DNA of 51,522 bases from Blautia sp. (GTDB lineage: Bacteria; Bacillota; Clostridia; Lachnospirales; Lachnospiraceae): NCBI GenBank assembly GCA_017515325.1, contig JAFWGA010000004.1:1-51522 (forward strand), given 5' to 3'. The notes below the pieces were generated by a model. That model made no database searches, was not told where the DNA came from, and was given only the letters and a program-made list of their open reading frames with translations. Of this stretch, positions 1 to 51,522 are shown in pieces; positions within the stretch are counted from its first letter, which is position 1, and every line of letters starts with the position of its first letter. The translations under genes and the position numbers were made by a program.

Positions 1-2
1 GC

Positions 3-121
3 GGTCTCGCCTGTCGGGTCTCGCCTGTCGGGTCTCGCCTCCGGCTCGGTCGGTTCTAAACGATGCCCACCGGGCATCAGAACCGGTCGTTGCTAAACGC
101 CTGCCACTGGCAGGCAGCAAC
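3..121. repeat. Dispersed repeat: 14-bp tandem units plus two bulged hairpins
   Basis: Three 14-bp units beginning GGTCTCGCCT lie at 3-16, 17-30 and 31-44, the last diverging at its end. Two hairpins of identical design follow. Hairpin 1 has outer arms GGTTCT (52-57) and AGAACC (79-84), a one-sided AAAC bulge, inner arms GATGCCC (62-68) and GGGCATC (72-78) and loop ACC. Hairpin 2 has outer arms GTTGCT (89-94) and AGCAAC (116-121), the same AAAC bulge, inner arms GCCTGCC (99-105) and GGCAGGC (109-115) and loop ACT. The stems share almost no sequence but pair perfectly. A related copy sits at the right end of the window. The family name is not known to me. Confidence 0.8.
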
Positions 122-154
122 CCACAATCCTCCCCGATATTATGATTTATGATA

Positions 155-183
155 ATTATAGTATGCGCATATATTTACGACAA
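155..183 (-). promoter_or_regulatory. Possible leftward sigma-A-type promoter
   Basis: On the minus strand TTGTCG (183-178) and TATAAT (160-155) are separated by 17 bases, with TAC in front of the -10 box. Transcription would run left into the bulged-hairpin repeats at 52-121 and off the window edge. An AGGAGG-like string lies about 20 bases downstream, but the reading frame after it closes within about ten codons. This could be the promoter of a noncoding transcript or of a gene outside the window. No obvious terminator was seen between the end of the KAS III gene at 265 and this promoter. Confidence 0.45.
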
Positions 184-201
184 AATATTGACAAAAATAG
201 T

Positions 202-269
202 ATACGCACAAATTTTCTGCGAATCATGCCGCCACAGCAGCTTATATTCAGCGCGGTAAACGAATCAAA
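202..269 (+). repeat. Dispersed intergenic repeat, copy 1
   Basis: This 68-base stretch resembles 43186-43254 at both ends. The first 20 bases (ATACGCAC...CTGCG) differ at 3 positions and the last 14 (GTAAAC.AATCAAA) at 1, with almost equal spacing (54 versus 55 bases between the two conserved blocks). The middle is poorly conserved. This copy runs into the stop codon of the KAS III gene. Its function is unknown. Confidence 0.5.
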
Positions 270-1329
270 ATTCATCCGGATACCCATCGTCGAAGCGGTC
301 CTTTCCATAGGTCAAGGGCAGAATGTCATCTGTATTCATCCTGACCTCCATGACTCCCCAGGAGAGACCGACGCCAAATCCACTGGTCAGCATCCTGACC
401 TCTTTGCCGTCCTGGCAGGCGCCATATTTATCCACAATGGTGAGCGGCACTGACGCCCCGGAGGTATTCCCGAAGCGGTCCAGGGATACCGGAACCTTTT
501 CCATGGGCATGCCTACCCGCTTGGCGATATTTTTAATGATCATCATGTTGGCCTGATGCAGCACGAGATCATCATAGTCCTCCATGACCGTACCGGTCTT
601 CTCTGCGTACTCCCGGATCAAAGCCGGAACCTCATTGATGGTGAAATTAAAGACGGCAATATCATCGCCCGGAATTGCCTCCGGCCCAACCGGATGCTTC
701 CATGCGTTGTAGGGAATGGAAAGAGCTTTATGCCCGGTTCCGTCACTCATAAGGCCGGACTGAAGGCAGCCCTTCCCATCCTTCTCCAAAAGGGCAGCGG
801 AGCTGGCATCCCCAAAGAGAAGGGCGGTATTGGAGTTTCTCTTATCGATGTCAAAGGTTCTTCTGCCTCTTGCCAGCGTATCGCCCACAAGAACCAGTGC
901 CTTCTTCGCGTCGGAGGTCATCAGAATGCCTGCCGCAAGAGAAACGCCATAGACAAAGCCGGAGCATCCCAGGTTAACATCAAAAGCGATACAGTTTTTG
1001 TTTAACCCAAGGCGTTTGTGCAGGACAAGGGCTGTGGAGGGCGTCCGGTAGTCCGGGTTCTGAGTCACGTTGATCAGAACGCCGATTTCGTCAGGGGAAT
1101 ATTTTCCTGCTGCCTCGATCTGCCGGGCCGCCGTGTATGAGAAGTCTGCCGCTGTCTGTTCCATTCCGCATTTATGCTTTCCCGCGATCCCGGTTTTTTT
1201 GATGAAAGACTTCACAAATTTCGGATCCTCGTGAGGATCATCTGTCATGGCAGCGATATCAACCCTCTCCTCCGGCACAGAGGCCGCCACGCATGATATC
1301 CTGATCCCGTCAAATTCACTGTAAACCAT
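265..1329 (-). CDS. Beta-ketoacyl-ACP synthase III (FabH-like)
   Basis: A 354-residue thiolase-fold condensing enzyme, expected to join an acyl-CoA to malonyl-ACP in the cytoplasm. The catalytic triad is visible: Cys122 in NLGCSGF, His258 in VLHQAN and Asn288 in FGNTSG. The start at 1329 is chosen because GAGGAGG lies 8 bases upstream; a longer frame begins at 1365 but overlaps the previous gene and has no such site. It is last in a leftward set with two SDR reductases, a malonyl transacylase and sugar-modifying genes. That context points to making a short acyl group for a glycan rather than membrane lipid synthesis. The family assignment is secure; the dedicated role is inferred. Confidence 0.88.
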   Translation of the reverse strand: MVYSEFDGIRISCVAASVPEERVDIAAMTDDPHEDPKFVKSFIKKTGIAGKHKCGMEQTAADFSYTAARQIEAAGKYSPDEIGVLINVTQNPDYRTPSTALVLHKRLGLNKNCIAFDVNLGCSGFVYGVSLAAGILMTSDAKKALVLVGDTLARGRRTFDIDKRNSNTALLFGDASSAALLEKDGKGCLQSGLMSDGTGHKALSIPYNAWKHPVGPEAIPGDDIAVFNFTINEVPALIREYAEKTGTVMEDYDDLVLHQANMMIIKNIAKRVGMPMEKVPVSLDRFGNTSGASVPLTIVDKYGACQDGKEVRMLTSGFGVGLSWGVMEVRMNTDDILPLTYGKDRFDDGYPDEF

Positions 1330-1342
1330 TTTCGGTTCCTCC

Positions 1343-2131
1343 TCAGCATGATGTAAATCCGGCATCTACCGGCAGTTCTACTCCTGTGATCATCCTGGAT
1401 GCCGGGGACAGAAGAAAGACTGCTGCATTTGCGACATCAACAGGCTTATTCATACCAAGATAGCTCCTGGTAATGGTTTGCTTGGGTTCCTCCCGCTTTT
1501 CCTGTGGCTTCTCCTGGAAGCTCTCTTTGAGCTCCAGGTAATTCCGGTACATCTCCGTGTCTGTCCGGCCAGGCAAAATCGTGTTCACGCGGATTCCTTT
1601 TCCCGCCAGCTCTCTGGCCATGGCCCGCATGGTGCCGTTCATGGCAGCCTTCGATGCCCCATACGCCGTATGTGAGCGAATGCCCACTCTGGCTGAAATA
1701 GATGAAATACCAACAATGCTAAGGCCCGGATTAAACCGGCCTTTTCTGCTGATCACCCTCACAAGCTCAAAGAAAGAATAGAAATTGACCAGCATGGTCT
1801 CGTGAATTTTCTCATATTTGATGGTATTCAGCGGCATATCCTTGTTTATGCCTGCGCTTTGGACGAAGCCGTCGAAGGGACCTCCCTTTTCCACCTCGCC
1901 CTTCACCATTGCTTCGATCTGGCTGATGTCAGACAGGTCAAAGGGGACAGCTGAATGGCCGCTGCCGGTCATCATGGAAAGAGTTTCCTCAAGCATCTCT
2001 TCCCTTCTGCCTACGACCGTCACCCTGGCGCCGCATTCGCTTGCCAGGACTGCCGTCGCCCTGCCGATCCCACTGGTGCCACCGGTAACCAGTATGTGTT
2101 TGTTCTCCAGCTCAAGAAAGTCTTTCATCAT
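1343..2131 (-). CDS. SDR-family 3-oxoacyl-ACP reductase-like oxidoreductase
   Basis: A classical short-chain dehydrogenase/reductase of 262 residues. The NAD(P)-binding motif TGGTSGIG is at 16-23, the serine region GISSIS at about 141-146 and the catalytic pair Tyr157/Lys161 in YGASK. The Asn-Ala-Gly motif appears as QSAG. The start is taken as the first of two adjacent ATGs (2131 or 2128), just after the upstream stop at 2133. The GGGGTG site overlapping that stop suggests translational coupling. It is about as long as FabG and lies directly before the KAS III gene, so ketoacyl reduction is likely; reduction of a sugar intermediate is possible. Confidence 0.82.
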   Translation of the reverse strand: MMKDFLELENKHILVTGGTSGIGRATAVLASECGARVTVVGRREEMLEETLSMMTGSGHSAVPFDLSDISQIEAMVKGEVEKGGPFDGFVQSAGINKDMPLNTIKYEKIHETMLVNFYSFFELVRVISRKGRFNPGLSIVGISSISARVGIRSHTAYGASKAAMNGTMRAMARELAGKGIRVNTILPGRTDTEMYRNYLELKESFQEKPQEKREEPKQTITRSYLGMNKPVDVANAAVFLLSPASRMITGVELPVDAGFTSC

Positions 2132-2132
2132 T

Positions 2133-2894
2133 TCACCCCTGCAGCATTCCACCATCCATCAGTATGGATGTCCCTGTTATTGTTTTTGCGGCATCACTAA
2201 GTAAAAAAGCGATGGTATTAGCCACCTCAACGGGCTCTGTCACACCCATATACTGTTTTTCCTTCATTTCCTTTATTTCAAAGGTATCCGAGTAAAGCTC
2301 CAGATACTCCCTGAACATATGCGTATCAACCCAGCAGGGCATCACCGTATTGATTCTGATTTTTTTCTTTTTCAGGTCACAGATCATACAGCGCACCGCA
2401 GCGTCCAATGCCGCCTTGGCCGCACTGTAAGCGAGCTTGCCTTGTTTTCCCTGGATACTTGCCGTGGAGGAAAGGGCAACCATGCTGCCTTCATCTGTAA
2501 AGCAGCCTTTTTTGGTGAGGCATCTGGCAATTTCAACGAAAGAATAAAAGCTGGAATTCATCACATAATCGATATGCTCTCGTTTGGTTTTGGCAAATGG
2601 CCGCATCAGGGTAAATCCGGCACAATGGGCAAAGCCGGTGAAGGGGCCGCAGTCTTTGCACAACTGTTTCATGATGGGTTCAATATAATCCACATAGTCA
2701 AGATCCATGGTAAAATATCCATGGCCCTTCCCTTCCAGCATCTTATAGGTCTTGTGCAGCTTTTCCTCATCTCTCGCGGTCACCACAAGCGTTGCCCCCA
2801 GCCTGCTGAGCTGGATGGCGGTCTCACGCCCGATCCCTCCTGAAGCCCCGGTAACAAGTATGTTCTTCCCGGTCAGATCCATTGGGTTGATCAT
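2133..2894 (-). CDS. SDR-family oxidoreductase (FabG-like)
   Basis: A second short-chain dehydrogenase/reductase of 253 residues. It has TGASGGIG at 15-22, the serine region ALSSTAS at about 140-146 and the catalytic pair Tyr156/Lys160 in YSAAK. The start at 2894 follows AGAGGAGA at good spacing. It resembles the next gene in length and ending (TGT..L.DGG versus TGVELPVDAG), so the pair may come from an old duplication. Two reductases next to one condensing enzyme may mean that one acts on a ketoacyl chain and the other on a keto-sugar, but this is not decided by the sequence. Confidence 0.83.
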   Translation of the reverse strand: MINPMDLTGKNILVTGASGGIGRETAIQLSRLGATLVVTARDEEKLHKTYKMLEGKGHGYFTMDLDYVDYIEPIMKQLCKDCGPFTGFAHCAGFTLMRPFAKTKREHIDYVMNSSFYSFVEIARCLTKKGCFTDEGSMVALSSTASIQGKQGKLAYSAAKAALDAAVRCMICDLKKKKIRINTVMPCWVDTHMFREYLELYSDTFEIKEMKEKQYMGVTEPVEVANTIAFLLSDAAKTITGTSILMDGGMLQG

Positions 2895-2982
2895 AGAATT
2901 CTCCTCTTACTGCGCCTGTTCTATTCCGGCAAGCTGTCATCTTCTCAAAGCCTTTCCAGGGGGTATTTTTTGCGAGACCCGG

Positions 2983-3915
2983 TTAGGCTCTGTCATTAAG
3001 TTCCTCAAGCGTGCTCTGCAGGGTTTTCAGGTTTTCCACCCGAAGGATCTTAACCCCTTTGAGCGTTTTCTTCACAAGTCCGGACAGAGTTTTGCCCGCT
3101 CCACACTCAATAAAGGTATCAATTCCGTCAGCCCGCATATTTTCCAGGGTCTGGACCCAGCGGACCGGGCTTTTTGCCTGCCTGACCAAAAGGCCGGCAA
3201 GGACCCCGCCATCTGTGACAGCTCTTCCGTCCACATTCATATATACGGGGACGGACGGATCCCGGAACGATATCGTCCTGAATTTTTCTTCCAGTGTTTT
3301 GGCCGCCGGCTCCATCAGAGCACAGTGGAAGGGTGCGCTGACCGCCAGCTTCATGCAGCGCAGGCCAGCTGCGGCAGCAAGCTCGCAGGCTTCATCTACG
3401 CCCTCCTTACTGCCGGATACGACAGTCTGCACCGGACTGTTATAATTTGCCGCCACGACATAGCCCTGCGAAACCTTTGCGCATATATCCTCGACCTGCT
3501 CTGCCGAGGCACCGACAAAGGCTGCCATGGCCCCAACCCCTGGAGCTACGGCAGCCTGCATAGCATCAGCGCGGATCTGGACAATCGGAAAGACCTCACC
3601 CCATGAGATCGCTCCGGCATAGGCAAGAGCGGCATATTCGCCAAGGGAAAAACCTGCCACTGCATCTGCGGTGATCCCATGCGCCTTCAATACCATTGCG
3701 GCTGCAAGATCTCCTGCCAGCATGCAGGGCTGCGTGTTGTGCGTCAGGTTCAGGTCCTCCTGGCTGCCCTCAAAGCAGATCGCGGATATTTTTCTTCCCA
3801 GAGCGGCATCGGCCGCGTCAAAAAGCTCCTTTGCTGCCGATTCCGCTTCATAAAGATCCTTCATCATTCCCGGATATTGCGCACCCTGTCCGGAAAACAG
3901 AATTCCAATTTTCAT
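2983..3915 (-). CDS. Malonyl-CoA:ACP transacylase (FabD-like)
   Basis: A 310-residue FabD-family protein that moves malonyl from CoA to the phosphopantetheine of an acyl carrier protein. Visible are the N-terminal FSGQGAQ, the nucleophile Ser90 in GFSLGEYAA (GHSxG is more usual), Arg115 in QIRADAM and the catalytic His197 in APFHCALM. Length matches the family. The start at 3915 follows GGAGAG. A fabD copy in a sugar locus alongside a KAS III, two reductases and, on the opposite strand, a carrier protein and acyl ligase argues for a dedicated acyl pathway. An 88-bp gap to the next gene holds no recognisable signal. Confidence 0.9.
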   Translation of the reverse strand: MKIGILFSGQGAQYPGMMKDLYEAESAAKELFDAADAALGRKISAICFEGSQEDLNLTHNTQPCMLAGDLAAAMVLKAHGITADAVAGFSLGEYAALAYAGAISWGEVFPIVQIRADAMQAAVAPGVGAMAAFVGASAEQVEDICAKVSQGYVVAANYNSPVQTVVSGSKEGVDEACELAAAAGLRCMKLAVSAPFHCALMEPAAKTLEEKFRTISFRDPSVPVYMNVDGRAVTDGGVLAGLLVRQAKSPVRWVQTLENMRADGIDTFIECGAGKTLSGLVKKTLKGVKILRVENLKTLQSTLEELNDRA

Positions 3916-3944
3916 ACTTGCTCTCCAACAATCCTGATTTCTTT

Positions 3945-4595
3945 TTACTCAAGCTCTCTCATTCGCTTGGCCGGGTTACCCAAAACCGTCGTCCCGGATT
4001 TGACATGGGAAAAAACAACACTTCCTGCAGCGATCCTGGCATGATCTCCCACTTTTTTCCCGGGTATGATGAAAGCCGCGCCACCGATGTTGACCTCCTC
4101 CCCGATCGTGCAGCTTCCGCTGATCCGTGTTCCGGGCATAATAGAGGTATAGTCCCCGATCACGACATCGTGGCCTAGCGCGACACCGTCATTTAAAAGT
4201 ACACCATCGCCGATCCGGCAATTGACAGAAATACGCACATCCCAATAGAAAACACATCCCCGGCCTATTTCACAGTAGGAGGCTATCCCGGCAGATGGCG
4301 CAATAATCGTCTCAAAGGACACGCCCTGCCTCATCAGCTCCCGCTGAAGCTTTGCCTTGGCAACGGCATCGCCTACCGTACAGGTACACACCACCTGGTC
4401 TTTATGCCCCAGGATCCAGCTGCTGCCGCCAAGCCAGGGATAACCGTTGATCCGGCTTTCGGAACAAAACTGTTTTCCGTCATCCAGAAAGCCGATCAGC
4501 TCATATTTCTTTTCGCGGCAATTGATGTCCGCGATAATCTCAGCGACCTCTTTGCCAAAACCGCCCGCCCCAATGAGTACTATTTTTTTGCACAT
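3945..4595 (-). CDS. NeuD/PglD-type sugar O/N-acyltransferase
   Basis: A 216-residue two-domain protein. The N-terminal Rossmann-like part carries GAGGFGKEV at 9-17, and the C-terminal part is a left-handed beta helix of hexapeptide repeats. The expected catalytic histidine is His142 in LGHDVVIGD, and the usual ending GNPAKRM is present. Such enzymes transfer an acyl group, most often acetyl from CoA, to an amino or hydroxyl group of a nucleotide sugar. The start at 4595 is chosen by family length and an AGGGG site; the open frame extends to 4679 but that extension is unlike the family. A second member lies at 7909. Because FabD and KAS III genes follow, the donor might be a longer acyl group. 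Confidence 0.87.
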   Translation of the reverse strand: MCKKIVLIGAGGFGKEVAEIIADINCREKKYELIGFLDDGKQFCSESRINGYPWLGGSSWILGHKDQVVCTCTVGDAVAKAKLQRELMRQGVSFETIIAPSAGIASYCEIGRGCVFYWDVRISVNCRIGDGVLLNDGVALGHDVVIGDYTSIMPGTRISGSCTIGEEVNIGGAAFIIPGKKVGDHARIAAGSVVFSHVKSGTTVLGNPAKRMRELE

Positions 4596-4731
4596 AACAG
4601 CTACCCCTGTTTCAGTAAAAGACAGACGCCCGATAGATAGCACCAATACAGCCAGACAAGGCACCATTAGCAAAACCACGGGTATTATACATCATAGTAT
4701 TGAAGCCTGTCAAAGCCTTTAGTAAAAGCCC

Positions 4732-6846
4732 TTAAAACATTGCTGTTTTTCCATAAATCCACCCTTTAAACCGGGAGCCGTATTTACTCATTCCTCTATG
4801 CTTTCTTTCCCTTGGCATCTCGTCACTCTCTGTGTTTTTGATCTGCCCGTCGCCTTCTTCGCAGGCCTGGACCTTGGTCTTCTCATTGACCACGCCTGCA
4901 TTCTCAGGATGATAGGTCGATACCATCAGGGCAACTCTCTCCCTGATATCCTTCTTGTTGCTGTAGGCTGAAAGCATCAGGTCGTTCAACTGATCCAGGA
5001 ATTGATCTACGTCAAAGGGAATGGGGCAGCCGATATGGATCAGATCATTGTCAGTCTTACGCAGGCCTTCCTCTGCCATAAGCTTCTCTTCATACAGCTT
5101 CTCTCCCGGTCTTAACCCGGTATAAACGATTTTGATATCCACATCCGGTTTATACCCGCTCAGCTTGATCAGGTTTCTGGCCAGCGTGTCTATCTTCATC
5201 TCGGCTCCCATGTCCAATACCATGACAGATCCTGCCTCGCAGGTGCTTCCCGCGATCAGAACCAGGCTCACAGCCTCGGGTATGGTCATGAAATACCTGA
5301 CGATATCCGGATGGGTCACCGTCACCGGACCGCCCTTTGCAATCTGTCTGCGGAAGAGGGGAATGACAGAACCGTTGCTCCCCAGCACATTGCCGAAACG
5401 GACTGCCACAAATTCCGTATGAGCCTTTCGGAACACCTCGCCGGTTCCGTCCTTGTCGGCATTTTCATATCCGGTATGGGTAAAAAGCTGGGGGATCTCA
5501 TCCGCGCGCCCTTCCCGGATCTTCTGATCAAAGGACTGGATGATCATTTCGCAGAGTCTCTTGCTCGCCCCCATGATATTGGTGGGATTCACAGCCTTAT
5601 CCGTACTGATCAGGACAAAACGGTCGCAGCCATGAACCATAGCCGCATAGGCTGTCTTGTAGGTTCCGATGGCATTGTTCTTGATCGCTTCATTTGGGCT
5701 TTCCTCCATGAGGGGAACATGCTTGTGGGCAGCAGCGTGATAGACGATCTGCGGCTGATATTCCTCAAAAACCTGGAATATCCGTCTGCTGTCTCTGACG
5801 GAACCGATGAGAACGACCAGGTCCAGATCAGGGTACTTTTCCTTCAGCTCCAGCTGGACATCATAGGCATTATTCTCATATACGTCAAAGATGATCAGCT
5901 GTGCCGGATCATGGGCGGCTACCTGGCGGCAAAGCTCTGAACCGATGGAGCCTCCTCCCCCGGTAACCAGCACTTTTTTGCCCTTGATGAAGTTGAAGAC
6001 CTCGGTCATGTCTGTCCTGATGGGGGGGCGGCCCAGCAGGTCCTCGACAGAGACATCCTGCATATCGGAGACAGTTACCTGGCCTGTGACCAGCTGGTAC
6101 ATGCTGGGAAGATTTTTCATCTCACAGCCCGTCTCCTTGCAGATATCCAGAATATCCCGTCTTTGCTTTGCCGTAGCGGAAGGCATCGTCAGATATATCT
6201 TGTTTACATGATACTTTTCGGCATTTACCAGGATATCATCCCTGCTCCCGACAATGGGGATCCCATCGATATATCTGCCACATTTATTGGGGTCGTCGTC
6301 GATGATGCAGACCACCTTACCGTTGATCTGAGGAGACCTGTTCAGCTCCCGCAGAATCATCTGGCCTGCGTTCCCGGCTCCGATCAGCATGATGCGGCTG
6401 GCATATCCCTCCTTATTTCGCAGAAGCAGCAGCAAACGGTACAGGAAGCGGACAGGCATAACTGCCATAAACTGAAAGAGCGCCCCGATCAGATAATAGG
6501 CTATCGGCATCCGGTGAAAGAAGACCGTGATCGCAATCGTATGAAAGGCTGAGGTGATCAAACAGGAAAGAATGATCCGCACAAGCTCAGAATAGCTGGC
6601 GTAGCACCATATACTCTTATAGAGCCGCAGCTTCCAGAATACAATCAGACATACCACCGTATAAACAGGAGCAAAACCAGCCCATGCGGACAGGCAGGCC
6701 TCAGGGATCATGGTATACCTGGCGTCAAACCTTAGCCAAAGTCCAATAAAATAAGAGAGATTGACAGCAATCCCATCATAAATCATGAGAAGGACTGCTA
6801 TAACCTGCCAGCGCTTTAACATAAACAGAAGATTTTTCTTTTCCAT
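4732..6846 (-). CDS. CapD/WbpM-type membrane nucleotide-sugar 4,6-dehydratase
   Basis: A 704-residue polysaccharide biosynthesis protein. Four membrane segments occupy roughly residues 13-135. A Rossmann domain follows with GAGNAG at 156-161, then an extended SDR domain with GGGGSIG at 296-302. The active-site pattern is Ser/Thr-Asp-Lys at 414-417 and MGASK at 425-429, with Met in place of the usual Tyr. This substitution is typical of the WbpM/PglF/CapD dehydratases that convert UDP-GlcNAc to a 4-keto-6-deoxy sugar, the precursor of bacillosamine- or QuiNAc-type residues. The start at 6846 has AGGAGG 10 bases upstream and is preferred over 6891. The last 50 or so residues are a charged tail of unknown role. 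Confidence 0.88.
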   Translation of the reverse strand: MEKKNLLFMLKRWQVIAVLLMIYDGIAVNLSYFIGLWLRFDARYTMIPEACLSAWAGFAPVYTVVCLIVFWKLRLYKSIWCYASYSELVRIILSCLITSAFHTIAITVFFHRMPIAYYLIGALFQFMAVMPVRFLYRLLLLLRNKEGYASRIMLIGAGNAGQMILRELNRSPQINGKVVCIIDDDPNKCGRYIDGIPIVGSRDDILVNAEKYHVNKIYLTMPSATAKQRRDILDICKETGCEMKNLPSMYQLVTGQVTVSDMQDVSVEDLLGRPPIRTDMTEVFNFIKGKKVLVTGGGGSIGSELCRQVAAHDPAQLIIFDVYENNAYDVQLELKEKYPDLDLVVLIGSVRDSRRIFQVFEEYQPQIVYHAAAHKHVPLMEESPNEAIKNNAIGTYKTAYAAMVHGCDRFVLISTDKAVNPTNIMGASKRLCEMIIQSFDQKIREGRADEIPQLFTHTGYENADKDGTGEVFRKAHTEFVAVRFGNVLGSNGSVIPLFRRQIAKGGPVTVTHPDIVRYFMTIPEAVSLVLIAGSTCEAGSVMVLDMGAEMKIDTLARNLIKLSGYKPDVDIKIVYTGLRPGEKLYEEKLMAEEGLRKTDNDLIHIGCPIPFDVDQFLDQLNDLMLSAYSNKKDIRERVALMVSTYHPENAGVVNEKTKVQACEEGDGQIKNTESDEMPRERKHRGMSKYGSRFKGWIYGKTAMF

Positions 6847-6982
6847 ATCAAAAGATCCTCCTGGGAGCATAGCTTTTTTCGCGAAAATCATTACATGGTA
6901 ATATACGGGAGTGGGGATGGAATTCTACTGTCTCCATAGATTTTTCTACGGTGCCTCGTATATAAACACAGATAAGAAATCG

Positions 6983-7011
6983 TTGATTTTACCCCCAGTT
7001 TACGCTATACT
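6983..7011 (+). promoter_or_regulatory. Promoter for the rightward glycan operon
   Basis: TTGATT (6983-6988) and TATACT (7006-7011) are separated by exactly 17 bases, a good sigma-A-type match. Transcription would start near 7018, leaving a leader of about 105 bases before the gene at 7125. The leader contains the inverted repeat at 7027-7058. No equally clear promoter was found for the divergent leftward set in the same intergenic region. Confidence 0.65.
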
Positions 7012-7026
7012 TTTGGAGATTACCCG

Positions 7027-7058
7027 TAACTGTTCGCTCACATATTCTTTCACAGTTA
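7027..7058. repeat. Dispersed 32-bp palindrome, copy 1
   Basis: TAACTGT (7027-7033) and ACAGTTA (7052-7058) form a perfect 7-bp inverted repeat around an 18-base loop. A copy of equal length at 39437-39468 matches at 23 of 32 positions, and its arms also pair except at one site. It sits between the promoter at 6983-7011 and the first gene, so it would be transcribed in the leader. Confidence 0.6.
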
Positions 7059-7124
7059 TGATTCTCCTCTTATTTTTCATTACATTAAGTCAGCTGGGAG
7101 TATGGCACATTTTTCGGAGGAATA

Positions 7125-7805
7125 ATGGATATGCCGCATAAACCTTTTGGTCCATATGAAAAGTTTGTAAAACGCCCCCTTGACTGTCTTCTCTCATTTT
7201 GCGCACTGGTGGTTTTCAGCCCGCTTCTGCTCATCATTTCTCTTCTGATCAAAAAGGAGATGGGTTCTCCTGTTCTGTTCAGACAGCTTAGGATCGGAAA
7301 AGACGATAAAGAGTTTTATATGTTTAAATTCCGTTCCATGACAGAGGAAAGAGATGAAAATGGCATCTATCTCCCGGACGAAGAGAGGATGACTAAGGTA
7401 GGGAACTTTATCCGGAAAACATCGATCGATGAACTTCCCAGCCTGATCAATATCCTCAAGGGAGACATGGCCGTGATAGGCCCAAGGCCCCTTCCTGTCC
7501 GTTATCTGAAACGGTATAGCGAATACCAGAGACGTCGGCACGATGTCAGGCCGGGGCTTTCCAGCCCTTCCACCGTAAAAGGACGTAACACTCAAAGCTG
7601 GGAAGACCAGCTTGAAGGTGACGTCTGGTATGTGGATCATGTGTCGTTTCTCACAGATGCAAAAAGCGTGCTGGATACTATCCGAATCGTCCTGAACCAT
7701 AAAGGCGCTACCGCTGAAGACGGAGGAGCCCGTGGGGAATTTCTCGGCATAATGAGTATAGCAGAACTGAAAACTGACGCGGAAGGCAGTTATATGAAAA
7801 TATAA
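7125..7805 (+). CDS. PglC-type phosphoglycosyl transferase (initiating sugar transferase)
   Basis: A 226-residue bacterial sugar transferase that moves a sugar-1-phosphate from a UDP-sugar to undecaprenyl phosphate, starting the lipid-linked glycan. One re-entrant hydrophobic segment lies at about 21-43, followed by KFRSMT, the catalytic Asp102-Glu103 pair in SIDELPSL and GDMAVIGPRPLP. The length matches the small monotopic PglC class rather than the large WbaP class, and that class commonly uses UDP-diacetyl-bacillosamine or a related 6-deoxy sugar. This fits the dehydratase on the other strand. GGAGG is only 4 bases before the ATG at 7125, so the in-frame ATG at 7131 may be used instead. 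Confidence 0.9.
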   Translation: MDMPHKPFGPYEKFVKRPLDCLLSFCALVVFSPLLLIISLLIKKEMGSPVLFRQLRIGKDDKEFYMFKFRSMTEERDENGIYLPDEERMTKVGNFIRKTSIDELPSLINILKGDMAVIGPRPLPVRYLKRYSEYQRRRHDVRPGLSSPSTVKGRNTQSWEDQLEGDVWYVDHVSFLTDAKSVLDTIRIVLNHKGATAEDGGARGEFLGIMSIAELKTDAEGSYMKI

Positions 7806-7824
7806 GAAAGCTGCTCAGGTCAGC

Positions 7825-7845
7825 GGCTCGCACTTGCTGCGAGCC
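7825..7845 (+). other. Intergenic hairpin without a T-run
   Basis: GGCTCGCA and TGCGAGCC form a perfect 8-bp stem around a 5-base loop in the 103-base gap after the phosphoglycosyl transferase gene. No T-run follows, so it is unlikely to be an intrinsic terminator; it may be an mRNA processing or stability element. Three imperfect 10-base repeats of the type TATGTRATAG follow it. Confidence 0.5.
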
Positions 7846-7908
7846 ACGTATGTAATAGTATGTGATAGTATGTGTAGTTACGATATAAATTAAGAGGAGA
7901 AGTAACAG

Positions 7909-8544
7909 ATGAACAGGATATATATTGTCGGGGCCGGAGGATTCGGCCGTGAACTTTTATGGTGGATCAAGGATATCAATAAGGCAAAGCCTACCTGGGA
8001 GATTGCCGGTTTCCTGGACGACAATCCCCACGCTCTTGATCCTTACGAATGTGACTATGGCATTGTCGGATCCATTCTGGACTGGCAGCCCAAAGAAGGC
8101 GAGGAGTTTGCCCTGGCGCTTGGTTCTCCTGCCCTGAAGAGAAAAGTCGTAGGACATTTAAAATCCCGGGGAGCGAAATTTGCCACCGTCATTCACCCAA
8201 CGGCGATGCTGTCAGAATTTTCCGACCACGGGGAAGGCTTCATTATGTTTCCCTATTCAAAGCTCTCGGCCAATTCTTCTGTCGGCGATTTCGTAACGCT
8301 TCTTTCCTCTCCCATCGGTCATGATACGAAGATCGGAGATTATTCCGTCATCAGCGGCAACTGCAATATTGTGCGAAACGTTGAGATCGGGAAAGATGTA
8401 TTTCTGGCAGCAGGCGCCTGTATCGCTCAGGATGTTCATATCGGGGACGGTGCCCGTATCGGCCTTGGCGCAGTGGTACTCAAGGACATCGCCCCTGGGG
8501 ATACCGTATTCGGAAATCCTGCCAGGGTAATCCCTAAGGTATAA
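7909..8544 (+). CDS. NeuD/PglD-type sugar O/N-acyltransferase
   Basis: A 211-residue acyltransferase with GAGGFGREL near the N-terminus and hexapeptide beta-helix repeats in the second half. The likely catalytic base is His138 in IGHDTKIGD, and the ending GNPARVI is typical. It probably acylates the 4-amino group of a nucleotide sugar, as PglD does. An AGAGGAGA site precedes the start. It is similar in layout to the leftward acyltransferase at 3945 but clearly diverged from it, so the two may use different acceptors or donors. The acyl ligase and acyl carrier genes directly downstream make an acyl-ACP donor possible. Confidence 0.87.
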   Translation: MNRIYIVGAGGFGRELLWWIKDINKAKPTWEIAGFLDDNPHALDPYECDYGIVGSILDWQPKEGEEFALALGSPALKRKVVGHLKSRGAKFATVIHPTAMLSEFSDHGEGFIMFPYSKLSANSSVGDFVTLLSSPIGHDTKIGDYSVISGNCNIVRNVEIGKDVFLAAGACIAQDVHIGDGARIGLGAVVLKDIAPGDTVFGNPARVIPKV

Positions 8545-8647
8545 GTCAACTACAAAACACAAAGGATAAAAGATAAACAAGGCAGAGGAAGGCACACTGC
8601 CACTGCCTGCTATTATTATAGAAAATAGAAAACGGGGGAATAAAAGC

Positions 8648-10195
8648 ATGAGAAGCAGACTGGCAAGCCTCTTCTATGAAAACGCTCAGGCCTTGCCTGA
8701 TAAAGAAGCCATATGGTGCGACGGCCAATCTGTCACGTATCGGGAAATGGCAAACCTGGTCAGCAGGTATTCCAACCTTCTGCTGAGCCTGGGAGCTGCC
8801 TATGGTGATCATATCGCCATTCCCATGAATAACAGTATTGAATCAGCGGCGCTTTTCTTTTCGGCTGCCGATCTTGGTGTATGTGTTGTTCCGCTCAATC
8901 CTTCTCTTCCGCTGGAGGCGATCCGGGCAGCCATGACTGCAGGAGATGTGAAACATGTCATCGCGAGAAAGGCCTTCTTTTCCGAATGCGATAAAAGCGG
9001 CGGCCTGGATATCCCCGGCTTTGCCATCTGTCTGGATCAGGATTACCCCAACACCTTTCCGTTTTCAAAGCTTTCTGAGATGCCTGCCCAAAGGCCGGAA
9101 CTCGATTATGATATTACAGGAAGCGAAAGTCTGATCCTGACAATGACCTCCGGCTCTACCGGTACACCCAAACCCATCGATATCAGCCAGGATAATAAAT
9201 ATGACCGCTGCGCCGCACATATCCGGGTTTACCGACTGACCCGGCAGGACCGGATCATCGCTGCCACACCCCTTTATCATACCTTAGCCGAGCGGCTGGT
9301 TATCCTGCCTCTGATCCTCGGAGCCAGTTCTGTCCTGCTGCCCCGTTTCACACCGGCCATCTGGCTGAAATGCGTGGCAGAACAAAAGCCTACCTTCACC
9401 ATTGCCGTTTCTGCCCAGCTGGCCCAGATCCTGGAGCTGCTCAAAAAACCTGACGCGCCCTCCATCACCAGCTTCCGCACCATAGTTTCCTCCTCAGCTC
9501 TTTTGGAGGCATCTGTCAAGTATGAGCTGATCGAGCTCTTACAATGTGAGTTCCATGAGATGTATGGAGCCTCAGAGGTTTCCACCGTAACGGATATCTG
9601 TTTCCAGGAAGCCAGGGATAAACAGAATTCTGTCGGCAAACCCTTTGATGAGGCGAAAATCAAGATCCTGAGGGACGAATCCGAATCTGATTTTGATACG
9701 GAATGCGCGCCAGGTGAGATCGGGGAAATCGCCGTCAGGACAAAGCTTCTGTGCAAGGGCTACTACAGACAGGAAGCCATGATGAAGGCAGCCATGTTCC
9801 ATGACTATTTCCGCACCGGAGACCTTGGATATATGGATCAGGACGGCTATCTGTATTTCTCCGGACGCAAGAAGGAGCTGATCATCACCGGTGCCGTCAA
9901 TGTCTATCCCCATGATATCGACACGGTCATCGCACGGCTTCCCGAGGTCGAAGAATGTGCCGCCTTCTCCTATCCGGACGACAGACTGGGTGAGGTGGTG
10001 GCTCTGGCCATTGTCCCGAAGGAGGATCATGAAATCAACCTCAGAGCCCTGCGGACCTACTGTGCCAGGAATCTTGCGGATTTCCAGCAGCCGCATAAAA
10101 TATTCCTCGTTGACAGACTGCCCAGAAATACCATGGGCAAGCTGCAGCGAACAGCAATTTTGAGCTATTTACGTGAGGCAGGACTTGACGGCTAA
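8648..10195 (+). CDS. Acyl-CoA synthetase / acyl-AMP ligase
   Basis: A 515-residue ANL-superfamily adenylating enzyme. The phosphate-binding loop TSGSTGTPKP is at about 167-176, the hinge region follows FRTGDLGYMDQDGYL, and the C-terminal catalytic lysine is Lys498 in PRNTMGKLQR. It activates a carboxylic acid with ATP and passes it to CoA or, given the carrier protein gene 21 bases downstream, to ACP. The substrate cannot be read from sequence. The start follows GGGGGAATAAAAGC. The 100-base gap upstream contains only a short imperfect inverted repeat. Confidence 0.87.
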   Translation: MRSRLASLFYENAQALPDKEAIWCDGQSVTYREMANLVSRYSNLLLSLGAAYGDHIAIPMNNSIESAALFFSAADLGVCVVPLNPSLPLEAIRAAMTAGDVKHVIARKAFFSECDKSGGLDIPGFAICLDQDYPNTFPFSKLSEMPAQRPELDYDITGSESLILTMTSGSTGTPKPIDISQDNKYDRCAAHIRVYRLTRQDRIIAATPLYHTLAERLVILPLILGASSVLLPRFTPAIWLKCVAEQKPTFTIAVSAQLAQILELLKKPDAPSITSFRTIVSSSALLEASVKYELIELLQCEFHEMYGASEVSTVTDICFQEARDKQNSVGKPFDEAKIKILRDESESDFDTECAPGEIGEIAVRTKLLCKGYYRQEAMMKAAMFHDYFRTGDLGYMDQDGYLYFSGRKKELIITGAVNVYPHDIDTVIARLPEVEECAAFSYPDDRLGEVVALAIVPKEDHEINLRALRTYCARNLADFQQPHKIFLVDRLPRNTMGKLQRTAILSYLREAGLDG

Positions 10196-10216
10196 GCCTG
10201 CCAGAAGAGGTACGCC

Positions 10217-10465
10217 ATGAAGGAAAACGTAAAAGAATTTATCATCGATTACATCCAGCGCGAGTACACGATCCCCGGTGATATCGACATCCTCACTCTG
10301 AACTTCGTTGAAGAAGGATATGTTGATTCCCTGGGGTTGATCCAGTTTGTCTATACCCTGGAAGACGAATTCAATATCTCCTTTTCCGAGAACGAGCTGA
10401 AAAGTCCTGACATCAAAATCGTCGGTAACCTGATCCGCCTCGTTGAGGCTAAGATGGAGGCCTGA
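10217..10465 (+). CDS. Acyl carrier protein
   Basis: An 82-residue acidic carrier protein. Ser38 in the motif VDSLGL is the expected phosphopantetheine attachment site. It is preceded by AGAGG and lies directly after the acyl-AMP ligase and six bases before the aldolase gene. It is a discrete extra ACP, probably the partner of the ligase and of the FabD and KAS III proteins encoded on the opposite strand. Its predicted role is to carry the acyl group that is later placed on a sugar. Confidence 0.92.
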   Translation: MKENVKEFIIDYIQREYTIPGDIDILTLNFVEEGYVDSLGLIQFVYTLEDEFNISFSENELKSPDIKIVGNLIRLVEAKMEA

Positions 10466-10470
10466 GGGCA

Positions 10471-11418
10471 ATGAACGTAGATGGATTAAAGATAGTAGAC
10501 GCGACCTTGCGGGACGGTGGTCTGGTCAACGATTTTGCCTTTGACGACAGCTTCGTGAAAGCCCTGTATCAGGCCAACCTCGCAGCAGGTGTGGACTATA
10601 TGGAGTTTGGATACAGGGCAAGCAGGAGGCAGTTCGACCCCTGTGCCTTCGGAAAATGGAAATTCACCAGCGATCAGGATGTCTGGGAGGCCATCGGGGA
10701 AAAGGATCCCCGCATGAAGCTATCCATTATGGTGGACGTCGGGAGAACGGATTTCCGGGAGGATATTGCTCCCAGAAAAGACAGTCCCATCGATCTCTTT
10801 CGTGTGGCGACCTACATGGAAACAATGCCGGAAGCGATCGAGATGATCAATTATATCAGTTCTCTGGGATATGAAACGACCTGCAACATAATGGCGATAT
10901 CCAAATGCACGGATGAACAGATCGCCAAGGCTCTGTATTCTCTTGCCGCAACTCCTGCCCTGGCCATTTACGTTGTCGACAGCTACGGGGCGCTGTACCC
11001 GAAGCAGGCCAGAAAGCTGACCCGCCTTTATCACAATATCCTGGCTCCTGTCGGCAAAGAGGTGGGCATGCACGCTCACAACAATCAGCAGTGTGCCTTT
11101 GCCAACACCATAGAGGCCAGAGACTGCGGCGCAAAATGGCTCGACGGCACTGCCTTCGGTATGGGCAGGGGAGCAGGCAACTGCCATCTGGAAGCCCTTT
11201 TAGGCTGCCTGAACGGAAAAAAATACCACATCGAGCCTCTCCTCAGGCTGATTCAGGAACAGATGCTGCCGATGAAGGAAGCCGGCATTGTGTGGGGCTA
11301 CAACACCTCGTATCTGCTCACCGGACTGGCAAACCAGCATCCCAGGATGGCTATCGCGGCGACAAAGGAGAAGGACTATGAATATGTCGAGCAGTTCAAA
11401 GTCCTGTCCTATCAATAG
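10471..11418 (+). CDS. DRE-TIM metallolyase-like aldolase
   Basis: A 315-residue TIM-barrel protein of the HMG-CoA lyase / 4-hydroxy-2-oxovalerate aldolase type. DATLRDGG near the N-terminus supplies the DRE-like metal-binding Asp. MHAHNN supplies the metal-binding HxH, and GTAFGMGRGAGN is the conserved glycine-rich loop. Members of this type occur in surface polysaccharide loci, where their reaction is usually unassigned. Here it follows the acyl carrier protein and may make or cleave a hydroxy-oxo acid that feeds the acyl ligase. The start follows GAGGGCA. The fold is confident; the substrate is unknown. Confidence 0.82.
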   Translation: MNVDGLKIVDATLRDGGLVNDFAFDDSFVKALYQANLAAGVDYMEFGYRASRRQFDPCAFGKWKFTSDQDVWEAIGEKDPRMKLSIMVDVGRTDFREDIAPRKDSPIDLFRVATYMETMPEAIEMINYISSLGYETTCNIMAISKCTDEQIAKALYSLAATPALAIYVVDSYGALYPKQARKLTRLYHNILAPVGKEVGMHAHNNQQCAFANTIEARDCGAKWLDGTAFGMGRGAGNCHLEALLGCLNGKKYHIEPLLRLIQEQMLPMKEAGIVWGYNTSYLLTGLANQHPRMAIAATKEKDYEYVEQFKVLSYQ

Positions 11419-11433
11419 GATTAGGGGAATACT

Positions 11434-12609
11434 ATGACAGACAGAGTAACGGTAGGCGTCATCGGCGCCGGCCGAGCGTTAGAGCTCCATGCTTTCGGAT
11501 ACAAACGATCCAATATCCCGGTCCGGCTTAAAACCGTTATGGCAAGACGGCCGGAACAGATCCGCATGGCGGTAGAGCGGTATGGCTTTGAAAAAGGGAC
11601 TGTCGACATCAACGATATTCTGATGGATCCGGAGATCGATGTGGTAGACATCTGCACGCCTCCCTATGTACACAAGGAGGAAATCATCCTGGCCATGCGT
11701 GCCGGCAAGCATGTGATCTGCGAAAAACCCTTGATCGGTTATTTCGGCCGGCCGACAGACCCGGAGCCCATAGGGGAGAAGGTCTCAAAAAAGTATATGT
11801 ATGAATGCCTGCTTGAGGAGCTGGATCTTCTGCGAAGGGTCAGAGCCGAGACAGGCAGGCGCTTTATGTACGCGGAAAATTTCGTATATGCCCCTGCTGT
11901 CTTAAAAGCCGGCGAGATCATCCGGGCCAGAAAAAGCCGTATCCTCTATATGAAGGGGGAAGAAAGCCTGAAGGGGTCCAGCTCTGCCGTGGCCGGGGAA
12001 TGGAATAAAACCGGCGGCGGTATCTTCATGCGAAACGGCGTCCATCCGCTTGGCGCCATTCTCTATCTGAAGGAACAGGAATCCCTTTCCCAGGGACATA
12101 ATGTGACCGTAAAAAGCGTCATCGGTGATATGGGCTACGCCACAAAGCGTCTGTCGGAATATGAGCATCGGCATATCGCGGCGCAGCCCCACGATGTAGA
12201 GGATGCCGGCACGGCAGTCCTTACCTTTACAGACGGGAGCAAGGCTGTCGTCATCTCCACAGACAATCTTCTGGGCGGCAGCAAAAACTATGTGGAGATC
12301 TATGCCAATGACGCGGCAATCAACTGTCGTCTTACCATGAACGATGCCATGGAGACCTACATGGTGGACGCAGACGGTATGGAGGGGGTCTATCTCTCCG
12401 AAATGCTCCCCATCGTGACAGGCTGGAACAAGCCCTTTGTCGCAGATGAAATGCTCCGCGGCTATTGCAATGAGATCGTTGATTTTATGGGAGCTGTCCT
12501 GGAGGATCGGGAGCCGGAGGGCTGCTTCGATCTGGCCGCCCAGGTCATGAAGGTTGTCTATGCTGCCTACTACTCTGACGAAGCAGGCAGACGGATTGAC
12601 CTGGTCTAG
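11434..12609 (+). CDS. Gfo/Idh/MocA-family oxidoreductase
   Basis: A 391-residue NAD(P)-dependent oxidoreductase. The N-terminal Rossmann motif is GVIGAGRALELH, the nicotinamide-side catalytic motif is CEKPL, and GVHPLGA in the C-terminal domain supplies a conserved histidine. Members in polysaccharide loci oxidise or reduce nucleotide sugars, for example at C3 before amination. No aminotransferase is encoded in the window, so a C3-amino sugar would need an enzyme from elsewhere. The start follows AGGGGAATACT, 15 bases after the aldolase stop. The substrate cannot be assigned. Confidence 0.83.
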   Translation: MTDRVTVGVIGAGRALELHAFGYKRSNIPVRLKTVMARRPEQIRMAVERYGFEKGTVDINDILMDPEIDVVDICTPPYVHKEEIILAMRAGKHVICEKPLIGYFGRPTDPEPIGEKVSKKYMYECLLEELDLLRRVRAETGRRFMYAENFVYAPAVLKAGEIIRARKSRILYMKGEESLKGSSSAVAGEWNKTGGGIFMRNGVHPLGAILYLKEQESLSQGHNVTVKSVIGDMGYATKRLSEYEHRHIAAQPHDVEDAGTAVLTFTDGSKAVVISTDNLLGGSKNYVEIYANDAAINCRLTMNDAMETYMVDADGMEGVYLSEMLPIVTGWNKPFVADEMLRGYCNEIVDFMGAVLEDREPEGCFDLAAQVMKVVYAAYYSDEAGRRIDLV

Positions 12610-12618
12610 GGGGGAAAC

Positions 12619-13695
12619 ATGAGAATATTGGTGCATGGCCTTGCCGGCTATGTCAAGGGCGGAATAGAAACCTTTGTTCTGGGCATGGCGGAAGGCATGT
12701 CGGACGAGATCGTATTTGATTATGTGATAGAAAAAGACGGACCGGAAGCAGAGATGCCGGGCAAGGGGGATACCCTGACAATAGAGCCCAAAAGGCATAT
12801 GCTCTCAAACCTGGTATCCTGGTCTAAGCTGCTCGCCAGACGAAAAGACATAGATTCCGCCGTCTATTTCAACTGGTATTCCATGGCCTGGCTTTTTCCG
12901 GCCATCATCGCCCGTATCAAGGGCTACCGTGTCATCATTCATGCCCACAATAACAATCTTCACAATTGCGGTTTTCTTCAGCGTACCCTTCACGCGGTAA
13001 ACCGTCAATGGCAGAAATATCTGAAGATCACCAGGCTGACAAACTCTGAGCTCTCGGCCGCCTTTTTTTTCGGGAATAAACCGGCTGATCTGATTTACAA
13101 TGCCATTGACCCTGACAGGTTCTCCTTTGACGATGAAGTCAGGAATAGAATCCGCCAAGAGCTCGGCCTGGAAAACAGACGTGTTTATGGCTTTGCCGGG
13201 CGTATCGCCTATCAGAAAAACCCCTTGTTTTTGATGGAGATTTTCCGGGAGATCAAAAAGAGGGACGAAAAGGCATCTTTTCTCGTCTGCGGCGACGGGG
13301 ATCTGATGGAGGAAGTTCAGAATAAGGCAAAGCAGTCAGGTCTTGACGTAATCTTTACCGGCTCTGTCCCCCATGTCCAGGATTACTATCAGGCCATGGA
13401 CGTGTTTATTCTGCCCTCCCGGTTCGAAGGACTGGGAATCGTCCTGATCGAAGCTCAATGCTGCGGCCTGCCCTGTATTGCCTCCGCCGGAGTGATACCG
13501 GCACAAGCCAGGGCAACAAAACTGCTGGAATTTCTTCCCCTGAGAGATAACCCCGAGGAATGGGCGCAGAAAGCTGTCGATCTGCAAAGCCATGACAGAA
13601 AGAAATACGCGGATGTGATCAGGGCCTCCCGCTATAATATCCACACAGAAGCGCAGGTACTCAAGACAATACTATGCCAGACGTCAGTCTGCTGA
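12619..13695 (+). CDS. GT4-type glycosyltransferase
   Basis: A 358-residue GT-B fold glycosyltransferase. The C-terminal nucleotide-sugar binding half has GFAGRIAYQKNP, CGDGDLMEEV and the retaining-enzyme E-x7-E motif in FEGLGIVLIEAQ. The N-terminal half begins HGLAGYVKGGIETF, typical of the family. It probably adds one sugar to the lipid-linked oligosaccharide at the inner membrane face. The start follows AGGGGGGAAAC. It is the only classical glycosyltransferase in the rightward set, so the repeat unit is either very short or completed by enzymes encoded elsewhere. Confidence 0.9.
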   Translation: MRILVHGLAGYVKGGIETFVLGMAEGMSDEIVFDYVIEKDGPEAEMPGKGDTLTIEPKRHMLSNLVSWSKLLARRKDIDSAVYFNWYSMAWLFPAIIARIKGYRVIIHAHNNNLHNCGFLQRTLHAVNRQWQKYLKITRLTNSELSAAFFFGNKPADLIYNAIDPDRFSFDDEVRNRIRQELGLENRRVYGFAGRIAYQKNPLFLMEIFREIKKRDEKASFLVCGDGDLMEEVQNKAKQSGLDVIFTGSVPHVQDYYQAMDVFILPSRFEGLGIVLIEAQCCGLPCIASAGVIPAQARATKLLEFLPLRDNPEEWAQKAVDLQSHDRKKYADVIRASRYNIHTEAQVLKTILCQTSVC

Positions 13696-13727
13696 CAGAT
13701 CAGACTCAGGGAAGGAAGACAGGACAA

Positions 13728-14936
13728 ATGAGAGATCAACGGGTTGTTTTTATTTCTTCAATGATCGCCTTACTGCCCATTACGGCTTTTCTCCGTTTTC
13801 CCATCGTCAGCATGGGCCTGGGAATGGTGGGATTGATCGTCCTGGTTCCCTGGCTTTTCCGGATCAACCAGGGAAGAGTGCCTTACGATACCCTGGGAAA
13901 GCTCTCCGGCGTGATCCTCTTCTGTTTCTACAGTATGACAAGGTCAACCGGAAATATGACGAATCTGATTGGTTTTGGACTTCTGATGATATGGATCGCA
14001 GGAACCTATGACAAATGGATCGATGCTTCTCTGATCTTAAAAATCATGACCTATGTAGCCCTTGCGGCAAGCATCATCGTCATGCTGCAGACAATATGTC
14101 ATTACCTTTTCGGCTTTCACCTGATCGCAACAATCCCCTTCCTCATTAAGGAAAGCTCCAGAAAGCAATACGAGCTGGCTATCCTGACCGGCTATGATTT
14201 CGCTTCCCAGCTGTACCGGCCATGTGCTTTCTTTTTTGAGCCCTCCCACTTTGCCCAATACAGTATCGGAGCCCTTTTATGGTGTCTGTTAAAAGAGGAA
14301 GAAAAAAACCGGATCGGTAAGGCTGTCATGATTTCTGTCGGCATTGCCCTGTCTACCTCCGGTATGGGCATTGCTATGGTTGGGGGGGCATGGCTTGTCT
14401 ATGTCCTGCTGGGAAGCAACCTGCGGGACGTTTCGAATCTCATCAAAGCCGGCATATTGCTGGCAATTTTTGCCCTCGCCCTGCTGCTCCTCTGGCAGCT
14501 TCCCTTCTTCCGCAATGCCATAAACAGAGTAACCGGACGCGAGGGAGGTCTTACCGCTGTTCAGGGTCGTCTCTTCTGGTGGAATTATTACTTTTCTCAT
14601 CTTTCCCGTACGCAGCTGATTTTAGGATTGGGTTATGGGGCAGAGACCGGAAAGTATATGACCGGCTTTATGGAAATGCTGTATTGTACAGGATATGCCG
14701 GGCTGGCTTCTTTTTATTATATGCTATTGCACCGGATCCGGCAAAGAAGCATGTTCAGCATCATCTTTTCCTGCTTTTATGGTGTACTGGTAATCTTCTC
14801 CGGACTGACGACCATCATACATCTGGTCTTTTTCCTGACCATCATATTTGCGGAGGACAGCAGGATAGGGGAAGGTACTGACGATAGTAACATTGACCTG
14901 CAAAAGGCTGCCGACAATCGAAGGGCAATGACATGA
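13728..14936 (+). CDS. Wzy-like O-antigen/capsule polymerase
   Basis: A very hydrophobic protein of 402 residues with about ten membrane segments and a larger extracytoplasmic region near the middle. This is the usual layout of Wzy polymerases, which join lipid-linked repeat units outside the membrane. Sequence conservation in this family is low, so the call rests on topology and context. The start at 13728 follows AGGACAA and lies 32 bases after the GT4 stop. An upstream ATG at 13674 overlaps the GT4 gene and has no ribosome binding site. Its stop overlaps the next start by four bases (ATGA). No Wzx flippase gene is in the window. Confidence 0.75.
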   Translation: MRDQRVVFISSMIALLPITAFLRFPIVSMGLGMVGLIVLVPWLFRINQGRVPYDTLGKLSGVILFCFYSMTRSTGNMTNLIGFGLLMIWIAGTYDKWIDASLILKIMTYVALAASIIVMLQTICHYLFGFHLIATIPFLIKESSRKQYELAILTGYDFASQLYRPCAFFFEPSHFAQYSIGALLWCLLKEEEKNRIGKAVMISVGIALSTSGMGIAMVGGAWLVYVLLGSNLRDVSNLIKAGILLAIFALALLLLWQLPFFRNAINRVTGREGGLTAVQGRLFWWNYYFSHLSRTQLILGLGYGAETGKYMTGFMEMLYCTGYAGLASFYYMLLHRIRQRSMFSIIFSCFYGVLVIFSGLTTIIHLVFFLTIIFAEDSRIGEGTDDSNIDLQKAADNRRAMT

Positions 14937-15973
14937 TTATTGGGATTTGCGGATATGGATTTACCGGGACGGGTGCGGTTTTTTCCCTGCTGAAGGAATA
15001 CAGCAGAATAAGGTGCCTTCCCGGGAAACGGGATGATATCGAATTTACGATCTCCTATATGCCGGATGGATTAGAAGACCTTGAATATCACCTGTGCAGG
15101 AATTTCGTCAAGGGAATATCCAGTGACACTGCCATATATCGTTTTCAACTGCTCGTCAGAGATTTGGAACGAAGCCACAACCGGTTTACCCAAAACCGGT
15201 TTAAAAGGCTGTCCTATGACTATCTCGATTCTTTAATCCAGGTAAGGTGGCAAGGAATCCGGACCTTTGAGTATGACAGAAACAGGGCCGCTCTGATCCG
15301 ATACAGCAGGCTGCTCCGTTCCTATCTTTCTACCAGACTCAAAAGGTGCGGGTTTAATGCCGCCCTTTTTCCGTTTCATGAAAGATATCTTTCCGTAGAG
15401 CCAAAGGACTTTCAGCATAAAACAAAACAATATATGGCAAAGCTGCTGGGACCTATCCCACCTGGTGAAGCCCTTCTTCTCAACCAGCCTTTCTCGACAA
15501 ACAACCCTCAGCACAGCATGAGATTCTTTGAAGATCCCCGGTGCATCATTGTTGACCGGGATCCCAGAGACCTGTATATCATGGCTAAATATGTCTATGG
15601 TCCAAGTGCCATGTTTATTCCTACAGATTCCGTCGAGAATTTCATCACTTATTTTGTCAATGTCCGAAAGAGTCTCCAAACCCATGACAGCCGTATTCTT
15701 CCTGTACGCTTTGAAGATCTGGTCTTCTGCTATGAGGAAACGGTATCTTCCATAGAAGATTTCCTGGGCCTATCCCCGGATCAGCATCAGAACCGGAAAA
15801 GACATTTTCAGCCTGAAGACTCCATCCAAAACACAAATATCTTCGGAAAATATGCCCAGGAAGAAGCTGCCATCAAAAAGATAGAACAAGAACTGGCAGA
15901 ATGGCTCTACCCATTTCAGAAATCGGCAGGGTCCGGCGACGGAAAGAATCTGGCCAGATTTACCTTTATGTAA
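14933..15973 (+). CDS. Sulfotransferase-like protein
   Basis: A 346-residue soluble protein. It opens with a P-loop-like GYGFTGTGAVFSLL that resembles the PAPS 5'-phosphosulfate loop. IIVDRDPRD at about 205-213 resembles the 3'-phosphate-binding RDPRD motif of sulfotransferases, and VRFEDLV occurs at the position expected for the family. It would sulfate a sugar hydroxyl using PAPS. Because the match is by motifs only, a nucleotide-binding protein of another function is possible. Its ATG overlaps the polymerase stop (ATGA), so it is translationally coupled to it. An 84-base gap follows before the LicD gene. Confidence 0.65.
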   Translation: MIIGICGYGFTGTGAVFSLLKEYSRIRCLPGKRDDIEFTISYMPDGLEDLEYHLCRNFVKGISSDTAIYRFQLLVRDLERSHNRFTQNRFKRLSYDYLDSLIQVRWQGIRTFEYDRNRAALIRYSRLLRSYLSTRLKRCGFNAALFPFHERYLSVEPKDFQHKTKQYMAKLLGPIPPGEALLLNQPFSTNNPQHSMRFFEDPRCIIVDRDPRDLYIMAKYVYGPSAMFIPTDSVENFITYFVNVRKSLQTHDSRILPVRFEDLVFCYEETVSSIEDFLGLSPDQHQNRKRHFQPEDSIQNTNIFGKYAQEEAAIKKIEQELAEWLYPFQKSAGSGDGKNLARFTFM

Positions 15974-16057
15974 GACTCTTTCACGACTGCCAATCAGACA
16001 GGCATCGTTGATCTTTATAAAAGGTAACCCGAATATTTCTGAAAAGAGGTCAGGGAT

Positions 16058-16948
16058 ATGATCGATAATCTCAAAATGCTGCAGACGAAGGAACTGACCC
16101 TTTTGAAGGAGCTGCGACGGGTCTGCAATAAGAATGATATTCCCTTTTTTCTGGCATACGGCACTTTGCTGGGAGCTGTCCGCCATCAGGGCTTTATTCC
16201 CTGGGATGACGATATTGATGTCGCCATGAGCTACCCGGACTATGTCCGCTTCAGAGAAGTCTGCCGGACACAGCTGGGACCGGATTTCTTTCTTCAGACA
16301 GAAGAATCCGATCCGGAGGCTGGGTTGTCATTCTATAAACTCCGATTAAACCATACCACTCTCATCATTGATAGTCTGGCCGACCGGGATATCCATCATG
16401 GGATATCCATCGATATCTATCCCCTCTACCATGTCCCGGACAATCCTCTTCTGCGCTGGCTGCAGCTTGCGGCCAGCGCTCTTTATATGCTCTTTGCGGC
16501 TGGCCGTGCACCTTCCAGCCATGGAAAAAAGCTTTTCCTGGCAGGAAGGCTTCTCCTTGGCCTCTTCAGGGGTCGTTTCAGAGCAGCCGTCAAAAAAGGC
16601 TGCCACAATACTATGGCCGCCTTTGAACAAAGCCCCACCAAATACCGGGCTCTGCTGTTCGGCAACCTCGAAGTCTGCCGCAAGCGTTATCCTTCTGAGA
16701 TATTCTCCCAAACCTGTCAGCTTCTTTTTGAAGGAGAAAAGTATCCGGCCCCTATCGGCTATGACCGCTTTCTGCGCCTGCGCTACGGCAATTATATGAG
16801 TCCTCCTCCGGCCAGTCAACGGACGGAAAAGCTCAGCCATATTGTGAAATTTGATCCGGATCAGTCCTATCTGAAATATAAGGGTATCCTGTACTGCAGG
16901 GACCCTGGCAAGAATGATATTATGAAAAAGGAAAGGAGGCAGAGATGA
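16058..16948 (+). CDS. LicD-family phosphotransferase
   Basis: A 296-residue LicD-type nucleotidyltransferase-fold protein. The signature runs from AYGTLLGAVRHQGF through PWDDDIDVAM at about 33-57, with the Asp residues that bind metal. LicD proteins move phosphocholine or another phospho-substituent from a CDP- or nucleotide-linked donor to a glycan. No choline uptake or CDP-choline genes are in the window, so the donor is unknown. The start follows AAAGAGG. The stop codon lies inside the loop of the terminator hairpin at 16928-16967, so the end of the coding region and the terminator overlap. Confidence 0.88.
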   Translation: MIDNLKMLQTKELTLLKELRRVCNKNDIPFFLAYGTLLGAVRHQGFIPWDDDIDVAMSYPDYVRFREVCRTQLGPDFFLQTEESDPEAGLSFYKLRLNHTTLIIDSLADRDIHHGISIDIYPLYHVPDNPLLRWLQLAASALYMLFAAGRAPSSHGKKLFLAGRLLLGLFRGRFRAAVKKGCHNTMAAFEQSPTKYRALLFGNLEVCRKRYPSEIFSQTCQLLFEGEKYPAPIGYDRFLRLRYGNYMSPPPASQRTEKLSHIVKFDPDQSYLKYKGILYCRDPGKNDIMKKERRQR

Positions 16949-16972
16949 CTCTCTGCCTCCTTTCCTTTTTTT
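16928..16972. terminator. Bidirectional intrinsic terminator
   Basis: A perfect 17-bp stem (16928-16944 with 16951-16967) has a 6-base loop. It is followed by a T-run on the plus strand and flanked by an A-run on the other side, so it also works for the minus strand. It ends both the rightward glycan operon and the leftward giant-protein gene. Its left arm codes for the last residues of the LicD protein. Confidence 0.9.
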
Positions 16973-16975
16973 CTA

Positions 16976-17010
16976 TGATCTGCCGACCCGCAAATGCTGT
17001 CGGCAGATCA
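16976..17010 (-). other. Second hairpin downstream of the giant gene
   Basis: TGATCTGCCGAC (16976-16987) and GTCGGCAGATCA (16999-17010) form a perfect 12-bp stem with an 11-base loop. It lies between the stop of the giant gene and the bidirectional terminator. No T-run adjoins it, so it probably protects the 3' end of the long mRNA or assists termination. Confidence 0.7.
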
Positions 17011-17044
17011 GATTTGATTCATGCTTTCTGCCGGTCTATGCTGC

Positions 17045-20000
17045 TTACGCCTCGGCAGACTCTTCTGTCTCTTCTGCCTCCTCCTGTACCCAGCCATCCT
17101 CTTTCAACTCAAAGGAGTTGCCTTCGATGTCCTCGGCACTGGTTTCGGACTTCCATTCCGGCCATACCGGCTGGTCTGCTTTGATGGTTACGACAGGGCT
17201 TCCCGACTCGACGCCTTCGATCCTGGTATAGTCGGATTCAAAGACATCACCGTCAAAGCTGGCCTTGTAGCTGCCGTCAAAGAGCTCTACGCTTCCGTCA
17301 GTACCGTCGTTGAGAACGAAGAGATTGCCGGAAACACTGTAGGCGTCATATTCAGATCCATCCACTGTGAAGGCGCGGAGCTTGATCTTCAGGGCGACCG
17401 GAGTATCCATCTCTCTGTCTGAAAGGATATCGGTCATGAGGGTTACCATCATGCTCTCTTCTCCATCCAGAGTGTCATAGAAGGCGATATTGTAAGCCTC
17501 TTCGCCCTTTCTGTCAGACTTGTCGTCACGGAAGACCAGCATGGAGCTGGCAACAGGCTTCTCGCCGTTCTCGATCATAGCCAGGCTGGTGCGGAAGACC
17601 GTTGCTTTGTCCTCTTCCTCATCAATCAGCAGGAAGAACAGAGCCTGTTCGTCATCCTCCGCGTCGGCGGGCTTACGGCCGAGCCAGATGAGCTTGAAGT
17701 TGTCAGCAGAAGCCTCGTCGGAAAGGGCTTTGACGATATCGGCCTTAAGCTCTTCGTCCTCAAAGACTCCCGTCAGGACATTATCCTCGGAAAGGGCTGT
17801 GCCCTCCTCCAGATAGACCTCAACCTCAGCCGGGCTGACATTCAGGAACCTGATGAATCCGTTCTCAAACCTATCCTTCATCCAGGAGGCGGAAATCTCA
17901 TTCAGATAGACATCCAGGTCAGAACCGGATGCAACCCTGAGCGTTCCGTCACTGAAATCAAGAGATGATGTCATACCGATCTCAATTACCGGATTCTGGC
18001 CTGCCTTAGCTGCCAGGACGGTGACCACATCGATCGGGTGCATCGTGCCGCTGCCTGCCGGATCACCAACCAGGACATCCGTGACAAGCTGCAGGCTCTT
18101 GCCGGCCATAGCCAGCCGAGCCGCGTTGGGCAGCATGTAGTAGTCACGCTGCGTCGCCGTGTTGGTCCACAGGAGATACCTGGACAGGTCTGTCTGTTCC
18201 AGAGTCACATCCTGAGTCAGCATGGACTGAAGATCCGTGACGAAGATCTCATCCGCGCCTCTGTTCATCTCCTCTTCCAGGCTTGCCCTCCAGGCCTTAC
18301 CGTTGTTGGATTTCTCCTTCTTTTCCTTACCGACTCCCTTGCTCAGGCCCTTGCCTACGCTTGCTGCCTGGGCATTGTCGGAGGCGGATGCACCGCCTGC
18401 TGCATCGGCTGTACTGGCTGCATCGGCCGAAGCGGACGCAGCAGAAGCGTCGGAAGCTGCCGCCTGTAATGCAGGTGCTGTGGCTGCAGGTACACTTGCC
18501 GCTGCTGCTGCCGGTACTGTGGAATAGGCCGGAGTCATAGCGGGGGTGGTTGAGCCGCCAGCGTTTCCGGAGGTTCCAGACTCGTCGTCTTCATCCAGAT
18601 AGTCAAAGGCAGCGCTTCCGGTGATTACCTTCACCTGTCCCTTTCCAACATCCAGATCGTTGTCATTGTGCATGTCGACTTTGAACTCACCTGAATAGTC
18701 TGTAACGGCTAATATATGCCAGTTTGGAGCATTCTTTGTTGTCTGAGACATCTGAAGCTTAGGATCGATTGCAGAGGTTTTTACCGTTTGTCCAATCAAC
18801 GTTACTGTTGACGGTTTGTCTGAACGGATTTCATTCCACATGTCTCCATCCGAATTGGCTCTGGAATTCTTATATCCTGTAGCAGCGTACAATGATGTCT
18901 CAGCTTCTGTGGTGATATCGTTTTTCTCACTCCCTGACTTAAAGAGGTTTTTCAGAATGTCTGGTAAAACGCTAGCCAGATTGTCAAGGAATGACGAGCC
19001 GCTGTTTGTTGTAATGCCACCCGCATTGTTAGACGATTCAATGGTCAATGTCTTGTCGGCCCGGAGCACGGTATCCTCCACCCAAATCTGCTTTTTCAGG
19101 TTCGAAGTGTTCTCCGTTTTCGCAACAACTCCTCCAACGCCTGACCCTGCGGTAGAATCTGTAGTGGATTTGATTCCAACAAGTTCAGAATGCGCCAGTA
19201 CATCGACATTACCGCCTGTGCTTCTGATGTTCACAGTACCTGTGGTTCCTTTATTGATATGGATCAGCGTATTGTTTCTGACGTTTGCGAAGGACTTAGC
19301 CTTAGGTACCGCAACAGCAGAACCAGAATATACTTCCGTATCTGCTTTTACTGATGCCAATGAGCCGTCATTGTCAATCATGACATCTTTCGCTGCTTTT
19401 ATCAGCACATCGGGATTAATTGCAATCTTGGATTCTGATGTAACATTGTTCCTGGATTGTGCATCGCCCAGTGAGACAGTCGCGCTCTTATGACTGAGAT
19501 CAGAAGAAGCCTCGATCTTGTCAGCAGATCCTACCTTATGCAGAATACTCAGCGCTCCCTCTGATTCAAGGGAAGCTCCTGCCCCAATGTTGGTAGTAAC
19601 ATTCCTGGTGAGGTCGTTTCTAGACGCTACCTCACTGCCGCCGCCAAAGGAAAATCCATTATTATACTTTGACTCCGCGGTCATCAGTGCATCTGACATA
19701 GCAAGCAGCTTCAAGTCTTTTCCGGAGCTTAGAGATGCATTTTGGCCAATATCAATCTTATTGGTTGCATTAGCACTGTTTTCGCCTCTCATGACGTCTA
19801 CGTTCAGGCCCAGGCTCAGACTCTTTGCGTTTACCTTTGAGGTTGAGTTGATATTATCCTGTGTGGTAATGACCAGCTCATCCTTGGTTTCAATGGAAGT
19901 TCCATCAGCAATATTGACCGATGTATTCATATAGGTCTTTGTCGGCTGTCTGGATTCGGAAATATCTTCCAGAGCAAGAGTTCCCTTTTTCTCAAATACA

Positions 20001-23000
20001 GCCGTCGCTTTACCGGTATTAGTGACTGCCAAAAGAATCTTGCCATCAGACTCCAGGCTGGTCTTCTTACCAATGTTGAGAATGGCGCTCTGTCTATCGA
20101 TCTTAAACTTCTGATCACCGATTTCTATGATCTCATCCTCTTTTTTGGCTTCTCCGTCTTTTACTTCGGTCTCCTTGCCCACTATGGCAGTAGTCTCAGA
20201 TTTACTTTCTTTCGAAGCTGAGAATCCGCCTGGTGAAGCGCCCGAAGCACCGGAATCGGTTGCTGCATCAACCTTGATCTCTATTCCCTTACTGCCGGCT
20301 TTCAGTCTCAGTCCTTCTACATTCGCGATAAACCTGTCTGTTGTCGTAGCGGTCGATTTCAGGTTACCTTTTGTCTTTAACGACACTCCAAGGCTGGTTT
20401 TTGTCTCAGCCACAGACTTAGTCGGAACCAATGCTGAAGAACCAAGAACAATCTTAGCTGCCTCTACCAGATCCTGGCTTGCAGCTTCATCGCTGCTCTC
20501 GCCTGTCCACTCATCACTCCACTCGTCGATTTCAGTTTCTCTGGCGATACTTCTTTGTCTGCCAGTGCTGCTGATCTCTGCTTTGCTGGACACGGTTTCA
20601 TAGCTGTTGGCAGTATTGGTATCTCCACCCACCAGGTCTATGGACTTTGCGTTGGCCGGGCTTCCTGCTATAGCGGTAGCAACAGACTTGCTTACCTCGC
20701 TGACTACCGATACCTTTTCTGTAGCCTTGATATCGGCGCCATCGGTTATCACAAGAGCAGACTGAACTGCATTCGTCTTTGCTGTCGCATCCTGAACACC
20801 CATACGGCCTCCACTTATTGTCCAGCTTGGAGTTTCCGCTTTCGCTGTGGAGGTTATCGAACCGGTAGTTTTTACATCAATTTCCTCTGCCTGAATGTCG
20901 CCCTGCGTTTTCAGCTGCGCAAGTGCATTCACCTGAGTGTCTGCATTAGACGTATTGTGGTCATCCTTGAACAGGCCAACCTGTCCGCCGTTTGCCTTTA
21001 CAATGGCATTGGAGGCAATGTCATAGGTACTCTTGATATTCAGTTTTCCCAGATCCATGCCGTTCTCGCCAATCTCAGCGCCGGCATAGACCGTGCCTCT
21101 CGCGTTGGCCTTCGTCTTGGAGCTGGCGATGCCGACCAGGGAGAAGCCCTGGGAATTGATGACATTCGTATCGGCCATTGCCTGTGCCAGGTTCGCGGTA
21201 AGATTGACATTTGCCTTATTGGCATCCATGTCAAAGAGCATCGCCTTCACAATGGCATTGTTGTCAGCTACTGCCTCATTCTCTTTTACGGACATCAGGC
21301 TGACATCGGTTCCGCCGCTGGCGCCGACGCTGGCATTTGCTTTATTTCCCACGCTTCCCAGCTTAGACTCGATATTGATGGTTTTTCCTGAAGCGTCTTT
21401 GCCATACATGGTAACACGCTCCACGTAAGCGAGCTGTCTGGAATTCTGCAGGGCTGTCGAGTTGCTGGAAACAATCTGTACGCCGGAAAGGACTACACCG
21501 GAATCGATCTTAGCGGTGCTGGCGACATCCTTACCGAGAGTCTTGATATTGATTGCCTCGCTGATGCCCTTGATCCTCTTAAGGTTAGCCTTTCTGAGCG
21601 GATTGTCGAACTCCTTATCTTCCGTAGCAGTAAGGCCGGCTGTGGCCTCAACGCCAACCGTAGCCTTTGCTTCGTTCACATCGACGGAAGCAGCAGAAAG
21701 CTTGACGCCTCCCTTTGAAGCGCCGCCCTTGGCGTTTGCCTTGGCGCTGTACTCTGTCAGAACATTCAGGTTCTTATAATCCGCCATCCAGGGATCCTTG
21801 ACATAGGATTCAAACCTTCCGTTTGCCCTGGCATAAAGATCATTGACACCTACACCGGCCATTGTCATTTCAGCCTGTGGAGCGATAATGTCTGTCTTGG
21901 CAATGCTGCTGCCGGAGGATTTCACAGTGAAATCAGTGTATTCGGAACCGTTCTCGTCGTCCGGAACCACCTTGGTATTGGATACGCCGATGGTACGAGC
22001 GGTAGAAACAGCATCCGCCGTCGCATAACCCAGGTTAACCTTTACCGCAAATAAGCCTGCAGCGAATCCCGTGCCGCCCATGACGGCATAAGCGCCTACC
22101 GTATCCTCAGCCTTGCCCGTCTCTTCATTCATCTTCTCCTCATTCAGATGAGACTCTACGAAGGTTCCGTTCTTGGCAACGGTCTTAAAGACGCTGTTCT
22201 GGCTGGGATTGTAAAGCTCAGCCAGCTGCTTGGTCTTGAGGATCGCATTGACCATATTCGCGTTCACTGCCAAAGCATTTGCCTGCAGAAGCGGGCTGTT
22301 TACCTTTGCGGCAGCAGTGCTTCTGCCATTAGTCTTTACCAGAATGCTGTCGGCGTACAGATCGCCGGATCCTTTTACGCTTGTCACAGCATTAACGGTA
22401 GATTTTGCCACGACGCCGTTGACATCGATACTGGCCAGTATACCACCGTTGGAAGGAGCAACTACAGACTTCACCTCAGAATCATAGTTTGTCTGGACAT
22501 CGAAATTGCCCTTATTCACATATACCTGACGGTCTGTGGGGAGAAGGACAACCGTGCTGTAATCATCCTGTCCATAAGCGCTTCCGAAGACTGCCGCGGC
22601 ACTGACGCCTGAAAGGCCTGATAAGTTGTCCACAGTAGCATTCACTGTATTCTTCGGGGTATTTCTGACCGTAAAGCCTGTGCCGAACTCCGATGCCTTT
22701 TCCGTCAGGTCAACCTTGACCTTGGATTGTGTCCTGCCGTAGGCAGTGGCAACATTCGTTGTGACACTGAGCAGGGCGCCGCCGCCATTTGTCAGAGAGC
22801 TGTTGGTCGTTCCGATCAGCTCGTTGGCGATCTTTGTCGCTTTGTTGATCTTAAGAGACGGAAGCTTCAGGTAGGTTCTGGATTCCGCTTCATTCAGGGC
22901 TATGCCGAAGGAGGCCGCGATCTGGGCTGCGGAAAGATTTAATCCCAGGACTTTAGCCGTGGTATCGGCATTCTGCTTTGCACCGATCGTCAGATTTCCT

Positions 23001-26000
23001 GTCGCCAGCTCATGCTTACCGGTCACTTCAACTCTGTTCACTGTCCGGTTGCGAGCCACAGCCGCATTTACGCCTACCGACAGCAGGCCTGCCGTTGCAG
23101 CGATTGTCTTTGCCGTTGCTTTGGAATACCTGTTCTTCCCTGTCCCAGTGGTAACCGTCAGGTTATTGCGGACATCGAAGTCATCCGTGATATCCAGTTT
23201 AGCGGCATTGTCAGCATGCATATCCACATAATTGACGCCGATACCGATGGCCACACCGCCGACACTCAGAGACGTCAGATCCGCCGTTCCTTCTGCACCC
23301 AGATCGGAATTGATGGTCAGATCCTTCACCCTTAAGTTAGTGTTAGCCATGCCAGCCAATCCCTTGGTCTCATTGAAGGCAAGCAGGACGCTGCCGTTCA
23401 TCGCGCCAAGGCCTACACTGGCGGCAATCACATGAGGAGCAGATTTGGTATAAATGTCATTGAGGACATTCACTTCGCCATTGACAAAGTTGATTTCCGC
23501 ATTCTTGTCTTCAGGTCCCTTTACACCGATGCCGGTATTGACCTTGGCGTCGGCAATGGTCACTGCGCCTGCCAGATTTGCCGCAACCGCACCCCCGCTG
23601 AGGCTCAGGATATAGGAATTCGCCGTAGTCTTGGTGATTCCCTTGACGTTGACAGAGCCTTCACCTCCATCGGACGTAATCTTGGCGCCACGATAGATGT
23701 CGGTATCCTGCTTCATGCGGTTGGATGCCAAGGCGACGGAGCCGTTAATGGCGCCCATGCCTGCCGCAGCCGCTGCCGCAACTGCATTGACATTCACCGT
23801 AGTATCCGTGACGACATTGACGGACTCATCCAGGGTATCCAGGAAGATATCCGCGGTATTGTCGATAGAAGCAGAAACATCGCCATTGGCCTGGGCAACC
23901 GCTACGGAAGCGGAAACCGCTATCTCTCCGACGCTCAGGGCAAGAGTCCCTGCCAGAATGTTGTCGTATTTAGACTCACCGATGACATCCACAGTGCGGG
24001 CATTGTCAACCACACCGCCAAGGTTTGCTCTGGTGACGTTGTCTGTGTCAACCACAGAGGCAGCTACAGCGAGTCCTGCCGTACCAAGCGAACCGGTAAG
24101 GCCGATGACACGGATCGAACGCTTTGTGGGATCCAGCACGTTCTTCAGATCCTCGCCTGCATTATCGGCGACACCTGCTGTACGGGCCTTCTCCGCTTCA
24201 TCCACATTCTTTTCAAACTCAGACCTGGAGCTGGCTTTTACTGTGACTTTTCCCTTATCGACCAGCAAATGGCCCTGGGAATTGGCAATTACATTACTTC
24301 TCAGGATAGCTACTGCAGCAGACACACCCAGACCCGCCATACCGCCGCCGGCCAATGTCGCGCCGTAAAGGTCAGCCTTTGTCGGCTGGTCAGCCAGAAC
24401 GCTGACGTTGGCAGCCGTGATATCGGCCTCCTTGGTGATCTCTGCCACTACCTTATCCGTAGAATCGCTCTCATATTTGTATTCTCCAAGCTTCTTGGCA
24501 TTCTTGGCGTCCTTGGTTTCATCGGCAGTCAGGTTTTCGCCTCTCTGAGAAGCCTCCTCCTTGGAATCCTGATTCTTGGTATTGCCGTCAGCCTGGTTTT
24601 CTTTCTGGTCATCAAAGTCGTTGTTATTGTAATCATCACTGTAATAGGACGATACATCAAAGCTCTGGGCAGTCGTACCCTTGTCATTGGTCTGCTCGCT
24701 GCCTACGGTCATTTCGCTGTCACGTCTCTTGCTGCCTTCCAGATCCTCCTTCAGAGAGGTCTCTTTCAGGTGGGATACATCCACGCCTTCTTCCTCTGCG
24801 GTATCCAGGAAAGCGTCCACATCGAAGGTCTTACTGCCAGATTTATTGTCGGAATTGCCATATACCAGCATATCCGCTGCATCCGCGCTCATCTTCTCGC
24901 CAGCGACGAGAACCATGACAGTAGCTCCTGCCGCTGCCTGGCCTGCCCCTGCAACTGTGGCACCTACGCTGATGACGTCGCGGCCGGCATTGGCCTTGAC
25001 ATTGACGTCACCCTTGGTGACGGCTGTACCCTTCATCCTGGCTTCCGTTATCCCCTTCAGTACGGAAACAACAGCGTTGACGGATGCTGCCACCTCACCG
25101 GAGGCGGCAATGGAGCCGCTCGCCGAGCGTACCTTGTAGTTGTTGTCCGCCAGAGTATTCAATGTGGCGTTCTGCAGATTAAAGTCAGTGCCTTTTTCTG
25201 CCTCAGCCATCACAGTATCTTTGGCTACCAGAATATTGGCAGTACCGGATACGCCCAGATTGCCGCTGGCTGCTACGCCGACAGAGTAGAGCTCAATGTC
25301 CTTGTCGGACTTGGCCCGAAGGATCATCGAATCATCCGAATTGGCAACCTTTCCACGGTTCATACCTACCTTAGCGTTTTCTTTCACCTTCGCCAATGTC
25401 TCACCCTGGAAATAGGTGACGACACCAACCGGTGTGACCGCTGCTTTTCCTGCCCCGCCTACTGCTGCTGCTACGTTGACAAGGTTTGTCGTATTGTCGG
25501 CTGTAATCTCGATATTGTCCTTGCGGGATGCTGCTTCCTTCAGAAGAGTGGCATGAACCTTGCTCTTCATGACCTGAACGGCAGCACCAATTTCAACGGC
25601 CACATCCTTGCCGCCACCGGCGCTGACTGCCACCATGACAACATCGTCTTTATTTCTGGCATTCAGGTTTACGCCCTTGCTGCCCTTGATGATATTAGCC
25701 ACAGCATCGATGGTCTTGTTGGAGACAAGAGTCACTGCTGAAGCACCGAGTCCGGCTGATTTTCCGAAATTCAGACCGCCAGCCACCAGGACGATGTTGG
25801 TATCGTCGGTAGCCTTCACGTTTGCGGTAACCGGAATTCCCGCCGTCGCCCCTAAGGTATCGAGGGTCGCCTGGGAAGCGTCCGCCTTGACGGTATTGTT
25901 ATTGACATTGGTTACAATCGTTCCTGTTACGCCTGCTTTGCCTCCCAGCGCAACACCTGCACCCGCAATAACCTGAGTCTCTTCGGACTCGGCTCCGACA

Positions 26001-29000
26001 TGGATGCCGCGCATGCTGCTTCCATTGGCAAGCTTGGCTCCTGTTCCCTCTTTGCTGCCTCCGCCCAGAGCCTCAAAATAGGAGCTTCCGATATCGGTGA
26101 CAACTTCATTGCCTTGAACCGCCGTCAGCACGGTAGCCCCGATAGCTGCACTGGTATTGGACAGGGCAATGGAACCTGCCGCATTGACAAAAAGGTTGTC
26201 AAGGTAAGAATCGAATACCAGATTATTGCCGGCCTTAACCTTAAGACCGCCGGTCACGGTATTCTTCACCTTGCTCTTTCCTACTGTTACCTGGATATTG
26301 CCGGATAGTGCCGAACCGTCTGTAGAACCAGCCATGGCCAGTCCTGCCGAAACGGTGGTGTCCTTCGCCTTGGCCTGTACCAGCACATCCTTGGCTGCCT
26401 CGATATCCACGGCCGTCTTCGTTAAAGCATCTCCCGAACCGGCCAGATTCACTTTGGCTTCTCTGCCATAGACATTGACGCCGACTGCCGCGCCTACCGC
26501 TAAGCCTCTGCTGCCGGCTGCCGCGAGCATGGCGTTCACCATGACAGTATCGGAGTCTGCCAGGATCTTCACGTTCTCCTGAGTGGAGTTCAGTTTGGCA
26601 TTGGAACCGGTGTTTACGTTTGCCTTGGACTCTGAGATCAGAACGCCGATGGCTCCCGCGACAGAGGTATTGCCGGACTGCAGGGCTGCAGAAGCACTTC
26701 CTGCTCCGGAGATCAAAGTCTCATCAACCGTCGCGTTGACATTGACGTCCTTCACAGCCTTGACAGAAGCACCGTTACCGATATTGGCTGTACTCTCTGC
26801 CTCGTCAACGATCACGTTTACTGTGCCGCCTGCGGCTGCTCCTGTCTTGGCTCCGCCTACGCTGGCGGAAATCAGGGTCAGATCCATCTCGGTATCTGCC
26901 GTCACATCAGCCTTGCCTGCGGAATCGATGGTGACGTCCTTGCCCAGTGTGCTCTCCGCCTTGTTCTCTGTCGTGATGACATTGACGGCGCCGGCGCCGG
27001 CAAACTTGGCCTTGCTGCCTGTTCCGACGGAGGCTGCAATGGTAAAGAGCTGAACATCGGAATCAACATCCGCCTTCTGGGTGAAATCACCGAGTGTGGT
27101 AATCTTGGTGCCGTCTCCTGTGGAGGCCTTTACCACGTCCTCATCGCCTAAGTATGCTACGGTCAGTCCTACACTCACGTCAGACGGAGCAACGGAGAGA
27201 GCGCCGGCGATGATGCGGGCATTGGTATCGGCTGCCGCCTCGATGTTGACACTGCCGTCGGCAGCATCTTCCTTCTCCGCGGTTTCCGGTTTAATATTGA
27301 CGATCACATTCTTACCCAGGGTAGCGTCGACGGTATTGGCAAAATCGATGACGCCTACGCTGGCTGCAGCGTTAAACTTGCTCTCATCGGTACCCTTCAT
27401 GCAGGAACCGGCAATGGCTTCCGCATAATAGTTCTGGGAGCTCAGGAAGTTAAGGACATCGACTCCGTGGAGGAGATCATTGCTGTTGATATTAATGTCA
27501 ACCTTATAGTCTTCCTTGTTCTGGGTTCCCTGTGTACCGTCTGAACCTGTATTATTATTGTTATTCTTATTCTCGGCGGCCTTTTCCTCATCGGTCTTTC
27601 TGTGAATATCGATGATGCCCGTGTTGCCCTTCTTGCGCTGCTCGGGCGTCAGCTTGCTGGAATCTGTGACGATATCGCTGAAGGAAACCGGCTTCTTATA
27701 GTCGTCGTAGGTCACTCCTTCTTTCTTTGCGGTAAGGTCAAACTCCTTGGCCAAAATCGTCGTATTATCGCCGACGGAAGCCCGTACCGTATTCTTGCTG
27801 CTGATGGCTGCCGCGGAAAGACCCATGCCTACCTTGGAGCCGTTGGAAATCGAAACTCCGCCAGCCCTGACAGCAAGCTTGGATTTGTCTGTTGCGGAAA
27901 TGGTAACCTTGTTTCCTGAAATTCCATGTCTCTCGCCTACCCCTGGTGCAACATCCACCGTGGACTTGGCTGTGCTGTCCACGACAGCAACTGCTGCTGC
28001 TACGGAGAAATCGGATTTGGCGCCGGATACAGAACCGGCCAGGGCCTGAGCCGCGAGCTTGCCTCTGTATTCCCCGTCCATATTCTGAGTCAGGATGGAG
28101 GACATGGTCACATCACCGTCCACCGCGACAACGTTCTTTTTCACGTTGACCTCGGCAGTATTCTCGTTGACACTGACCGCTACGCCTGCTGCGATGGAAT
28201 TGGCTTCCTTGGCCAGGGACATGGCAGCGCCGGTTCCCAGTGTATTGAAGTTTCCATTGTTGACAGCAGTGATTCTGACGTCCTTATTTGCCTTTACATA
28301 GTTGCCCATGGTCGCTTTCACGGCGTGGTCTGCCACTGTCACGCCGACCGCTGCCGCCACCTGATACTTAGACTCATCTTCCTTCTTGGTATCCGTATTC
28401 TGACCGGTCACCTTCTGGTTCAGATTCTGAGAAAGCGTATCATTGGCCTTGTTCTGGGCGTCATTGGTATCAGAACCGTTCTTGGCCTTCACGTTCTGCG
28501 TACGGGCCACATTGCTGGAAAGGGAGAGGTCGTTGCTGGCTTTGTCTCCCTGGTTTTCGGTTGCCTTGCTATTCAGCCTGTCGTTGATCCGAGTGGCTGT
28601 TCCGTTGTTGCTGTTGCTGGTGGATCCGGACTGCTGCTGTTCGTCGAACAGCGTACCGTTGACCAGCTTCTGGGTGGTCTCCCGGCCTTTTTCCACCTTC
28701 TTGTCCAGTTTCTTCAGAGAACGCTCGATGTCAGCACCCATAGCTGTGGCAAATGCGTGGGTGTTGTCCTCATTATAGCTCTGAGCGATAATCTCAAGGG
28801 TATTATCCGCTTGTGTCCCATTGTGAAGAGCCACATCCACATCGGAGGAAGCCAGGTTGATGGCTACCGCAGCACCCACAGCGGTCTCATTGCCCACCGC
28901 ATAGGCACTGGCTTTGGTGTTGGTGACAGATTTTTCCGTAGCGGTGATCTTGGCATCGCCGAAGCTCAGCTCATCCTCAGGATTTTTGCTGTCTCCGGAT

Positions 29001-32000
29001 ACCTTTGCCGTGGCCGGATTACTGGTGGAGGTCTTTGGCGTCTGGTTTGCCGTTTCCTCCGGTCCCTTTTCCACCTTTATGGAATTGTCCAGAATATTCA
29101 GGGCAACGGCCGCGTCAAGAGCGAAATCCTTGGTCGGATTATCGGCCGTTTCCTCCTGCTTCACTGTTGTCAGAGGATCTGTACCCGAAACTGCATGGAC
29201 ATCCTCCTTATGGTCGGAGGAAGCGTTCATGTACAGGGAGCCTCCTGTCAGTGTCCTGTCCTTAATCTTGCTCTCTACCTTTGTATCTCCATAAACCATG
29301 GAGAAGGAAGCGCCTACGCCGACAGAACGTCCCTTTTCATCCTTGGAATCCTGGTTTTCGGTATCCGCCTTCTTAAAGTTGACCTTGATACCGCTGACAT
29401 CCTCATCCGGCATGGTAAAGACATAGGTGATCTCCTTCGCTGTGGAGGATTTCTGTGTCAGAACCTGCGTGGTAGAGCCCTTGCTGCCTGTGAAGGTAAC
29501 AGACTCTATCGCCAGCCCCTCTGCCTTTGTCTTGTCTATGGTTACCAGAACCTGTTCTCCGGCCCTTGCCTTCAGAGAATTATCGGAAACCTCCTGATTC
29601 CTGCCCTCCACCTTAAGGGAAGCCACATTGTCAGAAAGGGTCTTGGAATTGTCTGTGACAGTGGTGGTCAGATTCTTCAGGGTATGAAGATTTTCAACCG
29701 GTTCTATCTTTACGTTTACGGTAGCGTCCTGTGTCCCGATGGAATTCAGATCGATATAGTACTTGGTATCGGTTCCGCTTCCTGTGGACTTGATCTCGAT
29801 CTCCTTGGTCTCCTCGTCACCGTTTTCCTTGGTGACCACATAGGAAGCCTTATTGCCATCCGAGAACTTGTAGCCCTGCTTCAGATTGATCCAGATCTTC
29901 TTGCTGTCCTCATTGTCCTGGCTGATGGAAGAACCGGCTCCTGCCGTGACCTTGATCTTATCCTGGTCCACAGTGATGGTCTGGGCTGCCGCGTCAGATG
30001 AACCTGCATTCTGCTGTTCCCTGGCCGCCGCATCCTTATTCGTGTCTGCATTGCCCTTGGCATCCACTGCCGCAGAGGCAATGTTGGTCACACGACGGGA
30101 CTCCTGAGCGTCAACTGCAATGGTGTCTGTGGCAAATATAGTCATATCGGTAATGCCTGCCGGGTCATCGATAAAGGCCCTGGTTTCCTCGTTCAATACC
30201 GTTATGGCTACGGAGCCTGCCACACCAACATTCTTGGCGCCTGCGCCGGAGATGGCCTGGGTGTTGATTACATGCTTATCCTTGTTATCTACAGTGGAAG
30301 AACTCAGTCTCACATCCAGTTTGGTTATGATGTAATTGAGTATCTCATTGTCAACTGTGACGCCTTCCTTTTTCAGGGTCTCCTTCAGCTGCTTCTTTGC
30401 TTCCTCGGGAAGATCCTTATCCTTCAGGGCGTCAGCTGCCTTGGCATAATCAAAGACCTTTTCTTTAAAGAGACCGGAGATACTCGTCTGTGTCTTTGCC
30501 AGCTTTTCGTTAAAGGCCTGCTGAACTGCAGTCTTCAGGCTGCTGATGACAGTCTGGCTGGCTGCCGCATCCACAGTGGAGGCTGCTGCCGCAAGAATAT
30601 CTGCCGTCAGGGTATCCGCCAGAGCGTTCAGTTCGCTTCTGATGGTATTGTCCAGAAGGGCGGACAGACTTTCCATGGCCTTCTTCTTTGCATCCTTGTC
30701 TTCTGCCAGGCTTGCGTTGATTATATCGATCACGCCGCCAACCATGGCCGTCTTAGCCTTTTCCATGGTAGTGCTGATGCAGCTGCTCAGCTTCGTGGCG
30801 AATTCCGCTTCTACCTTCCCGACAGCCTGGTCAATTGCCTTTTCCCAGGCTTCCTTCGTCACGCCAAGGCTGGAAGCAAGGCTGTCATAGGCTGCCTTCA
30901 AAGGAGCAAGGATTTCCTGCGGAAGATCCTTCAGGCTCTGGAACTTATTATTGATGTCTGTGTTTGCGCCGTCCAGCTTCTGCTGGAAGGTACCGGCTTC
31001 GGTCAGATCCTTCAGGCCGGTCTCGGCAAAAATGGAATCCAGGAAGGTATTGACAAAGGTTGCTGCGATGGTCGCTGCTTTAGCGTCCGTCACTCCCATC
31101 TCATCCATCTTTTCCTTCACTACCAGATAGACATTGTCAGCCACCTGCTGCTTCATCTCCTGGGTAGTGCCTACTGCCTTGTCTGTCGAAACCGTATCGG
31201 CCGCTTTCTTTGCCGCCTCAGGCATTTTTGCCCTTACCTTGAGGCTTCCGACCTTGAATGCACCATTACCGATCTCAGCGACATTTTCAATGTTGACCAC
31301 ATTGACTGCCACGCCTACGCCTACGCCGATATCCGACTTGGTTGCGCTGGCGTTTGCCTTGACGTTGACTTCTGTTCTATTGATGCTTTCCACATTGACT
31401 GCCAGGGTTCTCTTATCCTGTGCCTGCAGATCAATGACATTCACGCCTTTTCCGATGCGTGCTGCGGAGGAATTGCTCAGTACATTTACGACGACTGCGC
31501 CTGCGCCTGCCACACTGCCTTCACTGGTCTGTGCCTGCTGACGGTTCTGCGCTCCCTGCAGGGCGCCGGACTGTCCGTTTCTGGAAGCCAGATTCTGGGC
31601 GCCGGAAAGGATACTGTCAGTCTGCTTGTCTGTGCTGCCCTTGCTGCCGTCAGACTTGGCCTGGCCGGCGAGTCCGCCTGTGACGCCTGCGTTTGCGGTA
31701 GCATTCAGGACTGTGTGAGAATTGGACTTCACGTTGATGGCGCCGGAAGAGGTGATGCTCTTAAGAAGCTCTGCCACTGCCTCATTGCTGACGACGGTTA
31801 CATTGAAGGCTCCGCCCAGGGCTACCGATTTGCCTGCAGCGCTGGCATCTGCCGTGATGGTATGCGTCGCGGTATTGAAAGCCTCAATATCGACTGTCTG
31901 CGTCTTAAGGGCTTCATCCGCCTTGCCGTCAATCTTAACCTTTCCAAGATAGGCTTTGGTATCTGTTCCTGCCACGTCTACGGCAACTACCGGAGTGGCT

Positions 32001-35000
32001 GACTTGCCGCCTGCCGCACCGGCCTTGGCCGTCATCTTATCCTCCGTGACAGAATTCGCTGTCACCTTGACCGAGCTGATATTGCTTCCGTTCTTGTAGA
32101 TCAGATTTGTGCCATCCTGGATGCCTGCACTTGTATCACCGCCGTCCACCGCTACAGCAATACCGGAGCCGATGCCCAGGTCGCCTGCCTCAATGTTTCC
32201 GGCAGCATCGCCGGTGGTATCAAATTTGAGGGTTCCGTTCGAGGCCACATCCAAGGTATTTGTTGTGATGCTGGCGTCCTTCTTGATCAGAGCGCTGGTA
32301 TCAAAATCTGCCACCTGAACGCTGATAGCGCCGCTCACGCCGGTCTCGCTCTTGCTGTATCCGGCCTTTGTGGAGGTTTTGGCACTGCCCTTTGTGGAGG
32401 ACTGTACCTTGACATTCTTTGCGTCAAGGGCTCCGCCATTGATCAGGGCGTCGTTATCACTGAGAACGACACTGACTGCCACACCGGCTCCGATGCTGGT
32501 CTTCACCTTGCTGGAATCTGCCCAGCCTTCTTCGAAGACGCCTTCAAGCTTGACCTTTACTCCGCTGGAGGTCAGAACATGCTCATCGATTCCCGCGGGT
32601 ATGACGAAGGTACAGGTATTGTCGTCCTTGCGCTGCAGCTTCACCTGCCAGGTCTTGTCGCCTGCGGTGATGGTTGCCTTGCCGGAATCATCCTTCAGAC
32701 GATATCCCTCGTCCGGGACTACCTTCACGTTAACGGTCTCACCCTTATCCGCCTTCTTTGCTTCAAAGGTAAGCTTGCCATGTTCCAGGGCAGCATCTGA
32801 GCTGGAAAGGTCGATGGCCTTGTCCCCTGTAACGACCTTGATGGAGACGGACTGGTTGTCCTTGGCGTCTGACGGAATGGTAAACTTGCCGTCTGCCGCA
32901 TTGACCGTAACGGAAGTCGTGGACTCGTCTGCCTTACGATACGTGACGGTGATGGCAGTGATTTTCTTGCCTGCCTTTACGGCGTCATCCGTCAGGGAAA
33001 CCGTAACCTTCTCACCTGCCACGAAGCGGCGGCTTTCATCCGGATATTTGACATCGGCATTGGCACTGTCCTTGGTCCATGCGATGGTACGATCGCCAAA
33101 TTCCGCGTCCACATAGATCTTTTCACCGGCTTTCATAGCCGGAAGTGCATAGGTCGCCTTGCCGTTCTCATCGGGTGTCAGCTCTTTCTTCTGCTTCGTC
33201 CCGTTCTCATCGGTATAGGAAACGTAAATCTTCTTGGCAACATAGTTGTCCTTAGGCGTTGCCGTAACGGTAATGGTGTCTGTCGTCTTGGCACTGGTCT
33301 TGTTCACTGTGACGGTACCATGCCTGGAGGCAGCATCATATTCGCCGGGCTCGGCATTATTGTTATTGTTGTTGTTCTTGTTATGATTGTTCTCGTTGCT
33401 GTTAGATTCGGTGGTCACGTTGGTAAGGTCTGCCGGCTTAACCTCATGCTTATCCTCGCTGAAACGGACATTCACCGTGATCACAGCACCGCTGGGAATG
33501 TTCTGCAATTCACTTTCCAGGACATACCAGTACTCTACCGTTCTGGTATTGTTCTGATTTTCATTATTACTGTTACTATTATTATTGCTGTTGTTATTGC
33601 TGTCGCTGTTATTGTTTTCCGTTACCTGCTCTCTGGAAAGATGAAGCTGAATCTGCTTCTCCTCTCCGGCGGCTGTCTTATAGGAAGCCCAGAGGACTGC
33701 CTTGTCTGACAGATTGGCATCCTGTGAAGAGCCTGGCTTAATGGTATATCCGACGGCGGCATCCGGCTCAAGGGCAAAGAAATATTTCCTGTCGGTTACC
33801 TTACCGTCATCGTTCTTCACTTCATCAGTCCGGATATACTTGACATCGCCGATTTTTCTGGTGCCTGTTCCGTCGGGATCCTCACCTGCCGAAGGCTTCA
33901 GAGCATTGTAGCTGACGTTCACCGGATGGGCAATGATAGATACCGGATCCTGGTTCTCCTGGCTGCTGCTCTGGGGCATGGTAAAGGAAATCCTGGCCGT
34001 TGTTCCCTTATCGATCTGATAAGAGGTCAGATCCAGCTTAAAGCTGCCATCCTCTTCCGCCGTCAGATCTTCTGTCGTGGAAACACCTGCCTTCATGTAG
34101 GTCACCTTTGCGGTAACGTTTTCTTTTACTGTGTTCTCTCCCTGCTTCGGGGTAAGCGTATATTTGTTATTCTCCGTCTTGGAGACATCAACCTTACCGC
34201 CCTCAACATGCTCGAGAGTCACTGCGTACTCATTGCCGGGAACAATATACTGGTCGGAAACGATCTTAGTCTCGGGCTTAACCTCTGCCGGTTCAGAGCT
34301 CTGGCCACTGCTGCCGGAGGAAGCGGAAGGCTTCGCTGCGGCTGAACCGTCTGCCGAGTTGTTAATGTCGATGTTGCTGTCGGCTTTGACCGAGATGGTG
34401 TCACCTGCCGTCACCTTGCTGCCGTTATCGATCTTTGCGATATTGTCATTGGTCGCTACGGCAACAGCGATGGAGCCTGCCACCTGTGTCTTGGTGCGGT
34501 CTGTCTTGGTCGTGCTCTCTGAGGTCTTCTTCTCGAAGACGCTCTTCACCTTGAAGCCGATGGAATTACCGTCGCTGTCCTTGCCGTATCCTTCCGGCTC
34601 CAGGTTTTCCGGAACAGAGAAGATATAACGTCCGTCAGCGTCTTTTTCGATCACGGAAGAGATTTCCTTCTTCTGTCCGTTTTCATAAACGTAATAGCTT
34701 ACGGAAAGTCCACCGGAGGCCAGTTCATATCCCTCAAGGGTATTGATGACAAACTCAACCTTCTTGCCGAGGGCAGTCTCAGTGACGCTCTTACCCTTCT
34801 TGACATTGTCCTCTGTCACAACCTCGAACTTCTTGTTCAGGACTGCTCCAACCGGATTGTTGTTGGCGTCCTTTGTCTCAGTCTCTTCGATCTGGAAGAC
34901 AAACTTGTTTTCAAAGAATTCACCCAGATTGAAATCATCGTCGTCGTCGGCATTGTTGGAACCGCCGGTGGCATCGTTCAGAGACTGCTGTACACTGTTA

Positions 35001-38000
35001 TTGCCTTCTGAATCCTCACGGTTAAAGAGGTCTGCTGCAGAGCCGCTGTTATCGTCCGAGCCTTCCTCGTAATCCACGTAGACATACATTTCCTTTTCGG
35101 ACTGGACAAATTTCCAGGCCTTGGTTGTGCTGTCGTAGGTAGCTTCGCCGATGGCATAGGTGCTGCTGGCTCCGTTCTTGGTATTGTCAAAATAACGGTA
35201 CCATACCTTCTTTACCTTATAGCCTGGCCAGGGATTTACCTTCACACTGGCTATATTGCCGCTTCCGGAGGTATTCTTGGCGGTTGAAATATTGACATCA
35301 CCCTTCTTCTGGCTGTCGTCTGCCACCTGAAGCGTATAGTCGGAACCCATGACAGAATCGATGTGCTTATTCAGCTTATCCATCTCCTGCTCGTCAGGAT
35401 TCTTCTCATCTCCCTTTGCCTTATGGTAGAGAGCGGATACTTTATCCTTCGTCTGGTTCCAGAGGGTCTTTCCTTCATTCTGGGCATCCTGCACAGAGGT
35501 CTCGCTGCCGCCGGTGTTCTGGCCAGCTGCGGAACCGGTCACAGCATTTGTCGTCGCCTTCTCTTCTGCATTGGCAATGACATTCACCTCTGAACCGGCC
35601 TTCACATCAGCCCCCTTGCCGATGGTCGCAGTCACATCCTGGACGACGACATTCACGCCGAAATAGCCGCCGGAGAGAGAGGTCTGCCCTTTCCCCTTGC
35701 CGGAGGTCGCCTTGGCATCGGAGACACCCTTTGCCGTGACATTTACTGTACGGCCTGCTTCGAGATTACCGTTGACTGTGCTGACCACTTTGTTTTTCAG
35801 TACGTTTACGGCAATAGCAATGGGGAAGCCGTCCAGTCCGGACTGAGCCACCGTTTCGATGGTCAGCTTACCCTCAGAGTTGAGAGTGATATTACGGGCT
35901 GCCTTAACCTGGGCTCCCGTCTCCACTGTCACCTCGGAGTCCTCCACCAGCACGCCTATGGCAATCGGAGATGCCCCCTCCGTACCGCCGCCGGCTTCCG
36001 CCTTGGACTCTGTGATGGCATTCATGGTAACAGAACCGCTGGAGCTGGTCTTAATCTCCTTGGTATCTGCATCTATTCCTGCAGCCACCAGAGCACCGTT
36101 CTTGACGGTGATGACAGATCGACCTACCCAGACATTTGCCGGATCCATGCGTTTCAGAATAACATCATTCACGCCGGACTGAGTCACCTTTGCCGTCAGG
36201 TCGATATCCCCTGCCGCATAGAGCTTAGAACCCTTTTCCAGCGTGATGGCAGCTCTGTTGTAGAACTGATTCAGCGGGTTTTCCAGGTTCTTGATATCCA
36301 GTTCTTTGATCTTGTCGATGGTATCGGCGAAGGATCTCTCTTTGGAGCTGGACAAAGCGTTTACGATAATGGTATCTGCCTGGACCGTCCCGGCGACTGT
36401 GACCTCTTCACCTTCGATCACCAGATTTCTTCCTCTGGCATCGATATTTCCGATTTCATAGAGCTTGCCCACCAGGCCGAAATATGTCCTCTGATCCTGA
36501 AGAATTACCTTCACATTGCTCAGCAAAGCTCCCTTGGCTGCCGCCGCGTTGATGGCTGCTTTATCCTTGGTCACCTTGATGACATAATCGGTAAAATCAG
36601 CTGCGTCTGTTACGGAATAGCTGCCGTTGGACTCGGAAACCTCGATTGTCTTCTTGTTGGCCAGGGCATCCGTCAGGAATTCCGTTGCGGTGCCGGTGTA
36701 GGTCAATGCATGACCGCCATTTGCCTGGAAGACAATGCCGTCCGTACCGGACTTTGTAATACGGGAGGCTTCGTCCTTATCGCTGTTGAGTGTACCTGTG
36801 AAATGGACACGATCGCTTCCGTTCCCGCCATCCACCTGTACCTTGGCGATTTCATTCGCCAGGGAAAGGTCGACGTCCAAACGGTCCACGCCATCGCCAA
36901 GGTTCACGATAAGCTTGCTGCTGGGATTCCCCACAGAAGAGCTGTCGGTGCTGGCTGCCTTAACCGTATCGTCGCCGGCGTCGCCATTCACGGTGATCTC
37001 ACCTGCGCCATACTGCACGTCCAGGCTGACCTTGTCATCCCCTTCGCCGCCACTGATCGTCACTCCCTTGAAGGAGGCAACGGTCGCTTCCACGCTGTCA
37101 TTGCCCGCTCCCATGTCCACAGTGGACTTTCCGGCTCCAGAAAGAGCCTTGAGAAGAAGATTATCCTTGCCTGCCCCTGTCTTGATATCGGTGCTGCCGC
37201 CCACGCTCGTCACAGTTACCGTGTCGTCTCCGGCACCGGTATCTACCTTTGCGGCCACGGCATTGCCGTCCATCGTTACGTTGACCTTATCCTTACCGCC
37301 ATATGTGGTAATGTTGGCAGTACCGCCATTGTTGACCTGGACATCCAGCGTCTGGTCCTTGGCGGTGCCCTCATAGGTCATTTCAGCCTTCTCTACGGTG
37401 ATCTTTTTGCCCAGGGCAATCGCCACACCACGAAGAAGGACATTCATTCCTTTGATGTTGAGATTACCACCTACCACGGTCTTGCCGTCGCCTTCGCCGG
37501 CATAGTCCGCGCCGTCCTCAGCCGGAGCCGCGTCAGCGGCGATGATCTTCAAGGTAAAATTGTCAGCCAGATTGGTCATCTCGCTGGTCTTTTCGATGGT
37601 CACATCTCCGTCGTAGCTGGTATTCTTGGCCAGTGTGATGGTCAGCTCATTCGTGCTGCTCGTCAAGGTGGAAAGCTTTTCCTTGATCATCTGCTGCAGA
37701 AGGCTGGTCCGTTCCGCCGGCTGTGCATTAGCGGTATTATTATTATTGGTGCCGCTGGTATTTTGATTTGTATTGTTGCCTGCGCTGTCATTTCCAGCCG
37801 CCACCTTCAGAAGAGTGTCTAAGGCTTTCTGCCCTTCTTCCGCTTCCCTGGGATTTTCATCCTTCGGCTGATCTGTGACGGAAGCGGTATCGGCCACTGC
37901 ATCAGAAGCTGTCTCAGCCGCAAGGTCAGGCTCGGAACCTTCACCGCCCTTTGTGGACTGGCTGACTGTCTCTGTGTAGACCGGCTTAGCCGCCAGCGTC

Positions 38001-39253
38001 ATGCTGACGTCAAACTCATTCTGTGCGCCTGGCAGAGCCTTTTCCTCGGCTGCCGTCTTCTCAGGCTCTTCTTCACCGGCAGACTCTTCCTGAGTGCCCG
38101 GCTCCTCATGAGCTGTGCCTTCTATCGTCTGGTCTTCCTTTTCCTCAGGCAGTGTCTGCTCTGAAGGCTCTTGCCCCTTGGCGGTCTCATCACTTTTCAC
38201 CGCCTCAGCGCCGGTCTCCTGGCCCGGCTCTGCCTCAGGAGCTTGCTCCTCGGATGCCGCCTCTTCGGTCGGCTCTTCTCCAGGAACTGTCTCCTCGGCT
38301 GCCGCCTCTTCGGTCGGCTCTTCTCCAGGAACTGTCTCCTCGGCTACGGTCTCTTTGGCTGGCTCCTCTTCGGAACCTGTCTCTTCGATCCCAGTCTCCT
38401 GGGCCGGCTCCTCTTCGGAACCCGTCTCTTCGATCCCGGTCTCCTGGGCCGGCTCCTCTTCGGAACCTGACTCTTCGATCCCGGTCTCCTGGGCCGGCTC
38501 CTCTTCGGAACCTGACTCTTCGATCCCGGTCTCCTGGGCCGGCTCCTCTTCGGAGCCTGACTCTTCGATCCCGGTCTCCTGGGCCGACTCCTCTTCGAAA
38601 CCTGACTCTTCGATCCCGGTCTCCTGGGCCGACTCCTCTTCGGAACCTGACTCTTCGATCCCGGTCTCCTGGGCCGGGTCTTCCTCAGGAACGTTTTCCT
38701 CGACACCAACCTCTTCGGTCGGCGCTACCCCGGGAATTGACTCATCGGCACCAGCTTCTTGAACCGGCTCTTCCTCAGGAAGCGTTTCTTCGCTCGGCAC
38801 CTCATCGTAAATCTCCTCTATGATAGCCTTCCCTTCCGAAGACTTTTCCTCATAGATTTCTTCAATGACTGCCTTTCCTTCCGAAAGCCCTGTCTTATGA
38901 TCCGGCTCTTGTGCGGGTGCTTCTTCATAGGATTCTTCGTTGATTTCCGGTTCCTGAGCGGCAGTATCCCCATAAGCCGGTTCGTTATAAACCGCTTCTT
39001 CCGGAGTACTCGCATCAGCTGCCGGTACAACATCGACCGCTTCTGATGGTTCTGCCTCTTCTGAATCCCCTGCAACAGATTCCACCTCCTGAGGTGTCAA
39101 TGCAAGCAATATGGCTAATCCGTTGTCATCTTCAGCCGCTATCGTTTCCTTTACGCCAAACGATGCCAGCCCGAAATTCGGGATTGAACCGAAAACCATG
39201 CAAAGAGCCAAAGCCAGCGCTATGACCTTTTTCATAGTCTGTGGTTTATTCAT
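17045..39253 (-). CDS. Giant secreted adhesin-like repeat protein (about 7402 aa)
   Basis: One open frame of 7403 codons. The start at 39253 follows AAGGAGTG with 8-base spacing and opens a signal peptide (MKK, hydrophobic core at about 9-31). Residues about 155-345 are Glu-rich, with a 15-residue tandem repeat. RTX-like Gly/Asp repeats such as GAGDDTVTV and GGEGDDKVSL lie at about 650-815. Regions at about 1310-2240 and 3120-3320 resemble InlB-type B repeats, with two Asn-rich linkers near 1880-1970. A helical block lies at about 2675-2975. Most of residues 900-6900 are imperfect beta repeats of the kind A-GVAVSVN----A-IG, similar in style to LktA-family filamentous adhesins. An Ala/Ser-rich linker precedes a folded C-terminal domain (about 6985-7402). 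No LPxTG, SLH or choline-binding anchor was seen. A surface or matrix adhesin is inferred. Confidence 0.85.
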   Translation of the reverse strand: MNKPQTMKKVIALALALCMVFGSIPNFGLASFGVKETIAAEDDNGLAILLALTPQEVESVAGDSEEAEPSEAVDVVPAADASTPEEAVYNEPAYGDTAAQEPEINEESYEEAPAQEPDHKTGLSEGKAVIEEIYEEKSSEGKAIIEEIYDEVPSEETLPEEEPVQEAGADESIPGVAPTEEVGVEENVPEEDPAQETGIEESGSEEESAQETGIEESGFEEESAQETGIEESGSEEEPAQETGIEESGSEEEPAQETGIEESGSEEEPAQETGIEETGSEEEPAQETGIEETGSEEEPAKETVAEETVPGEEPTEEAAAEETVPGEEPTEEAASEEQAPEAEPGQETGAEAVKSDETAKGQEPSEQTLPEEKEDQTIEGTAHEEPGTQEESAGEEEPEKTAAEEKALPGAQNEFDVSMTLAAKPVYTETVSQSTKGGEGSEPDLAAETASDAVADTASVTDQPKDENPREAEEGQKALDTLLKVAAGNDSAGNNTNQNTSGTNNNNTANAQPAERTSLLQQMIKEKLSTLTSSTNELTITLAKNTSYDGDVTIEKTSEMTNLADNFTLKIIAADAAPAEDGADYAGEGDGKTVVGGNLNIKGMNVLLRGVAIALGKKITVEKAEMTYEGTAKDQTLDVQVNNGGTANITTYGGKDKVNVTMDGNAVAAKVDTGAGDDTVTVTSVGGSTDIKTGAGKDNLLLKALSGAGKSTVDMGAGNDSVEATVASFKGVTISGGEGDDKVSLDVQYGAGEITVNGDAGDDTVKAASTDSSSVGNPSSKLIVNLGDGVDRLDVDLSLANEIAKVQVDGGNGSDRVHFTGTLNSDKDEASRITKSGTDGIVFQANGGHALTYTGTATEFLTDALANKKTIEVSESNGSYSVTDAADFTDYVIKVTKDKAAINAAAAKGALLSNVKVILQDQRTYFGLVGKLYEIGNIDARGRNLVIEGEEVTVAGTVQADTIIVNALSSSKERSFADTIDKIKELDIKNLENPLNQFYNRAAITLEKGSKLYAAGDIDLTAKVTQSGVNDVILKRMDPANVWVGRSVITVKNGALVAAGIDADTKEIKTSSSGSVTMNAITESKAEAGGGTEGASPIAIGVLVEDSEVTVETGAQVKAARNITLNSEGKLTIETVAQSGLDGFPIAIAVNVLKNKVVSTVNGNLEAGRTVNVTAKGVSDAKATSGKGKGQTSLSGGYFGVNVVVQDVTATIGKGADVKAGSEVNVIANAEEKATTNAVTGSAAGQNTGGSETSVQDAQNEGKTLWNQTKDKVSALYHKAKGDEKNPDEQEMDKLNKHIDSVMGSDYTLQVADDSQKKGDVNISTAKNTSGSGNIASVKVNPWPGYKVKKVWYRYFDNTKNGASSTYAIGEATYDSTTKAWKFVQSEKEMYVYVDYEEGSDDNSGSAADLFNREDSEGNNSVQQSLNDATGGSNNADDDDDFNLGEFFENKFVFQIEETETKDANNNPVGAVLNKKFEVVTEDNVKKGKSVTETALGKKVEFVINTLEGYELASGGLSVSYYVYENGQKKEISSVIEKDADGRYIFSVPENLEPEGYGKDSDGNSIGFKVKSVFEKKTSESTTKTDRTKTQVAGSIAVAVATNDNIAKIDNGSKVTAGDTISVKADSNIDINNSADGSAAAKPSASSGSSGQSSEPAEVKPETKIVSDQYIVPGNEYAVTLEHVEGGKVDVSKTENNKYTLTPKQGENTVKENVTAKVTYMKAGVSTTEDLTAEEDGSFKLDLTSYQIDKGTTARISFTMPQSSSQENQDPVSIIAHPVNVSYNALKPSAGEDPDGTGTRKIGDVKYIRTDEVKNDDGKVTDRKYFFALEPDAAVGYTIKPGSSQDANLSDKAVLWASYKTAAGEEKQIQLHLSREQVTENNNSDSNNNSNNNSNSNNENQNNTRTVEYWYVLESELQNIPSGAVITVNVRFSEDKHEVKPADLTNVTTESNSNENNHNKNNNNNNNAEPGEYDAASRHGTVTVNKTSAKTTDTITVTATPKDNYVAKKIYVSYTDENGTKQKKELTPDENGKATYALPAMKAGEKIYVDAEFGDRTIAWTKDSANADVKYPDESRRFVAGEKVTVSLTDDAVKAGKKITAITVTYRKADESTTSVTVNAADGKFTIPSDAKDNQSVSIKVVTGDKAIDLSSSDAALEHGKLTFEAKKADKGETVNVKVVPDEGYRLKDDSGKATITAGDKTWQVKLQRKDDNTCTFVIPAGIDEHVLTSSGVKVKLEGVFEEGWADSSKVKTSIGAGVAVSVVLSDNDALINGGALDAKNVKVQSSTKGSAKTSTKAGYSKSETGVSGAISVQVADFDTSALIKKDASITTNTLDVASNGTLKFDTTGDAAGNIEAGDLGIGSGIAVAVDGGDTSAGIQDGTNLIYKNGSNISSVKVTANSVTEDKMTAKAGAAGGKSATPVVAVDVAGTDTKAYLGKVKIDGKADEALKTQTVDIEAFNTATHTITADASAAGKSVALGGAFNVTVVSNEAVAELLKSITSSGAINVKSNSHTVLNATANAGVTGGLAGQAKSDGSKGSTDKQTDSILSGAQNLASRNGQSGALQGAQNRQQAQTSEGSVAGAGAVVVNVLSNSSAARIGKGVNVIDLQAQDKRTLAVNVESINRTEVNVKANASATKSDIGVGVGVAVNVVNIENVAEIGNGAFKVGSLKVRAKMPEAAKKAADTVSTDKAVGTTQEMKQQVADNVYLVVKEKMDEMGVTDAKAATIAATFVNTFLDSIFAETGLKDLTEAGTFQQKLDGANTDINNKFQSLKDLPQEILAPLKAAYDSLASSLGVTKEAWEKAIDQAVGKVEAEFATKLSSCISTTMEKAKTAMVGGVIDIINASLAEDKDAKKKAMESLSALLDNTIRSELNALADTLTADILAAAASTVDAAASQTVISSLKTAVQQAFNEKLAKTQTSISGLFKEKVFDYAKAADALKDKDLPEEAKKQLKETLKKEGVTVDNEILNYIITKLDVRLSSSTVDNKDKHVINTQAISGAGAKNVGVAGSVAITVLNEETRAFIDDPAGITDMTIFATDTIAVDAQESRRVTNIASAAVDAKGNADTNKDAAAREQQNAGSSDAAAQTITVDQDKIKVTAGAGSSISQDNEDSKKIWINLKQGYKFSDGNKASYVVTKENGDEETKEIEIKSTGSGTDTKYYIDLNSIGTQDATVNVKIEPVENLHTLKNLTTTVTDNSKTLSDNVASLKVEGRNQEVSDNSLKARAGEQVLVTIDKTKAEGLAIESVTFTGSKGSTTQVLTQKSSTAKEITYVFTMPDEDVSGIKVNFKKADTENQDSKDEKGRSVGVGASFSMVYGDTKVESKIKDRTLTGGSLYMNASSDHKEDVHAVSGTDPLTTVKQEETADNPTKDFALDAAVALNILDNSIKVEKGPEETANQTPKTSTSNPATAKVSGDSKNPEDELSFGDAKITATEKSVTNTKASAYAVGNETAVGAAVAINLASSDVDVALHNGTQADNTLEIIAQSYNEDNTHAFATAMGADIERSLKKLDKKVEKGRETTQKLVNGTLFDEQQQSGSTSNSNNGTATRINDRLNSKATENQGDKASNDLSLSSNVARTQNVKAKNGSDTNDAQNKANDTLSQNLNQKVTGQNTDTKKEDESKYQVAAAVGVTVADHAVKATMGNYVKANKDVRITAVNNGNFNTLGTGAAMSLAKEANSIAAGVAVSVNENTAEVNVKKNVVAVDGDVTMSSILTQNMDGEYRGKLAAQALAGSVSGAKSDFSVAAAVAVVDSTAKSTVDVAPGVGERHGISGNKVTISATDKSKLAVRAGGVSISNGSKVGMGLSAAAISSKNTVRASVGDNTTILAKEFDLTAKKEGVTYDDYKKPVSFSDIVTDSSKLTPEQRKKGNTGIIDIHRKTDEEKAAENKNNNNNTGSDGTQGTQNKEDYKVDININSNDLLHGVDVLNFLSSQNYYAEAIAGSCMKGTDESKFNAAASVGVIDFANTVDATLGKNVIVNIKPETAEKEDAADGSVNIEAAADTNARIIAGALSVAPSDVSVGLTVAYLGDEDVVKASTGDGTKITTLGDFTQKADVDSDVQLFTIAASVGTGSKAKFAGAGAVNVITTENKAESTLGKDVTIDSAGKADVTADTEMDLTLISASVGGAKTGAAAGGTVNVIVDEAESTANIGNGASVKAVKDVNVNATVDETLISGAGSASAALQSGNTSVAGAIGVLISESKANVNTGSNAKLNSTQENVKILADSDTVMVNAMLAAAGSRGLAVGAAVGVNVYGREAKVNLAGSGDALTKTAVDIEAAKDVLVQAKAKDTTVSAGLAMAGSTDGSALSGNIQVTVGKSKVKNTVTGGLKVKAGNNLVFDSYLDNLFVNAAGSIALSNTSAAIGATVLTAVQGNEVVTDIGSSYFEALGGGSKEGTGAKLANGSSMRGIHVGAESEETQVIAGAGVALGGKAGVTGTIVTNVNNNTVKADASQATLDTLGATAGIPVTANVKATDDTNIVLVAGGLNFGKSAGLGASAVTLVSNKTIDAVANIIKGSKGVNLNARNKDDVVMVAVSAGGGKDVAVEIGAAVQVMKSKVHATLLKEAASRKDNIEITADNTTNLVNVAAAVGGAGKAAVTPVGVVTYFQGETLAKVKENAKVGMNRGKVANSDDSMILRAKSDKDIELYSVGVAASGNLGVSGTANILVAKDTVMAEAEKGTDFNLQNATLNTLADNNYKVRSASGSIAASGEVAASVNAVVSVLKGITEARMKGTAVTKGDVNVKANAGRDVISVGATVAGAGQAAAGATVMVLVAGEKMSADAADMLVYGNSDNKSGSKTFDVDAFLDTAEEEGVDVSHLKETSLKEDLEGSKRRDSEMTVGSEQTNDKGTTAQSFDVSSYYSDDYNNNDFDDQKENQADGNTKNQDSKEEASQRGENLTADETKDAKNAKKLGEYKYESDSTDKVVAEITKEADITAANVSVLADQPTKADLYGATLAGGGMAGLGVSAAVAILRSNVIANSQGHLLVDKGKVTVKASSRSEFEKNVDEAEKARTAGVADNAGEDLKNVLDPTKRSIRVIGLTGSLGTAGLAVAASVVDTDNVTRANLGGVVDNARTVDVIGESKYDNILAGTLALSVGEIAVSASVAVAQANGDVSASIDNTADIFLDTLDESVNVVTDTTVNVNAVAAAAAAGMGAINGSVALASNRMKQDTDIYRGAKITSDGGEGSVNVKGITKTTANSYILSLSGGAVAANLAGAVTIADAKVNTGIGVKGPEDKNAEINFVNGEVNVLNDIYTKSAPHVIAASVGLGAMNGSVLLAFNETKGLAGMANTNLRVKDLTINSDLGAEGTADLTSLSVGGVAIGIGVNYVDMHADNAAKLDITDDFDVRNNLTVTTGTGKNRYSKATAKTIAATAGLLSVGVNAAVARNRTVNRVEVTGKHELATGNLTIGAKQNADTTAKVLGLNLSAAQIAASFGIALNEAESRTYLKLPSLKINKATKIANELIGTTNSSLTNGGGALLSVTTNVATAYGRTQSKVKVDLTEKASEFGTGFTVRNTPKNTVNATVDNLSGLSGVSAAAVFGSAYGQDDYSTVVLLPTDRQVYVNKGNFDVQTNYDSEVKSVVAPSNGGILASIDVNGVVAKSTVNAVTSVKGSGDLYADSILVKTNGRSTAAAKVNSPLLQANALAVNANMVNAILKTKQLAELYNPSQNSVFKTVAKNGTFVESHLNEEKMNEETGKAEDTVGAYAVMGGTGFAAGLFAVKVNLGYATADAVSTARTIGVSNTKVVPDDENGSEYTDFTVKSSGSSIAKTDIIAPQAEMTMAGVGVNDLYARANGRFESYVKDPWMADYKNLNVLTEYSAKANAKGGASKGGVKLSAASVDVNEAKATVGVEATAGLTATEDKEFDNPLRKANLKRIKGISEAINIKTLGKDVASTAKIDSGVVLSGVQIVSSNSTALQNSRQLAYVERVTMYGKDASGKTINIESKLGSVGNKANASVGASGGTDVSLMSVKENEAVADNNAIVKAMLFDMDANKANVNLTANLAQAMADTNVINSQGFSLVGIASSKTKANARGTVYAGAEIGENGMDLGKLNIKSTYDIASNAIVKANGGQVGLFKDDHNTSNADTQVNALAQLKTQGDIQAEEIDVKTTGSITSTAKAETPSWTISGGRMGVQDATAKTNAVQSALVITDGADIKATEKVSVVSEVSKSVATAIAGSPANAKSIDLVGGDTNTANSYETVSSKAEISSTGRQRSIARETEIDEWSDEWTGESSDEAASQDLVEAAKIVLGSSALVPTKSVAETKTSLGVSLKTKGNLKSTATTTDRFIANVEGLRLKAGSKGIEIKVDAATDSGASGASPGGFSASKESKSETTAIVGKETEVKDGEAKKEDEIIEIGDQKFKIDRQSAILNIGKKTSLESDGKILLAVTNTGKATAVFEKKGTLALEDISESRQPTKTYMNTSVNIADGTSIETKDELVITTQDNINSTSKVNAKSLSLGLNVDVMRGENSANATNKIDIGQNASLSSGKDLKLLAMSDALMTAESKYNNGFSFGGGSEVASRNDLTRNVTTNIGAGASLESEGALSILHKVGSADKIEASSDLSHKSATVSLGDAQSRNNVTSESKIAINPDVLIKAAKDVMIDNDGSLASVKADTEVYSGSAVAVPKAKSFANVRNNTLIHINKGTTGTVNIRSTGGNVDVLAHSELVGIKSTTDSTAGSGVGGVVAKTENTSNLKKQIWVEDTVLRADKTLTIESSNNAGGITTNSGSSFLDNLASVLPDILKNLFKSGSEKNDITTEAETSLYAATGYKNSRANSDGDMWNEIRSDKPSTVTLIGQTVKTSAIDPKLQMSQTTKNAPNWHILAVTDYSGEFKVDMHNDNDLDVGKGQVKVITGSAAFDYLDEDDESGTSGNAGGSTTPAMTPAYSTVPAAAAASVPAATAPALQAAASDASAASASADAASTADAAGGASASDNAQAASVGKGLSKGVGKEKKEKSNNGKAWRASLEEEMNRGADEIFVTDLQSMLTQDVTLEQTDLSRYLLWTNTATQRDYYMLPNAARLAMAGKSLQLVTDVLVGDPAGSGTMHPIDVVTVLAAKAGQNPVIEIGMTSSLDFSDGTLRVASGSDLDVYLNEISASWMKDRFENGFIRFLNVSPAEVEVYLEEGTALSEDNVLTGVFEDEELKADIVKALSDEASADNFKLIWLGRKPADAEDDEQALFFLLIDEEEDKATVFRTSLAMIENGEKPVASSMLVFRDDKSDRKGEEAYNIAFYDTLDGEESMMVTLMTDILSDREMDTPVALKIKLRAFTVDGSEYDAYSVSGNLFVLNDGTDGSVELFDGSYKASFDGDVFESDYTRIEGVESGSPVVTIKADQPVWPEWKSETSAEDIEGNSFELKEDGWVQEEAEETEESAEA
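38344..38682 (-). repeat. 45-bp in-frame tandem repeat (Glu-rich)
   Basis: Seven near-identical 45-bp units encode PAQETGIEESGSEEE-type repeats in the giant protein. They are flanked by three or four decayed units ending in PGEEPTEEA-type sequence (down to about 38230). Unit-to-unit differences are mostly single bases, so the array could change length by slippage or recombination while keeping the frame. Confidence 0.9.
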
Positions 39254-39312
39254 GCTACTTTCACTCCTTCGCTGTGATAATAATACTGCGTTGTCGTGCT
39301 TCTTTCTGCTCA

Positions 39313-39356
39313 GTGTGCATGGTATTGCACAAGGCAATGCTTCCCACCATGCACAC
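39313..39356 (-). promoter_or_regulatory. Long inverted repeat in the leader of the giant gene
   Basis: GTGTGCATGGT (39313-39323) and ACCATGCACAC (39346-39356) form a perfect 11-bp inverted repeat. Inside it ATTGC (39324-39328) and GCAAT (39334-39338) extend the stem by five pairs, with an asymmetric bulge. It lies 60 bases upstream of the giant gene start and downstream of the terminator at 39394-39427. It could be an operator or a structured 5' leader. No T-run follows on the minus strand, so it is not an attenuator by itself. Confidence 0.7.
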
Positions 39357-39393
39357 ACATAGCAGGTAACCAATAGCTACCGGGTCGATACGC

Positions 39394-39427
39394 AAAAAAA
39401 CACTGGCATTGCTGCCGGTGTTTTTTT
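39394..39427. terminator. Bidirectional intrinsic terminator
   Basis: A 9-bp stem (ACACTGGCA at 39400-39408 with TGCCGGTGT at 39413-39421, including one G-T pair) has a 4-base loop and lies between an A-run and a T-run of seven each. On the minus strand it ends the long operon after the SH3-like gene and separates it from the giant gene. Confidence 0.88.
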
Positions 39428-39436
39428 GAAAACTCG

Positions 39437-39468
39437 CAACTGTTCCGTGACATGCTCCTTCACAGCTG
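39437..39468. repeat. Dispersed 32-bp palindrome, copy 2
   Basis: This stretch has the same length as 7027-7058 and is 23/32 identical to it. Extended arms GCAACTGT and ACAGCTGC pair at 7 of 8 positions. It lies between the last operon gene and the terminator, so it falls in the 3' untranslated region of the operon. Confidence 0.6.
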
Positions 39469-39556
39469 CGGAAACCCAATCTATTCTGTCAGACTTGAAG
39501 AGCTTGATCTGGCTCCCAAGCACAGACAGCCTATTGCAGGAGCCTTTCGGGTTCAG

Positions 39557-39907
39557 TTAATGCACATACTGCATATTAACATAGCCGTACATGATGCCTA
39601 ACGGGCCATCCTTGTAAGCCCAACCCCAGCCCCCAATACAATGAGTGCTGTGGATGCGGATCTTGTCTCCGTTCCTCCAGCCATAGTTATCAATCGCAGC
39701 TCCATTCGGCTGATCGCGCATGGCAAGGATGCCCATACCATTGGTGTTCGGCACCCCCTGAACCTCTCTGGTCAGAAAATTGTTCAGATAATGGAGATTA
39801 TCATTCTCATCATTCGGTCCAACTCCGCCGGCCACTCCTTCCAGGTCCTCATCTCCTAAAGCTGCACCAAACAGTTCGCTGTCAAAGCCAAAATTTTTTT
39901 CCGTCAT
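39557..39907 (-). CDS. Double-glycine-leader protein with SH3-like core
   Basis: A 116-residue protein. The first 28 residues look like a double-glycine leader ending DEDLEGVAGG, the type removed by C39-peptidase ABC exporters of bacteriocins and other peptides. The remainder (about 88 residues) contains a likely bacterial SH3-type fold at about 60-116, with AMRDQP, NGDKIRIHS, a GWGWAY strand and a final GYVNMQYV. A secreted cell-wall- or glycan-binding protein is plausible. No C39 exporter is in the window. The start at 39907 follows AAAGGGG. It is the last gene of the operon, after the S26-type peptidase gene. Both the leader and SH3 assignments are from pattern only. Confidence 0.7.
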   Translation of the reverse strand: MTEKNFGFDSELFGAALGDEDLEGVAGGVGPNDENDNLHYLNNFLTREVQGVPNTNGMGILAMRDQPNGAAIDNYGWRNGDKIRIHSTHCIGGWGWAYKDGPLGIMYGYVNMQYVH

Positions 39908-39993
39908 AGTAATACCCCTTTCTATTCTGTCTGATCTGTCTTCATGATCTTCTATCCATATATACGGACGACTGCAGGATAATCCACAACATC

Positions 39994-40464
39994 TCATTTT
40001 CTTTTTCTTCTTAGGAGATTCCCTTTTTTAAACCTGTCGAAGATATAAATGCACTTCAATATCCATGACCTGATAAGAAAAAGATCACACCAGAAAAAAA
40101 CATAGAGACGATAACGAAAGCCCTTCAGGGGAATTATCCTACCCTCACGGGTCAAAGCTGTCAAGACCCCAATGATCTGGCTGTCCCTGACCGGATATTC
40201 TGTCGTGAAACGATTATCCCCGCAGGCAACATAGCCATCTTCCTTCACCTGTATAATCCGGTGCAGGATATATTGGCCGCTGGCTCTCCTGTACAATGGG
40301 ATGTCGTATTTTTTCAGTCTCCCCCTGGGCTTTTCTATGACCAAAAGGTCTCGCCCGGAACGGATCAGGGGCTCCATACTATCCCCCACACTGTAATAAA
40401 CGATGCTTCCGTCCCGTTCGAGCACCTCCTCGAAGGACATTTTTTTCTCTTCCTGGCCGGCCAC
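39994..40464 (-). CDS. S24/S26-type signal peptidase-like protein
   Basis: A 156-residue protein with the serine-peptidase pattern GDSMEPLI (Ser29), ILHRII (His68) and ACGDNRF. A His in this place, rather than the Lys of SipS-type enzymes, is the pattern of SipW/ER-type signal peptidases. There is no N-terminal membrane anchor; a hydrophobic stretch near 115-145 may sit in the membrane. Homologues occur in peptide and polysaccharide loci with PqqD and HPr-kinase-like genes. It may mature a secreted product of this operon. The listed start is GTG with GGGAGG 10 bases upstream; an ATG at 40440 with AGGA upstream is an equal alternative. Confidence 0.75.
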   Translation of the reverse strand: MAGQEEKKMSFEEVLERDGSIVYYSVGDSMEPLIRSGRDLLVIEKPRGRLKKYDIPLYRRASGQYILHRIIQVKEDGYVACGDNRFTTEYPVRDSQIIGVLTALTREGRIIPLKGFRYRLYVFFWCDLFLIRSWILKCIYIFDRFKKGNLLRRKRK

Positions 40465-40466
40465 GC

Positions 40467-41858
40467 TTATTTCGCCTCCCGCAGCACAAAGAGAATGTTT
40501 TTATCCCCAGCGTCCATACGTGTCAGAATATTCTGGGTAATGGTAATACGGACTCCATTTCCCTGAGGAACGGCCTTCAGCGCTGTCCATGCGTGAACTT
40601 GTCCATTGCTGTTGTAGGAGCCCACAACGGCCACAAGCTTATCGCTTGCGCTAACCTGTTCCGGCAGACTGATCTGTGCCAGCAGGTCGCCATGACGGAA
40701 ATCATAGCCTGTGACATCACAGTCCATAACCTCCTCAATCTGCATCTTGTCAGGATTCACCGAGGGCAGGAGACGCTGGATCTCATTCCTCACCGACTGG
40801 CCAAAATAACTGACTGCGCTCCCTTTTTCCTGATAAACATAATTGGCTACCGCTTTGAATACCGTCATACTCCTTGGGCTAAGCTCTTCCACATGAAGGG
40901 AAAAGTTTTGTTGGGGCGCCGCTTCTGAAGCCACCTCCGGACGTACTCCCTGTTGGGCATATCCCTCAACCCTAACACGGACCATCTCGGTCACGGTAAT
41001 GCTTCCTACAACCCGCTCCACCTCCTGGTACACATATTGGTCTGCCGGAGCGGCTGCTGCCGTTTGCTGAGCCGCCGGACTGGTACCGTCTTCAAAGAGA
41101 AGCGCAAGGACGGAATTCTTGTTGTTTGCCATTGCCAATGCTTCCGGCGTCATATATACCACGATACTGTCACCGGTAGACTCGGCACGAAGGGCTTTCC
41201 AGTCCTGCGTTTCCTTAATGTTTTCCAGATTGGCAGAGCCGGATGCTTCAGCCTTTTCGCTGCCAAGAACTGCCACAACCTCCATGTCTGCAGGATAATC
41301 ATTGACAAAGCTCAAGGTGACAGGTTCCTCGGTGCCCGGAGTCAGCGGAGCTTTCTGTTGCTGTTCTTCATATCCCGAAACTGATATCGGAAGAACCTCC
41401 GTCAGCTTCAGATCATCCACGTCCACAGAAACCAACTCCTGAACCCTGGAACGGATGGTCTGCGCCGTCTCTGTCTGAGGATCTGAAACATACTCCATGA
41501 TGGGAGAACCCGTATAATTGACAAGCTCATAACTGTCATAATCTGTTGCCATTCCTCCGGTGGAATTCGTAGCCATACTGCCGAACTTGTCGGTACTCAT
41601 CCACTCCATCGGAGCCTGAATAAAGCCAAATTCCACCTGGTCATAAATGCTGCGGCGAAACAAAGAGGACACCGTTGTGGCTTCCCCGGTCTTAATCTGA
41701 TAGTAGCGCTCACTCGGTTTCTTCATTGACTGCAGCATGTATGAAGTGGTTCGATCAGGCACAGCCTGGACAGATACAGGGAGCAAGCATATTGCCGTCA
41801 ACACGGCTGCCATCCTGATCATCTTCACTTTTTTCAATGCCATCTTACATAAAATCAT
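40467..41858 (-). CDS. Secreted protein with duplicated domain, function unknown
   Basis: A 463-residue exported protein. Its signal peptide has a basic start, a hydrophobic core at about 15-30 and an Ala-x-Ala-like end at VQA. Two copies of one domain are visible, at about 132-257 and 348-463. Both contain a helix of the form R-x-x-[VI]-Q-x-L, then EV----V[ST]GY, VAV[LV]GS and W-AL[KR]A, and finish with a hydrophobic L-L strand. The linker between them is Ala/Gln-rich. No anchor is visible. It begins inside the end of the LCP gene (14-base overlap) with AGGGG upstream, so it is coupled to it. I do not recognise the family. Confidence 0.75.
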   Translation of the reverse strand: MILCKMALKKVKMIRMAAVLTAICLLPVSVQAVPDRTTSYMLQSMKKPSERYYQIKTGEATTVSSLFRRSIYDQVEFGFIQAPMEWMSTDKFGSMATNSTGGMATDYDSYELVNYTGSPIMEYVSDPQTETAQTIRSRVQELVSVDVDDLKLTEVLPISVSGYEEQQQKAPLTPGTEEPVTLSFVNDYPADMEVVAVLGSEKAEASGSANLENIKETQDWKALRAESTGDSIVVYMTPEALAMANNKNSVLALLFEDGTSPAAQQTAAAAPADQYVYQEVERVVGSITVTEMVRVRVEGYAQQGVRPEVASEAAPQQNFSLHVEELSPRSMTVFKAVANYVYQEKGSAVSYFGQSVRNEIQRLLPSVNPDKMQIEEVMDCDVTGYDFRHGDLLAQISLPEQVSASDKLVAVVGSYNSNGQVHAWTALKAVPQGNGVRITITQNILTRMDAGDKNILFVLREAK

Positions 41859-42954
41859 AGCTGTCCCCTGTATACTTTTCATAGAAAATCCGGCAAACGG
41901 TTTCTTTCAGATCATTTTCATCAGGATAGAACTCCATAAAGCCCTCTTCCCCAATCTTATGCTCTCCTTTGATCTGGACCATGTCCTCCCAGATATAATC
42001 TTTCCGTTTCCACAGATGATCCAGCAGTGTATCCGAAGACATATCTGTCAGGGTTACATCGTAAATGGTATTCAGCATCTTTTCCAGGTACTCATATCCC
42101 TGACTGGCCAAACCAACCTGAACCTGTTCCAGAAAAGCCTCCATGTACACCTTCTGACGCTCCATACGTTCCACATTCGTGCCGGAGCCTACCGTCATTC
42201 TTGCCCGAAGATAAGCTTCCGCCTGCTTTCCACTCAAGGTCACCGTTGTCCCACGAACCAAAGACGGATCCGAAGCAGTCAGATCGTCCACAATCTTTAC
42301 CGTCACGCCACCCACTGCATCATTGACCACCGGAATGTTTTCCATTTTCAATGACATATAATGATTGACAGGAACGCCTGTTAAAAGCCCACTGACAGCT
42401 TCCCCCGTATGAAGGCAGCTGTCAGTGTCATCTGTGCCAAAAGCATAAGAAAGGCATATCTGCGCAATCCGGCTCCCCGAAGGCTTTCCCATGATATTAG
42501 TCACGGAGATTTCGGTCATTGTGTCACGGTCGATCAAGATAGGAACAAAGCGATGATATTCATCATCCTCTGCCAAAAGAAGGAGGAAATCCGCCTGTCC
42601 GCCGTTTCTGGTAGGGAACATGTCCATCTCTTCTTCGTTCTCCTCCTGCAGATCGGTCCCGATCAAAAGGAGGGTACTGACCCGAAATCGCCGGGCATAT
42701 GTCGTACCGTCCGGCATGACCATGGTTTCCGGCTCATCCCTGCTAAGTACTTCTCTTTCCACAACAACTCCGGGGGATGAGCTGTTTCTTCTCTTTTCAA
42801 ACCTGCCGGCTATCACATACACAATGGCTCCCAAAATAATCATCAACAGTAAAAATACAATGAGTCGGCGTGTTGCCTTTCCAATATAATATCTCTTGTA
42901 TCTACCATGCCTGTGATGTCGGTGGCGCCTGTAGTGCCTGTGTCCTATGCTCAT
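41845..42954 (-). CDS. LytR-CpsA-Psr (LCP) family protein
   Basis: A 369-residue membrane-anchored LCP protein. These enzymes transfer glycopolymers from undecaprenyl phosphate to peptidoglycan or other acceptors. A single membrane segment lies at about 30-50, preceded by a cytoplasmic tail very rich in His, Arg and Tyr. LCP landmarks include LLLIGTD, GQADFLLLL, DRDTM, AVGGVTV and an R-x-R...R-x-x-RQ segment near 245-265, although several positions are drifted from the consensus. No good ribosome binding site precedes it; its start is five bases after the stop of the 52-aa peptide, suggesting coupling. It may attach the glycan made by the locus to the wall. Confidence 0.82.
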   Translation of the reverse strand: MSIGHRHYRRHRHHRHGRYKRYYIGKATRRLIVFLLLMIILGAIVYVIAGRFEKRRNSSSPGVVVEREVLSRDEPETMVMPDGTTYARRFRVSTLLLIGTDLQEENEEEMDMFPTRNGGQADFLLLLAEDDEYHRFVPILIDRDTMTEISVTNIMGKPSGSRIAQICLSYAFGTDDTDSCLHTGEAVSGLLTGVPVNHYMSLKMENIPVVNDAVGGVTVKIVDDLTASDPSLVRGTTVTLSGKQAEAYLRARMTVGSGTNVERMERQKVYMEAFLEQVQVGLASQGYEYLEKMLNTIYDVTLTDMSSDTLLDHLWKRKDYIWEDMVQIKGEHKIGEEGFMEFYPDENDLKETVCRIFYEKYTGDSYDFM

Positions 42955-42959
42955 AGCGA

Positions 42960-43118
42960 TTAATTAAACATGTTGGCTGTCGGGTCATAGTTCGGTACGC
43001 AGGAATAGACGCCACGGCAGCTAGAGGTCAGTATTCTTTCCTCATTCTCGTCAAAGGTAATGATTTCGGTTTCCGGAGTCTCATAAACCTTTTTCTCTTT
43101 TTCCTGTGAATTCGACAT
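42960..43118 (-). CDS. 52-aa Cys-containing peptide, possible modified-peptide precursor
   Basis: A small protein of 52 residues with an excellent ribosome binding site (AAAGGAGG, 8-base spacing). Its first half, KKVYETPETEIITF, is followed by ILTSSC. This leader pattern (K-K-x-Y-x-x-P...[ML]-T-S-x-x-C) is shared with the 370-aa protein encoded at 48528-49640. The short end holds two cysteines five residues apart (SCRGVYSC), then PNYDPTANMFN. Peptides of this layout are common in Clostridia and are often treated as ribosomal-peptide precursors. It lies between the nucleotidyltransferase and LCP genes, after a 231-base gap, so it may also have its own transcript. Confidence 0.75.
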   Translation of the reverse strand: MSNSQEKEKKVYETPETEIITFDENEERILTSSCRGVYSCVPNYDPTANMFN

Positions 43119-43349
43119 CAAATCGTCCTCCTTTTGAAAACAGTGCTGTCTACGAATGTTGCTCCAAATGTTGCTTTTTATAAGGATACGCACGAATTTG
43201 CTGCGGAAATTTGCCGCATACGCGGCGCAAACCCGGCGTTGTAAACAAATCAAAGCGAAAACGCTTTGCTCGTTTACTGTATATAAAACCACACGGAAAA
43301 ATGCCATGAATGTCATTCGTCCATGCAGGTGCAACCTAACGGATACGCC
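43119..43349. other. 231-base gap with repeat copy 2 and hairpins
   Basis: This gap interrupts an otherwise tightly packed operon. It carries the second copy of the dispersed repeat (43186-43254), a GCCGC/GCGGC hairpin at 43213-43226, a 7-bp CAAAGCG/CGCTTTG hairpin with a 4-base loop at 43251-43268, and a direct repeat AATGTTGCT near 43155-43175. No hairpin is followed by a T-run on the minus strand, so none is a clear terminator. An internal promoter for the 52-aa peptide is possible, but I could not place one. Confidence 0.55.
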
Positions 43350-44645
43350 CTACAGCCCCCATTCATCGAGCTGCCTTTTTCGTTCCTCGATCGCTTCCTT
43401 TTCCGGAAAAGCACGGGACATAAACCTTGCCGCGTCACCATAAACCAGGCGGAGTACAAGGCGTCTGACCCAGGCCGCCGGAAGAAGATAGGGTCTTCCT
43501 TTCAGAAATTCAAACCCCTTTAAATGCTGGAGCCTGCTGTACGGCAGAAAAACAGTCTTCACTACTCTCAAAGCCAGCAAGATGGAAGGTGGCAGTTTCC
43601 CCCGGGCTGCGGATAAGGTAATCTCGTTATCGTCATTCTCTTTATTTTCCAAGCCAAACAAGCCATCCCGAAATATTTTCAAAGTGGCTCTTTTCACAAA
43701 GTCTTCCGACAGGAGACGCACCCCCCTGTCTTCTTCGCTATCGTCATTCCTGCCCCATATCGCAGTTTTGTCCCTTACCTCAACGTCTTCGGATGAAGAT
43801 TCTGCTGCTTCACCAGCTGCATGGCCGAAGGCAGTATCCGTCTCCTTCCTCAGCGGGGAGGGAACATCAAACCAGATCTCAATCAAAGAAAGGACAGTCA
43901 AAGTAAAGCGATACATGCCCAGCTTTTTCAATTGTTCACTAAGCCAGTTCTCATCCAGCCTGACAGTTAAGATCACTGCAGCCAGATCCATGAAATGCCG
44001 AAAGCCCACTCCTGATTTCAGGAAATGCCGATACATATGGCAAATCAGATAAAGAAAATGAAAATTCCATTCCAGCTTACCCTGATTGAGAAATGGCTGG
44101 TAATGGTTAAAAAAATCCCTTTGGCAATCCGAGATCTCATCAGACTGATATAAGAGCATATCATGAAGCTCCACCAGCAAACCGTCTTTTCGATAATGCC
44201 ATTCCCAATCATCTCTCAGCTCAGGCTTTAAAGCAAAGCCCAGCAAGGAGAGAACCTCGCCGGCCTCCTTGCGCCGATTTGTCACCAGGTCCAGGTCACC
44301 CATCGTCCTGAGAAGAGGCTTGGGATAGCAATCCGCGACAGCCAGTCCTTTTACTGTGAAAACTTCTATCCCGGCTTCGCTGAATTTTTGCCTCAGCCGG
44401 CCGTCCAGAAAGCGGTATTGCAATGACTGATATGTCGCAGCATGATAAGCTTCCTCAAATAATTCTTTCTGCCCCATCCACTCTGCGCACTGGTCATAGA
44501 TGATTGCACTGACCTGATGCGTAAATGCATACTGCCATAGTTTTCTCCAGTCAAGCTCCTGCCGCCTGGAGCGCCTTCCATGAAGGTGATCAGAAAGTAT
44601 CTCAAGAAAAGCTGTCTGCTCACGGTCTGGTATCCGGATTCTCAT
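43350..44645 (-). CDS. Nucleotidyltransferase-fold family protein (PF14907-like)
   Basis: A 431-residue protein of the uncharacterised nucleotidyltransferase family. The signature is VKGLAVADCYP followed by LRTMGDLDLV, with Asp117 and Asp119 as likely metal ligands. Relatives occur beside HPr-kinase-like and PqqD-like genes in lasso-peptide and exopolysaccharide loci, where they may add nucleotides or act as sugar or phosphate transferases. The start at 44645 overlaps the CpsD gene by 26 bases; its ribosome binding site is weak (AGGA two bases before the ATG), and longer upstream frames are unlike the family. A charged insertion around residues 250-290 is rich in Glu and Ser and looks disordered. 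Confidence 0.75.
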   Translation of the reverse strand: MRIRIPDREQTAFLEILSDHLHGRRSRRQELDWRKLWQYAFTHQVSAIIYDQCAEWMGQKELFEEAYHAATYQSLQYRFLDGRLRQKFSEAGIEVFTVKGLAVADCYPKPLLRTMGDLDLVTNRRKEAGEVLSLLGFALKPELRDDWEWHYRKDGLLVELHDMLLYQSDEISDCQRDFFNHYQPFLNQGKLEWNFHFLYLICHMYRHFLKSGVGFRHFMDLAAVILTVRLDENWLSEQLKKLGMYRFTLTVLSLIEIWFDVPSPLRKETDTAFGHAAGEAAESSSEDVEVRDKTAIWGRNDDSEEDRGVRLLSEDFVKRATLKIFRDGLFGLENKENDDNEITLSAARGKLPPSILLALRVVKTVFLPYSRLQHLKGFEFLKGRPYLLPAAWVRRLVLRLVYGDAARFMSRAFPEKEAIEERKRQLDEWGL

Positions 44646-45402
44646 CTTCCTGTTTCTCTTTCTTTTTCCCAAAGAAGCCCTTTTTCCTTTTTTTGCCGAT
44701 TCCGTAGCCATAGCCATAACCATAGCCATAATATCGGCCAAAATAATATCCGGCTTCAATGCCTTCAGCCGGAACATTGTTCAGTACTGTCCCCAGCACG
44801 GGGCTTCCCGCGGCCGCAAGCTGATTGGAAACAGAGCGCAGCTTGCTTCTCGAAACCTTGTCAAACTGAACGACCAAAAGGGTACCGTCGCACCTGCGTG
44901 CTGCCTGAGCGGCATCGATAACCAAGCCTACCGGAGGCGTATCGACAAGGACGTAGTCATAGCTTTGGGCAAAAGAATCCAGAATCATCCCCAATCGATC
45001 GCTCCCCATCAGATGGACGGCATTCGATACCATACGGCCAATGGGAACATAAAAGGCATTGGGGATATTCGTTCCATACTGGATATCCTCAGCTTCACAT
45101 CTGCCGGCCAGATAATGAGCCAGTCCCTCTCCTTCCTCCTTTTTGAACACGATATCGTAACTCTGATTGTTTTGGGATTGTCTCAGGTCTGCGTCAACCA
45201 GGATTACCTTATGTCCCAACTGAGCTATCGTTCTTAAAAGGTTCATGCAGATCAGGCTTTTTCCCTCTGACGCATTACAGCTGGTGATCAGAATCTTTTT
45301 GATATCTGCCCCTGCAAAAGTCAGATTGGTTGCCAGTGTATTCAACGCTTCCTGAAACTGAAAAGAGCAGGTAGGAAAATTACCGATTTCACACTCTCTC
45401 AT
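44620..45402 (-). CDS. CpsD/CapB-type autophosphorylating tyrosine kinase
   Basis: A 260-residue bacterial tyrosine kinase ATPase domain. The Walker A loop is SCNASEGKS (PGEGKS is more usual), Walker A' is VILVDADLRQ and Walker B is VLVDTPP. The tail holds eight tyrosines in a YYFGRYYGYGYG-type cluster, the expected autophosphorylation region, followed by a Lys-rich end. It works with the membrane adaptor CpsC to control length and export of surface polysaccharide. The start at 45402 follows AGGAGG and overlaps the CpsC gene by 14 bases. No cognate CpsB-type phosphatase gene is in the window. Confidence 0.9.
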   Translation of the reverse strand: MRECEIGNFPTCSFQFQEALNTLATNLTFAGADIKKILITSCNASEGKSLICMNLLRTIAQLGHKVILVDADLRQSQNNQSYDIVFKKEEGEGLAHYLAGRCEAEDIQYGTNIPNAFYVPIGRMVSNAVHLMGSDRLGMILDSFAQSYDYVLVDTPPVGLVIDAAQAARRCDGTLLVVQFDKVSRSKLRSVSNQLAAAGSPVLGTVLNNVPAEGIEAGYYFGRYYGYGYGYGYGIGKKRKKGFFGKKKEKQEDENPDTRP

Positions 45403-46114
45403 TTTTCTTCCTCCTCTTTCGTCCAGGAATATTCTCGGAAGGAAGGACAGCAAGATTAGGTACCCCTAAGCATGCCTCCAGATCCTCTGCTGTGCGGATG
45501 CGATCCCGGAAAATATACAGAAGAGCAATGATGCCGACGGGAAACAGCATGCCCAGCACAAACCCTTCCATGACATCGAAACGCCTGAAGGCATTGATGG
45601 GACGGGTCGGTAAAAGAGCAGTGGAGACCATGGACGGTTCATCCGTCCCCATGATCCTGGCGATATATTTCTGAGATACCCTGGCGTATTCATTGGCTAC
45701 TTCCTGGGCCAGATGCGGATTCGGATAAGTGGCTGTGATCGTGATGATACGGGAATCGGTAGCTGCCTTTACGCTCACAGCATTTCCGACGGTGCTGTAT
45801 GGTCCTTCCATCTGAAGGTTTTGCATGACCTTTTCCTGGACAACCCAGGTAGTCAGAATCTCCTCATAGTCATATTTCAATTCCGACCCGATATTCAGAA
45901 GAGAGGAATTCAGCGTAATCCCCTGTGCATTCAGAGCATATAGCTTACATGTCGCAGTATAGTAGGGTGTCACCATACGGAGACGATAATACCCCATGGC
46001 TGAAGCTCCCAGAACAGCACAAAACAGAATCAGCTTGTACTTTGCCAATACTGCAAAAAAAAGCCCCTGCAGATCCAGTTCTCTCCTGTTGGTACTTTTG
46101 TCATTTACCGGCAT
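45389..46114 (-). CDS. CpsC/Wzz-type chain-length regulator
   Basis: A 241-residue membrane protein with segments at about 26-45 and 180-200 and an extracytoplasmic loop between them, the normal Gram-positive Wzz/CpsC layout. The cytoplasmic end RTAEDLEACLGVPNLAVLP matches the part that activates CpsD. It controls polymer length and export together with the kinase encoded next. GGAGGA overlaps the stop of the PqqD-like gene three bases upstream, so translation of the peptide-modification and export genes is coupled. Confidence 0.9.
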   Translation of the reverse strand: MPVNDKSTNRRELDLQGLFFAVLAKYKLILFCAVLGASAMGYYRLRMVTPYYTATCKLYALNAQGITLNSSLLNIGSELKYDYEEILTTWVVQEKVMQNLQMEGPYSTVGNAVSVKAATDSRIITITATYPNPHLAQEVANEYARVSQKYIARIMGTDEPSMVSTALLPTRPINAFRRFDVMEGFVLGMLFPVGIIALLYIFRDRIRTAEDLEACLGVPNLAVLPSENIPGRKRRKKNERV

Positions 46115-46117
46115 AGG

Positions 46118-46378
46118 CTATTCCTCCAGGGCATGTATGCTGCGCAGTTTATCCAGGATGCTGTCCACATCCTTGGCAACGACCTCTTCCGGGGCGTCAT
46201 AAGCTTCCAGCATCGAAGCAATGACCTTTTCCCTCGTAGTTTCTTTTTTCAGTAGATCCACGATGGCTCCGGCCGTTTCATTACTGCGCATAAACCCCCG
46301 GAAAGCCTCCGGGTTCATGGATACCAGGAACTGGGTACTGCCCAACTCCTGTACTACAAAGTCTTCTTTCAGTTTCAT
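46118..46378 (-). CDS. PqqD-like peptide-binding protein
   Basis: An 86-residue protein of the PqqD type: an N-terminal two- or three-stranded sheet (FVVQELGSTQFLVS), then helices with TAGAIVDLL and a final DVDSILDKL helix. PqqD domains bind the leader of a precursor peptide and present it to a radical SAM enzyme. The start at 46378 follows AGGAGA; a longer frame exists but has no such site. It sits between the HPr-kinase-like and CpsC genes and close to the radical SAM gene, so it is the probable leader-recognition subunit. PqqD relatives paired with HPr-related kinases also occur in exopolysaccharide loci. Confidence 0.85.
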   Translation of the reverse strand: MKLKEDFVVQELGSTQFLVSMNPEAFRGFMRSNETAGAIVDLLKKETTREKVIASMLEAYDAPEEVVAKDVDSILDKLRSIHALEE

Positions 46379-46403
46379 GATATTCTCCTGTGCCCGCGTT
46401 CCG

Positions 46404-47132
46404 TTATTTCCCGAACATTGCATCCCTCGAAACCAGGGCTGCTTCCCGGGATGGCTCGCAAAATAATTGCCAACAGGGTACCTCTCTCAGAAAACGGCTC
46501 ATGACGCTCATATAACTGCGAATCAGTTCCTTTTCCTCCGGCATAACAGTCTGTTCAAAGAGAAGGGGCAGCGCCTCATCCGGCTTCATCGGACGGATCC
46601 GGTTTCCCCCTCCGCTTCGAGCCAGGAAGCAAAGACCTTTCAAGGGCTTCTCACAACGCCCTCCCCAGCCTTCTTTCCCGTTCCATGGGTTGGGGAAAAC
46701 CCGCCATTCGCCATCTGTCAGGCGGATAAACGGTTTGTCTCCGTTAATCACCTGCACCCGCTGTCCAAAGCATTCCCGCCACAGACGGATATGGGTTGTC
46801 TTCCCCGTTCCCGAAGGAGCTGTAAAAATGCAGGCCATATCGTCAAAAGAAATCGCGGCCCCATGAAGGAAAAACCCGTCATGCGTAAGGAGAATATTAT
46901 TAATCGTCCAAAGAAGGGCCATCTCCTCAAGATAACTCTCGTAATTCTTGTCCGCATCCTTGCTTGTCCGAAGACGGGCATATATTTCATCGAAATGTTT
47001 CTTTTCCACCTGGAATTGTTCCTGACCAGGATCAGCTTCACTGTCCTCCACACAAAAAGGAAGCAGATGGGCCTGTACGAGAGGATCCTGTGTCTCATAA
47101 GAAAACAAAAGCCCTCCCAGTCGGATCAGCAT
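46404..47132 (-). CDS. HPr-kinase-like ATPase
   Basis: A 242-residue protein resembling the C-terminal domain of HPr kinase. The P-loop is APSGTGKTT at 105-113. VINGDKPFI at about 128-136 matches the GDD/GDKP loop of the HPrK-related group, and GWGGRCEKPLKGLCFL follows. Relatives in lasso-peptide loci phosphorylate the precursor peptide, while others pair with PqqD in exopolysaccharide loci. AAGGAGG lies just before the start, and the gene overlaps the radical SAM gene by seven bases. A kinase acting on the Ser/Tyr-rich 370-aa precursor is a reasonable but untested idea; true HPr control is unlikely because no HPr context is present. Confidence 0.82.
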   Translation of the reverse strand: MLIRLGGLLFSYETQDPLVQAHLLPFCVEDSEADPGQEQFQVEKKHFDEIYARLRTSKDADKNYESYLEEMALLWTINNILLTHDGFFLHGAAISFDDMACIFTAPSGTGKTTHIRLWRECFGQRVQVINGDKPFIRLTDGEWRVFPNPWNGKEGWGGRCEKPLKGLCFLARSGGGNRIRPMKPDEALPLLFEQTVMPEEKELIRSYMSVMSRFLREVPCWQLFCEPSREAALVSRDAMFGK

Positions 47133-48508
47133 GGTTGTGCCTCCTTATATCCGATGCCCTCCAGCTTTTCCCGGATGATGTTCTCCAGTCGCTGGACGTT
47201 GATCTCCCGGCAGGAATTGACTTCTATGGGACATTTCGTGTAGGGGGTGCATTCAGGCAGAAAAACACAGTCCCGGCATTTCTCCCTGACCTCCCGATGG
47301 TCACATAGGCTTTTTACCAGCTCCGGATCAGTCACATCGTGCCAGATATCTCCATAGGACCGGCTCTCCGGCATATGCTCGCAGTCATAGAGCCTGCCCG
47401 AGGGATCGATCAGGCGCTGGTTGGCCAGAGAATCCGCCATACAATGCCTTAATCTCAGTTTATAGCCAAATCCCTGGATTCCGGTCTGAAACCCTTTTTT
47501 CCTGCAGAGAGCGGTAAACCCAATCAGTTTTTCATGTAAAGCCGGAAACCGATCTGCCTCAGATTCCTGATTTAACGGAGCAAAATAGACAGACAACTGT
47601 TTCGGCCATGGGGAAAACCTTCGTTCCAGATCCTCTATAAAAGCGTTTATCCCGGAAAGATTGTCCCAGTCACAGTTACAGCGAAGACTGACGAGAATTC
47701 CCATCTTTACCAGAGCAGCAACATTCGTCAGCACTGTCTCATAAGGATCTGTCTGCTCCTTCCCTTCCCAGCTCTGATAATACCGCTTTCTCTGCAGATA
47801 ATCTGCCTTTTCACCGTCCAGGGAAATCTGGATCCGGTTCATGTGCCAGCGCTCCCTGGCTTCACGAACCAGCTCTGGGGTAAACAGTGCGCCATTACTC
47901 ACCATAGCGGAATCGAAAGGAACCTTTTCCCTTGCCAAAGCCTCACAGACCTGGCGGATCATTCCGCTGCCAACCAGGGGTTCCCCGCCGAACCAATTCA
48001 GATGGATCCGGCCGTTCCCCCTGGTTTCCAGGATATACCGGATCAGCTGATCAATGGTATCCTGTTTCATGGTAAGGGCATGGATCCCTTCCTCATAGCA
48101 ATAAACACAACGCGCATTACATGCTGTCGTCGGGAGTATGGTATAGGTGTAAATCCCCTTCTTAACAGGAAAAGCTATTTCAATCAAGCCCATCAGCTGC
48201 TGATAATACTTCAGCTCATTCCGTGTCGAGGCGACCAGGAAATGGTGAGAAAAAAGCTGTTGCATAAGAGGGGTGACATCTTTTTCCTCATTCTCCCCAT
48301 TTCTGAAATCGTCCAGTTCCTCCCATTCCTCTTTTGTCAGGGAAACCATTTCCCGCGTCAGTTCATGAAAAAGAACATATGCATTTTCGGAAAGATAGGC
48401 ATATTGGGATAATTTCACCTGCCATCGCCCATTGGCATCACAGAGGGGCTCCCTCTGGCTGCCCAGCAGAATCTCCACCCTTCCGTCTGCTTTCACCAAA
48501 ATCCGCAT
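47126..48508 (-). CDS. Radical SAM/SPASM peptide-modifying enzyme
   Basis: A 460-residue radical SAM enzyme. The SAM-cluster motif CxxxCxxC is Cys130, Cys134 and Cys137 in CNARCVYC, and WFGGEPL at about 172-178 follows as expected. The last 100 residues hold the Cys-rich SPASM domain (RHCMAD, YDCEHM, CRDCVFLPECTPYTKC and a further Cys), which should bind extra iron-sulfur clusters. The N-terminal 110 residues are typical of peptide maturases. It probably forms thioether or carbon-carbon links in the repeat protein encoded 20 bases upstream; the PqqD-like gene two positions downstream supports peptide modification. The start follows AAAGGAGAG. Confidence 0.9.
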   Translation of the reverse strand: MRILVKADGRVEILLGSQREPLCDANGRWQVKLSQYAYLSENAYVLFHELTREMVSLTKEEWEELDDFRNGENEEKDVTPLMQQLFSHHFLVASTRNELKYYQQLMGLIEIAFPVKKGIYTYTILPTTACNARCVYCYEEGIHALTMKQDTIDQLIRYILETRGNGRIHLNWFGGEPLVGSGMIRQVCEALAREKVPFDSAMVSNGALFTPELVREARERWHMNRIQISLDGEKADYLQRKRYYQSWEGKEQTDPYETVLTNVAALVKMGILVSLRCNCDWDNLSGINAFIEDLERRFSPWPKQLSVYFAPLNQESEADRFPALHEKLIGFTALCRKKGFQTGIQGFGYKLRLRHCMADSLANQRLIDPSGRLYDCEHMPESRSYGDIWHDVTDPELVKSLCDHREVREKCRDCVFLPECTPYTKCPIEVNSCREINVQRLENIIREKLEGIGYKEAQPC

Positions 48509-48527
48509 GGCAGAGCTTACTCTCCTT

Positions 48528-49640
48528 TTAGAACAGATCGTCTATGTCAAAGTCATCAGTTGTTTCAAGACCACCTGGCCAAACCACGTCATCACAGCTC
48601 TCGAATCCTATCTCATCGAAATCGCTGTCATCCGTGACCACATCCTCCTCATTCTGAAGCAGGATATCATAGCCGTAGTCTTCTTCATTGTCAGTAGGCA
48701 CAGGCGGCAGTGGCGGAATGTCGGAGTCATCATAGTCAGAAGCATCACCACTGTAATCATCATCTGAATAGGAATCATCATCAGTCGCAGTATCTGCCGG
48801 TTCAGGTGCCTCAGTCGGTTCGGGTGCCTCAGTCGGTTCAGGCATCGGCGTCGGCTCAGGCGCTTCAGTCGGTTCAGGCATCGGCGTCGGCTCGGGCGCT
48901 TCAGTCGGTTCAGGTATCGGCGTCGGCTCAGGTGCTTCAGTCGGTTCAGGTATCGGCGTCGGCGTCGGCTCAGGTGCTTCCTGTACATATTCACCTGTAT
49001 CCTGCCATCCTGGCGAATAACCGGAGCACATGCCCATACCGGTGTCGTAACCGAAGCAGCCATCTCCACTGTACGCGCCGCTTCCTTCCGTCTGGGAAGT
49101 ACCCTGATCCGGTTCCTGTCCGGAGCTGGGGTTGGAGCCCCATGCTTCTCCACTGTAGCCGGAGCACATACCAGAGGAATTATAGCCAAAGCAGCCATCC
49201 TCACCATAAGGCTGTTGTGAAGTATATGACATCTGATCTCCTGCAGGACCCACAGTCTGGCCATAACCCGAGCACATGCCCATGCTGTCATAACCAAAGC
49301 AGGCTACCTGCGCAGAAGCCGGCTGGGTCTCAGAACCTGCAGACTGCTGCGGATTGTAACCGGAGCACATTCCACCGCTGCTGCTATAGCCAAAGCAGTC
49401 CTGCTCTGACATGTCCTGTTCCCCGGACGAGGGACCTATTTCAGGCCCTCCCTTAGCAGAATAACCGGAACACATCCCCCCGGAATGATAGCCGAAGCAG
49501 GTTTCCTTCCCGCCATCGTCTCCTTCATTCTGCATGTTAAATGAGTACGCCATACACCCTTCAGAGGTCATTATCACAGAGCCTTGATTCCCAGACAATC
49601 TGACAACTTGGGCATATGGAGCAATGTATCTTTTTTTCAT
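48528..49640 (-). CDS. Cys/Tyr-repeat protein, probable radical SAM substrate
   Basis: A 370-residue protein in four parts. Residues 1-28 form an MKK..Y..P....MTS leader like that of the 52-aa peptide. Residues 48-208 hold five copies of CFGY-x(3-5)-MCSGY, starting at Cys48, 82, 114, 150 and 195, with a decayed CMAY at 29-32; every repeat has two C-x-G-Y units. Residues 222-281 are a Pro/Glu/Thr/Ala stalk of PEPTEA type. The tail is very acidic, with one Cys (349) and a Trp. No signal peptide is visible. The start at 49640 overlaps the previous stop (ATGA); an in-frame ATG at 49658 is possible. The radical SAM gene follows 20 bases downstream. I know no named family. Confidence 0.85.
   Translation of the reverse strand: MKKRYIAPYAQVVRLSGNQGSVIMTSEGCMAYSFNMQNEGDDGGKETCFGYHSGGMCSGYSAKGGPEIGPSSGEQDMSEQDCFGYSSSGGMCSGYNPQQSAGSETQPASAQVACFGYDSMGMCSGYGQTVGPAGDQMSYTSQQPYGEDGCFGYNSSGMCSGYSGEAWGSNPSSGQEPDQGTSQTEGSGAYSGDGCFGYDTGMGMCSGYSPGWQDTGEYVQEAPEPTPTPIPEPTEAPEPTPIPEPTEAPEPTPMPEPTEAPEPTPMPEPTEAPEPTEAPEPADTATDDDSYSDDDYSGDASDYDDSDIPPLPPVPTDNEEDYGYDILLQNEEDVVTDDSDFDEIGFESCDDVVWPGGLETTDDFDIDDLF
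48798..48977 (-). repeat. Pro-rich PEPTEA stalk repeat
   Basis: This encodes residues 222-281 of the Cys/Tyr-repeat protein, a short tandem repeat of PEPTEAPEPTP[IM] type. Such Pro-rich stretches are stiff extended spacers, common in surface proteins that cross the cell wall. DNA copies are highly alike, unlike the Cys/Tyr repeats, so the stalk length may vary between strains. Confidence 0.85.
49017..49499 (-). repeat. Five Cys/Tyr core repeats
   Basis: This segment encodes the five CFGY...MCSGY units of the 370-aa protein. The repeat starts are 34, 32, 36 and 45 residues apart, with variable polar linkers rich in Gln, Ser, Gly and Glu. Only the two C-x-G-Y motifs and the Gly-Met before the second Cys are constant; the linkers are not similar to each other. 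Selection therefore seems to act on the motif rather than on a recently copied DNA unit. Confidence 0.9.
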
Positions 49641-50992
49641 ATCATGCATCCCCGCCATCGAATGGTAAAACGCGTGGGGTCAACGATTGCGATAGCCCCT
49701 ACATCAGCGGACTGATTATGTCCGGAAGATGAAGAGACCTTATGAGATGCCGAATACCAGGTACCCTTTGAAGACTCAATTCTTTCCACGTTCAAAGGTC
49801 TGCCCTCTGCGTCATCTCCGTATAAGCCAACGATCTTGGTACCGCTCTCGTCGTACCAGGCCGTATATGAAGTTGCCTGTTCCTCATAGCTGCTTCCATG
49901 ATCTCTCTCCAGACTGGAGTATTCATACAGATCTTGGTATGTCGCATTGCTGATGTATACCGGTCCGATCAGTCCCTCGCGGAATTCTATGCTCTCCGAA
50001 TATGGTCCAAGGTAACCGGAATCAGCCGAATCCGGACAATCCAGATCATAGAAAAAGTAAACCATCTTGTCCGCTCCATGCGATGCTATTGTCCTTCCAT
50101 CCCGGGGGATGACACTGTAGGTAATGTCATAGCAGACGGCAGCCTCAATTTCGCCCGTGCCGTCCGGCAGCCAAAGGCTGGCGCACGGACCCGGGCTCGT
50201 GACTGTCGCGTTCTCCGGGATGACCGGATTTCCTTCTTCATCCTGGCTTGAGCCCTGTACCTGCGAATACATGATAAGGTACTGGTTTCCTGCCTTGACT
50301 GTCTGCTCCGGCAGAAGTCTCAGGACAAAGTTTGACAAAGTTAATTCCATGTCGCAGGCTGTACCGTCCCTTAACAGGGCAACATTCTCCCAATACATTT
50401 TGACAGAGGTTCCGTCAAGGGAAATCTCCTTACCCAGGTGAGTCTGGAAAGTTACTCCACGATCAAAGGAAATCTCATACGTGTCTGTGTAATCGGCACT
50501 CCAGTCTGCACCATCCGGAGCGGTAATAATAATGCCATAAGTATACAGCGTTTCCTCTCCCTCCTGAGCCAGCATGCCCTCTCGGAAGCCCGCCATACCC
50601 TGGAAGGTTAATTTTGCCGTACGCAGATCCAATACAGATTCAATCGCCACCTGATTGTCTTTATAGATACTTCTCGTATCATTAAAATCCGTATAGAAAA
50701 CTTCCTTACCAAACGTTGTCTGATCCGGACCGAGCAAAGCCTCCAGATCATTTTCCAGTCCAATCTCTGAATCCGGTTCATTTTGTGCATTTGACGCAGT
50801 CTGGTTGACTGACTCGCTCACTGCTGCTGTATTGGACGGGATACTCGTATCTGGCTGTGAATCCAATACGATCTCAGGCATCTCGGGACTGCCTGCCTCC
50901 TGTGCAAACACAAGTTCAAATGAGCTACTCTGTAAGGTCAAAAGCGATACTGCCAGGAATAATGTTAACAAGCATCTTGTCCTACGAAGCAT
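49637..50992 (-). CDS. Secreted protein of unknown function, first gene of the operon
   Basis: A 451-residue exported protein. The signal peptide spans about residues 1-31 (Arg-rich start, Leu-rich core, VFA before QEA). An acidic disordered segment follows to about residue 95. The remainder looks beta-rich, with phrases such as YEISFDRGVTF, DKMVYFFYDLD and a final FTIRWRG strand. No sorting signal or membrane anchor is visible at the end. The start at 50992 follows AGGAGGAGG. Its TGA overlaps the ATG of the Cys/Tyr-repeat gene, so the two proteins are probably made in fixed ratio and may act together outside the cell. I do not recognise the family. Confidence 0.78.
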   Translation of the reverse strand: MLRRTRCLLTLFLAVSLLTLQSSSFELVFAQEAGSPEMPEIVLDSQPDTSIPSNTAAVSESVNQTASNAQNEPDSEIGLENDLEALLGPDQTTFGKEVFYTDFNDTRSIYKDNQVAIESVLDLRTAKLTFQGMAGFREGMLAQEGEETLYTYGIIITAPDGADWSADYTDTYEISFDRGVTFQTHLGKEISLDGTSVKMYWENVALLRDGTACDMELTLSNFVLRLLPEQTVKAGNQYLIMYSQVQGSSQDEEGNPVIPENATVTSPGPCASLWLPDGTGEIEAAVCYDITYSVIPRDGRTIASHGADKMVYFFYDLDCPDSADSGYLGPYSESIEFREGLIGPVYISNATYQDLYEYSSLERDHGSSYEEQATSYTAWYDESGTKIVGLYGDDAEGRPLNVERIESSKGTWYSASHKVSSSSGHNQSADVGAIAIVDPTRFTIRWRGCMI

Positions 50993-51135
50993 AAGGTATC
51001 CTCCTCCTAAAAGCTGACGGCTTGCCGAAAGCCTTTTTCTGCTGCGGCAATCCCCTACTTCAGTCTCTTTTCCCAAATGCCGGCGGTTTTTTTGCCACAA
51101 TCAGATAGAATCCCGCACTTTTGCATATGGTTTCT
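50993..51135 (-). other. Long structured leader of the operon
   Basis: From the predicted start near 51135 the leader is about 140 bases. It contains a GGCTT/AAGCC hairpin whose right arm could instead pair through CGGCAA with an upstream TTGCCG, giving two exclusive folds just before the AGGAGGAGG site. I compared it by eye with c-di-GMP, cobalamin, TPP, THF and fluoride riboswitch motifs and found no match. Confidence 0.4.
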
Positions 51136-51141
51136 CTTACT

Positions 51142-51170
51142 ATAATATACTGAAAAAATAGAAGAGTCAA
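51142..51170 (-). promoter_or_regulatory. Promoter of the peptide-modification/export operon
   Basis: On the minus strand TTGACT (51170-51165) and TATTAT (51147-51142) are 17 bases apart, with an AT-rich spacer. This is the best promoter match in the window. It faces the 451-aa gene and would drive the leftward operon down to the terminator at 39394-39427. Confidence 0.8.
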
Positions 51171-51200
51171 GATTCCTATCGCAAAAGACCTTTTTTGCTT

Positions 51201-51314
51201 TTATTCATATACTTCGTTTTGCCGTGACCGGTTAACCAGCCATTTGCCCAAACAATGACGCAGCTCCTGGTTTTTCTCCAGAAGCCGGTGCATAGACAAC
51301 AGGGAATTACTCAT
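51201..51314 (-). CDS. Possible 37-aa small protein or gene remnant
   Basis: An ATG-started frame of 37 residues (MSNSLLSMHRLLEKN... ending QNEVYE) ends 30 bases upstream of the operon promoter. It looks helical and amphipathic. No ribosome binding site lies at usual distance (TAGGGG is 16 bases away). The same frame stays open upstream for about 25 more codons with several cysteines (for example NYCCNCSG and RGCVCDY) but without a start codon. It may be the end of a decayed gene. Confidence 0.3.
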   Translation of the reverse strand: MSNSLLSMHRLLEKNQELRHCLGKWLVNRSRQNEVYE

Positions 51315-51447
51315 ATAGTCACATACGCAGCCCCTAACAGGTACCGGCTGTTGACCTGAGCAGTTACAACAATAGTTACACAGAGCTTAGGCCCTGTAAT
51401 TAAATTCCTCCGCCCTCTGACTTGTCTTCGCAAGCATCTGCCGCGTT
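51315..51447. other. Intergenic sequence near the right edge
   Basis: Apart from the open frame noted at 51201-51314 and its start-less extension, I see no gene, promoter or terminator. A GGAGG string on the minus strand near 51408 is not followed by a usable start codon. Confidence 0.4.
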
Positions 51448-51522
51448 GGTCTCGTCTTCCGACTCGGTCGGCGCTAAACGAGTGCCACCGGCACTCAGCG
51501 CCGTCAGTTGGCGATGCCCGCA
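51448..51522. repeat. Dispersed repeat, right-end copy with bulged hairpin
   Basis: This is the same family as 3-121. GGTCTCG is followed by CGACTCGGTCGG, then a hairpin with outer arms GGCGCT (51470-51475) and AGCGCC (51497-51502), a one-sided AAAC bulge, inner arms GAGTGCC (51480-51486) and GGCACTC (51490-51496) and loop ACC. A further hairpin may start in GTTGGCGATGCC at the window edge, where it is cut off. Confidence 0.8.

Follow-up and report, generated by a model that had tools for sequence, protein, structure and literature searches.

A putative multi-core Cys-x-x-Tyr precursor beside a radical SAM/SPASM enzyme with a lasso-type accessory set in Blautia sp.

Here, based on the analysis of the window, i.e., the whole stretch of 51,522 nucleotides of Blautia sp. 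contig JAFWGA010000004.1, and on the comparison with related loci, we describe a putative radical SAM RiPP cluster of this Lachnospiraceae bacterium of gut or rumen type, which combines a lasso-type accessory set with an exceptional multi-core precursor and belongs to a family that is apparently undescribed so far. We consider it rather probable that the 370-aa repeat protein of this cluster belongs, as a multi-core RiPP precursor, to a radical SAM family of the lasso-leader type. Judging from the sequences, it is very probably the substrate of the adjoining radical SAM enzyme. The window's genes are on the minus strand, and those of the cassette are the following:

48528..49640, minus: gene of the 370-aa multi-core precursor including the stop codon, with the ATG at 49640
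47126..48508, minus: radical SAM/SPASM enzyme of 460 aa, with CNARCVYC and the SPASM Cys set
46404..47132, minus: HPr-kinase-like (HPrK-like) P-loop protein of 242 aa, with APSGTGKTTH and INGDKP
46118..46378, minus: PqqD-family protein (86 aa, start codon ATG at 46378)
43350..44777, minus: NTP_transf_5 nucleotidyltransferase (PF14907), true start uncertain

The first-pass annotation, which was made from the letters of the DNA alone, had placed three partners directly downstream of the precursor gene, and the measured distances agree with this: 19 nt before the radical SAM gene, -7 nt (an overlap) between the radical SAM and HPrK-like genes and 25 nt before the PqqD gene, with Shine-Dalgarno-like sites upstream of all three. 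The PqqD gene is followed after 3 nt by Wzz, and then by CpsD and NTP_transf_5. The identities proposed for the radical SAM and PqqD proteins were also borne out, as both scored above the cut-off of their Pfam models (PF04055, 50.5 bits, cut-off 29.5; PF05402, 48.1 bits, cut-off 23.4).

The repeat protein itself can be divided into these parts:

49557..49640, minus: leader, residues 1-28, MKKRYIAP...VIMTSEG, of the YxxP...TS type
49545..49556, minus: first C-x-x-Y (CMAY, residue 29), right behind TSEG
49461..49499, minus: core unit 1, CFGYHSGGMCSGY, residues 48-60
49356..49397, minus: core unit 2, CFGYSSSGGMCSGY, residues 82-95
49263..49301, minus: core unit 3, CFGYDSMGMCSGY, residues 114-126
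49155..49193, minus: core unit 4, CFGYNSSGMCSGY, residues 150-162
49017..49058, minus: core unit 5, CFGYDTGMGMCSGY, residues 195-208
48771..48974, minus: low-complexity Pro/Thr/Glu linker (PEPTPxPEPTEA repeats)
48531..48770, minus: acidic Asp/Glu/Tyr tail, which holds the twelfth Cys, C349

The five copies of the unit follow the pattern CFGY-x(4-5)-MCSGY and are separated by variable spacers of 18-32 residues. Tyr was found at Cys+3 for 11 of the 12 Cys (ten C-x-G-Y and CMAY), the sole exception being C349, which lies in CDDV. This make-up of five units, ten C-x-G-Y motifs and one CMAY had been noticed at first pass, and it holds by residue position as well as against chance, since shuffling the sequence 20,000 times produced a mean of 0.097 and a maximum of 2 C-x-G-Y compared to the ten observed. 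Moreover, a comparison of nine codons shared by the five units (90 comparisons) revealed 34 synonymous and no non-synonymous differences; because the codons differ synonymously only, recent copying alone does not account for the motif, which has been kept by selection. At the second residue after CFGY, units 1-5 have Ser, Ser, Ser, Ser and Thr, which are encoded by TCC, AGC, AGC, TCC and ACC, and these mixed codons suggest that a hydroxyl at this position may be under selection too.

The repeat expansion is known once, from one genome of 87.7% completeness. Searches of 145 relatives, 397 genomes of the family and viral contigs found the repeat protein in no other genome. A homology search using the full protein matched 48 of the 145 genomes, its own included, and the foreign matches were rejected as low complexity, those listed all being located in residues 163-352 and centred on the Pro/Thr linker. 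When the 397 genomes were searched with the core only, two weak foreign matches came up, neither of which was retained. The frame of one (L037) overlaps a 209-aa ORF that was read as a TetR-like gene, and none of seven cassette queries had a match within the contig's first 12 kb. The other (L038) has 25% identity and contains a stop in a region of ordinary genes, and that stretch has no ORF with two C-x-G-Y.

The adjoining enzyme has the features of a peptide maturase, namely a radical SAM domain with CxxxCxxC and the SPASM Cys set. In an enzyme alignment of 32 rows, C130, C134, C137, C356, C376, C411, C414, C420 and C426 were invariant and C433 was nearly so. The best match among the solved structures was 5wgg (E 7.4e-19), which we take to be the SCIFF maturase CteB. 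Of 58 NCBIfam models matched, the best 25 all scored under their cut-offs; TIGR04463 (radical SAM vs C-rich) was the nearest (124.3 bits, cut-off 525), and Clo7bot, CefB (NF038107, 90.2 bits, cut-off 600) and geopeptide maturases were also among the nearest, while the scores for PapB (NF047865, 82.9 bits, cut-off 340) and SCIFF (TIGR03974, 38.9 bits, cut-off 425) were far under the family cut-offs. Five sister enzymes that were scanned did not reach the NCBIfam cut-offs either, that of TIGR04463 included. The window enzyme is placed on a long branch (1.5), with a highest identity to its relatives of 41% over 345 columns, and it is scarce in near kin, being present in four of the 145 relative genomes at E 1e-60 and in three of 391 genomes of the class, its own included in both counts.

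Sister loci of the enzyme were obtained from a collection of 84,980 species using a five-enzyme alignment as the query, and 79 loci were taken from the best 80 of 504 enzyme-encoding stretches. According to the database records, these originate mostly from rumen and gut Clostridia and some from Bacteroidales. In this sample from the best 80 of 504, in which several contigs are cut, 60 of the 79 loci were found to contain a short leader-type precursor, 48 PqqD, 34 an HPrK-like protein (32 of these with PqqD), 28 an S26-type peptidase and 13 NTP_transf_5. When L003-L006 are added to the 79, an ABC exporter-like ORF lies within 8 kb in 18 of 83 loci. The radical SAM, precursor, PqqD, HPrK-like and S26 set is a conserved cassette. 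The full order of precursor, radical SAM, HPrK, PqqD, peptidase, ABC and NTP_transf_5 occurs, e.g., in L040 and L045, and many sister loci carry the precursor just before the enzyme gene, as in the window. The proposal of the first-pass annotation, a multi-core radical SAM substrate with partners that should co-occur in other genomes, is partly supported in this respect: the cassette and the enzyme clade do recur elsewhere together with leader-matched short precursors, and the repeat protein is in none of the genomes searched, which leaves half of the refuting condition named at first pass standing against the proposal. The sister precursors have 31-85 aa (median 41, n=79) compared to 370 aa in the window, whose precursor is an outlier of its family by length, and none of five short sister precursors that were scanned reached a family cut-off. 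As to sampling, the first set of precursors was picked by hand and later ones by score, L109, a near-copy of L104, was added by hand, and L105 was scored as a precursor miss only because its precursor had been entered under L005, which has an identical enzyme.

The peptidase of the cassette also has a counterpart in the window:

39994..40464, minus: protein resembling S26-type signal peptidases (39.0 bits for the best model, cut-off 51.85)

It resembles the sister-locus peptidases (E 3.8e-52 to that of L051, among the sister ORFs compared) and can be regarded as a candidate leader peptidase. A search with a sister ABC query found no ABC exporter like those of the sister loci in the window.

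Judged by its sequence, the family leader is lasso-like (Y-x-x-P/A ... T-S-x-C). The typical sister precursor starts with MEKYEKPxMEVVELxxDVIxTSxC, and YxxP was found in 39 and YxxPx[LMI] in 35 of the 79; a motif of the latter type was reported to be necessary for recognition by lasso B1 proteins (PMC10368454). Against 54 sister leaders, the window leader scored 37.9, which none of 1000 shuffles reached (mean 19.3, maximum 29.9), and of 566 background N-termini, taken from the ORFs of the window and from a 15% sampling of those in the loci, it was surpassed by one, that of L054, which is itself a set-2 precursor. Additionally, the position of CMAY behind TSEG is the place of the first Cys in many sister precursors. 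A profile HMM of the sister leaders missed the 370-aa precursor (E 7.1) and pointed to another ORF of the window:

42960..43118, minus: probable second, short precursor MSNSQEKEKKVYETPETEIITFDENEERILTSSCRGVYSCVPNYDPTANMFN (leader HMM E 0.019)

This ORF, which is located 5.4 kb downstream of the 370-aa precursor, has the top rank for the leader HMM among the window's 1085 ORFs and scores 51.0 against the sister leaders. Its core, SCRGVYSCVPNYDPT, is close to the core of L050, VCDYVYSCPGNYDPT, where HPrK-like, PqqD and peptidase genes adjoin the enzyme. Because of this rank and of the likeness to a core that has its own cassette, the window probably encodes two precursors.

With respect to the accessory proteins, the window PqqD is by its sequence a probable stand-alone leader-binding (RRE) protein. 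For the protein named an HPr-kinase-like ATPase at first pass, G108, G110 and K111 of the P-loop were invariant in 25 of the 25 aligned rows, and the window protein itself was above no family cut-off (14.7 of 200 bits for TIGR04352). Hpr_kinase_C matched weakly in 12 of the 25 rows (best 1.1e-4), the window row not being one of them, so that the name of the window protein rests on its sisters. It has INGDKP compared to INDDKP in most sisters, a change that is shared by L072.

The residue at Cys+3 was counted in two sets of sister precursors, and the expected counts were obtained by shuffling the other residues with Cys held in place. Set 1 contained 51 Cys-containing precursors with 109 Cys after the near-duplicates L078 and L089 had been removed. 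For set 2, 12 of 37 new rows were dropped (nine under a score of 42 and three longer forms of set-1 rows), and 22 of the 25 that were kept have Cys (61 Cys); it came mainly from known loci, as the additional, overlapping scans of 391, 245 and 245 genomes gave three loci (L119-L121). Asp or Glu was found at Cys+3 in 36 of 103 cases in set 1 (24.1 expected; the pattern was noticed post hoc) and in 23 of 58 in set 2 (10.8 expected; 0 of 2000 shuffles as high), set 2 partly sharing loci with set 1 and kinship among the sequences inflating these tests. In both sets together, Ser/Thr (10 of 161, 27.2 expected) and Pro (5 of 161, 15.3 expected) were rare at this position, and the avoidance of Gly was not clear (11 vs. 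17.0 expected, p 0.06). Tyr showed a mild excess (10 of 161, 5.8 expected, p 0.045), and Tyr, Phe and Trp taken together were not significant (18 vs. 14.8 expected). The bias was carried by the 43 precursors with at least two Cys (Asp/Glu z 4.4, Ser/Thr/Pro z -5.2); the 24 single-Cys precursors had neither. For the first Cys only, Asp/Glu was not enriched (17 of 69, 15.2 expected) and Ser/Thr/Pro was avoided (7 of 69, 16.0 expected). In L077, L078 and L089, Cys+3 is Tyr, Ile/Val, Trp or Phe, with one Asp in L089, and sister precursors of the L079 and L073 type carry C-x-x-D motifs. The Cys+3 residue thus appears to be special in multi-Cys cores, which fits a bond from Cys i to i+3. Since Tyr is only slightly over-represented in the sisters, we infer the Cys-Tyr link from position.

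In the mechanism that we propose, PqqD would present the leader (Y-x-x-P ... I-x-T-S) to the radical SAM/SPASM enzyme, which would join each Cys to the residue at +3, most likely as a thioether and here with Tyr for 11 of the 12 Cys. This would give the protein as many as eleven small C-x-x-Y rings, with five pairs on flexible spacers. The probable role of the HPrK-like protein would be to phosphorylate the precursor at a Ser/Thr, and that of the S26-type peptidase to cut off the leader. We give the predicted i to i+3 link between Cys and Tyr in the 370-aa protein even chances. The benzylic carbon of Tyr is easily oxidised. PapB is described as forming thioethers in Cys-X3-Asp/Glu and as accepting Cys-Xn-Asp with n of 0-6 (PMC9413430), and Tyr and Phe are listed among the sactipeptide acceptors (PMC8326336). 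Taken together, the oxidisable carbon, the range of PapB and the use of Tyr as an acceptor make a thioether at Tyr plausible. For phosphorylation by the HPrK-like protein, the arguments for and against seem balanced to us, and we lean towards removal of the leader by the S26-type peptidase. In lasso clusters, the target of the HPr kinase homologues is a Ser at the C-terminus (PMC8498205). A paeninodin-like phosphorylation of this type was rejected for the family, because a terminal Ser is present in 1 of 79 sister precursors; the last residue of the window protein is Phe.

The surroundings of the cluster bring up a different reading, in which the 370-aa protein, rich in Cys, Tyr and Gly, would belong to the cell surface or a matrix and be modified but left uncut, its rings or phosphates serving to stiffen it or to bind metal. 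An ORF that bears on it lies just upstream:

49637..51100, minus: ORF of 487 aa that looks secreted and matches no Pfam model; its stop codon and the precursor ATG share bases (ATGA)

This reading, which we consider rather unlikely, draws on the overlap of the two genes, on the 370-aa length, PEPT spacer and acidic tail of the protein, and on the Wzz, CpsD and LCP genes and the polysaccharide-type ORFs (by eye) nearby; that the protein works with these secreted and polysaccharide genes seems to us rather unlikely as well. Moreover, several sister loci have a large secreted-looking protein upstream of the short precursor, with surface domains above the Pfam cut-off in three of eight that were scanned (cohesin in L103, Cna_B in L105 and InlB B-repeat in L085). 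Against it stand the shortness of the sister precursors and an inspection of the 370-aa protein by eye, which revealed neither a signal peptide nor an anchor; the surface neighbours could also reflect no more than a shared genomic niche. A secreted or matrix protein with eleven Cys-x-x-Tyr rings, and maybe phospho-Ser/Thr, that evolved from a short lasso-leader radical SAM precursor is unlikely in our view; if the product does stay one protein, surface proteins cross-linked by enzymes would gain an unusual class.

The same units could also carry another bond: either Phe or Tyr would take part in a cyclophane or C-C link, or sactionine loops at the alpha-carbon would connect the two Cys-x-G-Y motifs within a unit. 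The two paired motifs per unit and the sactipeptide acceptors mentioned above (PMC8326336) would suit such a bond, and the unclear avoidance of Gly at +3 in the sisters leaves room for an alpha-carbon acceptor. We nevertheless judge it improbable, as Phe is present in one of the two motifs per unit and in neither CMAY nor CSGY, and the constrained position in the multi-Cys sister cores is Cys+3. Very unlikely, finally, is that the short peptide at 42960..43118 is what the enzyme modifies and that the 370-aa protein is an unrelated neighbour, e.g., a metal-binding or disulfide protein. Although the short peptide fits the family leader better (51.0 vs. 37.9) and alone ranks first by HMM, it is 5.4 kb away, whereas the long gene ends 19 nt before the enzyme gene, where many sister loci have their precursor, and its leader and first Cys fit the family.

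As a multi-core precursor with its cassette, the system can be compared with known ones. The lasso precedent comprises a YxxPxL leader, a PqqD-like B1, an HPr kinase homologue and a nucleotidyltransferase (PMC10368454, PMC8498205, PMC5067487, PMC7533575). Like these paeninodin/pseudomycoidin clusters, the family has a YxxPx(L)-type leader with Thr near its end, PqqD, HPrK-like and nucleotidyltransferase genes and, in the 18 of 83 loci (79 of these from the best 80 of 504), an ABC exporter-like ORF. Unlike them, it has a radical SAM/SPASM enzyme in place of the cyclase and an S26-type peptidase in place of B2, and neither a lasso Asn-synthetase-like cyclase nor a transglutaminase-like B2 protease was found among the ten window proteins compared with Pfam, the genes at 1-17 kb having been read by eye. 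With PapB/freyrasin and the SCIFF ranthipeptides it shares a SPASM enzyme, Cys with an acceptor at a short distance and, in the multi-Cys sister cores, a bias for Asp/Glu, so that the motif, which had been held at first pass to be unlike any described substrate, is nearer to the ranthipeptide Cys-x(n)-acceptor motifs than was assumed. It differs from them in that the bias is at Cys-X2 and not Cys-X3, in the Tyr of the window, in the separate PqqD and HPrK-like genes and in the low family scores of the enzyme.

The SynChlorMet cassette consists of radical SAM, PqqD and ScmC genes. All 25 aligned HPrK-like proteins matched ScmC (TIGR04249) at E <=1 (best 5.9e-8), but the window protein scored 12.5 bits compared to a cut-off of 125. 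In searches of the open-access full-text literature, no paper was found that combines terms for a SynChlorMet-type gene set, and the cassette and motif were not met there; as most subscription papers are outside this literature, the evidence for novelty is weak. Within the open-access literature examined, the joining of a lasso-type leader, PqqD, HPr kinase and nucleotidyltransferase set with a SPASM radical SAM enzyme was not encountered either. The analysis yields a family of gut and rumen clusters whose precursors can be read from the sequence and whose acceptor rule, Cys+3 in cores with several Cys, can be put to the test. The window precursor would be a tandem substrate provided by nature: it offers ten near-identical sites, and the synonymous differences between its units record the selection on them, which makes it useful for the enzymology of repeated Cys-Tyr cross-linking.

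Among the sister loci read, i.e., those in other genomes that encode relatives of the window's radical SAM/SPASM enzyme, the closest likeness to its CFGY-x(4-5)-MCSGY unit was found in the 85-aa precursors of L077 (9569-9826), L078 and L089, in which the repeat C-x-x-Y-T-x-G-x(1-2)-C occurs twice (CGYYTQGGSC, CGSYTNGNC). The enzyme clade was also present in the Bacteroidales loci L093, L110, L112 and L114-L117; the precursors of L093, L115 and L116 begin with ME(V/G)KKKFEKPQMEVVKLKPA, and two consecutive genes for the HPr-kinase-like protein were found in L114 and L116.

In 11 sister loci (L066, L073, L086, L092, L096, L103, L046, L051, L063, L085 and L105), a large protein is encoded upstream of the short leader-type precursor, and these proteins, judged by eye where the start was present, look secreted. 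A domain scan of eight of them revealed cohesin in L103, Cna_B repeats in L105 and an InlB B-repeat in L085.

The window itself also contains the following features:
268-3948, ketoacyl/acyl-carrier-type set, named by eye
4735-16945, genes of polysaccharide type, with ORFs named by eye as sugar transferase, nucleotide-sugar and LicD-like
17045-39373, minus, secreted-looking 7442-aa repeat protein, downstream of the cassette and sharing its orientation
39557-39997, minus, small protein whose leader is double-Gly-like (LFGAALGDEDLEGVAGGVG), immediately after the S26-type peptidase gene

A Pfam scan of the small protein returned no match; it is possibly another exported peptide.
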